Shown here in pieces: positions 1 to 47,508 of a stretch of DNA of 47,508 nt. Where the stretch lies: assembly GCF_913063425.1 (NCBI RefSeq), contig NZ_CAJXYK010000048.1:1-47508 (forward strand), written 5' to 3'. Both the position numbers and the translations under genes were made by a program. Each line of letters starts with the position of its first letter. The stretch's first letter is position 1. Below the pieces are notes generated by a model. It did no database searches, was not told where the DNA came from, and saw nothing but the letters and a program-made list of their open reading frames with translations. Origin of the DNA: an uncultured Thiohalocapsa sp. Lineage in GTDB: Bacteria > Pseudomonadota > Gammaproteobacteria > Chromatiales > Chromatiaceae.

Positions 1-30
1 CGCCGCGGACGGACCCGCCGCCGAGCCGGG

Positions 31-48
31 GCAGCGCCAAGGCGCTGC
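31..48. repeat. 18-bp perfect palindrome near the left edge
   Basis: Two 8-base arms (gcagcgcc / ggcgctgc) flank a 2-base centre. It lies just beyond the point where the neighbouring ATPase gene loses its normal 3' end, in sequence I cannot assign to a gene. It may belong to an inserted element or be chance in GC-rich DNA. Confidence 0.35.
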
Positions 49-55
49 TACTGAC

Positions 56-967
56 TTAACCAGCGCAGCTTAAACTCGAGGACATTCTGTCCTGGACATG
101 GGGTCCACTAAACTTGGCCCGATCGATCAGCCCCACGTCGATGGGGCGGGTGCGCTCGCGCCCCTCGCGGATCTCGAAGCAGGCCTCATAGGCCAGGGCG
201 TTGACCAGCCAGGGCTGGCCCCGGGTCAGCTCCCAGACCCGCGCGAGGGCCTCGGGCGCGAAGGCCTGCCCGGTCTCGGCCGTGTGCTGCCCCAAGAGCG
301 TCGCCACCTCGGCGGCATCGAAATCGCCCAAGCGCAGGGACTTGGCCTTGATGTTGAAGGCGCTGCCGCCGGTGATGGGCGATGCCTCGGAGCTGGCATG
401 GATGCGGTAGTCGCGCAGATCCCGTACCCCGCACAGCACCACCGTGGATGGAAAGGCCTCCGGCCGCTGGGTATAGCCGGCACGCAACTGGCGCAGGAGT
501 GAGATCAGGGTGTCGCCCACCAGGGCGTCCACCTCGTCCAAGAGCAGCACCAGGGGTTGCGGGCTCTCGCGGCTCCAGCGCTTCAACAGGCCGTTCAGCA
601 CCCCGTCTGCGCCGTATCCCGGCCAGAGCGCATCCGTCCAGTCGAACAGGCGTTCCTCGCTCAGGTAGAGATCGGCCGCGGAGGCGATGGCCCCACAGAC
701 GGCGCGCATGCCGCGGGGCACATCCTCACGCGCCGTCTGGGCGATTTCGAGGTTGGCATAGACCGCCCGATACCGCCCCTCACCGTTCAAGTGCGCCATC
801 AGCGCCAGCAGGCAGGAGGTCTTGCCGGTCTGGCGCGGGGCGTGGAGCAGGAAGTATTTCTGCTGCTCGATCAGCTGCAGCACCTCCCCGAGGTCCCAGC
901 GGTACAGCGGCGGCAGGCAGTAGTGCATGTCGGGCCGCACCGGGCCTTCTGTATTGAAGAAGCGCAT
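56..967 (-). pseudogene. AAA-family ATP-binding protein, 3' end replaced
   Basis: A 303-aa P-loop ATPase. The start MRFFNTEG was chosen because the family N-terminus begins there and a GAGG box lies upstream; the frame stays open for 49 more codons but without family-like sequence. The Walker A segment reads APRQTGKT and the Walker B segment VLLLDEVDAL, followed by the sensor and winged-helix-like part. From memory, relatives in purple sulfur bacteria run to about 500 residues and continue past IDRAKE. Here the frame leaves that pattern right after IDRAK (about position 113) and ends in 20-odd unrelated residues. This looks like an insertion or recombination junction. The function of the family is unclear; some members are predicted NTPases of mobile or stress-related loci. 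The remaining protein keeps its ATP-binding core but is probably inactive. Confidence 0.7.
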
Positions 968-1594
968 GGCAGAGACCTCGCTCGGGGCTCGATGGGGTTC
1001 CAGCGGACGCATGGGTCTCGCGTCCCTCCCGCATCCTACGCGCCATGAGCCTGGAGCGGGATGTCCGGTAGACCCGGCGCCCGGTCCGACACCACCTGTC
1101 ACGACCTCTGTCAACCCGCCAGAAGTTTGGTTGGCAGAACAGATACTTCAGTCTGCCGAACTTTTGCCCGGACAGGGCGCGCACCGTCCCGCCGTGCTGG
1201 TAGCCTCCGCATTCAGTCATTCGTCCGTCCCCCGCTTGCATCCCCGACGCGCCGCCGCGGACACCGGAGTCTGAAGCCGAGCCGGCCACGTCGGGGGCCG
1301 CGCGCGCCTCGGCGCCCGACCGACGGCCAGTGCACCGCGGCGGGGTTGGCGCGGCCGCTCCCGGATATGCCCGCTGCAGTCGGCATCCCAGGACTGGCGG
1401 ACTTCAATCCGACATGGCACGGGGATCGGTCGATGTGGTGGATGCTCGCAGGGCTGGCAGCAGGATGGGTTTCGCCTTCTCTGGCTTCCACGCCCCGGCG
1501 TGCCAGCTGGTGCGGACGCTCCAGCGTCCCGAGGGGTCGGACCGCTCGCGCGGCCGAGTCCGGGTTGCCGCGCTGCGGCGTGGAAACCAGGAAG
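968..1594. other. Stretch with no supportable gene
   Basis: All open frames here are short, rich in Arg/Pro/Gly and look like high-GC noise. I see no tRNA-like fold, tandem repeat or convincing promoter. It separates the truncated ATPase from the antitoxin remnants. Confidence 0.5.
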
Positions 1595-1768
1595 TCAGCC
1601 GTCGTAATGGAAGCGACAAGCGCTGATGACCAACTCGGTGTGCGACATCACAACCGCGTCGCCCTCCGCGTCCCGGCGGCTGATGATGGTCACGTCCGAG
1701 TCGCGGACGACGGAGTCGAGAACGGACTTCAGCGTGTTGCGGGCGTGTGAATAGGTGACGACTTTCAT
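1595..1768 (-). pseudogene. YefM/Phd-type antitoxin, truncated
   Basis: The frame starts at ATG 1768 with MKVVTYSHAR and runs through the DNA-binding N-terminal half typical of YefM/Phd antitoxins, including DVTIISRRD and GDAVVMS. After residue 42 the family pattern (normally a Tyr/Leu-rich helix that wraps the toxin) is replaced by 15 unrelated residues ending at residue 57; intact members have about 80-90. No RelE/YoeB-like toxin gene is present on either side. I read it as the stub of a lost toxin-antitoxin pair. The DNA-binding part might still fold and bind DNA, but it could not neutralise a toxin. Confidence 0.72.
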
Positions 1769-1826
1769 GGAGCCAGACCTGGACAGGATGTTGTCAAGGT
1801 GTAGCACGATGCGCCAGGCGCCAAAG

Positions 1827-1851
1827 GGCGGAACCCGCTCGCGGTTCCGCC
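1827..1851. repeat. Perfect 9-bp hairpin between two antitoxin remnants
   Basis: The arms ggcggaacc (1827-1835) and ggttccgcc (1843-1851) flank a 7-base loop. On the minus strand it is followed by CTTTGG rather than a true T tract, so a terminator role is uncertain. It could instead be an operator or the end of a small mobile element. Confidence 0.45.
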
Positions 1852-1933
1852 GTCTTCGGAGTGCGTCGAACCGCTGATCATCCGCGCGGGCATCTGCCCG
1901 ACGGTTCTTTCCAAACGTCTTCCATTCCAACCC

Positions 1934-2084
1934 ATGCGCACGACGCTCGATATCGACCCGGACGTCCGCTTCGGCCATCAAGGCCCGCGCACGCCGGGAA
2001 CGCCGCTCCGCCGGTGCGGTGCTCTCCGACTTGGCTCGGCAGGCACTCACCGGGGGGCGTCGTGTCGGCGCCGAGCAGCGATGA
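1934..2084 (+). pseudogene. VapB-like antitoxin, frameshifted and shortened
   Basis: The start MRTTLDIDPDV is the classic beginning of a ribbon-helix-helix VapB antitoxin. The matching continuation, with RRSAGAVLSDLARQALTGG, lies in the next frame from about 1971 and stops at 2084, so at least one indel falls near 1966-1971. The C-terminal toxin-binding tail usual for the family (70-85 residues) is missing; the sequence runs straight into the TPR fragment instead. No PIN toxin gene follows. This is the second broken antitoxin within 500 bp, which points to repeated gain and loss of toxin-antitoxin modules at this site. Confidence 0.7.
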
Positions 2085-2925
2085 GGGTGACTTCGACCGG
2101 TCGCCGAACCACTGGATGGCCGCGTACTGGCGCGCCATCACGCGCCTGGACCAGGGCAACGTGGATGGCGCCGAGGCCGACATCGCGCTGGCCGAGGCGC
2201 AGTTCCCGGCGTTCGTCGGTCTGCTCTACGCCAACGCCCGCGTGCACCTGCTGCGTGAGCGCCCCACCGAGGCCGCGGCCGCCTTCGAGCGCTGTCTCGG
2301 CGCCATCCCCGGTGACGCCGACGCCCTGTTCTACGCCGCCTTCGCCGCCAACCAGCTCGGCAACCGCAAGCAGGCACTCGAGTATCTGAGCCGGATGGAG
2401 GCAGCCGAGGGCGCCAGTACCCGGCTGCTGTGGCTGAAGGCCAGGACGCTGCCGGCCGCGGGCGATGCTGTCGGTGCCGGGCAGCTGCTCAACGCCGCGG
2501 TCGCCGCGGAGCAGCCGCCGGTGGAGCTCCTGCTGCTGGCCCAGGACGCGTTGGTGCGCCAGGGCCGAGCCGCCGATGCGCTGGCGTTGGTGCAGCGCAG
2601 CCTGGCCGCACACCCGGAGGACGCGCGGCTGCGCGCCGCCGAGACCCGGCTGCGCTTCGTCGCAGGCGATCAGGATGCGGCCGAGGCGGACGCGCGGGCA
2701 CGCCTCGCGCAGGACCCCGGGGACGTCGAGGCGCTGCTGGTCCTGGCCCAGGCCGCGGCGCTGCGCGGCGAGGAGGCGCCGGATCTGCTCGCGAGGCGCG
2801 CGGGCGCGCGACGGCGGACAGGCGCATCCCGGCGCTGATCGTCGAGCTCGAGGCCGCCGCCGGCGACCTGTCCGCCGCCTGCGCCGGGCTCGCGGATGCG
2901 CTGCGGCTCGACCCGACCGGGGCAC
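2062..2925 (+). pseudogene. TPR-repeat protein fragment (possibly PrsT-like)
   Basis: From GTG 2062 the frame encodes about 240 residues of tetratricopeptide-like helices, for example units containing AAAAFERCLGAIPGDADALFY, GNRKQALEYL and GRAADALALVQRSLAAHPEDARL. That frame stops at 2838. The TPR pattern goes on in the neighbouring frame (IPALIVELEAAAGDLSAACAGL, ending near DPTGA at about 2925), so there is a frameshift near 2800-2820. No signal peptide or proper start is present; the 5' end abuts the broken vapB. The repeat style recalls PrsT, the TPR lipoprotein of PEP-CTERM/exosortase loci, which would suit the PEP-CTERM-like peptidase further along. It is too short to be sure, and another TPR protein is possible. 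Confidence 0.6.
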
Positions 2926-2963
2926 GATTTCAGGCTTTGCGTTCCGGCCATGCCATGCCGGAT

Positions 2964-4556
2964 CTACCCGAGCAGCGGAAAGCTCACGGCGATGGCGCTG
3001 GCGAAGGCGAAGGCGTTGGTGACCGCCGCCACCAGGGGCTGGCCGGTGCGGCGGTAGATCCAGCCGCTGAAGAGGCCGTAGACCAGAAAGAGTACGAGGA
3101 TGGCCGGGATGATGATGACCAGGAAGAACAGCTCGTTCAGGTTGAGCGCCACCGCGAGCATCAGCGAGACCAGGAACAGCGCCTTGGTGACGGCGTAAGC
3201 GGCCCGCGGAGCGCCCGGGCCGCGGGTGAGCCATTCATCGGCGACGAACCAGAGCAGGGTGCCGGCGAAGAGGGCGGCCACCGTCGCCAGGCGGTGTGGC
3301 GCCGGCAGGTAGCTTGCGACGAACAGGTCCGTCGGCAGCGCCAGGGCGAGGGTCTCGAATACGGCCACCATGGCGATGGCGGCCACCAGGGCGCTGACGG
3401 AGGCACCGCCGAGGCGGGGCAGCGCGCCGGCCCGCCACAGGCCGATGAGCGTCAGCAGCCCGTAGAGCCCGAAGTGGAGCGCGATGTAGTCGCCGATGGC
3501 GATGGCCAGGAAGTCCGTCGGCACCGGCCACAGCAGCACCGGTGTCAGCAGCGCGGGCAGCACGGCGATGGGCCAGAAGCGTCGCCAGCCCCAGCCGGCG
3601 GTGGAGCCTGCGCCCAGGCGCTCGGCGGCGACCTGCGGCAAGCGCAGCGCCAGCGGCCAGGCCAGCAGCAGGACGCCGAGATAGTAGAGCCCGAGCCAGG
3701 GGCCGCGGCGGTCGACGCCGCCGGCGGTGACCGACTCGGTTTCGGCCCGTTCGAAGGCGGCGTTCAGCCAGTCCAGCGCCGCTTGCAGCGCCGTCGCGCT
3801 GTAGAGCACGCCGATGTGCTCCACGCCGTCGGCGATGACGAGCCGGCGGGCGGTGCCGTCGTCGAAGTTGCCGTAGGTGGTGCCCGGCTCCACCGCCGCC
3901 GCATCAGGCCCCGCCACCGCCGCCACCGCGGCGCGCCCCTGTTGCTGGATGACCTGCGGCTCCCATGCACCATAGATGAAGAGCAGATTCACCGCCGGCA
4001 GCTCATCCACCGGCAGCGACAGGTAAGGGGAGACGGCCACCAGTGCCCGTACGTCTTCGTGCGCACTGGCATAGCGCGTGGCGATGTCGCCGGCCATGGA
4101 GTGGCCGAGCAGCGCCAGCGGGCCGTCGCTGTCGGGCAGGTCCCGGGCATAGTCCACAACGTCGGCCAGCGCGCCCAGCAGCGCCGCGGCGCGGGCGTCG
4201 TCGCCGATCTCGCCCGCGAGCGGCTGGGTGTTGCGGCCATGGCCGGGGAAGTCGAAAACAAGCGCCCGGTAGCCGTTGCGCGCCAGGGTGACGGCGAAGG
4301 GGTGCATCAGCTGTCGCGAGCCGGCAAAGCCGTGGGCGACGACGACCACGGGTCCGGGTGGTGCGGCCTTGGGTTGGAACAGGCCCACCGGCGTGCTGCC
4401 GACCCGGGTGCGCTCGATCTCAAGCCCGACATAGCTGCCGAAGAGGCCGGCGAGCCCGATCAGCATCAGCAGACCGCCCAGCATGGCGGCCGCACGATGG
4501 ACCACATGCCAGCGGGCCGCCTGCGGGGCGAGCCGTTGCGTTACACGCTGCAGCAC
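2964..4556 (-). CDS. Alpha/beta hydrolase fused to a C-terminal membrane domain
   Basis: A 530-aa protein. One N-terminal membrane helix (about residues 23-44) leads into an alpha/beta-hydrolase domain with the oxyanion motif HGF (75-77), GHGRNT and the nucleophile elbow GHSMAG with Ser153. The His of the triad is probably in DGVEHIGVLY. From about residue 285 to the end there are roughly seven hydrophobic helices (such as LLLAWPLAL and FFLVIIIPAILVLFLVYGLF). The hydrolase would therefore sit at the membrane, probably facing the periplasm. The substrate is unknown; a lipid or ester is possible. The start codon lies 15 bp beyond the fabA stop on the same strand, so the two are probably cotranscribed, which hints at lipid metabolism. 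Confidence 0.8.
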   Translation of the reverse strand: MLQRVTQRLAPQAARWHVVHRAAAMLGGLLMLIGLAGLFGSYVGLEIERTRVGSTPVGLFQPKAAPPGPVVVVAHGFAGSRQLMHPFAVTLARNGYRALVFDFPGHGRNTQPLAGEIGDDARAAALLGALADVVDYARDLPDSDGPLALLGHSMAGDIATRYASAHEDVRALVAVSPYLSLPVDELPAVNLLFIYGAWEPQVIQQQGRAAVAAVAGPDAAAVEPGTTYGNFDDGTARRLVIADGVEHIGVLYSATALQAALDWLNAAFERAETESVTAGGVDRRGPWLGLYYLGVLLLAWPLALRLPQVAAERLGAGSTAGWGWRRFWPIAVLPALLTPVLLWPVPTDFLAIAIGDYIALHFGLYGLLTLIGLWRAGALPRLGGASVSALVAAIAMVAVFETLALALPTDLFVASYLPAPHRLATVAALFAGTLLWFVADEWLTRGPGAPRAAYAVTKALFLVSLMLAVALNLNELFFLVIIIPAILVLFLVYGLFSGWIYRRTGQPLVAAVTNAFAFASAIAVSFPLLG

Positions 4557-4571
4557 AGGGCGAGCGCCCGC

Positions 4572-5087
4572 TCAGAAGCCCTCGGTGGACGTGAACAGGC
4601 CCACCCGCAGGTCCTTCGCGGTGTAGATCTCGCGGCCGTCCACGTCCATCACGCCGTCGCCGATGCCGAGCACCAGCTTGCGCGAGATGACCCGCTTCAT
4701 GTGCACGTGGTAGGTCACCTTCACGGCCGTGGGCAGCACCTGCCCGGTGAACTTGACCTCGCCGACGCCGAGCGCGCGGCCGTGCCCCGGGTTGCCGATC
4801 CAGGCCAGGTAGAAGCCGACGATCTGCCACATGGCATCCAGACCCAGACAGCCTGGCATCACCGGGTCGCCCGGGAAATGGCAGCCGAAGAACCAGAGCT
4901 CCGGCCTGATGTCCAGCTCGGCGATGATCTCGCCCTTGCCGTACTCACCGCCGTGGTCTGCGATGCGGGTGATGCGGTCCATCATCAGCATATTGGGCAC
5001 CGGCAGCTGGGCGTTGCCGGGACCGAACATGTCACCGTGGCCGCAGGCGAGGAGCTGCTCGCGGTCGAAGGATTCGGTTCTGCTCAT
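4572..5087 (-). CDS. fabA: 3-hydroxydecanoyl-ACP dehydratase/isomerase
   Basis: A 171-aa protein matching the FabA length exactly. It dehydrates 3-hydroxydecanoyl-ACP and isomerises the trans-2 to the cis-3 product, the branch point for unsaturated fatty acids in the cytoplasm. The catalytic His70 lies in [13 protein letters not shown] and Asp84 in LGLDAMWQ, at the same numbering as the E. coli enzyme. The N-terminus [18 protein letters not shown] is typical. FabB, which often sits next to fabA, is not present in this window. The gene lies between proS (upstream) and the membrane hydrolase (15 bp downstream). Confidence 0.96.
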
Positions 5088-5169
5088 GCGCGGAGGGAGG
5101 TCCTATGCGTTGGCTTGCGTGGCCCGCGTCGGCTGCCTGGGCAGGCGCCGGCCCGGGCGGGGGGGGCGC

Positions 5170-6897
5170 TCAGCCGGCGAGCTTGCGCTCCAGGAAGGGG
5201 ACGATGTCGTCGAGGCCGATGAGCTGCATCTCGGCATCGCTGCGGCCCTTGTACTCCACCTGGCCGTTGTCCAGGTGCTTGTCGCCCACCACCACCCGGT
5301 GCGGGATGCCGATGAGCTCCATGTCCGCGAACATGAACCCCGGGCGCACGTCGCGGTCGTCCAGCAGCACTTCGATGCCCACCGCCCGCAGCCGCTCGTA
5401 GAGGTCGTCCACGGCCGCTCGCACGCGGAACGACTTGGCATATTTCATCGGGAGGAGTGCCACCTCGAAGGGGGCGATGGCGGCGGGCCAGAGGATGCCG
5501 CGGTCGTCGTGGTGCTGCTCGATGGCCGCGGCGACGACGCGCGACACGCCGATGCCGTAACAGCCCATGGTCATGGTGACGGCCTTGCCCGCCTCGTCCA
5601 GCACCGTCGCCTTCATGGCCTCGGAATACTTGGTGCCGAGCTGGAAGATGTGGCCCACCTCGATGCCGCGGGCGATGGTGAGGTTACCGGCGCCGTCCGG
5701 GCTTGGGTCGCCCTCCACCACGTTGCGCAGGTCGGCCACCTCAGGCAGCGGCAGGTCCCGGCCCCAGTTGAGCCCGAACCAGTGCTTGCCGTCGGTGTTG
5801 GCGCCGGCGCTGAAGTCCGCGGCGACGGCCGCCGTGCGGTCGGCGATGCAGGGGATGGGCAGATCTTTCGGCCCCAGCGAGCCGGGGCCGGCGCCGACGG
5901 CGGTGCGGATCTCGTCTTCTGTGGCCATTCGCAGCGGGCTCGCCACGCGCGGGAGCTTCTCTGCCTTGACGGCATTCAGCTCGTGGTCGCCGCGCACCAG
6001 CAGCGCGACGAGGCCGTTCTCTTCGCCGGTGTCCGGGTCGGCAGAGGCGACCACCAGGGTCTTGACGGTGCGCTCGATGGGCTGGCCGAAGCCCGCCACC
6101 AGGTCGGCGATGGTCTTGGCGTCCGGGGTGTCCACGATGCGCGCTTCCTCGGCAGGTGCGGCCGGCCCGTCCGCCGGGGCGAGCGCCTCCGCGAGCTCCA
6201 CGTTGGCGGCGTAGTCGCTGTCTGTGGAGAAGGCGATGGCGTCCTCGCCGGAGGCGGCCAGCACGTGGAACTCGTGGGAGGCGTTGCCGCCGATGCTGCC
6301 GGTGTCCGCCTGCACGGCGCGGAAGTCGAGCCCACAGCGGCGAAAGATGCGGCTGTAGGTGTCGTACATCAGGTTGTAGGTCTCCGCCAGCGAGGTCTGA
6401 TCCACATGGAAGGAGTAGGCGTCCTTCATCAGGAACTCGCGCGCCCGCATGACGCCGAAGCGCGGGCGCACTTCGTCGCGAAACTTGGTCTGGATCTGGT
6501 AGTAGTTGACGGGCAGCTGCTTGTAGCTCTTGAGCTCACCGCGGGCGAGGTCGGTGATGATCTCCTCGTGCGTGGGGCCGAAGCAGAAATCCCGCTGGTG
6601 GCGGTCCTTGATGCGCAGCAGCTCGGGGCCGTACTGGTCCCAGCGCCCGGACTCCTGCCACAGCTCCGCCGGCTGCACGGCGGGCATGGAGACCTCGAGC
6701 GCCCCGGCGCGGTCCATCTCCTCGCGGACGATGCGCTCCACCTTGCGCAGCACCTTGAGCCCCAGCGGCAGCCAGGTGTAGAGCCCGGCGGCGAGCCTGC
6801 GGATCATGCCCGCGCGCAACATCAGGCGGTGGCTTGCGATCTCCGCGTCGGCCGGTGTCTCTTTGACGGTTTGGAGCGGAAACCGGGAGGCGCGCAT
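5170..6897 (-). CDS. proS: Prolyl-tRNA synthetase
   Basis: A 575-aa class II aminoacyl-tRNA synthetase of the bacterial type with an editing (INS) domain between motifs 2 and 3. It charges tRNA-Pro in the cytoplasm. The N-terminus [19 protein letters not shown] is the standard family start. Class II signatures include [11 protein letters not shown], the [20 protein letters not shown] stretch and, near the C-terminus, [13 protein letters not shown]. The insertion domain spans roughly residues 225-390 and includes [16 protein letters not shown]. The C-terminal anticodon-binding domain ends at the usual place, about residue 575. The gene stops about 80 bp before the fabA start on the same strand. 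Confidence 0.97.
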
Positions 6898-7130
6898 GAG
6901 CGGTGACGGCAGACTGGCACAAAGCCGCTGAGTCTAGCCGTGCGCGCTAGGCGGGGCAAGGCGATGCAGGGCGCAGTCTTGAGGCAATGCGGGCTCTGTG
7001 CGCTGCGCGCGGACGACCGTCGTCCGGGAGCCGGATCTGTTGGGGCCTGTCCGCGCTCCCAGCGCGACCTGACGCCGACCGCGCGTTGCTGTCATCATAG
7101 ACCGTGTGTGGGAGGTTCCCGAGAGCAGTC

Positions 7131-7775
7131 ATGGCGTTGGCGCAGGAAGACATCCAGTTCATCAAAGACCACCTCGGCGAGTGGCTGGCGGAGCAGTCCC
7201 TCGGCAAGCCGCCCGCCGTCTATGAGATCGAGCTGCGCGAGCGGATGGTGCGCGTCGAGGAAGAGCTGAAGCACCAGCGCGAGCTGATGCGCGAGGGTTT
7301 CGCGCAAATGGACCAGCGACACCGGGAGCTGCGCCAGGACATGGCGGCGCGCTTTGAGCAGGTCGACAAGCGCTTCGAGCAGGTTGACAAGCGCTTCGAG
7401 CAGGTCGAGAAACGCTTCGAGCAGATTGACAAGCGCTTCGAACAGATTGACAAGCGCTTCGAGCAGGTCGACAAGCGCTTAGAGCAGGTCGACAAGCGCT
7501 TAGAGCAGGTCGATAAGCGCTTCGAGCAGGTCGACAAGCGCTTAGAGCAGGTCGACAAGCGCTTAGAGCAGGTCGACAAGCGCTTCGAGCAGGTCGACAA
7601 GCGCTTCGAGCAGGTCGACAAGCGCTTCGAGCAAGTGGACCAACGTTTCGAAAGCGTGCAGCAGGACATTCGCGAGCTGCAGCGCCGCATGGACCGATTC
7701 ATGGTCTGGTCGTTTGGCACCACGCTCGGTGTTGGCGGACTGGTGGTTACCTTGATCAAGTTCCTGAACCCCTGA
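7131..7775 (+). CDS. Coiled-coil membrane protein built on heptad repeats
   Basis: A 214-aa protein of unknown function. Residues 1-70 are charged and helical. Residues 74-171 are fourteen near-identical heptads (R-F/L-E-Q-V/I-D/E-K), giving one long coiled coil, followed by a degenerate heptad. A single membrane segment, FGTTLGVGGLVVTLIKFL, ends the protein. The shape recalls DUF1640/CCDC90-like proteins: a coiled coil anchored by a C-terminal helix. ATG 7131 was preferred over GTG 7104 because the GGGAGG and GAGAG boxes lie between them. The gene is divergent from proS and stands alone. Its DNA repeat makes length variation between strains likely. Confidence 0.75.
   Translation: MALAQEDIQFIKDHLGEWLAEQSLGKPPAVYEIELRERMVRVEEELKHQRELMREGFAQMDQRHRELRQDMAARFEQVDKRFEQVDKRFEQVEKRFEQIDKRFEQIDKRFEQVDKRLEQVDKRLEQVDKRFEQVDKRLEQVDKRLEQVDKRFEQVDKRFEQVDKRFEQVDQRFESVQQDIRELQRRMDRFMVWSFGTTLGVGGLVVTLIKFLNP
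7350..7643 (+). repeat. 21-bp tandem repeat, 14 units, inside a coding region
   Basis: Fourteen in-frame 21-bp units with consensus cgcttcgagcaggtcgacaag. Differences are mostly tta for ttc (Leu for Phe) and attgac for gtcgac. Units 7-8 and 10-11 share the tta variant in an F-L-L-F-L-L-F order, as if a block of three units had been duplicated. Confidence 0.95.
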
Positions 7776-7979
7776 GCGCGCCGGATCGAGGGCTTACCGC
7801 AGGACCGATAACTCAAGCTCACGAGCGACTGTTACGCGTGGACTCCGGACGTCGCGGAGCCGCGGCGTGCCGATCGGCTGAGCGACGTGGATCTCATCAG
7901 CGTGGCTCAGGCCCCCCGGAGACATGGGTCAAGCCCAGAGGCACGCGCTGGCCAGCCACCTCAAAGCAGGATCTCTGTC

Positions 7980-8204
7980 ATGCGTCTCACCCCCGATCTG
8001 ATCACGGCCCTGTCGCTCGACCTGGTGGGGTCTGTCCTCTTGGTTCTCGGCATCCTGGGCTACTGGGGCATCATCGAGGCGCTGGCGGACCCCGCCCTGT
8101 ACCTCACCTGTGGTGCGCTGGGACTCGCCGCGACGGGGCTCGCGATGCCGCGGCTGTTGCGCGCAGTCCGCAGTGCGCAATCGGATCGAGCACCCAGGTC
8201 GTGA
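7980..8204 (+). CDS. Small two-helix membrane protein
   Basis: A 74-aa protein starting MRLTPDLITALSLDL at ATG 7980, with an AGCAGGA box about 8 bp upstream. Two hydrophobic helices (about residues 14-30, LVGSVLLVLGILGYWGI, and 37-57, YLTCGALGLAATGLAMPRLL) are joined by a short loop; the tail is basic. I do not recognise a family. The frame extends upstream to 7887, but those codons look non-membrane and lack a ribosome site. It could be a small inner-membrane protein or a chance frame; the two clean helices argue for a gene. Confidence 0.5.
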   Translation: MRLTPDLITALSLDLVGSVLLVLGILGYWGIIEALADPALYLTCGALGLAATGLAMPRLLRAVRSAQSDRAPRS

Positions 8205-8336
8205 CGCACGCGCGAAAACGCGGCGCCAAGCACGCCCCACCAGGTGGTGCGCCGGCCGGCTCGTTGGCCAGGCAACCGATGTCTGGTCGCTGCACCGGCT
8301 GACGTCGGTGCAGCGCGCCGGAAACCCGCATGCAAG

Positions 8337-8684
8337 TCAGCCGAAGGTGCGCCCATCGAAGCCGAACATGTGCCGGGGCGGTGACGCGAATTCGATGTAA
8401 ACGCGCGCCTTGGGCACGCCCAGCTGCGCCTCGACGAGCGCGCAGAGTGCCGCGGACAGCTCTGCCGTGCGCGCTTCCGGCAGGCCCAGACTCTTCAGCT
8501 CCAGGTAGGCGCAGGGCGCCGTGTCGGCGCCGAAGCTCATATCCGCGACGGGCTCCAGCAGCACCATGACATAGCCCTCCGGCTTGCCGAGCAGCTGGGC
8601 GACGGCACCGGAGGCAGCCTTGAGCAGGTCGTCCCGCGGATACGGGGGCAGGTCGGCGTTGGTCTTGATGATGAGTGTCGGCAT
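8337..8684 (-). CDS. MIF-family tautomerase
   Basis: A 115-aa protein starting MPTLIIKTNADLP, the exact length of the macrophage migration inhibitory factor (MIF) superfamily. The catalytic base of this family is the amino-terminal proline exposed after removal of Met1, present here as Pro2. Other family signatures are the VMVLLEP segment and the PKARVYIEF strand near the end. Bacterial members act as phenylpyruvate/keto-enol tautomerases in the cytoplasm and work as trimers. The longer upstream frame overlaps the DUF4124 gene and is not needed. It lies 70 bp downstream of that gene on the same strand. Confidence 0.88.
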   Translation of the reverse strand: MPTLIIKTNADLPPYPRDDLLKAASGAVAQLLGKPEGYVMVLLEPVADMSFGADTAPCAYLELKSLGLPEARTAELSAALCALVEAQLGVPKARVYIEFASPPRHMFGFDGRTFG

Positions 8685-8754
8685 GGGTTGGGCTCCCGTT
8701 CGTGTCGGTTGCGGGCGGCGGGGCGTCGCGGGCTGGTGGCGGGTTGTGGGCAGG

Positions 8755-9291
8755 TCAGTCGCAGAGGGCACGGATCTGGCTGCGGGTCTGCTCCATCAGG
8801 CGCTGGCGCTGCTCGCGCGTAGGTCCCACCAGCGTGCCGTCCGGCAGCTCCAGATAGGCGGCACCCAGGTTCGTGAGCGTGCGCAGGTTCGTGCGCGCGG
8901 CGGTACAGGCGGCGGCGCGCTGCTCGGCGCGGGCGGCTTCCTCCGCTGCATGCTCGGCCTGTTTCTCGCGGGTATAGCGGCGATCGAAATCCGTCTCCAG
9001 CTGCCGGCGCAGACGCTCCAGCGCCGCGGCGGTCTCCGTGGCGCTCGGACCCGGGTCCGGTGTCATGCTGGCGGCCTCGCCGCTGGGCGGTGGGGTCTGC
9101 GAGTACACGGTGACACCATTCTCGTCCACGTAGCGGTAGACCTCGCCGAGCGCGGCCACGGACCACAGCAAGGTGAAGCAGGCGAGCATTGCGCCGAGCC
9201 GCGCGTGCGTCGGCAAGCTTACCGGCGCTGCGGCGCCGCGAACGCCCGTGGCAGGCCGGGTTGTAGGGGCAGTGGTATGGGTGCAGGACAT
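8755..9291 (-). CDS. Exported DUF4124-domain protein
   Basis: A 178-aa protein. A hydrophobic stretch (ACFTLLWSVAALG, about residues 36-49) forms a signal or anchor segment. It is followed at once by the DUF4124 core, VYRYVDENGVTVYSQTPPP, which is typical of secreted proteobacterial proteins of unknown role. The middle is a charged helical region (about 75-125, rich in Glu/Arg/Ala). The C-terminus has conserved-looking Cys residues (AACTAAR and RALCD) and the segment YLELPDGTLVGPTREQRQRLM. ATG 9291 with a GGAG box was chosen; the alternative at the Met before LACFTLLW would give a shorter signal without positive charge. Confidence 0.72.
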   Translation of the reverse strand: MSCTHTTAPTTRPATGVRGAAAPVSLPTHARLGAMLACFTLLWSVAALGEVYRYVDENGVTVYSQTPPPSGEAASMTPDPGPSATETAAALERLRRQLETDFDRRYTREKQAEHAAEEAARAEQRAAACTAARTNLRTLTNLGAAYLELPDGTLVGPTREQRQRLMEQTRSQIRALCD

Positions 9292-9890
9292 GGAGGGGCG
9301 CTCCGCAGCGGCGGACGCTGCGCCGGGGTTGATCCGGGCATGGTCCGGACATCGGTGCTGAGTATCGAAAGGCCGTCGCCCGAAGGTCAACATCGTGAGA
9401 CAGACGAGCCGGCGTGGACTCCCGGTGCAGACGCATGCAACCGGGCGACGATCCCAGTCGGGCAGCAATCGCAGCAGGGGCGCGGCGACGACCAGCCTGA
9501 CACGGGGAGGCCGGACGCTCGGCAATCTTCCCGGACGCCCGGCAATCTGCCCAGACGATGCAGCCTTGACCAAGATCGTATGAATCACGTATTTTCGAGC
9601 GTTCTCCGGCGCCTCACGCCGTGTGTGCCGCCGGCGCTGGATGCCATGCCCGTCCCGCGTCGCAGGCGCATCGTCGCGCTTGCCGACGACCCTTGAGCCT
9701 CGATACGGCTTGAGGTCGCTGGGTCAGCCGACGCCCACTCGCGGTGAGAGTTTGGCATCCGCGCGGGCGGGTCGGAACTGACCACGCCCGCAGTGGGTTG
9801 GTATCCCGGCGCGGCGTTGGGCCGCTTGAGACCAGCACATTCGCAATGAGGTCGCTTTGCTGGCGGGCTTGCAGGCATTGTGAGCCCTCC
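9292..9890. other. Intergenic region between a DUF4124 gene and ilvB
   Basis: No supportable gene. Frames on both strands have shadow-like composition. It must hold the divergent promoters for the DUF4124 gene and ilvB, but I see no strong -35/-10 pair and no clear attenuator peptide rich in Ile/Leu/Val codons. Confidence 0.45.
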
Positions 9891-9935
9891 AGAGTGAGTC
9901 CCCCCAGAGTGAATCCCCCTAGAGTGAGTCCCTCC
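9891..9935 (+). repeat. Three tandem 15-bp repeats upstream of ilvB
   Basis: Three units of agagtga(g/a)tccc(c/t)cc(c/t) lie directly side by side and end 34 bp before the ilvB start. The spacing of 15 bp is not a multiple of a helical turn, so cooperative binding on one face is not obvious. It may be a regulatory site or a small variable repeat. Confidence 0.6.
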
Positions 9936-9969
9936 AAGAGAGCGGTCAGCCCCCCGAGAGGTCAACCCG

Positions 9970-11775
9970 ATGGATCCAGTCAAGCCGGATCAACTTCAGC
10001 CGGAGCAGCGCACGCGCGGCACAGGTGCCAGCCCGGGCGCCGCGGTCACCGAGCTCAGCGGTGCCGAGATCACGGTACAGGCGCTGATCGACGAGGGGGT
10101 TGAATTCGTCTTCGGCTACCCAGGCGGTGCGGTGCTCCACATCTACGACGCGCTGTTCAAGCGCGACGAGATCAAGCACATCCTGGTGCGCCACGAGCAG
10201 GGCGCCACCCATGCCGCGGACGGCTATGCCCGTGCCACCGGCAAAGTGGGCGTCTGCCTCGTCACCTCCGGTCCCGGCGCCACCAATGCTGTCACCGGCA
10301 TTGCCACTGCGCACATGGACTCCATCCCCATGGTCATCATCACGGGCCAGGTGCCGACGCCCGTCATCGGCAGCGACGCCTTCCAGGAGGTGGACACGGT
10401 CGGCATCACCCGGCCCTGCGTCAAGCACAACTTCCTGGTGAAGCGGGTGGAGGACCTCGCCGAGACCATCAAGAAGGCCTTTTTCATCGCCGGCTCGGGC
10501 CGGCCCGGCCCGGTGGTGGTGGACATCCCCAAGGACGTGACCGATCCGAACATCAAGATCCCATACAGGTATCCCGCCGAGATCGCCATGCGCTCCTACA
10601 ACCCGGCGCAGCGCGGGCACCAGGGACAGATGAAGAAGGCCGTGGAGAAGATGCTGGCGGCGAAGCGGCCGGTGGTCTACACCGGCGGCGGCGTGGTGCT
10701 GGGCGATGCCGCGGAGGCGCTGACGGCCTTGGTGCGGGAGCTCGGCTTCCCCATCACCAGCACGCTGATGGGCCTTGGCGCCTATCCCATGACCGACCAG
10801 CAGTTCCTCGGCATGCTCGGCATGCACGGCACCTACGAGGCCAACATGGCCATGCACGAGACGGACTGCCTCATCGCCATCGGCGCCCGTTTCGACGACC
10901 GGGTGACGGGCAAGATCGAGCACTTCTGTCCACATGCCGAGATCATCCACGTGGACGTGGACCCGTCCTCCATCTCCAAAACCGTCAAAGTGCATGTGCC
11001 CATCGTCGGCCCGGTGCAGACGGTGCTGAAGGATATGCTGGCGGTGCTGAAGGACACGGGCGGGCGGCCGGATCGCGATGCGCTCACCGCCTGGTGGCAG
11101 CAGATCGACGATTGGAAGCGCATGGACTGCCTGCGCTACGACCGCACCAGCCCTGTCATCAAGCCGCAGTTCGCGGTGGAAACCCTGTACAAGGTCACCA
11201 ACGGCGAGCTGTTCCTCACCTCCGACGTGGGCCAGCATCAAATGTTCGCGGCCCAGTTCTACCCGTTCGACAAGCCGCGGCGCTGGATCAACTCGGGCGG
11301 CCTCGGCACCATGGGCTTCGGCCTGCCGGCGGCCATGGGCGTGCAGCTCGCTTATCCGGACGCGCCCGTCGCCTGCATCTCCGGCGAGGCGAGCATCCTC
11401 ATGTGCATTCAGGAGATGGCCACCTGCAAGCAGTACGATCTGCCGGTGAAGGTGGTCCTGCTCAACAACGGCTACATGGGCATGGTCCGGCAGTGGCAGG
11501 AGTTCTTCTACGAGAGCCGCTATGCGCATTCCTATGTGGACGCGCTGCCGGACTTCGTGAAGCTCGCCGAGAGCTTCGGCCACGTCGGCATGCGGGTGGA
11601 GAAGCCGGATGAGCTGGAGGCGGCGATGAGCGAGGCCTTCGGGATGAAAGATCGCTTCGTCTTCCTGGACGTCATCGTCGATCCGGCCGAGAACGTCTAT
11701 CCCATGATCGCCGCCGGCAAGGGCCACCACGAGATGGAGCTGCCGCCGACGATGTCGGAGCGGGAGCTCGCCTGA
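9970..11775 (+). CDS. ilvB: Acetolactate synthase, large (catalytic) subunit
   Basis: A 601-aa thiamine-diphosphate enzyme. It condenses two pyruvates, or pyruvate with 2-oxobutyrate, in the first shared step of valine, leucine and isoleucine synthesis. The N-terminal PYR domain holds the catalytic Glu76 in RHEQGATHAADGYARATG. The central FAD-binding domain includes TGGGVVLGDA and GARFDDRVTG. The C-terminal PP domain has SGEASILMCIQE (Glu473), where most relatives have GDG; as I recall the GEA form also occurs in other gammaproteobacteria, so it need not be a defect. The first 28 residues are a loose, Pro/Gly-rich extension. The ATG is preceded by AGAGG at good spacing. It could equally be named ilvI, as its partner is the ilvN/ilvH-type subunit downstream. 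Confidence 0.96.
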   Translation: MDPVKPDQLQPEQRTRGTGASPGAAVTELSGAEITVQALIDEGVEFVFGYPGGAVLHIYDALFKRDEIKHILVRHEQGATHAADGYARATGKVGVCLVTSGPGATNAVTGIATAHMDSIPMVIITGQVPTPVIGSDAFQEVDTVGITRPCVKHNFLVKRVEDLAETIKKAFFIAGSGRPGPVVVDIPKDVTDPNIKIPYRYPAEIAMRSYNPAQRGHQGQMKKAVEKMLAAKRPVVYTGGGVVLGDAAEALTALVRELGFPITSTLMGLGAYPMTDQQFLGMLGMHGTYEANMAMHETDCLIAIGARFDDRVTGKIEHFCPHAEIIHVDVDPSSISKTVKVHVPIVGPVQTVLKDMLAVLKDTGGRPDRDALTAWWQQIDDWKRMDCLRYDRTSPVIKPQFAVETLYKVTNGELFLTSDVGQHQMFAAQFYPFDKPRRWINSGGLGTMGFGLPAAMGVQLAYPDAPVACISGEASILMCIQEMATCKQYDLPVKVVLLNNGYMGMVRQWQEFFYESRYAHSYVDALPDFVKLAESFGHVGMRVEKPDELEAAMSEAFGMKDRFVFLDVIVDPAENVYPMIAAGKGHHEMELPPTMSERELA

Positions 11776-11986
11776 GGCGGGTGCGAAGACAAGCCCCATG
11801 CCGGCGACTGAATGACGCAGAAGCACAGGGCGCAGACCGGTGCAGGCGTGCACGGGTGCGGAAGGGCACAGCCGGCGCGGATGGCCCCCTGCACGTCTGC
11901 ACTGCTCTGCTGCCTGCACCACGTATGACCGTACCTGGCCCAGTTGCCGAACATAGAAACTCCTGCCCGTCCGGAAGCGAATCCGA

Positions 11987-12478
11987 ATGAGACACATCCT
12001 CTCCATGCTGGTGGAAAACGAATCCGGCGCGCTCTCGCGCATCGCCGGGCTGTTCTCCGCCCGCGGCTACAACATCGAGTCACTGACCGTCGCGCCGACG
12101 GATGAGCCGACGCTCTCGCGCATGACGCTGGTGACCAGCGGCAACGACGACATCGTCGAGCAGATCAAAAAGCAGCTGAACAAGCTCATCGACGTGGTCA
12201 AGCTCCAGGATCTGTCCGAGGGCGAGCACATCGAGCGCGAGATGATGCTCATCAAGCTTAAGGCCGCCCGCCCGGACCGCGAAGAGCTGAAGCGCCTGAC
12301 GGAGATCTTTCGCGCCAAGGTCATCGACGTGACCGACGTGAGTTATGTCGTCGAGCTGACGGGCGCGTCGAAGAAGCTCGACGCCTTCATCGAGGCCGTG
12401 CCGGAGGGGCTCATCACCGAGGTCGTCCGCTCCGGGCCTACCGGCATTTCTCGCGGCGAGAAAGGGTTGACGCTGTGA
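11987..12478 (+). CDS. ilvN: Acetolactate synthase, small (regulatory) subunit
   Basis: A 163-aa regulatory partner of the catalytic subunit that confers valine feedback control. The N-terminal ACT domain (about residues 2-78) begins MRHILSMLVENESGALSRI and contains the ARGYNIESL turn involved in effector binding. The C-terminal domain (about 80-160) has LIKLKAARPDREELKRL and ends GLTL. The length matches IlvH-type subunits. It lies 211 bp after the ilvB stop, an unusually wide gap for this pair, and 132 bp before ilvC. The start has GGAAG about 11 bp upstream. The gene could also be called ilvH. Confidence 0.95.
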   Translation: MRHILSMLVENESGALSRIAGLFSARGYNIESLTVAPTDEPTLSRMTLVTSGNDDIVEQIKKQLNKLIDVVKLQDLSEGEHIEREMMLIKLKAARPDREELKRLTEIFRAKVIDVTDVSYVVELTGASKKLDAFIEAVPEGLITEVVRSGPTGISRGEKGLTL

Positions 12479-12483
12479 GTAGC

Positions 12484-13633
<1,150 letters not shown>

Positions 13634-13760
13634 GGGCCGCAACAGCCTTGCGACTGCCCGCCGTGCCGTTATCGGCGCCCGTCAGGCTTGCGGTCTGCGT
13701 GGACGCCTGCCGGCGGATGCTGACGCCGCGGTTCGGGCAGAGGCTGCAACGGCTGCTGCC

Positions 13761-14201
13761 ATGAGCCACCAGCCGAGCCTTTATGAGCGGGACTTCCACG
13801 CCTGGGCCGAGGAGCAGGCCCGGCTGTTGCGTGCCGGGCTGATCGCCGAGGCCGACCTGTCCCATATCGCCGAACAGATCGAGGCCTTGGGTGCGAGCGA
13901 GCGGCGGGAGCTGGAAAGTCGGCTCAAGGTGCTGTTGCAGCACCTTTTGCAGTGGCGGTACCAACCCGCGAAGCGCTCGTCGGGTTGGGCCGGCACCATC
14001 GCCGAGCAGCGGGACCAGCTCGACTCCCTGCTGCGACAGAGCCCCTCTCTGCGGCATCTTCTACCGGACTATACGGGCTACGCCTACCCCAAGGCGCGCC
14101 GAGCTGCGGCGCTCGAGACCGGGCTTGCACCTGACCGCTTCCCTGAGCGGTGCCCCTTCGCGGAGGCTCAGGTGCTGGACCCAGACTTCCTACCCGACTG
14201 A
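13761..14201 (+). CDS. DUF29-family protein
   Basis: A 146-aa cytoplasmic protein of the DUF29 family, common in cyanobacteria and purple sulfur bacteria and of unknown function. The N-terminal signature is LYERDFHAWAEEQARLLRAG, then ADLSHIAEQIEALGASERRELESRLKVLLQHLLQW, a helical pattern that defines the family. The tail has YPKARRAAALETGL and ends PDFLPD, with an FPERCPF motif. No strong ribosome site precedes ATG 13761. It lies 127 bp after ilvC and is probably unrelated to it. DUF29 genes are often present in many copies per genome. Confidence 0.85.
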   Translation: MSHQPSLYERDFHAWAEEQARLLRAGLIAEADLSHIAEQIEALGASERRELESRLKVLLQHLLQWRYQPAKRSSGWAGTIAEQRDQLDSLLRQSPSLRHLLPDYTGYAYPKARRAAALETGLAPDRFPERCPFAEAQVLDPDFLPD

Positions 14202-14211
14202 GAGTCGCGGA

Positions 14212-14229
14212 GCGAGCGCCTACGCTCGC
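14212..14229. terminator. Hairpin after the DUF29 gene, possible terminator
   Basis: A 6-bp GC stem (gcgagc / gctcgc) with a 6-base loop starts 11 bp after the DUF29 stop, where the DUF29 and CorC-type genes converge. There is no T tract on either side, so its efficiency as a terminator is doubtful. Confidence 0.25.
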
Positions 14230-14437
14230 ATGATATGGGGACGCTATACAAAACTGCGTTGCATGCACGCCCTCTTGATTCCATCGCGTGCCGAGAAAAC
14301 GGGGCGGCATGCTCCTTAGCGCCGACGCTGCCGGAACCGGTCCCTGTTTGAGCTTAAAGGGCTGTATCGCGCTCTCTCCGCTGGGTTCAAGTGCGTAGAC
14401 GGTGAGCTGCGTGGGCTTGTGTGGCGGCCTTCCGGCG

Positions 14438-15787
14438 TCAGGACGGACTCGCTCCAGTGTCGGCACCAGCATCCGCCGCTGTGCCCCCATCAGCGACGCG
14501 CTCCACCAGCACCTTATCCACGCGCTGCTGGTCCATGTCCACCACCTCGAAGCGCAGCCCGGCCGCCTCGAAGTGCTCCGATGCCCGCGGCACCCGCCCC
14601 AGCGCATGCATCACGAAGCCGCCGACGGTGTGGAACCCGGCCTCTGCCTCACCCGGTAGTGGTGCTGCGGCGCCGAGCTCCGCGCGCAGGCGCTCGAGCG
14701 CCATACTGCCGTCCACGAGCCATGAGCCGTCGGCACGCTGCGTGATTTCGTCGGCGTTCGCGACATCCTCGCCCAGGGGCGTCCCGACGATGGCAGCCAG
14801 CACATCGGCGAGGGTCACCACCCCCTCGAGGCTGCCGTATTCGTCCACGATCAGCGCCAGATTGATCCGGTGGTCGCGGAAGGTCTCCAGCAACTGCGCG
14901 CCGTTCAGGCTTTGGGGCACGAACAACGGCGGCTGCACCTGCGCTGCCAGCGCTTCCGCCGACAGATCTGCCGCGGTGAGGCAACGCGGCAGCAGCTCCG
15001 TCATCTTGATGATGCCGAGCAACTGCTGGTCCAGCCCGCCGCGATGGACCGGCACCAGGGTGTGGGTGAGGGCGGCGAGCGACAGCCTCAGCGCTTCCGG
15101 CTCCTGCTCCAGGTCCAGCGCCTCGATCTCGTTGCGGGGCGTCATGATGGCGTCGATGCGCTGCTCGTCCAGGCGCAGCACATTGGCGACCATGGGCCCC
15201 TCGCTCGCGTGGAAGACCCCGGCCTCCGCTCCCTGCGCCATCAGCACACGGATCTCCTCGTCACTCACCGGTGGCTCGCCATCGCGGCGGGCGCCGATAA
15301 GGCGCATGAGCAGGGCACTGGAGGCCGACAGCAGCCAGACCACCGGCAGCGCGGCCCGCGACAGCCAGCCCAGCGGGGTCGCAACCAGCGCCGCCAGGGC
15401 TTCCGGCGCCAGCAGCGCCAGCTGCTTGGGTACCAGCTCACCGACGACCACTGAGAGGTAAGTGATCGCGCCCACCACCAGCACCAGCGCCAGCGCATCT
15501 GCATAGGCTGCGAGCACCGGGATGCTGGACAGCGTCTCTCGCACCGGCTCGGCCAGCGCGGCTTCGCCGAGCGCCCCCATGAGCACCCCCACCAGCGTGA
15601 TGCCCACCTGAATGGTGGATAGAAAGGCACCCGGATCGCTTTTCAGTGCCAGCGCGCGGCGAGCACCGCGCCGGCCCCGCTCCGCAAGCTCCCCGAGCCG
15701 CGCGGGCCGGGCCGACACCACCGCGATCTCCGATAAGGCGAAGACGCCGTTCGTGAGGACCAGCACCAGAATCAACAGGACTTCCAT
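14438..15787 (-). CDS. CorC/CNNM-type (HlyC/TlyC) membrane transporter
   Basis: A 449-aa protein of the hemolysin-C/CorC family, now regarded as CNNM-like Mg2+/Co2+ transport proteins. The N-terminal DUF21 domain (about 1-185) has four hydrophobic segments, starting with MEVLLILVLVLTNGVFALSEIAVVSA. The cytosolic CBS pair (about 200-325) contains DAIMTPRNEIEALDLE, LVPVHRGG and INLALIVDEYGSLEGVVTLADVL. The C-terminal CorC_HlyC domain (about 345-425) contains SWLVDGSMALERL and GGFVMHALGRVP. The last 20 residues are low-complexity Gly/Ala/Asp. The gene stands alone; its neighbours give no hint of the transported ion. Confidence 0.9.
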   Translation of the reverse strand: MEVLLILVLVLTNGVFALSEIAVVSARPARLGELAERGRRGARRALALKSDPGAFLSTIQVGITLVGVLMGALGEAALAEPVRETLSSIPVLAAYADALALVLVVGAITYLSVVVGELVPKQLALLAPEALAALVATPLGWLSRAALPVVWLLSASSALLMRLIGARRDGEPPVSDEEIRVLMAQGAEAGVFHASEGPMVANVLRLDEQRIDAIMTPRNEIEALDLEQEPEALRLSLAALTHTLVPVHRGGLDQQLLGIIKMTELLPRCLTAADLSAEALAAQVQPPLFVPQSLNGAQLLETFRDHRINLALIVDEYGSLEGVVTLADVLAAIVGTPLGEDVANADEITQRADGSWLVDGSMALERLRAELGAAAPLPGEAEAGFHTVGGFVMHALGRVPRASEHFEAAGLRFEVVDMDQQRVDKVLVERVADGGTAADAGADTGASPS

Positions 15788-16053
15788 CGCTTACGCCGTC
15801 GTTGCTCATGCCGGTGCGCAGCATGACATAACGGCGCTCGCACCACCGGAGCCGCGCACCGCGACCCGCGTCGCCCAGTGAGCGGGTCATCCCGCGGCGT
15901 CGTTGTGCCGAGCCAAGTGCGCCTTCAGCAAGGCCGGTACGGGAGGCCGTGGCACGCCGTTTTGATATGACGGATGCATACGCGCAAGGACCCGGCCACC
16001 TCGGGGTGCCCGGGCCCTTCGCGGCGGGCCGGGAAACCGGCCTGCTTGCGCCA

Positions 16054-16566
16054 CTAGGGGCAGGCGCTCTTGTCGCCGCCGACGCTGCCGGTGAGCTGCA
16101 GGAACTGGTTGAACGGCCCCATCACGCCCATGGCCTCCATCTTCGGACCGCTGAATTTGAGCTTGCCGGTGGTCATGGCACCCATGGCGCCGCAGCCGGA
16201 CTTGCCCTCACCCATGCAGGTCCAATCTTCGTCGCTCGCATGCATCAAATAATCGACGCCGTAATCCGGTGAGTTATTGGTCACTGCGCCGCCATAAGTG
16301 CAGACAGCCTTCCCGTCCTTGTTCGTGATCTTGAGCTCAACCTTAGTGCCGAGCCCGCACTTGTCCCGATACAGATGAATGGTCTTGAAGCCGCGGCCAT
16401 CATCATTCTGCGCCCACTTGGCAAGCTTGCTCGTCAAAGTCGCATTGCTGTTCCAGGCGTTGCAGGCCTGTTTCGCCCATTGTGAGCTCATGAAGACCTC
16501 TGCGTGTGCAGCAGAACCGATGCCGGCGAGCAGTGCCGTAATGGCCAGGTTGCGGATGAATCTCAT
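16054..16566 (-). CDS. Exported SCP2-like (sterol-carrier domain) protein
   Basis: A 170-aa protein with a clear signal peptide (MRFIRNLAITALLAGIGSAAHA, cleaved before EVFM). The start at 16566 has a strong GAGGAGA box; the frame remains open upstream without a reason to use it. The mature part has VFMSSQWAKQACNAWNSN, four or more Cys residues (KQAC, KCG, AVCTYGG, WTCMG, GCGAMG, SACP) and a final KLKFSGPKMEAMGVMGPFNQFL segment as in SCP2-type proteins that bind hydrophobic ligands. It would act in the periplasm. The Cys content suggests disulfides. The function in bacteria is unknown. Confidence 0.68.
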   Translation of the reverse strand: MRFIRNLAITALLAGIGSAAHAEVFMSSQWAKQACNAWNSNATLTSKLAKWAQNDDGRGFKTIHLYRDKCGLGTKVELKITNKDGKAVCTYGGAVTNNSPDYGVDYLMHASDEDWTCMGEGKSGCGAMGAMTTGKLKFSGPKMEAMGVMGPFNQFLQLTGSVGGDKSACP

Positions 16567-17182
16567 GGTGCTTTCTCCTCTGGTGAGGCCACGGCGGCGC
16601 CCTGCGGCCACGGTGCCGGCTGGATCTCGGTGGGCTCCGGGTGGCTGGTCAAGCGCGGTTATCGTATGGTACGCCGGCAGCCGCAGCCGGGATGCTACGC
16701 CACTCATCCCATGCCGGCAATGCGGTGATGCGCCGGCCGATCATTGCACCTTATCGCTGTATTGGCGAGCGTTTGCCGCCGAATCCGCTGCTTCCGGCCG
16801 TGTTGGAGCGAGCATGCAGCAGGGAATGCCTGATGCTGCTTTTCGGGGTGTTGCACAGCGAATTCACTGTCGCCCAATTCGAAGGTATTCCTGATAGCCT
16901 CAAGCAAGCGGAGCGGATAGGCGCACGAGGCGTGCGGCGCCCTGTGATTGGTCTTGAGCTGGTCAGGACGCACCTGCCGCGGTGTGATGCGGCACACCCT
17001 TATGTGGCGAGCGCCGATCCGATCACATAGAGCACCTGCACTGCGCCGCAGGTACTGTGACCGATCACGCCACGCTGCTCGGCGACGGCGGCGCGAGCCG
17101 GCTGAGCCGCGCGCGGCCGGTGCGGCGACCGGACCTGCGCCTGCTGAAGCCAGTGCGCACCGGGCCGGATTGACGGGCGCGC
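16567..17182. other. 616-bp region without a recognisable gene
   Basis: Composition is slightly less GC-rich near 16830-17040 than in the flanking genes. The open frames on both strands lack domain-like sequence. The promoter of the SCP2-like gene must lie in its first part. I see no repeat or RNA fold I can support. Confidence 0.45.
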
Positions 17183-17998
17183 TCAGCCACCCTCCCGGAA
17201 CCCGGGATAGAGCGTCATCCCGCCGTCCACATAGAGCGTCGTGCCGGTGACATAGTCCGAGTCGTCCGACGCCAGCCAGACGGCGGCGCGGCCGATGTCG
17301 CTGGGCTCGCCGATGCGCCCGTAAGGGATCAGCGTCAGCAGGTCTGCTTCCGCCTCCGCGGTTTCCCACGCGGAGCGGTTGATGGGGGTGCGAATGGCCC
17401 CCGGTGAGATGCCGTTGACCCGGATGCGGTGCTCGGCCACCTCCTGGGCCAGGCTCTTCAGGAACATGAGCACGCCGCCCTTGGAGGTGGCGTAGTTCAC
17501 GTGCCCGGCCCAGGGCACGATGTCGTGCACCGACGACATGCAGATGATCTTGCCCGCGGCACAGGACAGCTTCGCGTCGATGCCCTGGCGCAGGAAGGCC
17601 CGCACCGCCTCCCGCGCACACAGGAACTGCCCCGTCAGGTTCACCTCCAGCACCTTGTTCCATTGCGCGAGCGTCATCTCGTGGAAGGGGGCATCGCGCT
17701 GCAGCCCGGCGTTCGCCACCAGGATCTCGATCCCGCCCCAGGCGTCGAGCATGTCCCTGAACATCCGCTGTACCTGGCCCTCGTCGCTGACATCGGCCTC
17801 GAGCGCCATGGCCTCGCCGCCCTCCGTGCGGATGTCCTCAACCAGCGCCGCGGCGGCTTCCGGATTCACCACGTAGTTGATGACGACGCGCGCGCCGGCC
17901 TGTGCCAGCGCCCGCGCCACGGCGGCGCCGATGCCGGAGTTGGCGCCGGTGACCAGCGCGCGCTGGCCGCGGAGGGTGTCAGGGTGGATGGGGGGCAT
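17183..17998 (-). CDS. Glucose 1-dehydrogenase (SDR family)
   Basis: A 271-aa short-chain dehydrogenase. The cofactor motif TGANSGIG is at 17-24, NAG at 96-98, and the catalytic Ser156, Tyr169 and Lys173 lie in SSVHDIVPWAGHVNYATSK. The SSVH..PW segment, PGAIRTPIN and the C-terminus YVTGTTLYVDGGMTLYPGF are characteristic of Bacillus-type glucose 1-dehydrogenases, which oxidise beta-D-glucose to glucono-1,5-lactone with NAD(P)+. The start at 17998 has AGGAG upstream; an alternative Met nine codons earlier lacks one. It is the last of a same-strand set with gluconolactonase and gluconokinase, which supports the substrate call. Confidence 0.85.
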   Translation of the reverse strand: MPPIHPDTLRGQRALVTGANSGIGAAVARALAQAGARVVINYVVNPEAAAALVEDIRTEGGEAMALEADVSDEGQVQRMFRDMLDAWGGIEILVANAGLQRDAPFHEMTLAQWNKVLEVNLTGQFLCAREAVRAFLRQGIDAKLSCAAGKIICMSSVHDIVPWAGHVNYATSKGGVLMFLKSLAQEVAEHRIRVNGISPGAIRTPINRSAWETAEAEADLLTLIPYGRIGEPSDIGRAAVWLASDDSDYVTGTTLYVDGGMTLYPGFREGG

Positions 17999-18106
17999 GG
18001 AGCGGCTCCTGCGTGGTAGCGGCACATGGTGAATGCGTCAGAGGAGCTTACCGATCGGCGCAGCGACGGGCGAGACGCTGTCTTCGCCGGCGGCGGCCCC
18101 CGCAGC

Positions 18107-18955
18107 TCAGGGCAGTCCCGCGCCGGGCACGGCGACCTCCACCGCCTCGATACGCCCGCTCTTGAGCTGTGCGGCCTGTTCCGGGTCGCAGGTCTCGGCA
18201 GTGCAGACATGCAGCGTGCGCCGCTCCGGGCCGCCGAGCATGCAGGCGTAAGGGGTTCCGGTGGTCTCGCAGCGGGCGAGGATCTCGCCGCCGCGGGCGA
18301 CGCGCAGGGTCTCGTGCGTGCCGGGGGAGGCGATCCACAGCGCGCCGTCGGCGTCCAGACAGATGCCGTCCGGCGTGGCTTCGCCAAGCCCCGCCCAGAG
18401 GCCGCGGTCCGTCATGCGCCCGTCCGGACCAAGCTCAAACCAGCTCACGCGGTTGGCGAAGGTCTCGCCCACCAACAGGTTGCGGCCGTCCGGCGTGATG
18501 GCGGAGCCGTTGGGGAAGATGAGCCCATCGGCGAAGGGCGTGATGCTGCCGTCGGTCTCCACCAGCAGGAGCTCCGTCGGTGTCTTGGGCGCACCGCCAT
18601 CCACGTCGTAGCCGAAGTTGCCGGCGTAGACCCGGCCCGCGCTGTCCACCACCATGTCATTGCAGTGCCAGGGGGCGTGCTGCGACAGGTCCGCGTAGGG
18701 CCGCAGCCCGCCGTCGACGACGCGGACAATCTGTCGCGTCGTCATCAGCACACAGAGCAGCTCCCCGTTCGGCAGCCAACCGAGCCCGCCGGGTCGGTCT
18801 TCGGTGGTGGCGATGGTCGTCAGGCCGCCGTCGGCCGCCATCGCCAGCACCCGATGGGCGTGCTGGTCGGTAAACCAAAAGCGCCCGTCGTGCCAGCGGG
18901 GGCCTTCCGGAAAGGCAAGACCGTCGGCGATGACCTGTGCTTGGTAGAGCTCCAT
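18107..18955 (-). CDS. SMP-30/gluconolactonase-family lactonase
   Basis: A 282-aa six-bladed beta-propeller enzyme. By comparison with SMP-30, the metal ligands are Glu17 (FPEGPRW), Asn149 (FPNGSAITPDG) and Asp196 (TPDGICLD), with Asn99 (WHCNDMVVD) near the site. Such enzymes hydrolyse aldonolactones, here most likely glucono-lactone to gluconate. The gene lies between gluconokinase (74 bp upstream) and glucose 1-dehydrogenase (108 bp downstream) on one strand, which fits the pathway. No signal peptide is visible, so it acts in the cytoplasm. Family members also act on other sugar lactones. Confidence 0.87.
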   Translation of the reverse strand: MELYQAQVIADGLAFPEGPRWHDGRFWFTDQHAHRVLAMAADGGLTTIATTEDRPGGLGWLPNGELLCVLMTTRQIVRVVDGGLRPYADLSQHAPWHCNDMVVDSAGRVYAGNFGYDVDGGAPKTPTELLLVETDGSITPFADGLIFPNGSAITPDGRNLLVGETFANRVSWFELGPDGRMTDRGLWAGLGEATPDGICLDADGALWIASPGTHETLRVARGGEILARCETTGTPYACMLGGPERRTLHVCTAETCDPEQAAQLKSGRIEAVEVAVPGAGLP

Positions 18956-19029
18956 GGCGATCTCCTGACAGACTTTGAAGGGATTGGCTTAGACCTGCGC
19001 GGGCGCGTGGCAGAGACCGTCACGACGGC

Positions 19030-19532
19030 TCAAGCGTCGGGCGGTTGCTCGTCGCCCGTGAGTGCGTCCTGCACCAACGCCACCTGGGCCGCCGTCGGCA
19101 GGGTGATGGGCACCTCGATGGCGTCCTCCGGCACGCTCAGGGCCTCGATCTGGCTCTGCAGCAGTGCCGGCGGCATGAAATGGTCCCGGCGCGCTGCGAG
19201 TCGCTGCCGCAGCTGCGCGGGAGTCCCCACCAGCAGCACGAACCGGACATCCCGCAGCCCGGCCGTGAGCCGGGTGCGGTAGCTGTCCTTGAGCGCCGAG
19301 CAGGCGAGCACCCTGTCCTTGCCGGCGGTGTCCTGCTCCCGCAACAGCCCGTGCAGCCGGTCGAGCCAGGGCCCGCGGTCGGCGTCGGTGAGGGGCTCGC
19401 CGCGGCGCATCTTGGCGATGTTCTGCGGCGGGTGGTGGTCATCGGCGTCGATGAAGCTGCAGCCGAGGGCTTCCGACAAGGCCCGGCCCAGGGTGCTCTT
19501 GCCGGCGCCGCTCACGCCCATGACGACCAGAA

Positions 19533-19536
<4 letters not shown>
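19030..19536 (-). CDS. gntK: Gluconokinase (GntK type)
   Basis: A 168-aa P-loop kinase that phosphorylates gluconate to 6-phosphogluconate. The Walker A motif GVSGAGKS is at residues 7-14 (start MILVVMGVSGAGKST). Family signatures include FIDADDHHPPQNIAKM with the substrate-binding DxDxxH stretch, GxPLTDADRGPWLDRL, ACSALKDSYR and HFMPPALLQSQIEAL. The ATG overlaps the purU stop by 4 bp (ATGA), implying translational coupling. The product feeds the pentose-phosphate or Entner-Doudoroff routes; no edd/eda genes are in the window. Confidence 0.94.
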
Positions 19537-20387
<851 letters not shown>

Positions 20388-20449
20388 GGGCTCGGCTCGC
20401 GGTTGCCGATGATCGGTCAGACGACCTGCTCTTCCAGCCGGGAGACCGG

Positions 20450-20932
20450 TCAGAAGGGCAGGGTGACCCGGTCCGGGAAGTCCGGCACCAGCGCGCTTCG
20501 CGCCAGCACCGCGTGGTTGTTGTGGAAAGTCATGGCACCGTCGGTGTCGCAGAGCCAGAACTCCTGCGCGCCGCGGGCGAAGTAGAGCTCCTTCTTCTCG
20601 TCCATCTCGGCGCGGGTGTTGGAATCGGACAGCACCTCGAAGACGATCTCCGGCGCCTCCGGGTAAGGGTTCGCGGCGCCGTGGCGGGCCAGGAAGTCCC
20701 GGCTTGTCCAGGCGACGTCCGCGACCTTGATGCCCGCGCTGGTGTCGATGCTGCATTCCGGAAACGCGGTGCCGCCGCGCGCATGGCGACCCAGCAGCGT
20801 CTGGATCTCCCCCTGCAACAGCGAATGTCGATTGGACGCCGGACTCATCACGATATGTCCCCAACGGTCGGTCTCCAGCTTGAAGGGGAGATCCTTCAGT
20901 GCCGGGTGTGAGCAGATCTCGTGCCAGTTCAT
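20450..20932 (-). CDS. Uma2-family (DUF820) restriction-endonuclease-like protein
   Basis: A 160-aa protein with the PD-(D/E)XK fold of the Uma2 family, very abundant in cyanobacteria and some gammaproteobacteria and of unknown biological role. The candidate catalytic residues are Asp72 (KVADVAW), Glu99 (EIVFEVLSDSN) and Lys113/Lys114 (EKKELYFARGAQEFWLCD). The start MNWHEICSHPAL at 20932 fits the family; upstream codons look non-coding. It is slightly shorter than the usual 180-200 residues, lacking some of the N-terminus. It sits 62 bp upstream of purU on the same strand, but a functional link is not evident. Confidence 0.85.
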   Translation of the reverse strand: MNWHEICSHPALKDLPFKLETDRWGHIVMSPASNRHSLLQGEIQTLLGRHARGGTAFPECSIDTSAGIKVADVAWTSRDFLARHGAANPYPEAPEIVFEVLSDSNTRAEMDEKKELYFARGAQEFWLCDTDGAMTFHNNHAVLARSALVPDFPDRVTLPF

Positions 20933-21263
20933 TGCCCATGCTCCGCAAGCGTGCAGCCGATACCCATCATAGCGGGCGCTTGAGTGCTTGGCACCCTGGT
21001 CGGCCCGCTGCGATCCGAGGCCGTTGGTGTGCAGTGGGGCAGGCGCCGGGCGGACAGGGCACAAGGTCCGATCCGGTTCGCAATGCCTGCCGACTCTCCC
21101 CGGCGCCATTGCGCGGGCTCAAGAAAAGCCGCCGCCAGCGCGCTCGCATCCCGTCGTCGCGGTTACCTTGTACGCACACCGGCCGTGGCCCCACGCGGGC
21201 GGTCGCCGCCGGCAGCCGGCCACGGGCGCCGTCAACCACACCGCACACGAGGACGCCAGCTTC
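20933..21263. other. Divergent intergenic region
   Basis: This 331-bp stretch lies between the Uma2 gene (minus) and the M28 peptidase gene (plus). It should hold both promoters. I see no confident -35/-10 element, repeat or RNA gene. Confidence 0.4.
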
Positions 21264-22304
21264 ATGCACAGACTGCTGTTACCGGGCGCCGCGCTGGCGC
21301 TCGCGCTGCTCGCCGCACCGTCCCAGGGCGCACCCATGGTCGCCTCGATTCTGGACGGGCTCTCCCACGACCGCTTTCAGGAGCACGTGGAAGCGCTCGA
21401 GGGCCTCGGCACCCGCTACTACGCGGCACCAGAGAACGCGGTCGCCACCGACTACCTGTTCGACGCCTTCGCCGGCTTCGGGCTCCAGGTCGCCGAGCAC
21501 GCCTTCAGGTACAACGGGCACGATCTGGCCAATGTCGAGGCGACGCTGCCCGGCCTGACCCGGCCCGATGACATCTTCATCATCGGTGCGCACTTCGACT
21601 CCATCGCCTCGCGCAGCGCGGGCAACCCGTCCATGACCGATGCCCCCGGCGCGGACGACAACGCCAGCGGCACCGCAGGCCTGCTGGAGGTGGCCCGTGT
21701 GCTGAGCCCCTACGCCTTCGACGCCACCATCCGCTTCATCGGCTTCAATGCCGAAGAGCAGGGCATGCGGGGCAGCTATGCCTATGCCGCCGACGCCAAG
21801 GCCGCGGGCGAGCGCATCCGCGGCATGATCAGCCTGGACATGATCGGCTATCCGGACATCGATCCGGCCAACGACCTGGACCTGCTCGGCGACCGCTGGA
21901 TCGTGGACGCCTTCCTCGCCAACGTCGATGCCTTCACTGGGCTTACCGGCACGGCGCACTACACCGACCCGCGCTACAGCGACCACGAGCCCTTTGCCGC
22001 CTCCCGCTACCCAGGCTCCGCCTCCATGCTCGCCATCGACGCCGAGCCGGGCAGGATCTGGAGCAGCAACCCCTATTACCACACCGTCAACGACACCTCC
22101 GATCTGCTCGACTACGACTTCGCACTGGAAGTCACCCGCGCCGCCGCCGCGACCATGCTGTCGCTCGCGGTGCTCGACCCGAGCTCTGTGCCGGTGCCGG
22201 GCACCTGGTTACTGGTGGGGCTGGGGTTGTTGGGCCTTGGGGCGGGGCGTTGGGCTTGGACGCTCGATCCACAGGCTCAGCGCTTGAGCCACCGCCCGCG
22301 CTAG
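21264..22304 (+). CDS. Secreted M28 zinc peptidase with a PEP-CTERM-like tail
   Basis: A 346-aa protein. A signal peptide (residues 1-22, MHRLLLPGAALALALLAAPSQG) precedes an M28 aminopeptidase domain whose di-zinc ligands are visible: His110 (AHFDS), Asp131/Asp132 (GADDNASG), Glu164/Glu165 (NAEEQG), Asp192 (LDMIGYPD) and His273 (YYHTVNDTSD). The C-terminus has VPVPGT (309-314) followed by a hydrophobic helix and Arg, the layout of a PEP-CTERM exosortase signal. The final basic cluster is weak (GRWAW) and an extra 18 residues follow. The protein is probably exported and processed or anchored at the envelope. The last 50 bp lie before the recC start; ATG 21264 is the only one that gives the signal peptide. 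Confidence 0.85.
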   Translation: MHRLLLPGAALALALLAAPSQGAPMVASILDGLSHDRFQEHVEALEGLGTRYYAAPENAVATDYLFDAFAGFGLQVAEHAFRYNGHDLANVEATLPGLTRPDDIFIIGAHFDSIASRSAGNPSMTDAPGADDNASGTAGLLEVARVLSPYAFDATIRFIGFNAEEQGMRGSYAYAADAKAAGERIRGMISLDMIGYPDIDPANDLDLLGDRWIVDAFLANVDAFTGLTGTAHYTDPRYSDHEPFAASRYPGSASMLAIDAEPGRIWSSNPYYHTVNDTSDLLDYDFALEVTRAAAATMLSLAVLDPSSVPVPGTWLLVGLGLLGLGAGRWAWTLDPQAQRLSHRPR

Positions 22305-22354
22305 ACTCCCCGCAGCTCCACCAACAGCGACTGCCCGAGCCGCCGCGCCCCCGC

Positions 22355-25300
22355 ATGCTCACCGTCATCCGCTCCAACCGCGTCGAGCAGCTGCTCGCCG
22401 AGCTGGCCCGGCAACTGGTGGCTGCGCCGCCTGCGTCCGTGCTCACACCGGCCACCGTGGTGGCCGCGAGCCCCGCCATGGCGCGCTGGGTGAATCTCAG
22501 GCTCGCCGAGGTGTGCGGCGTCGCGGCGAATCTGGACTATCCGCTGCCGGCCAGCTTCGTCTGGCGCCTGGCCCGCGGGCTGCTGAACGACCTGCCGGAC
22601 ACCGATCCGCTGACGCTGGACGCCATGGCCTGGCAGGTCTTCGCCGAGCTGCCGGCGCTGCTGTCGGAGCCGGCGTTTGCCCCCCTGCAACGCTATCTGC
22701 AAGGCGACACGGACGGGCGCAAGCGCTGGCAGCTCGCGGCGCGCATCGCCGATGTCTTCGACCGCTGCCAGCTCTATCGCCCGGCGCTGATCCGCGCCTG
22801 GACCCAGGGCCGCGAGGCCGACGAGCCTGACGCGGCCAATGCCGAGCCCTGGCAAGGGGCGCTCTGGCGGCGGCTGGTGGCGGATCGCGAGCGGCAGCAG
22901 CGGGTCGCGGTGCTGGACCGGCTCCTGGAGGCGCTTGCGCAGCCGCAGGCCCCAGTCAGCCTGCCGGAGCGGGTGGCGGTCTTCGCCGTCTCCAGCCTGC
23001 CGCCGGTGCTGGTGCAGGTGTTCCAGGCCCTTGCCCGTCACAGCGATGTGGATGTCTACCTGCACACGCCGACGGCGGAGTTCTGGTCCGACCTGGTGTC
23101 GCAGAAGAGCCTCGCCCGCAAGCGCCTGCTGCGACCGGACGAGGCCGATCTGTGGGAGGCGGGCAACCCCCTGCTCGGCTCCTGGGGCCGCCAGGGCCAG
23201 GCGCTGCAGGATCTGCTGTTGCAGGACGAAGCGCCGCTGGAGGACCGGGATGCCTATGTCAGCGAGTGGCCCGACACCCTGCTGGGCCGGATACAACGGG
23301 ACCTGTTCGGGCTGACGGCGGTGCCGGTGCCGCACCAGCGTACAGCCGCAGTGGCCGATGACTCCGTGCAGGTCCACCTCTGCCACAGCCCGGCGCGCGA
23401 GTGTCAGGTGCTGCACGACAGCCTGCTGGCCCTGTTCGAGGCGAAGCCGGACCTGCGCCCGGAAGATGTCCTCGTGATGGTGCCGGACATCGCCCGCTAC
23501 GCCCCGGACATCGCTGCCGTCTTCGATCAACACCCTGGGGATGCTGGGGTCGGCGACGCGGAGGCCGACACCGGCGCGCCCTGCATCCCCTGGAATCTCT
23601 CCGACATTGCGGTTGCCGACGAGCACCCGCTGGTGCGCGTGTTCCTGCGCCTGCTGGCGCTGCCGGAGAGCCGCTTCACCCAGTCCGAGGTGCTGTCCTA
23701 CCTGGACGTGCCGGAGCTGGCGGCGCAGTTCGGCCTCGATGACGACGCCGTGGCCCGGGTGCGGGACTGGCTCGCGGCGTCCAACCTGCGCTGGGGCCTG
23801 GACGGCGCCCACAAGGCCGGGCTCCAGCTGCCGGAGACCGAGCAGAACACCTGGGCCCAGGCCGAGGCGCGGCTGTTCGCCGGCTATGCCCTGGGCGGCA
23901 GCGAGGGCTTCGCCGGCATCGCGCCGGTGGCCGGCGTGGAAGGAGCGGGCGCGGCGGCGCTCGGCGGCTTCTGGCGGCTCTTCGACTGCCTGCGCGATGC
24001 CGCCCGCCGTCTCGCCGAGCCCCGCAGCGCCCGGGACTGGCAGCGCGAGCTGGGTCGGCTCATCGCGGACTTCTTCGGCGAGCGGGACGACCCGGACGGC
24101 CGGCTCCAGCGCATCCGCGATGCCGTCGCCGAGCTCGCCGAGCAGGCCGCCGACGTCGGTGAGCGCCTGAGCCCGGCCCTGGTGCGCACCTGGCTCACCG
24201 AGCGCGCCGGCGGCACCGCCACCGAGCGCCGCGGCGGCCGCTGGTTCTCGGGTGGCGTGACCTTCTGCGGCATGCGCCCGCTGCGCAGCCTGCCGTTTGA
24301 GGTCATCTGCGTGCTCGGCCTGAACGACGATGCCTTCCCGCGCCGGGACCGCCCGGTTGAATTCGACCCCCTGCGCCGCGCCTGGCGCCCGGGTGACCCA
24401 CGCAAGGCGGACGAGGACCGGTACCTGTTCCTGGAGACGCTGCTCGGCGCCCGCCGGCGGCTGTACCTGAGCTGTGTCGGCCAGGATATCCGCAGCAACC
24501 AGCCGCGCCAGCCGTCGGTGCTGCTGCGGGAGCTCATGGACCACCTGGACCAATACTTCGTCGCCGCCGAGGGCGAGCAGCCGCTGAGTCAAGCCGTCAC
24601 CCGCGTCCACCCGCTCCAACCCTTCAGCCCGGCCCGGTTCGCGCCCGAGCACCGGAGCTTCGACGCGGACTGGTGTCGGGTCGCCCGGCAGGTGCAGCAG
24701 GGCGACGCCGTGCGCGAGGCGCCGGCCCCTGTGGACTGGCCCACCGAGCCGCTGCCCGCGCCGCCCGAGGCCATGCGGGAAGTCACTCTGACGCAGCTCG
24801 AGCGCTTCCTCGTGCACCCGGTGAAGCACTTCGTGCAGACCCGCCTCGGCGTCCACCTGTTCGAGACAGAGCCCGAGCCCGACGACGAGCCCTTTGCGCT
24901 GGACCGTCTCGCCGGCTGGCAGCTCAAGACGCGGCTCGTGGAAGACCGGCTCGCGGGCCGGGCTGCCACGTTCGACCGACTGGCCGCCGAGGGCGTCCTG
25001 CCCCACGGCGCCTTGGGTGCCCTGACGCTGGAGCAGGAGCAGCAGGGCCTTGCCGGGCTTGCCGAAGACCTGGCGCCTTACTGCGGCCAGACCGCCGCCC
25101 GGCTGGCCCTGGACCTGACCTGTGCCGACGGCCCCGCCGGCCCCTGGCGGCTCACCGGACAGGTGGACGGGCTGTATCCGGAGCTCGGTCTCATGCGCTG
25201 GCGCGCGGGCAAGCTGCGCGGCGAGGACCGGCTCAGGCTCTGGCTTGCGCACCTGGCGCGCTGGGCCGAGGCGGATGCGAACCTGGTGAGCGAGCCTGAG

Positions 25301-25681
25301 CCCTCCCTACTGTTTGGCGAGACAGGCCGCTTCCTGGTCGCCGATCCCCTGCCGCAGGCCGAGGCCCGCGCCCGGCTCTGTGAGCTGGTGTCGCTGTACC
25401 GGCAGGGCGTGCAGCGCCCGCTGCCCATCTTCCGCAAGGCCAGCTTCGCCTTTGCGGAGCGCTGGGATGATGACGACGAAAACGCACAGAACCGCGCCCA
25501 CAGCGCGGCGATGACCGCCTGGGAGGGCAACAGCTTCAATGACATCCCCGGCGACCGCGACGATGGCTATGTCCAGCTGGTGCTCCGGGACGTGACCGGC
25601 GACCCGCTGGCCCACCCCGAGTTTGCCCGCCTGGCGCTGGCCCTCTACGGCCCCGTACTGGCGGCAGGAGCGGATGCATGA
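22355..25681 (+). CDS. recC: Exodeoxyribonuclease V, gamma subunit
   Basis: A 1108-aa protein, close to the usual RecC length. RecC is the Chi-recognising scaffold of the RecBCD helicase-nuclease, which processes double-strand ends for recombination and degrades phage DNA. The start MLTVIRSNRVEQLLAELA is typical; an upstream in-frame ATG at 22250 would overlap the peptidase gene and adds non-family sequence. Recognisable segments include VVAASPAMARWVNLRLAE, the degenerate helicase-like core (DVLVMVPDIARYAPDI), ITFCGMRPLRSLPFEVICVLGLND-type sequence, and FPRRDRPVEFDPL. The stop overlaps the recB ATG by 4 bp. The order recC-recB-recD without an intervening ptrA differs from E. coli. Confidence 0.95.
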   Translation: MLTVIRSNRVEQLLAELARQLVAAPPASVLTPATVVAASPAMARWVNLRLAEVCGVAANLDYPLPASFVWRLARGLLNDLPDTDPLTLDAMAWQVFAELPALLSEPAFAPLQRYLQGDTDGRKRWQLAARIADVFDRCQLYRPALIRAWTQGREADEPDAANAEPWQGALWRRLVADRERQQRVAVLDRLLEALAQPQAPVSLPERVAVFAVSSLPPVLVQVFQALARHSDVDVYLHTPTAEFWSDLVSQKSLARKRLLRPDEADLWEAGNPLLGSWGRQGQALQDLLLQDEAPLEDRDAYVSEWPDTLLGRIQRDLFGLTAVPVPHQRTAAVADDSVQVHLCHSPARECQVLHDSLLALFEAKPDLRPEDVLVMVPDIARYAPDIAAVFDQHPGDAGVGDAEADTGAPCIPWNLSDIAVADEHPLVRVFLRLLALPESRFTQSEVLSYLDVPELAAQFGLDDDAVARVRDWLAASNLRWGLDGAHKAGLQLPETEQNTWAQAEARLFAGYALGGSEGFAGIAPVAGVEGAGAAALGGFWRLFDCLRDAARRLAEPRSARDWQRELGRLIADFFGERDDPDGRLQRIRDAVAELAEQAADVGERLSPALVRTWLTERAGGTATERRGGRWFSGGVTFCGMRPLRSLPFEVICVLGLNDDAFPRRDRPVEFDPLRRAWRPGDPRKADEDRYLFLETLLGARRRLYLSCVGQDIRSNQPRQPSVLLRELMDHLDQYFVAAEGEQPLSQAVTRVHPLQPFSPARFAPEHRSFDADWCRVARQVQQGDAVREAPAPVDWPTEPLPAPPEAMREVTLTQLERFLVHPVKHFVQTRLGVHLFETEPEPDDEPFALDRLAGWQLKTRLVEDRLAGRAATFDRLAAEGVLPHGALGALTLEQEQQGLAGLAEDLAPYCGQTAARLALDLTCADGPAGPWRLTGQVDGLYPELGLMRWRAGKLRGEDRLRLWLAHLARWAEADANLVSEPEPSLLFGETGRFLVADPLPQAEARARLCELVSLYRQGVQRPLPIFRKASFAFAERWDDDDENAQNRAHSAAMTAWEGNSFNDIPGDRDDGYVQLVLRDVTGDPLAHPEFARLALALYGPVLAAGADA

Positions 25682-28600
25682 GCCAAAACGCCCTGGACAA
25701 TGCGGCCATGCTCGCCTTCCCGCTCACCGGCGCGCACCTCATCGAGGCCAGCGCCGGCACCGGCAAGACCTACAGCATCGCCAACCTCTATCTGCGCCAG
25801 ATCCTGGACGGGCGCGACGTGGGCGAGGTGCTGGTGGTCACCTTCACCAACGCGGCCACGGATGAGCTGCGCGGGCGCCTGCGGGCGCGGCTCTTCGAGG
25901 CCCTGTCGCTGCTGGAGCACGGCGGCACGAGCGAGGACGAATTCCTGCAGCGGCTGGCGGAACAGCTGCGCGCCGGACCGGAGCTTGCGGTCGCCATCCG
26001 CCGGCTGCGGCTCGCCGTGCGTGCCATGGACGAGGCCGCCGTGCTCAGCATCCACGGCTTCTGCCAGCGTGCCCTGACGGAGTTTGCCTTCAACAGCGGG
26101 CAGGGCTTCGGGCTCGAAGTCCTCACCGACGACAGTGGCCTCTGGCGCACCGCCGTGCAGGACTGGTGGCGGCGCACGGCCTATTCGCTGAGCGCCGCCA
26201 GGGCCGAGCTGTTCGAGTCCGCGGTGGGGAACCTGGAGGCTTTCCGCCGGCAACTGAAGCCGCTGCTCGCCAACCCGGAGCCCAAGCTGCTGCCGGCGGC
26301 GGGTGAGGTGGCCGGCGCGCTCGCCCGCTTCGACGCGCTTCTGGCGGAGCTGGCGGAGATAGCAGCCACGTGGCGCGCGGACCGCAACCGGCTCTTTAAG
26401 GCCCTGATCGACAGCAAGGCCCTGAAGCGCGCCCAGAAGACACCCTTCCACCTGGATGTGCTCGCAGCGACCTTTGCCGAGCTCGACGAATACCTGGCGG
26501 GCGACCCGGTGCGACCACCGCCGCCGTGCTTCGAGGCCCTGGACGCCACCGTCATCCAGGCCCAGCTCAAGAAGAACAAGACCGACCCGGCCCTGGACGA
26601 CCCCTTCTTCACCCGCTGTGCCGAGGTCCGTGCCGCGTTGCAGGATCTCCGCCGCGACCTCCGCGCCGCGGCCCTCGCCGACGCCGCCGTCTTCGCCCGG
26701 CGGCAGGTGCAGCAGGCCAAGACGGACGGCGGACTCCTGTCATACGACGACATGTTGACGCATCTGCGCGAGGCGCTAAGAGGCGAGGGCGGTCAGGCGC
26801 TCGCCGCCGCCGTCACCGAGCGCTTCCCGGTGGCCATGATCGACGAGTTCCAGGATACGGACCCGCTGCAGTGGGGCATCTTCGAGCGGCTCTACCTGGA
26901 TGGGCCGGGCGAAGGTCTGTTGCTTATCGGCGACCCCAAACAGGCCATCTACAGCTTCCGCGGCGGCGACATCTTCACCTACATGGCCGCGCAGCAGCGC
27001 CTGGATGGCGAGGCCCGCTGGACCCTGCGCCAGAACTGGCGCTCCACGCCGGCGGTGGTGCAGGCGGTGAACGCCGTCTTCTCGCGCCGCGAGCAGGACG
27101 CCTTCGTCTTCGGCGACACCATCGGCTTCGCGCCCAGCGAGGCGGCGGACAAGGCGCATCGCTGGCTGGTGGACGGCGGCGCAGACCGCTCGGCGCTCAC
27201 GCTCTGGACCGTGCCGCCGGTGCCGGACAAGAAGGGCGAGCCGAAGCCCCCGAGCAAGGACGACGCCACGGCGATGGCCCACGCCGCCGTCGCCGACGAG
27301 ATCGTGCGGCTGCTGGCGGGTGCCCGCGCCGGGAGCGTCCGCCTGGTCAAACGGGATGCCGACGGCAAGGAGCACGAAGCACGTGCGCTGCAACCAAAGG
27401 ATATCGCCGTACTGGTTCGCACCCGCCACGACGGCACCAGGCTGCGCCAGGTCTTGCTGGAGCGTGGCATCAACGCCGTCTCCGTGGCCCGCGACAGCGT
27501 CTATGCGAGCGACGAGGCCGCGGCCCTGGAACCGCTGCTGGCGGCGGCCCTGGACCCGCGCGAGCGCCGGCTCGCCCGCCAGGCCCTGGCCTCGCCGCTG
27601 TTGGGGCTCGGCTATGCGGAGATCGGGCGCATCGCCGCCGACGAGCGCGCCTGGGCGGACTGGGTGGACCGCCTGCTCGCCCTGCACCAGTCCTGGCAGC
27701 GCCACGGCTTCATGGCCATGTTCCAGCAGCTGCTCTGGCGCACGGGTGTCGCCCCGGCCGACGGCATCGTCGCCGGCAGCGAGGCGCCCGCCGGCATCGC
27801 CGAGCGCCTTGCCGCCGGCGACGATGCCGAGCGCCGCCTCACCAACCTGCTGCACCTGGGCGAGCTGCTGCAGCAGGCGGCCCGCGCCGAGGCCGGCATG
27901 GACGCGCTGCTCGGCTGGTTTCGCAACCAACGCCGGGAGCAGCAGACGGAGCAGGCCGGCGACGAGCTGCAGCTGCGCCTGGAAAGCGATGCGGACCTGG
28001 TGCAGATCGTCACCATGCATGCCGCCAAGGGCCTGCAATACCCGGTGGTCTTCCTGCCGGATCTCTGGAACTGCAAGGTCACCAAGACCGACAGGCCGCT
28101 GCGCTTCCACCGGCAGGGCGATGCTGCGCTCTGCCTGGATATCGGCTCCGACGACCGTGATGCCCACCTGCACCTCGCCGAGCGCGAGCGCCTGGCCGAG
28201 GATGTGCGCCTGGCCTATGTGGCGCTGACCCGGGCCGAGTCGGCCGTCTATGTGGTCTGGGGTCGCGCCGGCAGCGCGAGTCACGGCGCCGATGCGAGCC
28301 GGGCGGCGCTCGGCTGGCTGCTGCATCCGCACCAGGACGCCGCCGCCCTCACCGGGGAGCCGCCGGATGCCTTCGCCGGTCTCGATGCGCTGGAGCCGGA
28401 CCTGCAGGCGCTGGCGGCGGCCGCGAACGGCGCCATCACCCTGGCCGAGCTGCCGCAGGCGCCGGTGGCCGGCCGACTGCCGGCCACCGCGGGCAGCGAG
28501 GCGCCCGCCGCCCGCACCTTCAGCGGCCGCATCGACACCCGCTGGCGCATCACCAGCTTCTCTGCCCTGACCCGCGACCTGCACGCGGTGCCCCCCGGGC

Positions 28601-29454
28601 TCGGCGAGCGCATCGATGACGAGTCCGCGGCGGCGCCGACAGACCCCGCAGCAGAGGTGCACGAGGCGCCGGCGGCACCGCCCGACGACGATCCGGCGCT
28701 GCGCTTCCCTGCGGGCAGCGACGTGGGCACCTTCCTGCATCTGCTGCTGGAGCATCTCGACTTCACCGGCGACATCGCCGCCCAAACCGAGCAGCTGAGC
28801 GCCCGCCACGCCGCGCGCTTCGGGCTCGACCACCGCCGCCATGGGCCGGACACGCGTCTGCTGACGCAGCGCGCGGTGGCTACACCGCTCGACGCCGACG
28901 GCTTTCGGCTCGCGGACCTGCCGGCAGAGCGCCGCCTCAACGAGCTGGCCTTCGACCTCGCCACGGACCGCGCGGATCTCGGCGCCCTGCAGCGGCTGCT
29001 GGCCGAGCATGCGGGTCAGCCCGTGCCGGCGCTCACCGCCGCGGACTTCGCCGGCATGGTGACCGGCGTCATCGACCTGGTGTTCGAGCACGCCGGGCGC
29101 TATTACGTCGCAGACTACAAGAGCAACCTGCTCGGGTCGCGCTTCGACGACTATGCCCCGGCTGCGCTGCGCGAGGCCGTCCTCGCGCGCCGCTACGACC
29201 TGCAGTATCTGCTCTACACCCTGGCGCTGCACCGCTACCTGGCCACCCGGCTGCCGGACTATGACCCGGCGCGTCACCTGGGCGGCGTCTACTACCTCTT
29301 CCTGCGCGGCATGCGCCCGCAGACGGGGCCTGCGCGCGGTGTGTTCTTCACCCAGCCCGAGCCCGGGCTCATCCATGCCCTGGACACGCAAGTGCTGCCT
29401 TGGGGCCATGCAGTGCAGCGCGCAGCGGGCGATGCCCGGGAGGGCGCCGCATGA
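25678..29454 (+). CDS. recB: Exodeoxyribonuclease V, beta subunit (helicase-nuclease)
   Basis: A 1258-aa protein. It is the 3'-5' helicase and the only nuclease of RecBCD. The UvrD-like motor has Walker A ASAGTGKT (24-31), LVVTFTNAAT, motif II IDEFQDTDPLQW (388-399), GDPKQAIYSFRGGDIFTY, the motif V region IVTMHAAKGLQYPVVFLP and RLAYVALTRAE. The C-terminal nuclease domain has Asp1133 (GVIDLVF) and Asp1146/Lys1148 (VADYKSN), matching the catalytic residues of E. coli RecB. An N-terminal Met-Ser-Gln leader and the ATGA overlap with recC fix the start. The stop overlaps the recD start by 4 bp. Confidence 0.97.
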   Translation: MSQNALDNAAMLAFPLTGAHLIEASAGTGKTYSIANLYLRQILDGRDVGEVLVVTFTNAATDELRGRLRARLFEALSLLEHGGTSEDEFLQRLAEQLRAGPELAVAIRRLRLAVRAMDEAAVLSIHGFCQRALTEFAFNSGQGFGLEVLTDDSGLWRTAVQDWWRRTAYSLSAARAELFESAVGNLEAFRRQLKPLLANPEPKLLPAAGEVAGALARFDALLAELAEIAATWRADRNRLFKALIDSKALKRAQKTPFHLDVLAATFAELDEYLAGDPVRPPPPCFEALDATVIQAQLKKNKTDPALDDPFFTRCAEVRAALQDLRRDLRAAALADAAVFARRQVQQAKTDGGLLSYDDMLTHLREALRGEGGQALAAAVTERFPVAMIDEFQDTDPLQWGIFERLYLDGPGEGLLLIGDPKQAIYSFRGGDIFTYMAAQQRLDGEARWTLRQNWRSTPAVVQAVNAVFSRREQDAFVFGDTIGFAPSEAADKAHRWLVDGGADRSALTLWTVPPVPDKKGEPKPPSKDDATAMAHAAVADEIVRLLAGARAGSVRLVKRDADGKEHEARALQPKDIAVLVRTRHDGTRLRQVLLERGINAVSVARDSVYASDEAAALEPLLAAALDPRERRLARQALASPLLGLGYAEIGRIAADERAWADWVDRLLALHQSWQRHGFMAMFQQLLWRTGVAPADGIVAGSEAPAGIAERLAAGDDAERRLTNLLHLGELLQQAARAEAGMDALLGWFRNQRREQQTEQAGDELQLRLESDADLVQIVTMHAAKGLQYPVVFLPDLWNCKVTKTDRPLRFHRQGDAALCLDIGSDDRDAHLHLAERERLAEDVRLAYVALTRAESAVYVVWGRAGSASHGADASRAALGWLLHPHQDAAALTGEPPDAFAGLDALEPDLQALAAAANGAITLAELPQAPVAGRLPATAGSEAPAARTFSGRIDTRWRITSFSALTRDLHAVPPGLGERIDDESAAAPTDPAAEVHEAPAAPPDDDPALRFPAGSDVGTFLHLLLEHLDFTGDIAAQTEQLSARHAARFGLDHRRHGPDTRLLTQRAVATPLDADGFRLADLPAERRLNELAFDLATDRADLGALQRLLAEHAGQPVPALTAADFAGMVTGVIDLVFEHAGRYYVADYKSNLLGSRFDDYAPAALREAVLARRYDLQYLLYTLALHRYLATRLPDYDPARHLGGVYYLFLRGMRPQTGPARGVFFTQPEPGLIHALDTQVLPWGHAVQRAAGDAREGAA

Positions 29455-31382
29455 GACTGTCTCTGCATACCCTGATGGAGGCCGGCCGGCTGCCGCCGCT
29501 GGCCCATTACTTCGCGGCCTTCGTTGCCCGCGGCTGTGGGCTTGCGTCGGACGGCATCGTGGCGCTGAGCGCGGCCCTGGTGAGCGCGCGCAACCTGGAC
29601 GGCGATGTCTGTGTGGACCTGGCCGAGCATGCGCAGCGGGAGCTGTTCCCGGCGGACGTCGCCGCAGATGCACAGGGTCCGCTCGCGCCCGCGCTGGCGG
29701 ACTGGCTCGCGGCCCTAGCTGCCTGCCCCTGGGTGGGCGACCCGGGCGCGCAGGCGCCGCTGATCCTCGATGGGGAGCGGCTCTACCTGGGCAAGTACTG
29801 GCACTTCGAGGCAAGCGCGGCGGCGGCGCTGCGGGCGCGCTCGGCGCCGGTGGCGGACCTGGACCCCGAGCGGCTGGCGCAGGGGCTTGAGCGGCTCTTT
29901 CCGGCGCCGGCGGATGCGGCCGGCGCGGGCGAGCCGGACTGGCAGCGGGTCGCCGCCGCGGTCGCGGTCACCCGCCGCTTCGCGGTGATCTCCGGTGGTC
30001 CGGGTACGGGCAAGACCACCACCGTGGTCAAGGTGCTGGCGCTGCTGCTGGAGCAGGCGCCGGACCTGCGCATTGGGCTTGCGGCGCCCACCGGCAAGGC
30101 GGCAGCCCGGCTCACGGAGTCCATCGCCGGCGGCAAGCAGCGCATCGGCGCCACCGGCGGCATCGCCCCGGACCAGGTGGCGCGTATCCCGGAGCAGGCC
30201 CAGACCATCCACCGGCTCCTCGGCTACGGTGCCGACGGCCTGTTCCGTCGGGATGCGGACAACCCCCTGCCGGTGGACTGCCTGGTGGTGGACGAGGCGT
30301 CCATGATCGACCTGCCGCTCATGGCCCGGCTGCTGGCGGCACTGCCGGCATCGGCCCGGTTGGTGCTGCTCGGTGATCGCGACCAGCTCGCCTCGGTGGA
30401 GGCGGGCAATGTGCTGGGCGACATCACCGGCCGCGGCCAGCCGATCCGCTATGCGCCCGAGCAGCTCGAGCTGCTGGCGCAGGTGGGCGCCGCGCCCGCG
30501 CCGCTGCTGGCGGCGGCTGCGGGGTCTGAAGCTGCCGACCCTGTGGCCGATGGTGACAGACCCCAAGAACCAGCGCCGGCGGCGGCGGTGGCCCTGCTGC
30601 GCAGGAGCTGGCGCTTCGGCGCCGACAGCGGCATCGGCGCCCTGGCCCGGGCCGTCAACGCCGGCGACGGCGAGACGGCCCTCCGGCTGCTGGATGATGA
30701 CGGGCAGCCGGACATCGCCCGGCTGGTGCCGCCCGCGGACAGCCTGCATCCGGTGTGCATCGACTGGGCGGCGGCACGTTTCGCACCGGTGCTGAATGCC
30801 CCCGACCCGGAGACCGCGCTGGACCTCCTGGACCGTGCCCGGGTGCTGGCGGCGCTGCAGCGCGGCCCCTACGGCGTCGAGACCCTGAACGCGCGCATCG
30901 CCCAGCGCCTGCATACGCAGCCCCCGGCGGTCCCTCCGGCGAGCCCCTCGCTCGGGCAAGCCGGTGCCGTGGGTGACGGCCTCCACCATGGCATGCCGGT
31001 GATGGTCACCGCCAATGACTACGAGGTCGGCCTGTACAACGGCGACGTCGGTCTGCTCTGGCGGGATGCCGCCGGCCGCCTGCGCGCGCACTTCCGCGGC
31101 CCGGACGGCAGCCTGCGCACCCTGTCCGTGCGCCAGCTGCCGCCGCACGTCTGCGCCTATGCACTCACGGTGCACAAGAGCCAGGGCTCCGAGCTCGACG
31201 AGGTGCTGCTGGTGCTGCCGCCGGAGCCGCACCCACTGGCGAGTCGCGAGCTGCTCTACACCGCCGTGACCCGCGCCCGCCGGCAGGTGACGGTGCATGC
31301 GGGCGAGGCCGCGCTGCGCCAAGCCTGCGCCGCCCGGGTGCAGCGCAGCTCCGGCCTTGCGGAGCGGTTGGGCTGGCGGTGA
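29451..31382 (+). CDS. recD: Exodeoxyribonuclease V, alpha subunit (5'-3' helicase)
   Basis: A 643-aa superfamily 1B helicase, the faster 5'-3' motor of RecBCD. Walker A reads GGPGTGKTT at 182-190, Walker B VDEASMIDLPL, followed by LGDRDQLASVEAGNVLGDI. The C-terminal motifs include MPVMVTANDYEVGLYNGDVG and the final helicase motifs YALTVHKSQGSELDEVLLVLP and LLYTAVTRAR. A short RecD N-terminal domain (about 1-120) precedes the motor. ATG 29451 overlaps the recB stop and was chosen over an upstream frame that runs inside recB. All three subunits are present and look intact. Confidence 0.96.
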   Translation: MRLSLHTLMEAGRLPPLAHYFAAFVARGCGLASDGIVALSAALVSARNLDGDVCVDLAEHAQRELFPADVAADAQGPLAPALADWLAALAACPWVGDPGAQAPLILDGERLYLGKYWHFEASAAAALRARSAPVADLDPERLAQGLERLFPAPADAAGAGEPDWQRVAAAVAVTRRFAVISGGPGTGKTTTVVKVLALLLEQAPDLRIGLAAPTGKAAARLTESIAGGKQRIGATGGIAPDQVARIPEQAQTIHRLLGYGADGLFRRDADNPLPVDCLVVDEASMIDLPLMARLLAALPASARLVLLGDRDQLASVEAGNVLGDITGRGQPIRYAPEQLELLAQVGAAPAPLLAAAAGSEAADPVADGDRPQEPAPAAAVALLRRSWRFGADSGIGALARAVNAGDGETALRLLDDDGQPDIARLVPPADSLHPVCIDWAAARFAPVLNAPDPETALDLLDRARVLAALQRGPYGVETLNARIAQRLHTQPPAVPPASPSLGQAGAVGDGLHHGMPVMVTANDYEVGLYNGDVGLLWRDAAGRLRAHFRGPDGSLRTLSVRQLPPHVCAYALTVHKSQGSELDEVLLVLPPEPHPLASRELLYTAVTRARRQVTVHAGEAALRQACAARVQRSSGLAERLGWR

Positions 31383-31609
31383 CGGCCGCCGGGAGCCGCG
31401 TTGCCTACGCGGCCGCCGAAGCTGCACGGCCCTCGGCCCACTCGACGCCGACGGACAGTCGGCCAGGCGCCGCCGGCGACGCGGGCGGTCCCGGACGGCG
31501 GACTCCGCACAATCGGCCCCATCTTGGGTGCGGCACAGGCCGGGACCTGCGCCTGCGCCATCCCGGCCCCCGCCCTTCAAGCCAACCCGCCACATCCTGG
31601 GAGAGCAGC

Positions 31610-32260
31610 ATGAGTGACAAGCCGGTTTACGACTTTCCGGGCACCGAGATCGACGTCCACTGGGACGAGCGCCTGTGCATCCACATCGGCGAGTGCGGCA
31701 GCGCCGCCAACAGCCTCTTCGTCGGCGACCGCAAGCCCTGGTGCGTGCCGGACGAGGTGAGCCGGCAGGAGGTGCGCGAGGTCTGCGAGCGCTGCCCGAG
31801 CGGCGCGCTGAGCTACACGGACAAGTCCGGCGAGCCCGAGCAGGCGCCGGCGGAGAACACCCTGAGCGTCGTCTACAACGGCCCCCTGTACCTGACCGGC
31901 GAGCTTCAGATCGACGACGCCGCGGACGACATGGCGGGCACCCGCTTCCGGGCGGCGCTGTGCCGGTGCGGGGCGTCCGCCAACAAGCCCTTCTGCGACA
32001 ACAGCCACCTCGGTGCCGGCTTCCAGGACTTCGGCGCCGTCGGCGAGACCGGCCCGGGAGTCAGCAGCCAGGGCGGCCCGGTGAAGGTCAAGCGCATCCC
32101 GAACGGGCCGCTGATGGTGGAGGGCAACCTCAACATCCGCGCCGCGAGCGGTCGCGTCGCCTGGCAGGGGGAGAAGGCGTTCCTGTGTCGCTGCGGCGCC
32201 TCGAAGAACAAGCCCTTTTGCGACGGCAGCCACAAAGACGCAGGTTTTACAGACAGCTAG
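31610..32260 (+). CDS. Iron-sulfur protein with one Fer4_19-type and two CDGSH domains
   Basis: A 216-aa cytoplasmic protein. The N-terminal part (residues 13-70) has Cys23, Cys29, Cys59 and Cys62 (CxxCPSGAL), the pattern of the divergent 4Fe-4S domain often joined to CDGSH. Two CDGSH zinc-finger-like motifs follow: Cys118-x-Cys120 ... Cys129-xxx-His133 and Cys193-x-Cys195 ... Cys204-xxx-His208, each a 2Fe-2S site with the labile histidine ligand. The middle carries a glycine-rich linker. Such proteins are thought to move clusters or electrons; the exact role is unknown. It lies 227 bp after recD with its own GGGAGAGC site, so it is probably a separate unit. Confidence 0.9.
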   Translation: MSDKPVYDFPGTEIDVHWDERLCIHIGECGSAANSLFVGDRKPWCVPDEVSRQEVREVCERCPSGALSYTDKSGEPEQAPAENTLSVVYNGPLYLTGELQIDDAADDMAGTRFRAALCRCGASANKPFCDNSHLGAGFQDFGAVGETGPGVSSQGGPVKVKRIPNGPLMVEGNLNIRAASGRVAWQGEKAFLCRCGASKNKPFCDGSHKDAGFTDS

Positions 32261-32307
32261 CTGTGCTTATCGGATCAGCGGTAAGGACAGCGTAAGCGCC
32301 AATAGCA

Positions 32308-32327
32308 AAGCCGCCTTGCCGCGGCTT
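32308..32327. terminator. Hairpin after the CDGSH gene
   Basis: A 7-bp perfect stem (aagccgc / gcggctt) with a 6-base loop, 47 bp after the CDGSH stop. No long T tract follows, so it is a weak terminator candidate. Confidence 0.35.
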
Positions 32328-32464
32328 CCGGCTCAGTGGGATGCCCAGCCTACAGGGTGCAACCGCGCTCCCGTTCGCGACGTGCGTCCAGCATGGCCAC
32401 GGCGGCGTCCATCGGGCGGGCGTCGTTGGGGTCTCCGCGAGCTGCCTCTCGCGAGGGCGAGCTC

Positions 32465-32640
32465 GGCTCCCGCAAGAGCGAATACGACATCATCCACGTC
32501 TGCCGCAAACACCACGAGGTGCCCAAGCGCATCTCCTGGGCCAAGCTCCGCCGGCAGGTGCTGCACGACGTGCGGGACCTGCAAGCGCTGCTGGAGCACC
32601 ACCAGCAGGAGGGACTGCCGGAGGCGGACCTTCTGGCGCG
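32465..32640 (+). pseudogene. Fragment of a DUF1156-type DNA methylase
   Basis: About 57 codons, without a proper start or stop, encode SEYDIIHVCRK, then ISWAKLRRQVLHDVRDLQALLEHH and EGLPEADL. I recognise this as the internal piece of DUF1156-domain adenine-specific methylases, large enzymes found in anti-phage islands with helicases and other genes. Sequence on either side in this frame is unrelated, so the gene has been cut at both ends. It stands 64 bp before a possible helicase gene start, matching the order in such islands. The family call is from memory of motif sequence and should be checked by search. Confidence 0.55.
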
Positions 32641-32703
32641 CACCCGCTTCAACCACGGCTGGTGCGGGCGGACCCTGGTCATGCATCGGCGGGAGGAGGA
32701 CAG

Positions 32704-32895
32704 ATGCGCACTCGACTCAGGTCCGCTGACACGGCTTCGCTGTCGCTGACACCCGGCCAGCGAGTCGAGCATCCGCAGCTCGGCGAGGGCGTGGTCGTCC
32801 GCTTGCTCGCCGACGGCCAGGTCCAGGCCTTCTTCCCCGGCGGCGAGCGGCCGGAGCAGCGCATCGGTCGCATTCGCCGCTATGGGCAAAAGTGA
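32704..32895 (+). pseudogene. Probable N-terminal stub of a helicase-like gene
   Basis: A 63-aa frame with an excellent ribosome site (GGGAGGAGGACAG before ATG). Residues 15-40 (LTPGQRVEHPQLGEGVVVRLL) form a small beta-barrel-like motif seen at the ends of UvrD/SNF2-type helicases and at the start of helicases in methylase-linked defense islands. The sequence then turns into GRIRRYGQK and stops. I infer that the rest of the gene was deleted. An independent small protein is possible, given the good translation start. Confidence 0.4.
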
Positions 32896-33272
32896 CGCCC
32901 TCGACGACCCGGAGCTGAAGCGCACCCGCGAGGAGCTGGAAGCGGCGACGTCCAATGCGCGGGAGGCACGGCAGGTGGTTCGAGCTGGTCCGTCTTCCGC
33001 CCGGATAACGGGAGCGGTGCAGCCTGGCAGGGTCGCGTGCTGCAGCGGGCTTCGAAGAGTGGACGCACCGGATACAGCGACGGCACAGCCGAGCTTCGGG
33101 GACAAGATTCGGGGACGGTATACTGAACAGCCAGGAAGCAGCCTACCCGCTGGAGCTGCCGTCGCGCCAATCGCTCTCACTCCCGCCCCCGCATGGCTCG
33201 TGGTGCCAAAGCGCCGAGTGCTTCGCACCCGCCGAGACTCGCCAAGCCGCGTCATTCGCGATACAGCAGGCA
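32896..33272. other. Degraded spacer in the defense island
   Basis: A frame from ATG 32882 starts with a helical, charged stretch (MGKSDALDDPELKRTREELEAA) but dissolves into low-complexity residues. It may be the beginning of another lost gene. Nothing else is recognisable here. Confidence 0.35.
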
Positions 33273-33719
33273 TCAGATCTCCAGCAGCGAGGCCATTGCC
33301 TCGTAGAAGGCGTCCAGCCACTGCTCCTGATGCGTGTACGACGCCACGTGTGGTCGCCCGCCGAGCGTCTCCCGCGCCACGACGTAGCTCAGGGTGCCGT
33401 CGTCCAGCTCCTCCACCTCGAAGCGTTTGTGCCCGCCCGGCACATGCAGACGCACGCCGCAGGGCTGCGCCGGATCGCCGGTGAAGGCCTCCACCAGCAC
33501 CCGCGCTTGATCGTCGCGGGCATGGAAGTCCTCCGGCCAGATCTGCCGCAGCACCGTCACCTTCACCAGCTCGCCTTCCACGTCCTTCAGCGCCGCGAAC
33601 AGCGGCGCCGCCGCCTGCGCCCGCCGCCGAACCGACTCGGCCCGCCGCTCCGCCGCCGTCTGCCTGGTGGCAACGGCGGCCTCTTTGCGTGCCTTGATGC
33701 GTTGCAGGGTGTCGCTCAT
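33273..33719 (-). CDS. Hypothetical protein, 148 aa
   Basis: The start MSDTLQRIKARKEAAVATRQT at 33719 is preceded by GAGGAC about 10 bp upstream. The N-terminal third is a basic, Arg/Ala-rich helix (about residues 6-45), and the rest looks globular: GELVKVTVLRQIWPEDF, VRLHVPGGHKRFEVEELDDGTLSYVV and HQEQWLDAFYEAMASLLEI. I do not recognise the family. Its codon use matches the chromosome and it has no disabling change, unlike its neighbours. It might be part of the lost methylase cluster or unrelated. Confidence 0.6.
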   Translation of the reverse strand: MSDTLQRIKARKEAAVATRQTAAERRAESVRRRAQAAAPLFAALKDVEGELVKVTVLRQIWPEDFHARDDQARVLVEAFTGDPAQPCGVRLHVPGGHKRFEVEELDDGTLSYVVARETLGGRPHVASYTHQEQWLDAFYEAMASLLEI

Positions 33720-33926
33720 GGCTCTTTCGTCCTCCTGTGGGGCGCGTGATGCGGAGTGATGCTCGCCCGCCGTGTCGGAATCCGCTCGCTGCCTGTGCCG
33801 ACCGGGCTTAGGCCGCCGGCGGCACGGCGCTCCGGCACCGCGTCGCAGAGTCCCTTCGTCGGGGGGGCAACGCCGACGAACGGCACGTATATCGTAATCG
33901 AACCGTGGGCAGCACGGCGGGCTTTC

Positions 33927-34085
33927 CGCTGGCAAAAGGCGCGCTTCATGCCGACGCTCCGGCATTCTTTCCAGGAAGGGGAAGCCAGCGAGGCGAGCTG
34001 TACTTGTTCTGCGTCGTGGCCCCCGCGGCACCCGCCTTACAGGACCGGCGCGCGCACCCGCAGTGGACGCCGGCTCGATTGCCGG
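33927..34085 (+). pseudogene. Degenerate scrap of a MAD6/PglW-like kinase gene
   Basis: This stretch closely matches, with indels, the segment of the large kinase gene at about 38730-38890: the DNA for RWQKARFMPT, SFQE, the PAAPALQDRR part and PQWTP are all visible, but spread over different frames. About 160 bp are recognisable. It is on the same strand as the intact gene and 4.8 kb away. It must come from a diverged paralogue, not a recent copy, because many silent sites differ. Confidence 0.75.
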
Positions 34086-34213
34086 CGATCACTCGAAGAC
34101 GGATCGAACCCTCTCAGCTTATCCCTGCGCAAGGGACGCGAAGAATCGTCTTCCGCTTGGTGCCGCGTGCGAGCGCGCCGTGCGCATCATGCGCCCTCGG
34201 TCGCAACTGCGGA

Positions 34214-34435
34214 TCAGTCCGCAACCGCCGTCGGCGTATACCGCAGCTGCAGCAGCCGCTCGGCGGGGACCGCCGCCATGGCGTAAGCGCGGCCCTCATC
34301 GTCGCTGAATTCCACCTCGAAGGTGTCCTCGCCGAGGGTGTCCATCACCGTGCCCACCTGTCCAGCCAGCAGACCGTGCTCGGGCAGGTCCGGGGTCAGG
34401 GCGACGACGGCATGGGGTGAGATGGCTGTGTGCAT
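34214..34435 (-). CDS. DUF4926-domain protein, 73 aa
   Basis: A small protein with the DUF4926 pattern: VVALTPDLPEHGLLAGQVGTVMDTLGEDTFEVEFSD followed by a C-terminal strand-helix (AVPAERLLQLRY). These SH3-like barrel proteins commonly sit next to DUF6883 genes, as here (24 bp downstream of the DUF6883 remnant on the same strand), and are suspected antitoxin or immunity partners; that role is inferred. The gene itself looks intact, so it may be a solitary survivor of its pair. Confidence 0.75.
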   Translation of the reverse strand: MHTAISPHAVVALTPDLPEHGLLAGQVGTVMDTLGEDTFEVEFSDDEGRAYAMAAVPAERLLQLRYTPTAVAD

Positions 34436-34459
34436 GGCCGCTCAGTTCGAGAATGTTGA

Positions 34460-34805
34460 TCAGAGGACGAAACAGCTCGTCAGCCGCGGCGCCGTCTCGC
34501 CGGTACGAATGATCCAGGTGGTTCGAACCGGTGCAGTACCCCTCGGCCCGATAACCTCCAAGCCTACGTGATAGCGCCGACCGTGCGCGTCCGCCAGCCC
34601 CGCCACCGCGGGTTGCTCCCGAGCGGCCCTCAAGCACGCGGTGCACAGCCAGGCCGCCTCCCGGGCCCTGATGGGACCGATCTGCCAAGCGCCGCCGCGA
34701 ACACGCGTGCCTTGTGGCGCCCGCGTGGGTGGGCTGGATTCAGGCAATAGCCGCGCAGCTTGTCGAGATCCACGGCGGCTTGATCGGCGTTGGGCAACCG
34801 CGTCG
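34460..34805 (-). pseudogene. DUF6883-domain protein, frameshifted
   Basis: The N-terminal half (LPNADQAAVDLDKLRGYCLNP, GRHKARVFAAALG) lies in one frame and the C-terminal half (EAAWLCTACLRAAREQ, YHVGLEVIGP, VRTTWIIRTGETAPRLTSCFVL) in another. They join near 34681, where a single base is missing. No good start codon precedes the first half: it follows straight on from the TPR part of the STAND gene, whose frame equals that of the second half. DUF6883 is a small (about 110 aa) domain found with DUF4926 partners, possibly a toxin. Either it was a separate gene joined by deletion, or it was the C-terminal effector of the STAND protein with two compensating indels. Confidence 0.7.
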
Positions 34806-36429
34806 CCTGCGTCGTTTCGCATCTGCGGCGGCCACTGCTCGCCGAGGGCAGAGCGCAGGGCCTCCATGTGTTCGATGGCGACCGCGGAGTCGTCGATGGC
34901 GGCAGCGAGATCGCGGCGGCCCCGATGGGCATTGCCGTGGTTTGTGTAGCCGCTTGCGAGCAGGTTGCGCTGCTCCGGGGTACCGTTGGCATAGCCCGCC
35001 GCCTCGAAGCCGGCGATGACGGAGTCGTTGAGCGCCCGGGCGTTGGCATGAGCGCTGTGCTCGGCGGCCGCGAACGCCGCATCCCATTGGGCATCGAGGT
35101 CCACCTGCTCCGTTCGCCAGCCGCCGGCCGGCATGCGCCGGGCCAGCTCTCCGGCGGCGTTGGCGGCCTGGCGCGGCTCGCCGGCGGCGCGGTGCGCTTG
35201 CACCAGGTCGCCGAGGGTCGCGCCGAGCAGGGGCAGGGTGGCGGGGTCGCGGGTGTCTCCGGCGCCGTCCAGGGCGCGTTTCAGCTCTCGGGCGAGCAGG
35301 GTCAGCGCGAGGATGCGGTCGCGGGGGTCAAGTGTGGCCATGCGGCCCTTGGTGCGCCAGTCGGAGAGGATTGCACGCAGGGCTGCGCGGAAGGCGTCGG
35401 CCTCATCAAGGTTCTCGTGCTGCGCCGCCAGCTCTTCGGCCGCGACCTCGTACCAGGCGCGCTGGACGAACTCGCTGCCGGGGGCAGGGCCGGCGGGATC
35501 ACGCGCTCGACGATGGCGTGGGGGTCGCGGGCTCGGGCCAGGTCCTGCTCGCTACAGGGCTCGTCCAGGCGGCGGGCGGTCTCCAGCAGCAGGTCGTCCA
35601 GGAAGCGGCTGCCCTGGTAGCTCGCCATGGCCAGCGGTTGGCGCAGGGCGTCGACGAACAGGGGCTCGATGAAGCGAAGCGTGTCCACGTCCGCCCACTG
35701 GGCGTCGTCCAGGATCAGCGCGCAGGGGATGGGGCGTTTGCCGGTCTGCCCGGCGGCGCCGGCGAGCGGGATGCCGCTGCCGAGGGCGGCGCGGAACAGG
35801 GCGAGCATCTCCTCCACCGTGTCGCGCCAGTGCTCGGCCTGCTGGGTGGCGATGCCGGGCAGTGGGGCGTCCAGGCGTCGGCGCTTGCGGTTCAGCTCGA
35901 AGATGCCGAGGCCGTCGAAGAGCGCACCGCTCAAGCCCCCGGTGAGCAGGCCGCCCCAGATGCCGGCGTTGGCCTTGGCCAGGCTGGCCGCCAGCTCGCG
36001 GCCGTAGCGGGCGCGGATCACCGGCTCCAGGTGCGGCTCCAGGTGCTCGCGGGCGTTGGACAGGCCGCAGGTGGATGCGGCGATGCCGCGCTCATACTTG
36101 CTGTCGGTGAAGCGCAGGCCCCACCAAAGCCAGGGGATGTCCGGCCGCGGGCCGTCGCTGGCCGGGAACGCCGGGTTCACGGCCAGCGTGCGCCCGCTGA
36201 TGCTCAAGGCGTCCGGCCAGTAGCCGTGCGGGTCGCGGGCGTGGCGCTCCGTGCTGAGCCATTCGTAGAAGGCCTGCACCAGCCGGGTCTTGCCGAGGCC
36301 GGTGTCGGCGGTCCAGACCAGGAATCGGGGCTCGCCGGCAGCGACCTCGTCCCAGGTCTGTTGCAGCAGGGCCAGCTCCTCTGTGCGGCCGACGAAGGGG
36401 GTGGTGGGGGGCGGCTGGGTCTTGTCCAT
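34806..36429 (-). pseudogene. STAND-type NTPase with TPR C-terminus, frameshifted
   Basis: Starts MDKTQPPPTTPFVGRTEEL, the standard opening of STAND signal-transduction ATPases (GGAGG box upstream). Walker A is TGLGKTR (Gly44-Lys47-Thr48) and Walker B ALILDDAQWADVDTLR. Near residue 317 the frame shifts at a run of five C/G bases (35480-35484); the continuation (GSEFVQRAWYEVAAEELAAQHENLDEADAF) runs on in the next frame into helical TPR-like repeats (LLARELKRALDGAGD, QAANAAGELARRM, NHGNAHRGRRDLAAAIDDS). Because the break is a homopolymer, a sequencing error or programmed slippage cannot be excluded. STAND proteins with this layout act as sensors in defense or regulation. The C-terminus merges with DUF6883. 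Confidence 0.78.
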
Positions 36430-36531
36430 TGGGTGGGTCCTCCGTGACGTCTGCGCCGCCGGGAAGTGGCCAGGTCGCGGCGAGGGCGGGTCCTGCGTCC
36501 GGCGATGGGCGCTCGCGCAGGCGCGGGCGGC

Positions 36532-37515
36532 TCAATGCAGCACGGTGTCCAGGTCGTCGGCGGTCAGGATGCGCCTGGACCAGCGCAGCAGCGTCTCCGC
36601 GTCCGCCGCCGCGATGCGCTGCCGCGTGGACTCGCTCGGCGGGCCGAACTTGTCCTCGATCAGGGACAGCAGCACCGCGGCTTCACCCTCTTGGCGGCCC
36701 TCTTGGCGGCCCTCTTGGCGGCCCTCCTGGCGGCCCTGTTGCCGGCCCTGCTCGATGTAGCGGTCGATGAAGGTCTGCATGATCGGCTCTCCGGTGAATG
36801 TCTCCCGCAACAGGGCGCGGATCTCTTGCTCCTCGACCCGTTGCGTGCCCTGAACATAGTAGCGCAGCAGGGATTCCAGGATCGCCACCGCCGTGTTGCG
36901 GTCCTGCACCTGCTCGATCAGCGTCAGGAGCTCGCGCAGGCGCTCGAGCGGCTGGTCGCTGAAGATCCAGCGCAGGGCCAGTTGCACCAGGCGGGTGAGG
37001 ACCTCGCCCTTGATCTCCGCGTCGGTGCGCTCGGACAGGTCCATCAGGGCGTAGGTGAGCTGCGGGACGAAGGGCGCCAGGGCCGCCGGCAGTGGGTTGA
37101 CGAGCTGGTGGAAGCTGCGCGGCACCCGCCAGGGTCCCCTGCCGTGGTAGATGACCAGTGGGTAGACGGGCGGCAGATGGTCGGCCTCGGGGTGCTGCTT
37201 GCGGAAGGCGTCGCCCTCGGCCACGACATAACGCAGCAGCTGCAGGAGCGTCCAGTGCTCGGGGCTGCTCTTGTGCTCGAACAGCAGATAGATGGACAGC
37301 GGGCCGTCGCGGTGGCGCACCCGGTAGACAAGGTCGGAGTAGGCCGAGCGCAGATCGGCGGCGACGTAGGTGTCCTTGGCGATGTCGAGGCTGGCCAGGT
37401 CGATCTCGGCGAGCAGCCCGGGCGGGAGCTGGCAGCGCAGGAAATCCACGGCGACCTCGCGCCGGCCGAAGCTCTCGCGGAAGAAGGCGTCGTGGGGGGT
37501 GGCGATCTCGTCCAT
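36532..37515 (-). CDS. Rpn-family (PD-(D/E)XK) recombination-promoting nuclease
   Basis: A 327-aa protein of the Rpn/YhgA-like family, once called putative transposase. Known members are DNA endonucleases that raise RecA-independent recombination, and recent work links some to phage defense. It starts MDEIATPHDAFFRESFGRREVA at 37515 (upstream codons are proline-rich noise). The nuclease core is at about 40-110, including AYSDLVYRVRHRDGPLSIYLLFEHKSSPE with the Asp and Glu-x-Lys residues. Residues about 255-275 are repeated RQEG units, and the C-terminus is a short helical domain (FGPPSESTRQRIAAADAETLLRWSRRILTADDLDTVL). It is transcribed away from the kinase operon. Confidence 0.88.
   Translation of the reverse strand: MDEIATPHDAFFRESFGRREVAVDFLRCQLPPGLLAEIDLASLDIAKDTYVAADLRSAYSDLVYRVRHRDGPLSIYLLFEHKSSPEHWTLLQLLRYVVAEGDAFRKQHPEADHLPPVYPLVIYHGRGPWRVPRSFHQLVNPLPAALAPFVPQLTYALMDLSERTDAEIKGEVLTRLVQLALRWIFSDQPLERLRELLTLIEQVQDRNTAVAILESLLRYYVQGTQRVEEQEIRALLRETFTGEPIMQTFIDRYIEQGRQQGRQEGRQEGRQEGRQEGEAAVLLSLIEDKFGPPSESTRQRIAAADAETLLRWSRRILTADDLDTVLH
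36686..36745 (-). repeat. 12-bp tandem repeat, 5 units, in the Rpn gene
   Basis: Five 12-bp units (ccctcttggcgg; the last two differ at one or two positions) encode the Arg-Gln-Glu-Gly tetrapeptide repeat. Such repeats are a known site of length variation in Rpn genes. Confidence 0.85.
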
Positions 37516-38012
37516 GGGAGGCGAGCCTAGCGTCGCTACGTGTACAGGGCAACCCGATTGCGCGCGGATGCGGCGGCCAGCAGCGGCACCGGCGGCGGCA
37601 GGGCTCCTGGCGGTGCTGCTGCTCTCTTGCCGAGGCCCTGCCTCGGCATCCCGGTTCGGCGGCGCTGCCGCCCGGGGCGGACACTGGCGACAGAGTCGCA
37701 GACCGCGGTCCAGGTCTGGATTGGGCGGGTCGGTTGGATCAGGCGGGTCAGCGGCAACGCAATTCGGCAATCAGCGCTTCACGCGCGCGCAGCTTTGATC
37801 ATCAGTCCAACCATGCCGCGGCCGATCCGCAGCGCCGACCATTCAACAGCGAAGCCCTCGCTCCCACTCGCCCGAAGCGCCAACTGCAACGGCCTCGGGA
37901 GCACCTTGCGGCCCCGAACATACCGCTCGTCCGGGATCGACGCCGACCGTCAGTTTCGCTATCGTGCCCGAAACGTGCTCTGTCTGGGGCCATCCAGACC
38001 AAGGGATCGAAC
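37516..38012. other. Upstream region of the kinase operon
   Basis: No gene is supported in this 497-bp divergent region. Frames open through it are shadows with low-complexity composition. It should carry the promoter of the defense operon; a stem-rich GC content masks any clear -35/-10 element. Confidence 0.4.
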
Positions 38013-41000
38013 ATGATGGTGCGCCATATCCCCTGTGGAGACTTCGTCAACGAGAGCGAGCGCCGGGCGGTCGAGCAGCTGAAGGCCAAGCTCCAGGCCG
38101 CGCGCGGGCCCTGGGTGCTGCTGTCGAACCTGAGCCACGCCCAGCACACCGCCCGTCGCGCGGACGAGATCGACATCGTCGCCATCGGGCCGCCCGGAGT
38201 CTGTGCCGTCGAAGTCAAGCACTGGGATGCCGGATACCTGAAGCGGCACGGTGCCGTCGTGGACGCCGAGGCGGACCGCATCGACGGCAAGGCCAAGCGC
38301 GTTGCCGGTGCCTTGCGGCCCCGGCTCGACCCGGGCTTCGTCTCCGGCAGGCTGCTGCTGACCAGGAGCAACGTCCGTTTCGGTGACGAGCGCCGCCCGC
38401 GCCCGCGTGGTGTGGGGGTGTTTGGTCTCCCGGAATGGAAGACGCTGCTGGATGTGGATGGTCCTGTGCGCCTGAGCGCGGACCAGATCGAGCTGGCCGC
38501 GCAGCTGCTGGAGCCGCGCACCAAGGTTGCGCTGCGCGGCGACCTGCGCGCCTTTGCCGGGCTGATCAACCTGGAGCGCCTGTCGGACCGCGCCGACGCC
38601 TTCCACCGCATCTACCGCGGTCAGCATCCGACCCGGCGTGACAGGGTCATCCTGCATCTCTACGACCTCTCCGCCAGTGATGCGGACAATGCCCTGGAAC
38701 TGGCCCGTCGCGAGCTCGACACCATCCAGCGCTGGCAGAAGGCGCGCTTCATGCCGACACTGCTGGATTCTTTCCAGGAGGCGGAAGGCTACCCCGGCGA
38801 GCTGCATTTCTTCTCACTGGTGGACCCGGCCGCGCCGGCCTTGCAGGATCGCCGTGATGACCCTCAGTGGACACCGGGCGCAAGGCTGGATTTTGCCCGG
38901 GCGGCCATCGACGCGCTCGCCGAGCTGCACCAGCCGGAGCCGGGCAGCGACGCCGCCCCGACCCTGCATCGGCAGATCACGCCGCGCAGCCTGCGGGTGC
39001 GGCACAACAACCAGCCGCTGTTCACGGAGCTGAACCTGAGCCGGCTCGGCGATGCCGTCACCTTGGCGCCGGCCGCCACGGATTTCGGCGAGCTTGCCGA
39101 GTATTACGCGCCGGAGGTCCGCCAGGGCGGTCTCGCCGTCGCTGACCCTCGCTCGGATGTCTTCAGCCTGTGCGCCTCCCTGCGCGTCCTGTTCGACGGC
39201 GAGGATGCCGTCTCCCGTGCGGCCGACGCCGCCTTGGCCGCCGGCTGTGCCGCCGCGCCGGAGCAGCGCGTGCCGCTCGCCGACATCGCCAAGGCCCTCG
39301 CCGCAGTCGGTAGCATGGACGCCGCCGAGCCCACGGTCACCAACTCGCTCCCCGCCGCCGAGTTCTGGGATGAAGACACCGTGGTCCCCTTCCAGCAGTC
39401 CCAGTTCAAGGTCATCGGCCGTCTCGGCGGCGGTGGTGTCGGGCAGACCTTCAAGGTCGTGGAGCTGGACACGGATTCCGAGGAGCGCTTCGGCACCTAT
39501 GTCGCCAAGCTCATCAACCACGAGGACGACGCCAGGGCCGTCATCCGGGCCTACAGGCTCGCCCGCGCCCAGACGGACCATCCGAATCTCTCGGTGATCC
39601 ATGAGATCGCCGCGGAGTGGCAGGCGGACCGCTTCGTGGCTTTACTCAAGTGGGTCGAGGGCATCCCGCTGTCCGACCTGACCGGTGTGCTCCCCATCCA
39701 TGCCGAGGACATCGGTGAAGACTCGGCGGAAGCCCTCGCGCTGCATTGGCTCAAGGAGCTTTGCGACGCCCTGGGCCAACTGCACCGCGCTGGGCTGGTG
39801 CACGGCGATGTCAGCCCGCGCAACGTCATCGTGCAGGGCGGCAGCACCACCCTCACCGACTACGACACCGTGCTCCGCAGCGGCGACACGCCGAGCCGCA
39901 GCACCGCCGTCTATGCGAGCCCCGCGGTGCAGGAGCGCGTGCGCATTGAGCCCGCGGACGACCTCTACGCCCTTGCCGCCACGCTGTTCCACGTGTTGAC
40001 GGACCGCGAGCCCTTCCTGCACGGCGCCGAGCGGCGCAAAGACCTTGGACTGTGTTGGGACGGCATCGACGGCTTGGCGCAACTGCGCCCCTTCCTGGAC
40101 CGTGCGACGCATCCGGACCCGACGGCACGCTTCCGCGACGGTGCAGAGGCGCGTGCGTTCCTGAGCGAGCTGACGCAGGCGCCGGACGCCGCCGCGCCCG
40201 CCGATGACGCCGAGCGCATCACGCTGAGCGACAACGTCGTGCCCTGGCTGCAGGAGGTGCTGAGCACCTACCCCGGCGCCCGTCGCGGCAATGCCGAGAC
40301 CCGCGGCCTGGACTCCGACTTCGCGCTGCAAACCTATGTCGAGACCCCGCTCGACAGCATCCTGCTGGAGGACCTCCGGGCCGGGCGGGTGAACCTGGTC
40401 ATCCTGTTCGGCAACGCCGGCGACGGCAAAACGGCGTTCCTGCAGCACCTGGTGCGCAAGCTGGGCGTTGAAGACATCCAGTCGTCCCGACGCGTCTGGG
40501 AGACCGATTTGGGCAATGGCCGCCGGCTCATGGTGAATCTCGACGGCGCCGCCGCCTGGCAGGGGCGGGACGCGAACGAGCTGCTGGACGACCTGTTCGC
40601 GCCCTTCCACCGGCGCGATTTCCCCACCGACCGGGTGCACGTGGTCGCCGTCAACAACGGCAAGCTGCTGGAATGGGTCGAGACCCAGCCGCAGGACACC
40701 TGGCTCACGGCGGCGTTGCGGGACCTGCTGCTGTTCGACAAGCCGCCGGCCGAGCCCCGCTTCCGGCTCATCGACCTGAACCGCCGCTCCCTGGTCGGCG
40801 GGCTCGTCAAAGATGCACCGGAACCGCGGGCGGATTTCCTCAACGCACTCATCGACCGCCTACTCGGCGGCGATACTGATCCCTGGCGGCCTTGTGCTGC
40901 CTGCACGGCCCAAGACCGTTGCACCGCCTTCGCGTCGGTGCGGCTGCTGCGCGACCCCGAGCAAGGCGCACGCCTGCGCGCGCGGCTCACCGACCTGCTT

Positions 41001-41897
41001 CAGGCCTGCCACCAGCGCGGCGAGATTCACATCACCGCCCGCGAGCTGCGCGCCGCCTTGTCCTACTGCCTGTTCGGCATCGACCACTGCGAGGACCTGC
41101 ATGCGGCGCCGGACGCGCGCCCGGAACCGCTCTGGCATCGCCTGTTCGATGCCGCCTCCGAGCGGCGCCAGGGCGAATTGCTGGCCGAGATGGCCCGATT
41201 CGACCCGGCGCTGGAGTCCGATCCCATCATCGACCGGGGCCTGCTGCGGACCGTCGCATCGGACGCCGGCGGCCATCGGCTCGCCGATGCGCGCCGGCGT
41301 GCCTGGCTGCTCGGCGACGGTGCCAACGGCCGGGTGCGGCTGATGCACGGGCAGCACATCGCACGCTTCCGCGCCGTGCCCGCCATGTCAGCCGGCGAGC
41401 TGGACGCCTTGCTGCGCGACCTCTGCCTCGGCATCGCCCGGCTCGAAGACCTGCCGCCCAAGGCCTTCGCGCCCGCGCAGGTCGACCATGGCGTCCCGCT
41501 GCGTATCACGCCCCGCACGCCGACGGAAAGCGCCTTCTGGGTGGTGAAGCCCTGGGACCGGTTCAGCCTGAGCCCGGCGCTGCCGGCCGCCGCCGACGGC
41601 CTGGAGCGGCTGCACACCCATCTGCACCTGACCTACCGCTACGCGACGGGCGATGCAGAGACCCTGATCCTGGGTCTGGAGCTGTTCCACCTGCTGCTGG
41701 AGCTCAGGGCGGGGATGCAGCTCTCCGGCGTCGGCGAGGAGGGCATCTTCGCCAACCTGGAGATTTTCACCCAGCGCCTGGCCAGCGAGGATGCGCGTCT
41801 GCTGCATGCCTGGCATCCCAGCGACGAGGACCGGCTCTATCGGGTGCGTGTGGAGGCCCGCGACGGCCGGCAGGTGTTGCTGCGGGAGCCGCTGTGA
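38013..41897 (+). CDS. NERD-pseudokinase-kinase-NTPase, MAD6/PglW-like
   Basis: A 1294-aa protein (ATG 38013 with AAGGGA upstream; a second ATG follows at once). The N-terminal NERD nuclease-like domain (about 10-110) has ADEIDIVAIG and VCAVEVKHW. A first kinase-like domain (about 185-445) is degenerate: HRQITPRSL (His319) lacks the catalytic Asp, ELN replaces DFG, but YYAPE and the SDVFS segment remain. A second kinase domain (about 465-735) looks active: LGGGGVGQ loop (471-478), Lys499, HGDVSPRN (Asp599, Asn604) and DYD (616-618). Next comes GNAETRGLDSDFALQTY and a P-loop NTPase with GNAGDGKT (800-807), ending in a long helical domain. The family call (MADS kinase MAD6, also similar to BREX type 2 PglW) is from memory of these motifs and the order of the next genes. 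Confidence 0.82.
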   Translation: MMVRHIPCGDFVNESERRAVEQLKAKLQAARGPWVLLSNLSHAQHTARRADEIDIVAIGPPGVCAVEVKHWDAGYLKRHGAVVDAEADRIDGKAKRVAGALRPRLDPGFVSGRLLLTRSNVRFGDERRPRPRGVGVFGLPEWKTLLDVDGPVRLSADQIELAAQLLEPRTKVALRGDLRAFAGLINLERLSDRADAFHRIYRGQHPTRRDRVILHLYDLSASDADNALELARRELDTIQRWQKARFMPTLLDSFQEAEGYPGELHFFSLVDPAAPALQDRRDDPQWTPGARLDFARAAIDALAELHQPEPGSDAAPTLHRQITPRSLRVRHNNQPLFTELNLSRLGDAVTLAPAATDFGELAEYYAPEVRQGGLAVADPRSDVFSLCASLRVLFDGEDAVSRAADAALAAGCAAAPEQRVPLADIAKALAAVGSMDAAEPTVTNSLPAAEFWDEDTVVPFQQSQFKVIGRLGGGGVGQTFKVVELDTDSEERFGTYVAKLINHEDDARAVIRAYRLARAQTDHPNLSVIHEIAAEWQADRFVALLKWVEGIPLSDLTGVLPIHAEDIGEDSAEALALHWLKELCDALGQLHRAGLVHGDVSPRNVIVQGGSTTLTDYDTVLRSGDTPSRSTAVYASPAVQERVRIEPADDLYALAATLFHVLTDREPFLHGAERRKDLGLCWDGIDGLAQLRPFLDRATHPDPTARFRDGAEARAFLSELTQAPDAAAPADDAERITLSDNVVPWLQEVLSTYPGARRGNAETRGLDSDFALQTYVETPLDSILLEDLRAGRVNLVILFGNAGDGKTAFLQHLVRKLGVEDIQSSRRVWETDLGNGRRLMVNLDGAAAWQGRDANELLDDLFAPFHRRDFPTDRVHVVAVNNGKLLEWVETQPQDTWLTAALRDLLLFDKPPAEPRFRLIDLNRRSLVGGLVKDAPEPRADFLNALIDRLLGGDTDPWRPCAACTAQDRCTAFASVRLLRDPEQGARLRARLTDLLQACHQRGEIHITARELRAALSYCLFGIDHCEDLHAAPDARPEPLWHRLFDAASERRQGELLAEMARFDPALESDPIIDRGLLRTVASDAGGHRLADARRRAWLLGDGANGRVRLMHGQHIARFRAVPAMSAGELDALLRDLCLGIARLEDLPPKAFAPAQVDHGVPLRITPRTPTESAFWVVKPWDRFSLSPALPAAADGLERLHTHLHLTYRYATGDAETLILGLELFHLLLELRAGMQLSGVGEEGIFANLEIFTQRLASEDARLLHAWHPSDEDRLYRVRVEARDGRQVLLREPL

Positions 41898-41944
41898 GCG
41901 CAGGATGCTGTGATGAGCAAGTCGCGTTGACACGAGGCGAGACC

Positions 41945-42184
41945 ATGCAAGCCATCGAGTTCGAAACCCACGTGAGCCACGGCAGCGTCAGCCTTCCTGC
42001 GGATGCACAGGTGGCAGACGGCCAGCAGGTGCGTGTGGTCATCCTGTTCGAACGTGCCGAACAGGCCAAGGTGTCCGCTGCCGCGGAAAAGGCACAAACC
42101 GGCCCCATCGCCCGCCTGATGCAGAACCCGCTGCTGGTACCCGGTTTCGCGCCCCTGTCTCGGGACGAGGCCCATGCGCGGTGA
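41945..42184 (+). CDS. Antitoxin of a PIN-domain module
   Basis: A 79-aa protein starting MQAIEFETHVSHGSVSLPADAQ, a beta-rich N-terminus as in SpoVT/AbrB-like or DUF2281-like antitoxins (QVRVVILFE), followed by a flexible, toxin-wrapping tail (PIARLMQNPLLVPGFAPLSRDEAHAR). It overlaps the toxin gene by 11 bp and starts 47 bp after the kinase stop. It would bind and inhibit the PIN toxin and autoregulate the pair. The exact antitoxin family is uncertain. Confidence 0.75.
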   Translation: MQAIEFETHVSHGSVSLPADAQVADGQQVRVVILFERAEQAKVSAAAEKAQTGPIARLMQNPLLVPGFAPLSRDEAHAR

Positions 42185-42608
42185 TGTCTTCGTCGATACC
42201 AATGTCTGGCTCTATGCGCTCGTCCTCGAACCGGGCGAAGAGGCCAAGCACGATTGTGCAAAGCAGCTCATCGCCGGCCTGGGCAGGTGCACCGTCAGTA
42301 CGCAGGTCATCGCGGAGGTCAGCGTCAACCTGCTGAAGAAGGCCGGCATGCGGGAGCCCGACCTGATCGAGATCGTCGAGGACTTCTACGCCAGCCATCG
42401 GGTGCAGGATACGGGCCTGGGTTGCCACCGACGGGCCAGCGATCTGCGCAGCCGATTCGCCCTCAGCTTCTGGGACAGCCTTGTCCTGGCGGCTGCCCGC
42501 GAGGCCGGTTGCTCCGTGTTCTACAGCGAGGATATGCAGCACGGCCTGCAGATCGACGATCGTCTGCGCATCGTCAATCCATTCGCACCGGCAGAGCCGA
42601 CAGGCTGA
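42174..42608 (+). CDS. PIN-domain (VapC-like) toxin ribonuclease
   Basis: A 144-aa PIN-domain protein. The Mg2+-binding acids appear as Asp8 (FVDTNVWLYAL), Glu near residue 47 (VIAEVSVNLL), Asp near residue 101 (LSFWDSLVLAAA) and Glu/Asp in SEDMQHGL, the full set of a catalytic PIN nuclease. It is predicted to cut RNA, often initiator tRNA, when free of its antitoxin. It starts inside the antitoxin gene (11-bp overlap) and ends 62 bp before the next large gene. The frame is intact. Its place inside a defense operon suggests either a recent insertion or a backup that kills cells when the operon is blocked. Confidence 0.88.
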   Translation: MRGDVFVDTNVWLYALVLEPGEEAKHDCAKQLIAGLGRCTVSTQVIAEVSVNLLKKAGMREPDLIEIVEDFYASHRVQDTGLGCHRRASDLRSRFALSFWDSLVLAAAREAGCSVFYSEDMQHGLQIDDRLRIVNPFAPAEPTG

Positions 42609-42670
42609 CCGTTCAGGATTGCCGCGGAAGCACCATCGGGGAACCGAGCGCACGGTCGGACAAGGAACGC

Positions 42671-44905
42671 ATGGCGAATCAAGACCCCCCAATCGTCCGC
42701 GAATTCAAAGCCTTCGGCATGCGCCACATCTGCGAGCAGCTCGCCGCGGCGGAGGGCCGGTTCGTCGACAAGGCCGCCGCCTACGATGCGGTCGTCGCGA
42801 GCTTCAAGGCGGATTACGGCTGGCCGGCGGACCTGACGGAGCTGGAGCGCACCGTCGGCGGCAAGCTGCGCGAGGTCTACATCAACCGCCTGCACTGGAT
42901 GACGGCGCGGCTCTGTCGCGAGGGCGTCATCGAGTCCGTCGCGAGCCGCCCGTTCATTGCACTCGCGGGTCATCTGGCCGCGGCAGAGGCGGCTTACGGG
43001 AGCAAGGCGCAGAAGCGGCGTCGGGGTCGGCCAAAAGCCTCAACACCCGACGGCGCACGCATCCAGTCCTCTGTCCGCCCGCCGCCTTCCGATCACGACA
43101 GACTACCCACAGCGACCATGTCAACGCGTCCAGCCAAGAAGATCGTCGAGGATGTCCTGGGGCCCGCTCGTACGCGAGCGCTCTGGACCGCGAACTACTA
43201 TCCCGCGCTGCCTTTTACGCCTCAGGACTTTGAAGTCGGCGCTGTGCTCCCCGCAATGCTCTACATGGCGCGGTTCGGGCATCGGCGCGGCAAGGGGCGG
43301 TTTGCAGAGACCTTCGGCGAAAGCCAAATTGAGGGAAAAGGCCCGCCGACCATTGCCAGCATCGCCCGCGTGCTTGCTGCCAACGATGAGGCTGGTCTTG
43401 AAGGCTTCGATGATGAAGTCGGCCAAATCATGCTGGGTGATCTTCTGCTCTCCTGGTGCCTGGAGAACAAGAAGCACGAAGAAGGCCAAGATCGGCAGGT
43501 TCAGCGCGTGCTGCCGACTCACTACTTATCCAGTTGGGTCGATCTGCCGGATAAGGTAGGTAATTTGCGCGCAATCCCGGAATTGCTAACTGCTATCCTT
43601 GCCGCCCAATCGGGCGAAGAGTGGCTGCAGCCCAACGCGGACGACGAGTTTCCGGCGGGTGTCGATGACCACTCAAGAAGCCCCCTACTTGCGTTGTTCA
43701 GTCGTCATTGCGAGATACGTGGCGCCCACGCAGCCGACTACGCATCTGACTATTTCTCCGAATCGACGGCGATTGACATTGGTATCGACGAGTTGTTGGC
43801 GGTGCGCGTCGCCCGAGCGTGTGGTCACGCCCCTGACAAAGCGCGTGGCGACAGCGGCATTGTAAATCGTATCCCTCTCGCAAGTCGGGCATCTGCCCAG
43901 ACCCGCGAGGATCTTGCCGTGTTAATCCGAAAGCTTGGACCGGTCGTTCCCCGCCAAGCCTTCCTGCAAATGCTTGAAGCGGGAATTGGCTTGAGTATCC
44001 TCAACTTGACTCTCTCCACGGCTGGCATACTTATTGATTGGGAAAAGACGGGGCATTTGGCAGTAAATGATACTCAGGTCGCTTGGCCGCTCTTCGTCGA
44101 TGCGTCGCAAGGGCAAGACCCTACGCTGCGAGAATTCTCCGAGGCATCGCTGAGCGAATGTCTACGGCGATTCGAGCGGGTTCCGATCATTATGATGCTG
44201 CTGCGACTTCTGGACGACCGAGTTCGGACTGATCGGCGTCTGGCCGATCAGGTGCCGCCAATCGTACCTGATCCGCGTGACTTTCTAGACCTGCTCGGCA
44301 AGGTTTACAAGGAGCAGCACGCCCGTTCCGAGGCAATTCTTGATAAGGTGTTCGAAGAAGCGCGCCGGCTCGCCGAAGAGATTGACGAAGAGGACCCAGA
44401 GATTGCTAAGCGCTTGCGGCAGGGATCGCCGTGGGACATGGCGGAGTCCATTTGCGAGTTGATGGGCCGAAAGCTGCAGATGACCCAGTTTTTGAGAAGC
44501 ATGGAAAGCATGCTAATGACGGACAAGCCGAACGGCCTCGCCGTACGTCGCCGAGTCAGCAGAACCATCGACGGCCGACGCCGCTCGATCGACGTCCGCT
44601 CGGTCGTCCTGTCTTCGGCAGTACTCGATTTCCTGGTCCACCGGCACCTTTATGAGTCTCCCGATGCAACAGCGCCGCGGGCGCTGTCGTTTCAGCAATT
44701 TCTCGCCCTGCTGCGCGAAGAGTATGGGCTGTATGTGGACCGCGAGCCGCCGGGGCAGGCCATCCCGAGCGACCTGCTGCGGCAGAACAAGGCCTGGCTG
44801 GAACGGCGACTGCGGGACCTGGGACTGCTGATCGGCGTTAACGACGCCGAATCCATGAAGCAGTTGCGCCCCCGGTACCAAGGAGGCGTCGCGCATGTTG
44901 ACTGA
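42671..44905 (+). CDS. Large unknown protein, MAD7-like
   Basis: A 744-aa protein with AAGGA just upstream of ATG 42671. I recognise no known domain. Residues 1-120 (REFKAFGMRHICEQLAAAEG, VYINRLHWMTARLCREG) look like a compact helical domain and end in a basic linker KRRRGRPK. Residues 150-744 are mainly helical, with LWTANYYPALPFTPQDFE, GDLLLSWCLENKKHEE, RRLAEEIDEEDPEIAKRL and RSVVLSSAVLDFLVHRHLY. From about 43120 to 44600 the DNA is clearly less GC-rich than its flanks. By place between the kinase and the giant ATPase-like gene it corresponds to mad7 of MADS; that is inference. An internal ATG at 43118 could begin the second part but lacks a ribosome site. Confidence 0.65.
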   Translation: MANQDPPIVREFKAFGMRHICEQLAAAEGRFVDKAAAYDAVVASFKADYGWPADLTELERTVGGKLREVYINRLHWMTARLCREGVIESVASRPFIALAGHLAAAEAAYGSKAQKRRRGRPKASTPDGARIQSSVRPPPSDHDRLPTATMSTRPAKKIVEDVLGPARTRALWTANYYPALPFTPQDFEVGAVLPAMLYMARFGHRRGKGRFAETFGESQIEGKGPPTIASIARVLAANDEAGLEGFDDEVGQIMLGDLLLSWCLENKKHEEGQDRQVQRVLPTHYLSSWVDLPDKVGNLRAIPELLTAILAAQSGEEWLQPNADDEFPAGVDDHSRSPLLALFSRHCEIRGAHAADYASDYFSESTAIDIGIDELLAVRVARACGHAPDKARGDSGIVNRIPLASRASAQTREDLAVLIRKLGPVVPRQAFLQMLEAGIGLSILNLTLSTAGILIDWEKTGHLAVNDTQVAWPLFVDASQGQDPTLREFSEASLSECLRRFERVPIIMMLLRLLDDRVRTDRRLADQVPPIVPDPRDFLDLLGKVYKEQHARSEAILDKVFEEARRLAEEIDEEDPEIAKRLRQGSPWDMAESICELMGRKLQMTQFLRSMESMLMTDKPNGLAVRRRVSRTIDGRRRSIDVRSVVLSSAVLDFLVHRHLYESPDATAPRALSFQQFLALLREEYGLYVDREPPGQAIPSDLLRQNKAWLERRLRDLGLLIGVNDAESMKQLRPRYQGGVAHVD

Positions 44906-47508
44906 GGGTGTTCGCGATGTGCTGCGCGCGACCTTTCGCGGGCTCCTGGGACCGGCGCAGCCGGGGACCATGGCCTTCGTGCGCTGCCTGCCGGAGCGGG
45001 TGGTGCACGCATTGGCCGCCGACGCCGGATTTCACCTGGACGGCTGGCAGATCGCGGCGGTCACCAGCGACCACGACCCGCAGGGCCGGCGCATCACCGC
45101 CGGACAGGCGGTGGAGTGGCGGGAGGACAAGGCCGATCCGGCGCTGCTGCTCGTGGACCCTCAGGGCGCCGGACCGGGCATGGACGGCATCTACAGCGCG
45201 GCGCGGGAGATCGGCGAGTCAGAGCTGTTTCGGCAAGCCGTCGAGCTTGCCCGCCAGCGGCTGCCACATGGACGCAAGGGCTTTGCGCTGAAGGCGCTGC
45301 AGAAGGCCGGTTGGCAGAAGCGCCGGCGTCCGCTGGCGCCGTGGTCCGCGCTGGACTACCTATGCCGCGCCTGGGACGACGATGCCGCGCTCGGCGGCGC
45401 CTTGTGGAGCATCGGGTTGTGGCCCGTCGCCGTCGAGGGCAGCCCGGATGATGCCGACCTCGAGCACAGCGCGCTGCTGGTGGAGCGATTGCTGCCGGTT
45501 CACGGTTCCCGTACACCGCCCGAGCAACGGGTCGAGGGCTTAAGTCTCGACGATGACCAGCAGGAACGGGCGGAGCTGTTGGTGCAGACCCTGCGCCGCA
45601 TGGAGGGCGCGCCGCGCCTGGATGCGCTCGGAGCCATCGGCGCAGAGCCTGAGCTCTGGCTGAATCGATTGCGGCCGGGCATCTTCGATCAGCGCCGCCT
45701 GCAGGGCATCGACATCCGCTCCTGGCGCCAGCGAAACGGCAAGCCCTACGCCTGGTCCGGACTGTCAACGACCACCGAGGGCGATCTGGAGCTGCGCCTG
45801 CCGTTACCCGACGCCGACGGGGCCGGATCGGCCAAGCTGGATGTACGCTGGACGGTGCAGCCGGAGATGCTGCCGGCTGGTGCGGCGAGCTACCAGGTCA
45901 CCGTCCATGCGGGCGGGGATGTCCTCGCGGAGCGGACCCTGGATCACAAGGGTCGCCGCGAACAGAAGGTGATCTTCAGCCAGGACGACTTCGACGAGCT
46001 GGACGAGGACGCCCGGTTTCAGGCCCAGGTGCGCGTCGCGGCCCTCGGCGACGACTGTGAGCCGGCGGAGAGCGAGGTCTTCGTGCTCTGCTTCGGCGAG
46101 CCTGCCGCAGGGCCGACCACCAGCAGCGCGGGCAGGACGGCGCCGAGCTTGGCGCTCGCCGCGGCGCAGGTCGCGGACGACTGGGAGAGCTTCAAGCATC
46201 TGGGCAAGAACCCGCAGGACCCGAGCCTGTTCGAGACCGACAAGAAGGGCTTCGTCCTCTGCAAGCACAAGGATCGCGTGGCGAAGGTCTTCTCGCCGCC
46301 CCTGTTCCGTAATCTCTGCAACGACTGGATCGAGCGCGAGGGGGCGGTCGGGCGCTGGCGGCTGCGCGTGCGCGAGGACGGCAAGCCCGTCGGCACGCCG
46401 GAGTTCGTCCCGCTGGCCGGCGTCGATGCTTCCGGGCAGCTCGCGCGGGCGTCGGCTGACTTCGCGGCCTGGCTGAGCCCGACCCAGGGGCCGCTCGGCG
46501 TGCTGTATCTGGTGGACGAGGTCAAGCCCGTCGATCGCTATGTGAGCGCTGCCGGCAAGCTCTGGGAGCAGGCAGACCCAGCCGCGACCCTGATCCAGAC
46601 CCTGGAGGTGCAGTCCCTGTCCGGCGCCTGCCTCGGGCTGATCGTGCTGCCCACCCATCCGTTGCGGGTGGCCTGGCAGCAGGGCTTCGATTTGATGGTT
46701 GCCTACCATCGGTATCGGGGAGACAACGCCGGCAAGCTGAACGCCAGGCGTCTCGCGGAGGTGCTGCGGCCGGTGAACGGCGCCCACTATCCGGCCTTTC
46801 TGCCCGGCCTGACGCCGGAGCAGACCTTCGTCTTCGGCGACACCCTCGGCCTGCACGCGGTGGCCATGGTGACCGCCGATGACCCTGAGCCCAAGGCGAC
46901 GCTGGCGCTGCTTGGCCGGCTGCTGGGCGGTGACGAGGCAACGGCGCCGTCGGTGGGCGAAGGCGCCGCCGATGCGTTGGCCGGCGAGCTGGGGCGCTAC
47001 CTGCAACTGCATCCCCTCTATCGACGCATCCGGGTGCATGCGCTGCGTGCGGGTGATGCGCGGCCGGTGGCCCGCGCGCTGGGCCGCGCTCAGAACCTGG
47101 CGACCGACGCCGCGGACGGCGACGACAGCGAAGATCTGCACAGCTTCGAGCTGGAACTGTTCCCCGGCAGCGGACGGTCCACCGCCCAGAGCGGGCGCTT
47201 TCTCGCCGCCACCGCGGAGCGCCGGCGCAGCGGTGCCGGCGCCGTGCCGGAGGAGGATCGCTGGCTGTTGCAGAGCGTCACGCGGCCCGGCGGCGTCACC
47301 CTGCCACGGCTGCGGTGGGCACGCCGCGATGCCCACAAGCCGGACACGCCGGCGCACGTGGCAATTGCCTTCGATGTGTTTACGTCGCGGGTCGAGACGC
47401 GCCCCGCCGCTGAGCTGCCCCCGGACGGCACCCTGGAGGCGCACGGGCTGATGCTGGTGCCGTCGCGGGACTTCCACGCCGGGGGTACCCCGCATTGGCT
47501 CTCGTTCG
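44895..47508 (+). CDS. Very large protein, MAD8-like, cut by window end
   Basis: Starts MLTEGVRDVLRATFRGLLGP at ATG 44895, overlapping the previous stop by 11 bp, and runs open for 871 codons to the edge with no stop. An AGGAGG ribosome site lies 7-12 bp upstream of the ATG. The visible part has an N-terminal region (AFVRCLPERVVHALAADAGF, a possible DNA-processing or RecD-like fold), a beta-sandwich section (ELRLPLPDADGAG ... LDVRWTVQPEML) and a helical region containing LSGACLGLIVLPTHPLRVAWQQGFDLMVAYHRYR. This last pattern is found in very large DndH/HerA-FtsK-like proteins, whose ATPase domain comes later and would lie beyond the window. It corresponds by order to mad8. The ATPase itself is not visible here. 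Confidence 0.68.
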   Translation, partial: MLTEGVRDVLRATFRGLLGPAQPGTMAFVRCLPERVVHALAADAGFHLDGWQIAAVTSDHDPQGRRITAGQAVEWREDKADPALLLVDPQGAGPGMDGIYSAAREIGESELFRQAVELARQRLPHGRKGFALKALQKAGWQKRRRPLAPWSALDYLCRAWDDDAALGGALWSIGLWPVAVEGSPDDADLEHSALLVERLLPVHGSRTPPEQRVEGLSLDDDQQERAELLVQTLRRMEGAPRLDALGAIGAEPELWLNRLRPGIFDQRRLQGIDIRSWRQRNGKPYAWSGLSTTTEGDLELRLPLPDADGAGSAKLDVRWTVQPEMLPAGAASYQVTVHAGGDVLAERTLDHKGRREQKVIFSQDDFDELDEDARFQAQVRVAALGDDCEPAESEVFVLCFGEPAAGPTTSSAGRTAPSLALAAAQVADDWESFKHLGKNPQDPSLFETDKKGFVLCKHKDRVAKVFSPPLFRNLCNDWIEREGAVGRWRLRVREDGKPVGTPEFVPLAGVDASGQLARASADFAAWLSPTQGPLGVLYLVDEVKPVDRYVSAAGKLWEQADPAATLIQTLEVQSLSGACLGLIVLPTHPLRVAWQQGFDLMVAYHRYRGDNAGKLNARRLAEVLRPVNGAHYPAFLPGLTPEQTFVFGDTLGLHAVAMVTADDPEPKATLALLGRLLGGDEATAPSVGEGAADALAGELGRYLQLHPLYRRIRVHALRAGDARPVARALGRAQNLATDAADGDDSEDLHSFELELFPGSGRSTAQSGRFLAATAERRRSGAGAVPEEDRWLLQSVTRPGGVTLPRLRWARRDAHKPDTPAHVAIAFDVFTSRVETRPAAELPPDGTLEAHGLMLVPSRDFHAGGTPHWLSF

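Follow-up and report, generated by a model that had tools for sequence, protein, structure and literature searches.

The right-hand part of the window (the whole stretch of DNA analysed here, which is all of contig C48, 47508 bases, of a 5.9 Mb genome in 117 contigs) raises the question of what three genes ordered like mad6-mad7-mad8 of MADS are when mad1-5 were not found beside them. A preliminary description of this DNA offered three options: a partial MADS, a rearranged MADS with its other genes past the right edge, or a new variant that works without its own methylase. We found the new variant to be the best supported of these. The locus is a real, open and recurrent variant at the border between MADS and stand-alone DndFGH. 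Our main reading, to which we assign a probability of about 0.55, is that the genes encode a stand-alone three-subunit restriction machine within the wider DndFGH class, sister to the mad6-7-8 effector trio of MADS and equipped with a different motor.

Gene content across two contigs

The three large genes, here called F, G and H, and two small ORFs between F and G are all on the plus strand and all open frames. F spans 38013..41897 (1294 aa), G spans 42671..44905 (744 aa, the length described previously) and H begins at 44895. The proposed likeness in order to mad6-mad7-mad8 was confirmed by these coordinates, the open frames and the profile homology described below. The frames had also been described as overlapping or closely spaced, which holds for G and H (11-base overlap); however, F and G are separated by a 773-base slot.

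The right edge of the window is a contig end and not a gene boundary. A search of the window's own genome with the H protein of Lamprocystis located the rest of H on contig C69, which, when reversed, has an exact 77-base overlap with the end of C48. In the joined sequence H has 1674 aa and contains no stop. Support for the join comes from the same-genus genome G153, where a single contig carries remnants of F, VapBC, G and H in order, followed by C69-type flanking DNA. A partial MADS resulting from assembly breakage was ruled out by the 77-base overlap, the C69 ORFs and a flanking gene that follows the H remnant in G153.

Our neighbour scan covered selected ORFs of the window and of C69 (two just upstream of F, four further upstream and six on C69), and among these we found neither mad1-5 nor a methylase, in line with the reported absence of mad1-5 next to the trio; pglX and pglZ were likewise not seen. 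Just upstream of F are the Rpn/YhgA-like gene noted previously (36532-37770, minus strand, 155 bits) and an AAA_16 gene identified in the Pfam scan. Further upstream are recC, recB-like and recD genes (22250-31382), an ORF at 18026-19282 with no PADLOC match and an ORF at 33273-34031 with no Pfam match. A decayed fragment of a second F gene (33927..34073, plus strand) sits 4 kb upstream of F and matches 38730-38877 at 78%. Past the right edge, where a search for mad1-5 and methylases had been suggested, the six further ORFs of C69 had no PADLOC matches, and their only Pfam matches, where there were any, were to TPR, PKD and beta-helix families.

Relationship of the trio to MADS and DndFGH

F is predicted to encode a NERD nuclease, a pseudokinase, a Ser/Thr kinase and a DndF-type P-loop NTPase, as the earlier assignment of a NERD-kinase-NTPase protein implied; the pseudokinase was assigned from its position and the published architecture. 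The NERD domain (38052..38243, plus strand; Pfam PF08378, residues 14-77) scored 32.5 bits against a cut-off of 22.1, and its D-x(n)-E-x-K pattern (DEID...EVKHWD) is invariant in all seven rows of our alignment (A3). The protein kinase domain (39408..40034, plus strand; Pfam PF00069, residues 466-674) scored 51.4 bits against a cut-off of 31.7 and has a glycine loop and the motifs HGDVSPRN and DYD. The DndF-type core (40230..41894, plus strand) contains the Walker A motif GNAGDGKT, an NLDG motif, an Asn in the Walker B place (AVNNGK) and a CxxC..C insert, and the P-loop region matched SspF (E 3e-21, 73.5 bits) over profile positions 35-275 of 600. Among the 12 F proteins of the clade described below, Walker A, the Asn Walker B and DYD were present in all, the Zn pattern in 11 and the strand-2 pattern in nine. 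Regular expressions recovered HGDV..N and the NERD pattern in nine each. The exceptions include L026, which reads HGDVTPAN and has lost most of NERD, L048, which has AEID for DEID (first Asp gone), and L025, which is cut by its contig.

The nearest NCBIfam model to F was the MAD6 equivalog NF047741 (161.5 bits, below its cut-off of 460), and its residues 291-1289 could be aligned, at 28% identity, with the kinase of a MADS locus in a same-genus genome. For G the nearest NCBIfam model was the MAD7 equivalog NF047733 (97.1 bits, below its cut-off of 410), with a profile alignment to MAD7 at 2e-14 by hhalign. Matches of G to DndG, a triple winged helix protein (87 columns near the end, E 8e-4, probability 25), and to SspG (14.5 bits, last 61 profile positions) were weak, and the G profile had no match among solved structures. 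An extra N-terminal region of about 155 aa (42671..43135, plus strand), with sub-threshold likeness to Mrr_N, is found in 2 of 10 aligned G proteins. AlphaFold models of G (5 sequences, pLDDT 39.6) and of the N-terminal part of H (4 sequences, pLDDT 42.9) were too poor for a fold test.

H was described previously as a very large DndH/HerA-like protein. The HerA part lies outside the window, and the body is MAD8-like. The first 871 aa (44895..47508, plus strand), which run off the contig end, belong to this body, while C69 encodes a PD-(D/E)XK nuclease motif (about residues 1088-1112) and the HerA motor (Walker A at 1360). We compared body and motor separately across 10 window-type, 6 MADS and 9 Dnd H proteins, a set that leaves out L015 (cut within the motor), L097 (incomplete), L100 (no Walker match by pattern), three Ssp proteins, and L089, L090 and L094 (H not recovered whole). 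In profile-profile comparisons, the body matched the MAD8 body with an E of 3e-48 over 1134 columns and the DndH body with an E of 0.003 over 333 columns, whereas the motor matched the DndH motor with an E of 3e-19 over 323 columns and the MAD8 motor with an E of 5e-6 over 140 columns. From these profiles H looks chimeric, with a body like that of MAD8 and a HerA motor nearer to DndH than to MAD8. Against a motor swap, the PADLOC mad8 model scored 64 bits on the L014 motor compared to 63 for DndH; for the L016 motor the PADLOC scores were 81 bits for DndH and 50 for mad8. A three-group HerA tree leaves the kinship undecided because each group alone forms one side of a branch, and the motor claim therefore rests on the profile comparisons and not on this tree. 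The DndH-like motor of H had been missed in the preliminary description.

The REase D-x-E-x-K pattern is present in 11 of 11 H proteins, and the HerA Walker B and Arg-finger/Gln sensor in all 10 that reach that part. The motif [SDN]PP[FYW], which the inactive adenine-methylase domain described for DndH lacks (PMC10853773), is missing in all 11, and the domain itself was not identified in them. The MAD8 equivalog NF047742 (cut-off 175) did not match the window's 871-aa H, the whole H of L014 or the H of L016.

As a positive control we used a MADS locus (L028) in the same-genus genome G155, for which all three proteins passed the NCBIfam cut-offs (MAD6 774.6, MAD7 609.5 and MAD8 207.5 bits). Upstream of this locus, one gene matches mad5 (117 bits), and a methylase gene that scores 302 bits with mad2 fits a PADLOC type II methylase model better (850 bits). 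Such upstream mad2 and mad5 genes are also present by annotation in L105-L107, but were not found among the six upstream ORFs and six C69 ORFs scanned here. The trio shares with MADS its gene order, a NERD-kinase-DndF-core protein, a MAD7-like protein, a MAD8-like body with a nuclease, and a position of the F cores on one side of the tree. It differs from MADS in having no mad1-5 among its scanned neighbours, in scores that lie far below the NCBIfam cut-offs, in a HerA motor weakly like that of MAD8 and in forming a separate clade on a long stem. The suggested homology to mad6-7-8 is upheld, with the proteins being homologues that fall below the equivalog cut-offs.

A tree of 32 F cores contained 12 window-type loci (100/99), 4 MADS loci (100/99), 12 Dnd loci, 3 Ssp loci and one odd locus, L101. 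A 100/99 split separated the window-type, MADS and L101 cores from those of Dnd and Ssp; the tree program flagged a meeting of long branches between the rows of Dnd/Ssp and those of the window type. The window-type clade includes loci from Lamprocystis, Paraburkholderia and two Rhizobium plasmids, and its 12 loci all have F and G, with at least the start of H in 11. Thiohalocapsa, Lamprocystis and Thiodictyon are among the named records that encode H relatives. The window-type trio is rare. With the G profile, matches were found in 3 of the 369 genomes searched in the class and 2 of the 398 searched in the phylum (the window's own genome in both), in 5 of 39 from a single family, where some matches are incomplete or broken, and in 2 of 72,556 plasmid records, both Rhizobium. 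The window's G alone matched 9 of 210 genomes of the order at 1e-5, MADS loci and remnants included. No genome of 340 in the class passed the MAD7 cut-off, and the three weaker matches, again including the own genome, were window-type.

The recurrence of F and G in 12 loci that form a clade apart from MADS (100/99) disfavours a partial MADS. The alternative that the locus is a MADS or DndFGH system, partial or in decay, that no longer works in this genome would be consistent with the second, decayed F fragment upstream, with an H fragment containing four stops in Thiohalocapsa ML1, and with the reduction of the G153 locus (L027) to pieces: there F lacks residues 676-832, Walker A included, and other stretches, G keeps its N-terminus only, and what is left of H is residues 1384-1674, interrupted by one stop. 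In the window, however, F, G, H and the two small ORFs all have open frames, the catalytic motifs are intact and the architecture is common to distant relatives, and we consider this explanation very unlikely.

The trio is a variant of an already published architecture, because NERD-kinase-DndF fusions, stand-alone DndFGH and repeated HerA capture are known. One study describes fusions of some DndF proteins to NERD and to tandem kinases, inactive and active, as well as DndFGH systems that lack a modification module and the capture of six HerA clades by DndH; it gives the Asn Walker B and, in some proteins, a Zn insert as traits of DndF (PMC10853773). As in stand-alone DndFGH, the window has an F-G-H trio without modification genes, a P-loop core with the Asn Walker B, strand-2 motif and Zn insert, and an REase followed by a HerA/FtsK motor with Gln sensor and Arg finger. 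In contrast to DndFGH, the H body is barely recognisable as DndH, G is weakly like DndG, and most of the canonical loci examined in this order have, as read by eye from ORF starts, a PAPS-reductase-like gene upstream of F. SspFGH shares the SspF P-loop core and weak SspG and SspH matches with the trio; however, Ssp is on a separate tree branch, and F and G did not match SspF and SspG over their full lengths. The NERD-then-kinase grammar in one large protein is also found in PglW of type 2 BREX, according to the available part of PMC12839542, and the relative L038 had a weak PglW match (45 bits, cut-off 990). The window's F, however, had no PglW match up to E 1, a comparison that had been suggested, and its scanned neighbours are without pglX and pglZ. 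The term MADS does not occur in the main text of PMC10853773 or in the available part of PMC12839542, and antitoxin does not occur in the former. Our literature search found no description of the exact lineage or of the F-G cassettes, although the supplements of PMC10853773 may list members of the clade.

Small gene cassettes between F and G

The slot between F and G holds a VapB/VapC-type pair (41945-42608) that was missed in the preliminary description. A VapB-like antitoxin ORF of 79 aa (41945..42184, plus strand) had only a sub-threshold RelN-antitoxin match and no Pfam family above cut-off; it is overlapped by a PIN-domain (VapC-like) ORF of 144 aa (42174..42608, plus strand; Pfam PF01850, 55.4 bits). 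The pair resembles VapBC type II toxin-antitoxin systems in having a small ORF that overlaps a PIN-domain ORF, but it lies inside a defence operon, between the first and second genes, and its antitoxin family was not recognised.

Among 13 clade loci with both gene ends visible, three have a large F-G insert (the window, the Lamprocystis locus L014, whose contig is that of L032, and L024), and ten have an overlap or a gap of at most 59 bases (L015, L016, L025, L026, L037, L038, L048-L051). Two loci where only the G side is visible (L018 and L053, with a broken G) both have toxin-antitoxin-type genes there. The contents vary: a VapC-type PIN in the window; UPF0175 with DUF3368 and Unstab_antitox in L024; in L032, DUF433 with DUF5615 and an Unstab_antitox-like ORF; in L018, an HNH gene together with ORFs resembling DUF433 and Unstab_antitox and a shortened DUF5615-like end; and a PIN in L053. 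The labels of the L018 and L032 ORFs were assigned partly by likeness to scanned ORFs. The cassettes seen run in the same direction as the operon, and the identified toxins are PF01850 (twice), DUF3368 and DUF5615, the latter two of which we take to be PIN-like folds. The three insert-bearing loci that the tree includes form one subclade (95/92), which suggests that the slot may have opened once and that its contents then changed. In controls, none of 16 Dnd/Ssp loci of this order had an F-G gap above 21 bases (with ORF starts as given), and one of six MADS loci with the junction visible (L028, L097, L098, L105, L106 and L107) had an insert, a GIY-YIG-like ORF amid repeats, seen by eye, in L097 (G149). 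At the G-H junction none of 14 readable clade loci had an insert; 13 overlap, and in L038 the annotated H start is 162 bases after G. The F-G insert pattern was spotted post hoc, and we attach no probability to it.

We put at even odds that the cassettes, the VapBC pair included, are parasites that landed between F and G and play no part in the system. The genome of the window (G000) has 37 PIN matches, the site has accepted elements as different as the HNH gene of L018 and, in the MADS slot of G149, the GIY-YIG-like ORF, and ten of the 13 loci do without an insert. However, the shared direction, the PIN-type toxins and the empty G-H junction speak against this, and in G153 VapB (79 of 79 residues) and VapC (137 of 144 aligned) are read through with no stop while F, G and H are broken. 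Relative to G153, dN/dS was 0.29 for VapB, 0.25 for VapC, 0.05-0.21 for F pieces, 0.07 for H, 0.21 for the flank and 0.20 and 0.43 for G pieces. Because these values are low throughout (0.05-0.43), the decay of G153 looks recent, and they do not demonstrate selection on VapBC during the decay of F. The corresponding dS values were 1.03 for VapB and 0.79 for VapC, compared to 0.50-0.80 for F, 0.43 for H, 0.49 for the flank and 0.62 and 0.86 for G. Since VapB and VapC, both short genes, lie above most pieces, perhaps an allele was replaced. A fuller reading, which we regard as doubtful, is that of a machine freed from DNA modification, assembled from MAD6/7/8-type parts with a DndH-type HerA motor, controlled by phosphorylation rather than methylation and equipped, between its sensor and reader genes, with an exchangeable PIN RNase toxin-antitoxin cassette as an abortive-infection arm.

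Methylases near relatives and a proposed mechanism

The proposal of a variant without its own methylase holds among the window's scanned neighbours, but not for all relatives. In L050 an N6 methylase gene precedes F by 20 bases on the same strand, and in L038 two N6/N4 methylases follow H after 0.25 kb and are co-directional; L016 has a type I methylase on the other strand, and in L037 a type ISP enzyme is encoded at a distance of about 6 kb. With co-directional methylases beside the trio in L050 and L038, and R-M genes within about 6 kb in L016 and L037, methylase independence is not general, and the trio may represent an effector core, coupled in some cases.

These loci bear on the alternative that the trio is a MADS-like effector half that borrows a methylase from elsewhere in the genome, or from next door in some relatives, so that self would still be marked by methylation. 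HsdM-like methylases are encoded on other contigs of the host genome (best 203 bits with the mad2 model) and could act in trans, and in four MADS loci (L028, L105, L106 and L107) a methylase precedes mad6 by no more than 4 kb. However, the mad2 match means little because the model hits all 14 of 14 control genomes, and the methylases next to relatives belong to different families and arrangements, as expected in defence islands. The window has none among its scanned neighbours, and neither do L098 and L099, within the MADS clade, among six upstream ORFs scanned. We think it rather unlikely that the trio depends on a borrowed methylase.

Under our main reading, the most likely role of the trio is methylation-independent, kinase-gated restriction of invading DNA, an activity predicted from its domains. 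G would read DNA, and H would pump it with its DndH-like HerA motor and cut it with its PD-(D/E)XK nuclease. F would be the switch, with a nucleotide-binding DndF core that senses infection or assembly, a kinase that sets the threshold and a NERD nuclease that serves as a second, dispensable weapon. Given that there is no dedicated methylase beside the trio, we propose that self would be spared by a complex kept off until triggered and not by marking of host DNA. The PIN pair may be an operon stabiliser or a last-resort RNA-cleaving arm. We infer complex formation, kinase gating, DNA cleavage, phage defence and the role of the pair from domains and published proposals.

One of these proposals (PMC10853773) is that fused NERD and kinase domains are suicide co-effectors. 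Applied here, the kinase and NERD of F would be a back-up for when the nuclease of H is blocked and not a gate. NERD is dispensable, as a back-up would be, and the kinase motifs are kept; however, L026 retains the kinase although most of its NERD is lost, and the same kinase is found in MADS, which may fit a core role better. We lean against a back-up function for the kinase and NERD domains.

Stand-alone DndFGH raises the question of how a nuclease machine can tell self from invader without a methylase. The window-type clade offers three-gene cassettes for direct tests of kinase gating, some of them in named strains (Paraburkholderia phenazinium LMG 2247, whose trio is complete and has no insert, and the two Rhizobium plasmids). 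It also links MADS and DndFGH, as a MAD8-like body seems to carry the motor of another HerA branch, and this mismatch suggests that the invader encountered may depend on the choice of motor. Functional PIN cassettes, should they prove to be so, would be interchangeable suicide arms within a restriction operon.

Neighbourhood of F

A fragment of a second F gene was found at positions 33927-34073, 4 kb upstream of the intact NERD-kinase gene F (38013-41897, plus strand), where it matches positions 38730-38877 at 78%. The recBCD genes (22250-31382) end 6.6 kb upstream of F, and a recC gene (positions 3-2735) adjoins F in L048, another locus of the window type. The presence of rec genes near F in both loci is possibly due to chance.

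Fragments in the same-genus locus and the host genome

In the broken locus of the same-genus genome (L027; G153:C4:70001-90000), the end of F and the N-terminal region of G are present as duplicated pieces (8965-11460 of the locus). These adjoin the VapB and VapC ORFs, both of which are unbroken although F, G and H are all broken there. Two short HerA-like pieces, one at the contig end, lie at the right end of host contig G000:C59; they match the Lamprocystis H motor at 34% and 40% and suggest that the host carries a further HerA-type gene.

MADS relatives

The F core ORF of L101 (G048:C39) encodes 620 aa, a length insufficient for NERD and kinase domains, and clusters with MADS in the F-core tree (support 91/89). 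In the MADS locus L097 (G149:C384), a GIY-YIG-like ORF surrounded by repeated palindromic-looking sequence lies between mad6 and mad7. In a Bacteroides MADS locus (L106, NZ_OY725936.1), mad8 is followed directly by genes for a PP2C phosphatase and a Fic protein, which may represent a counterpart to the MAD6 kinase.
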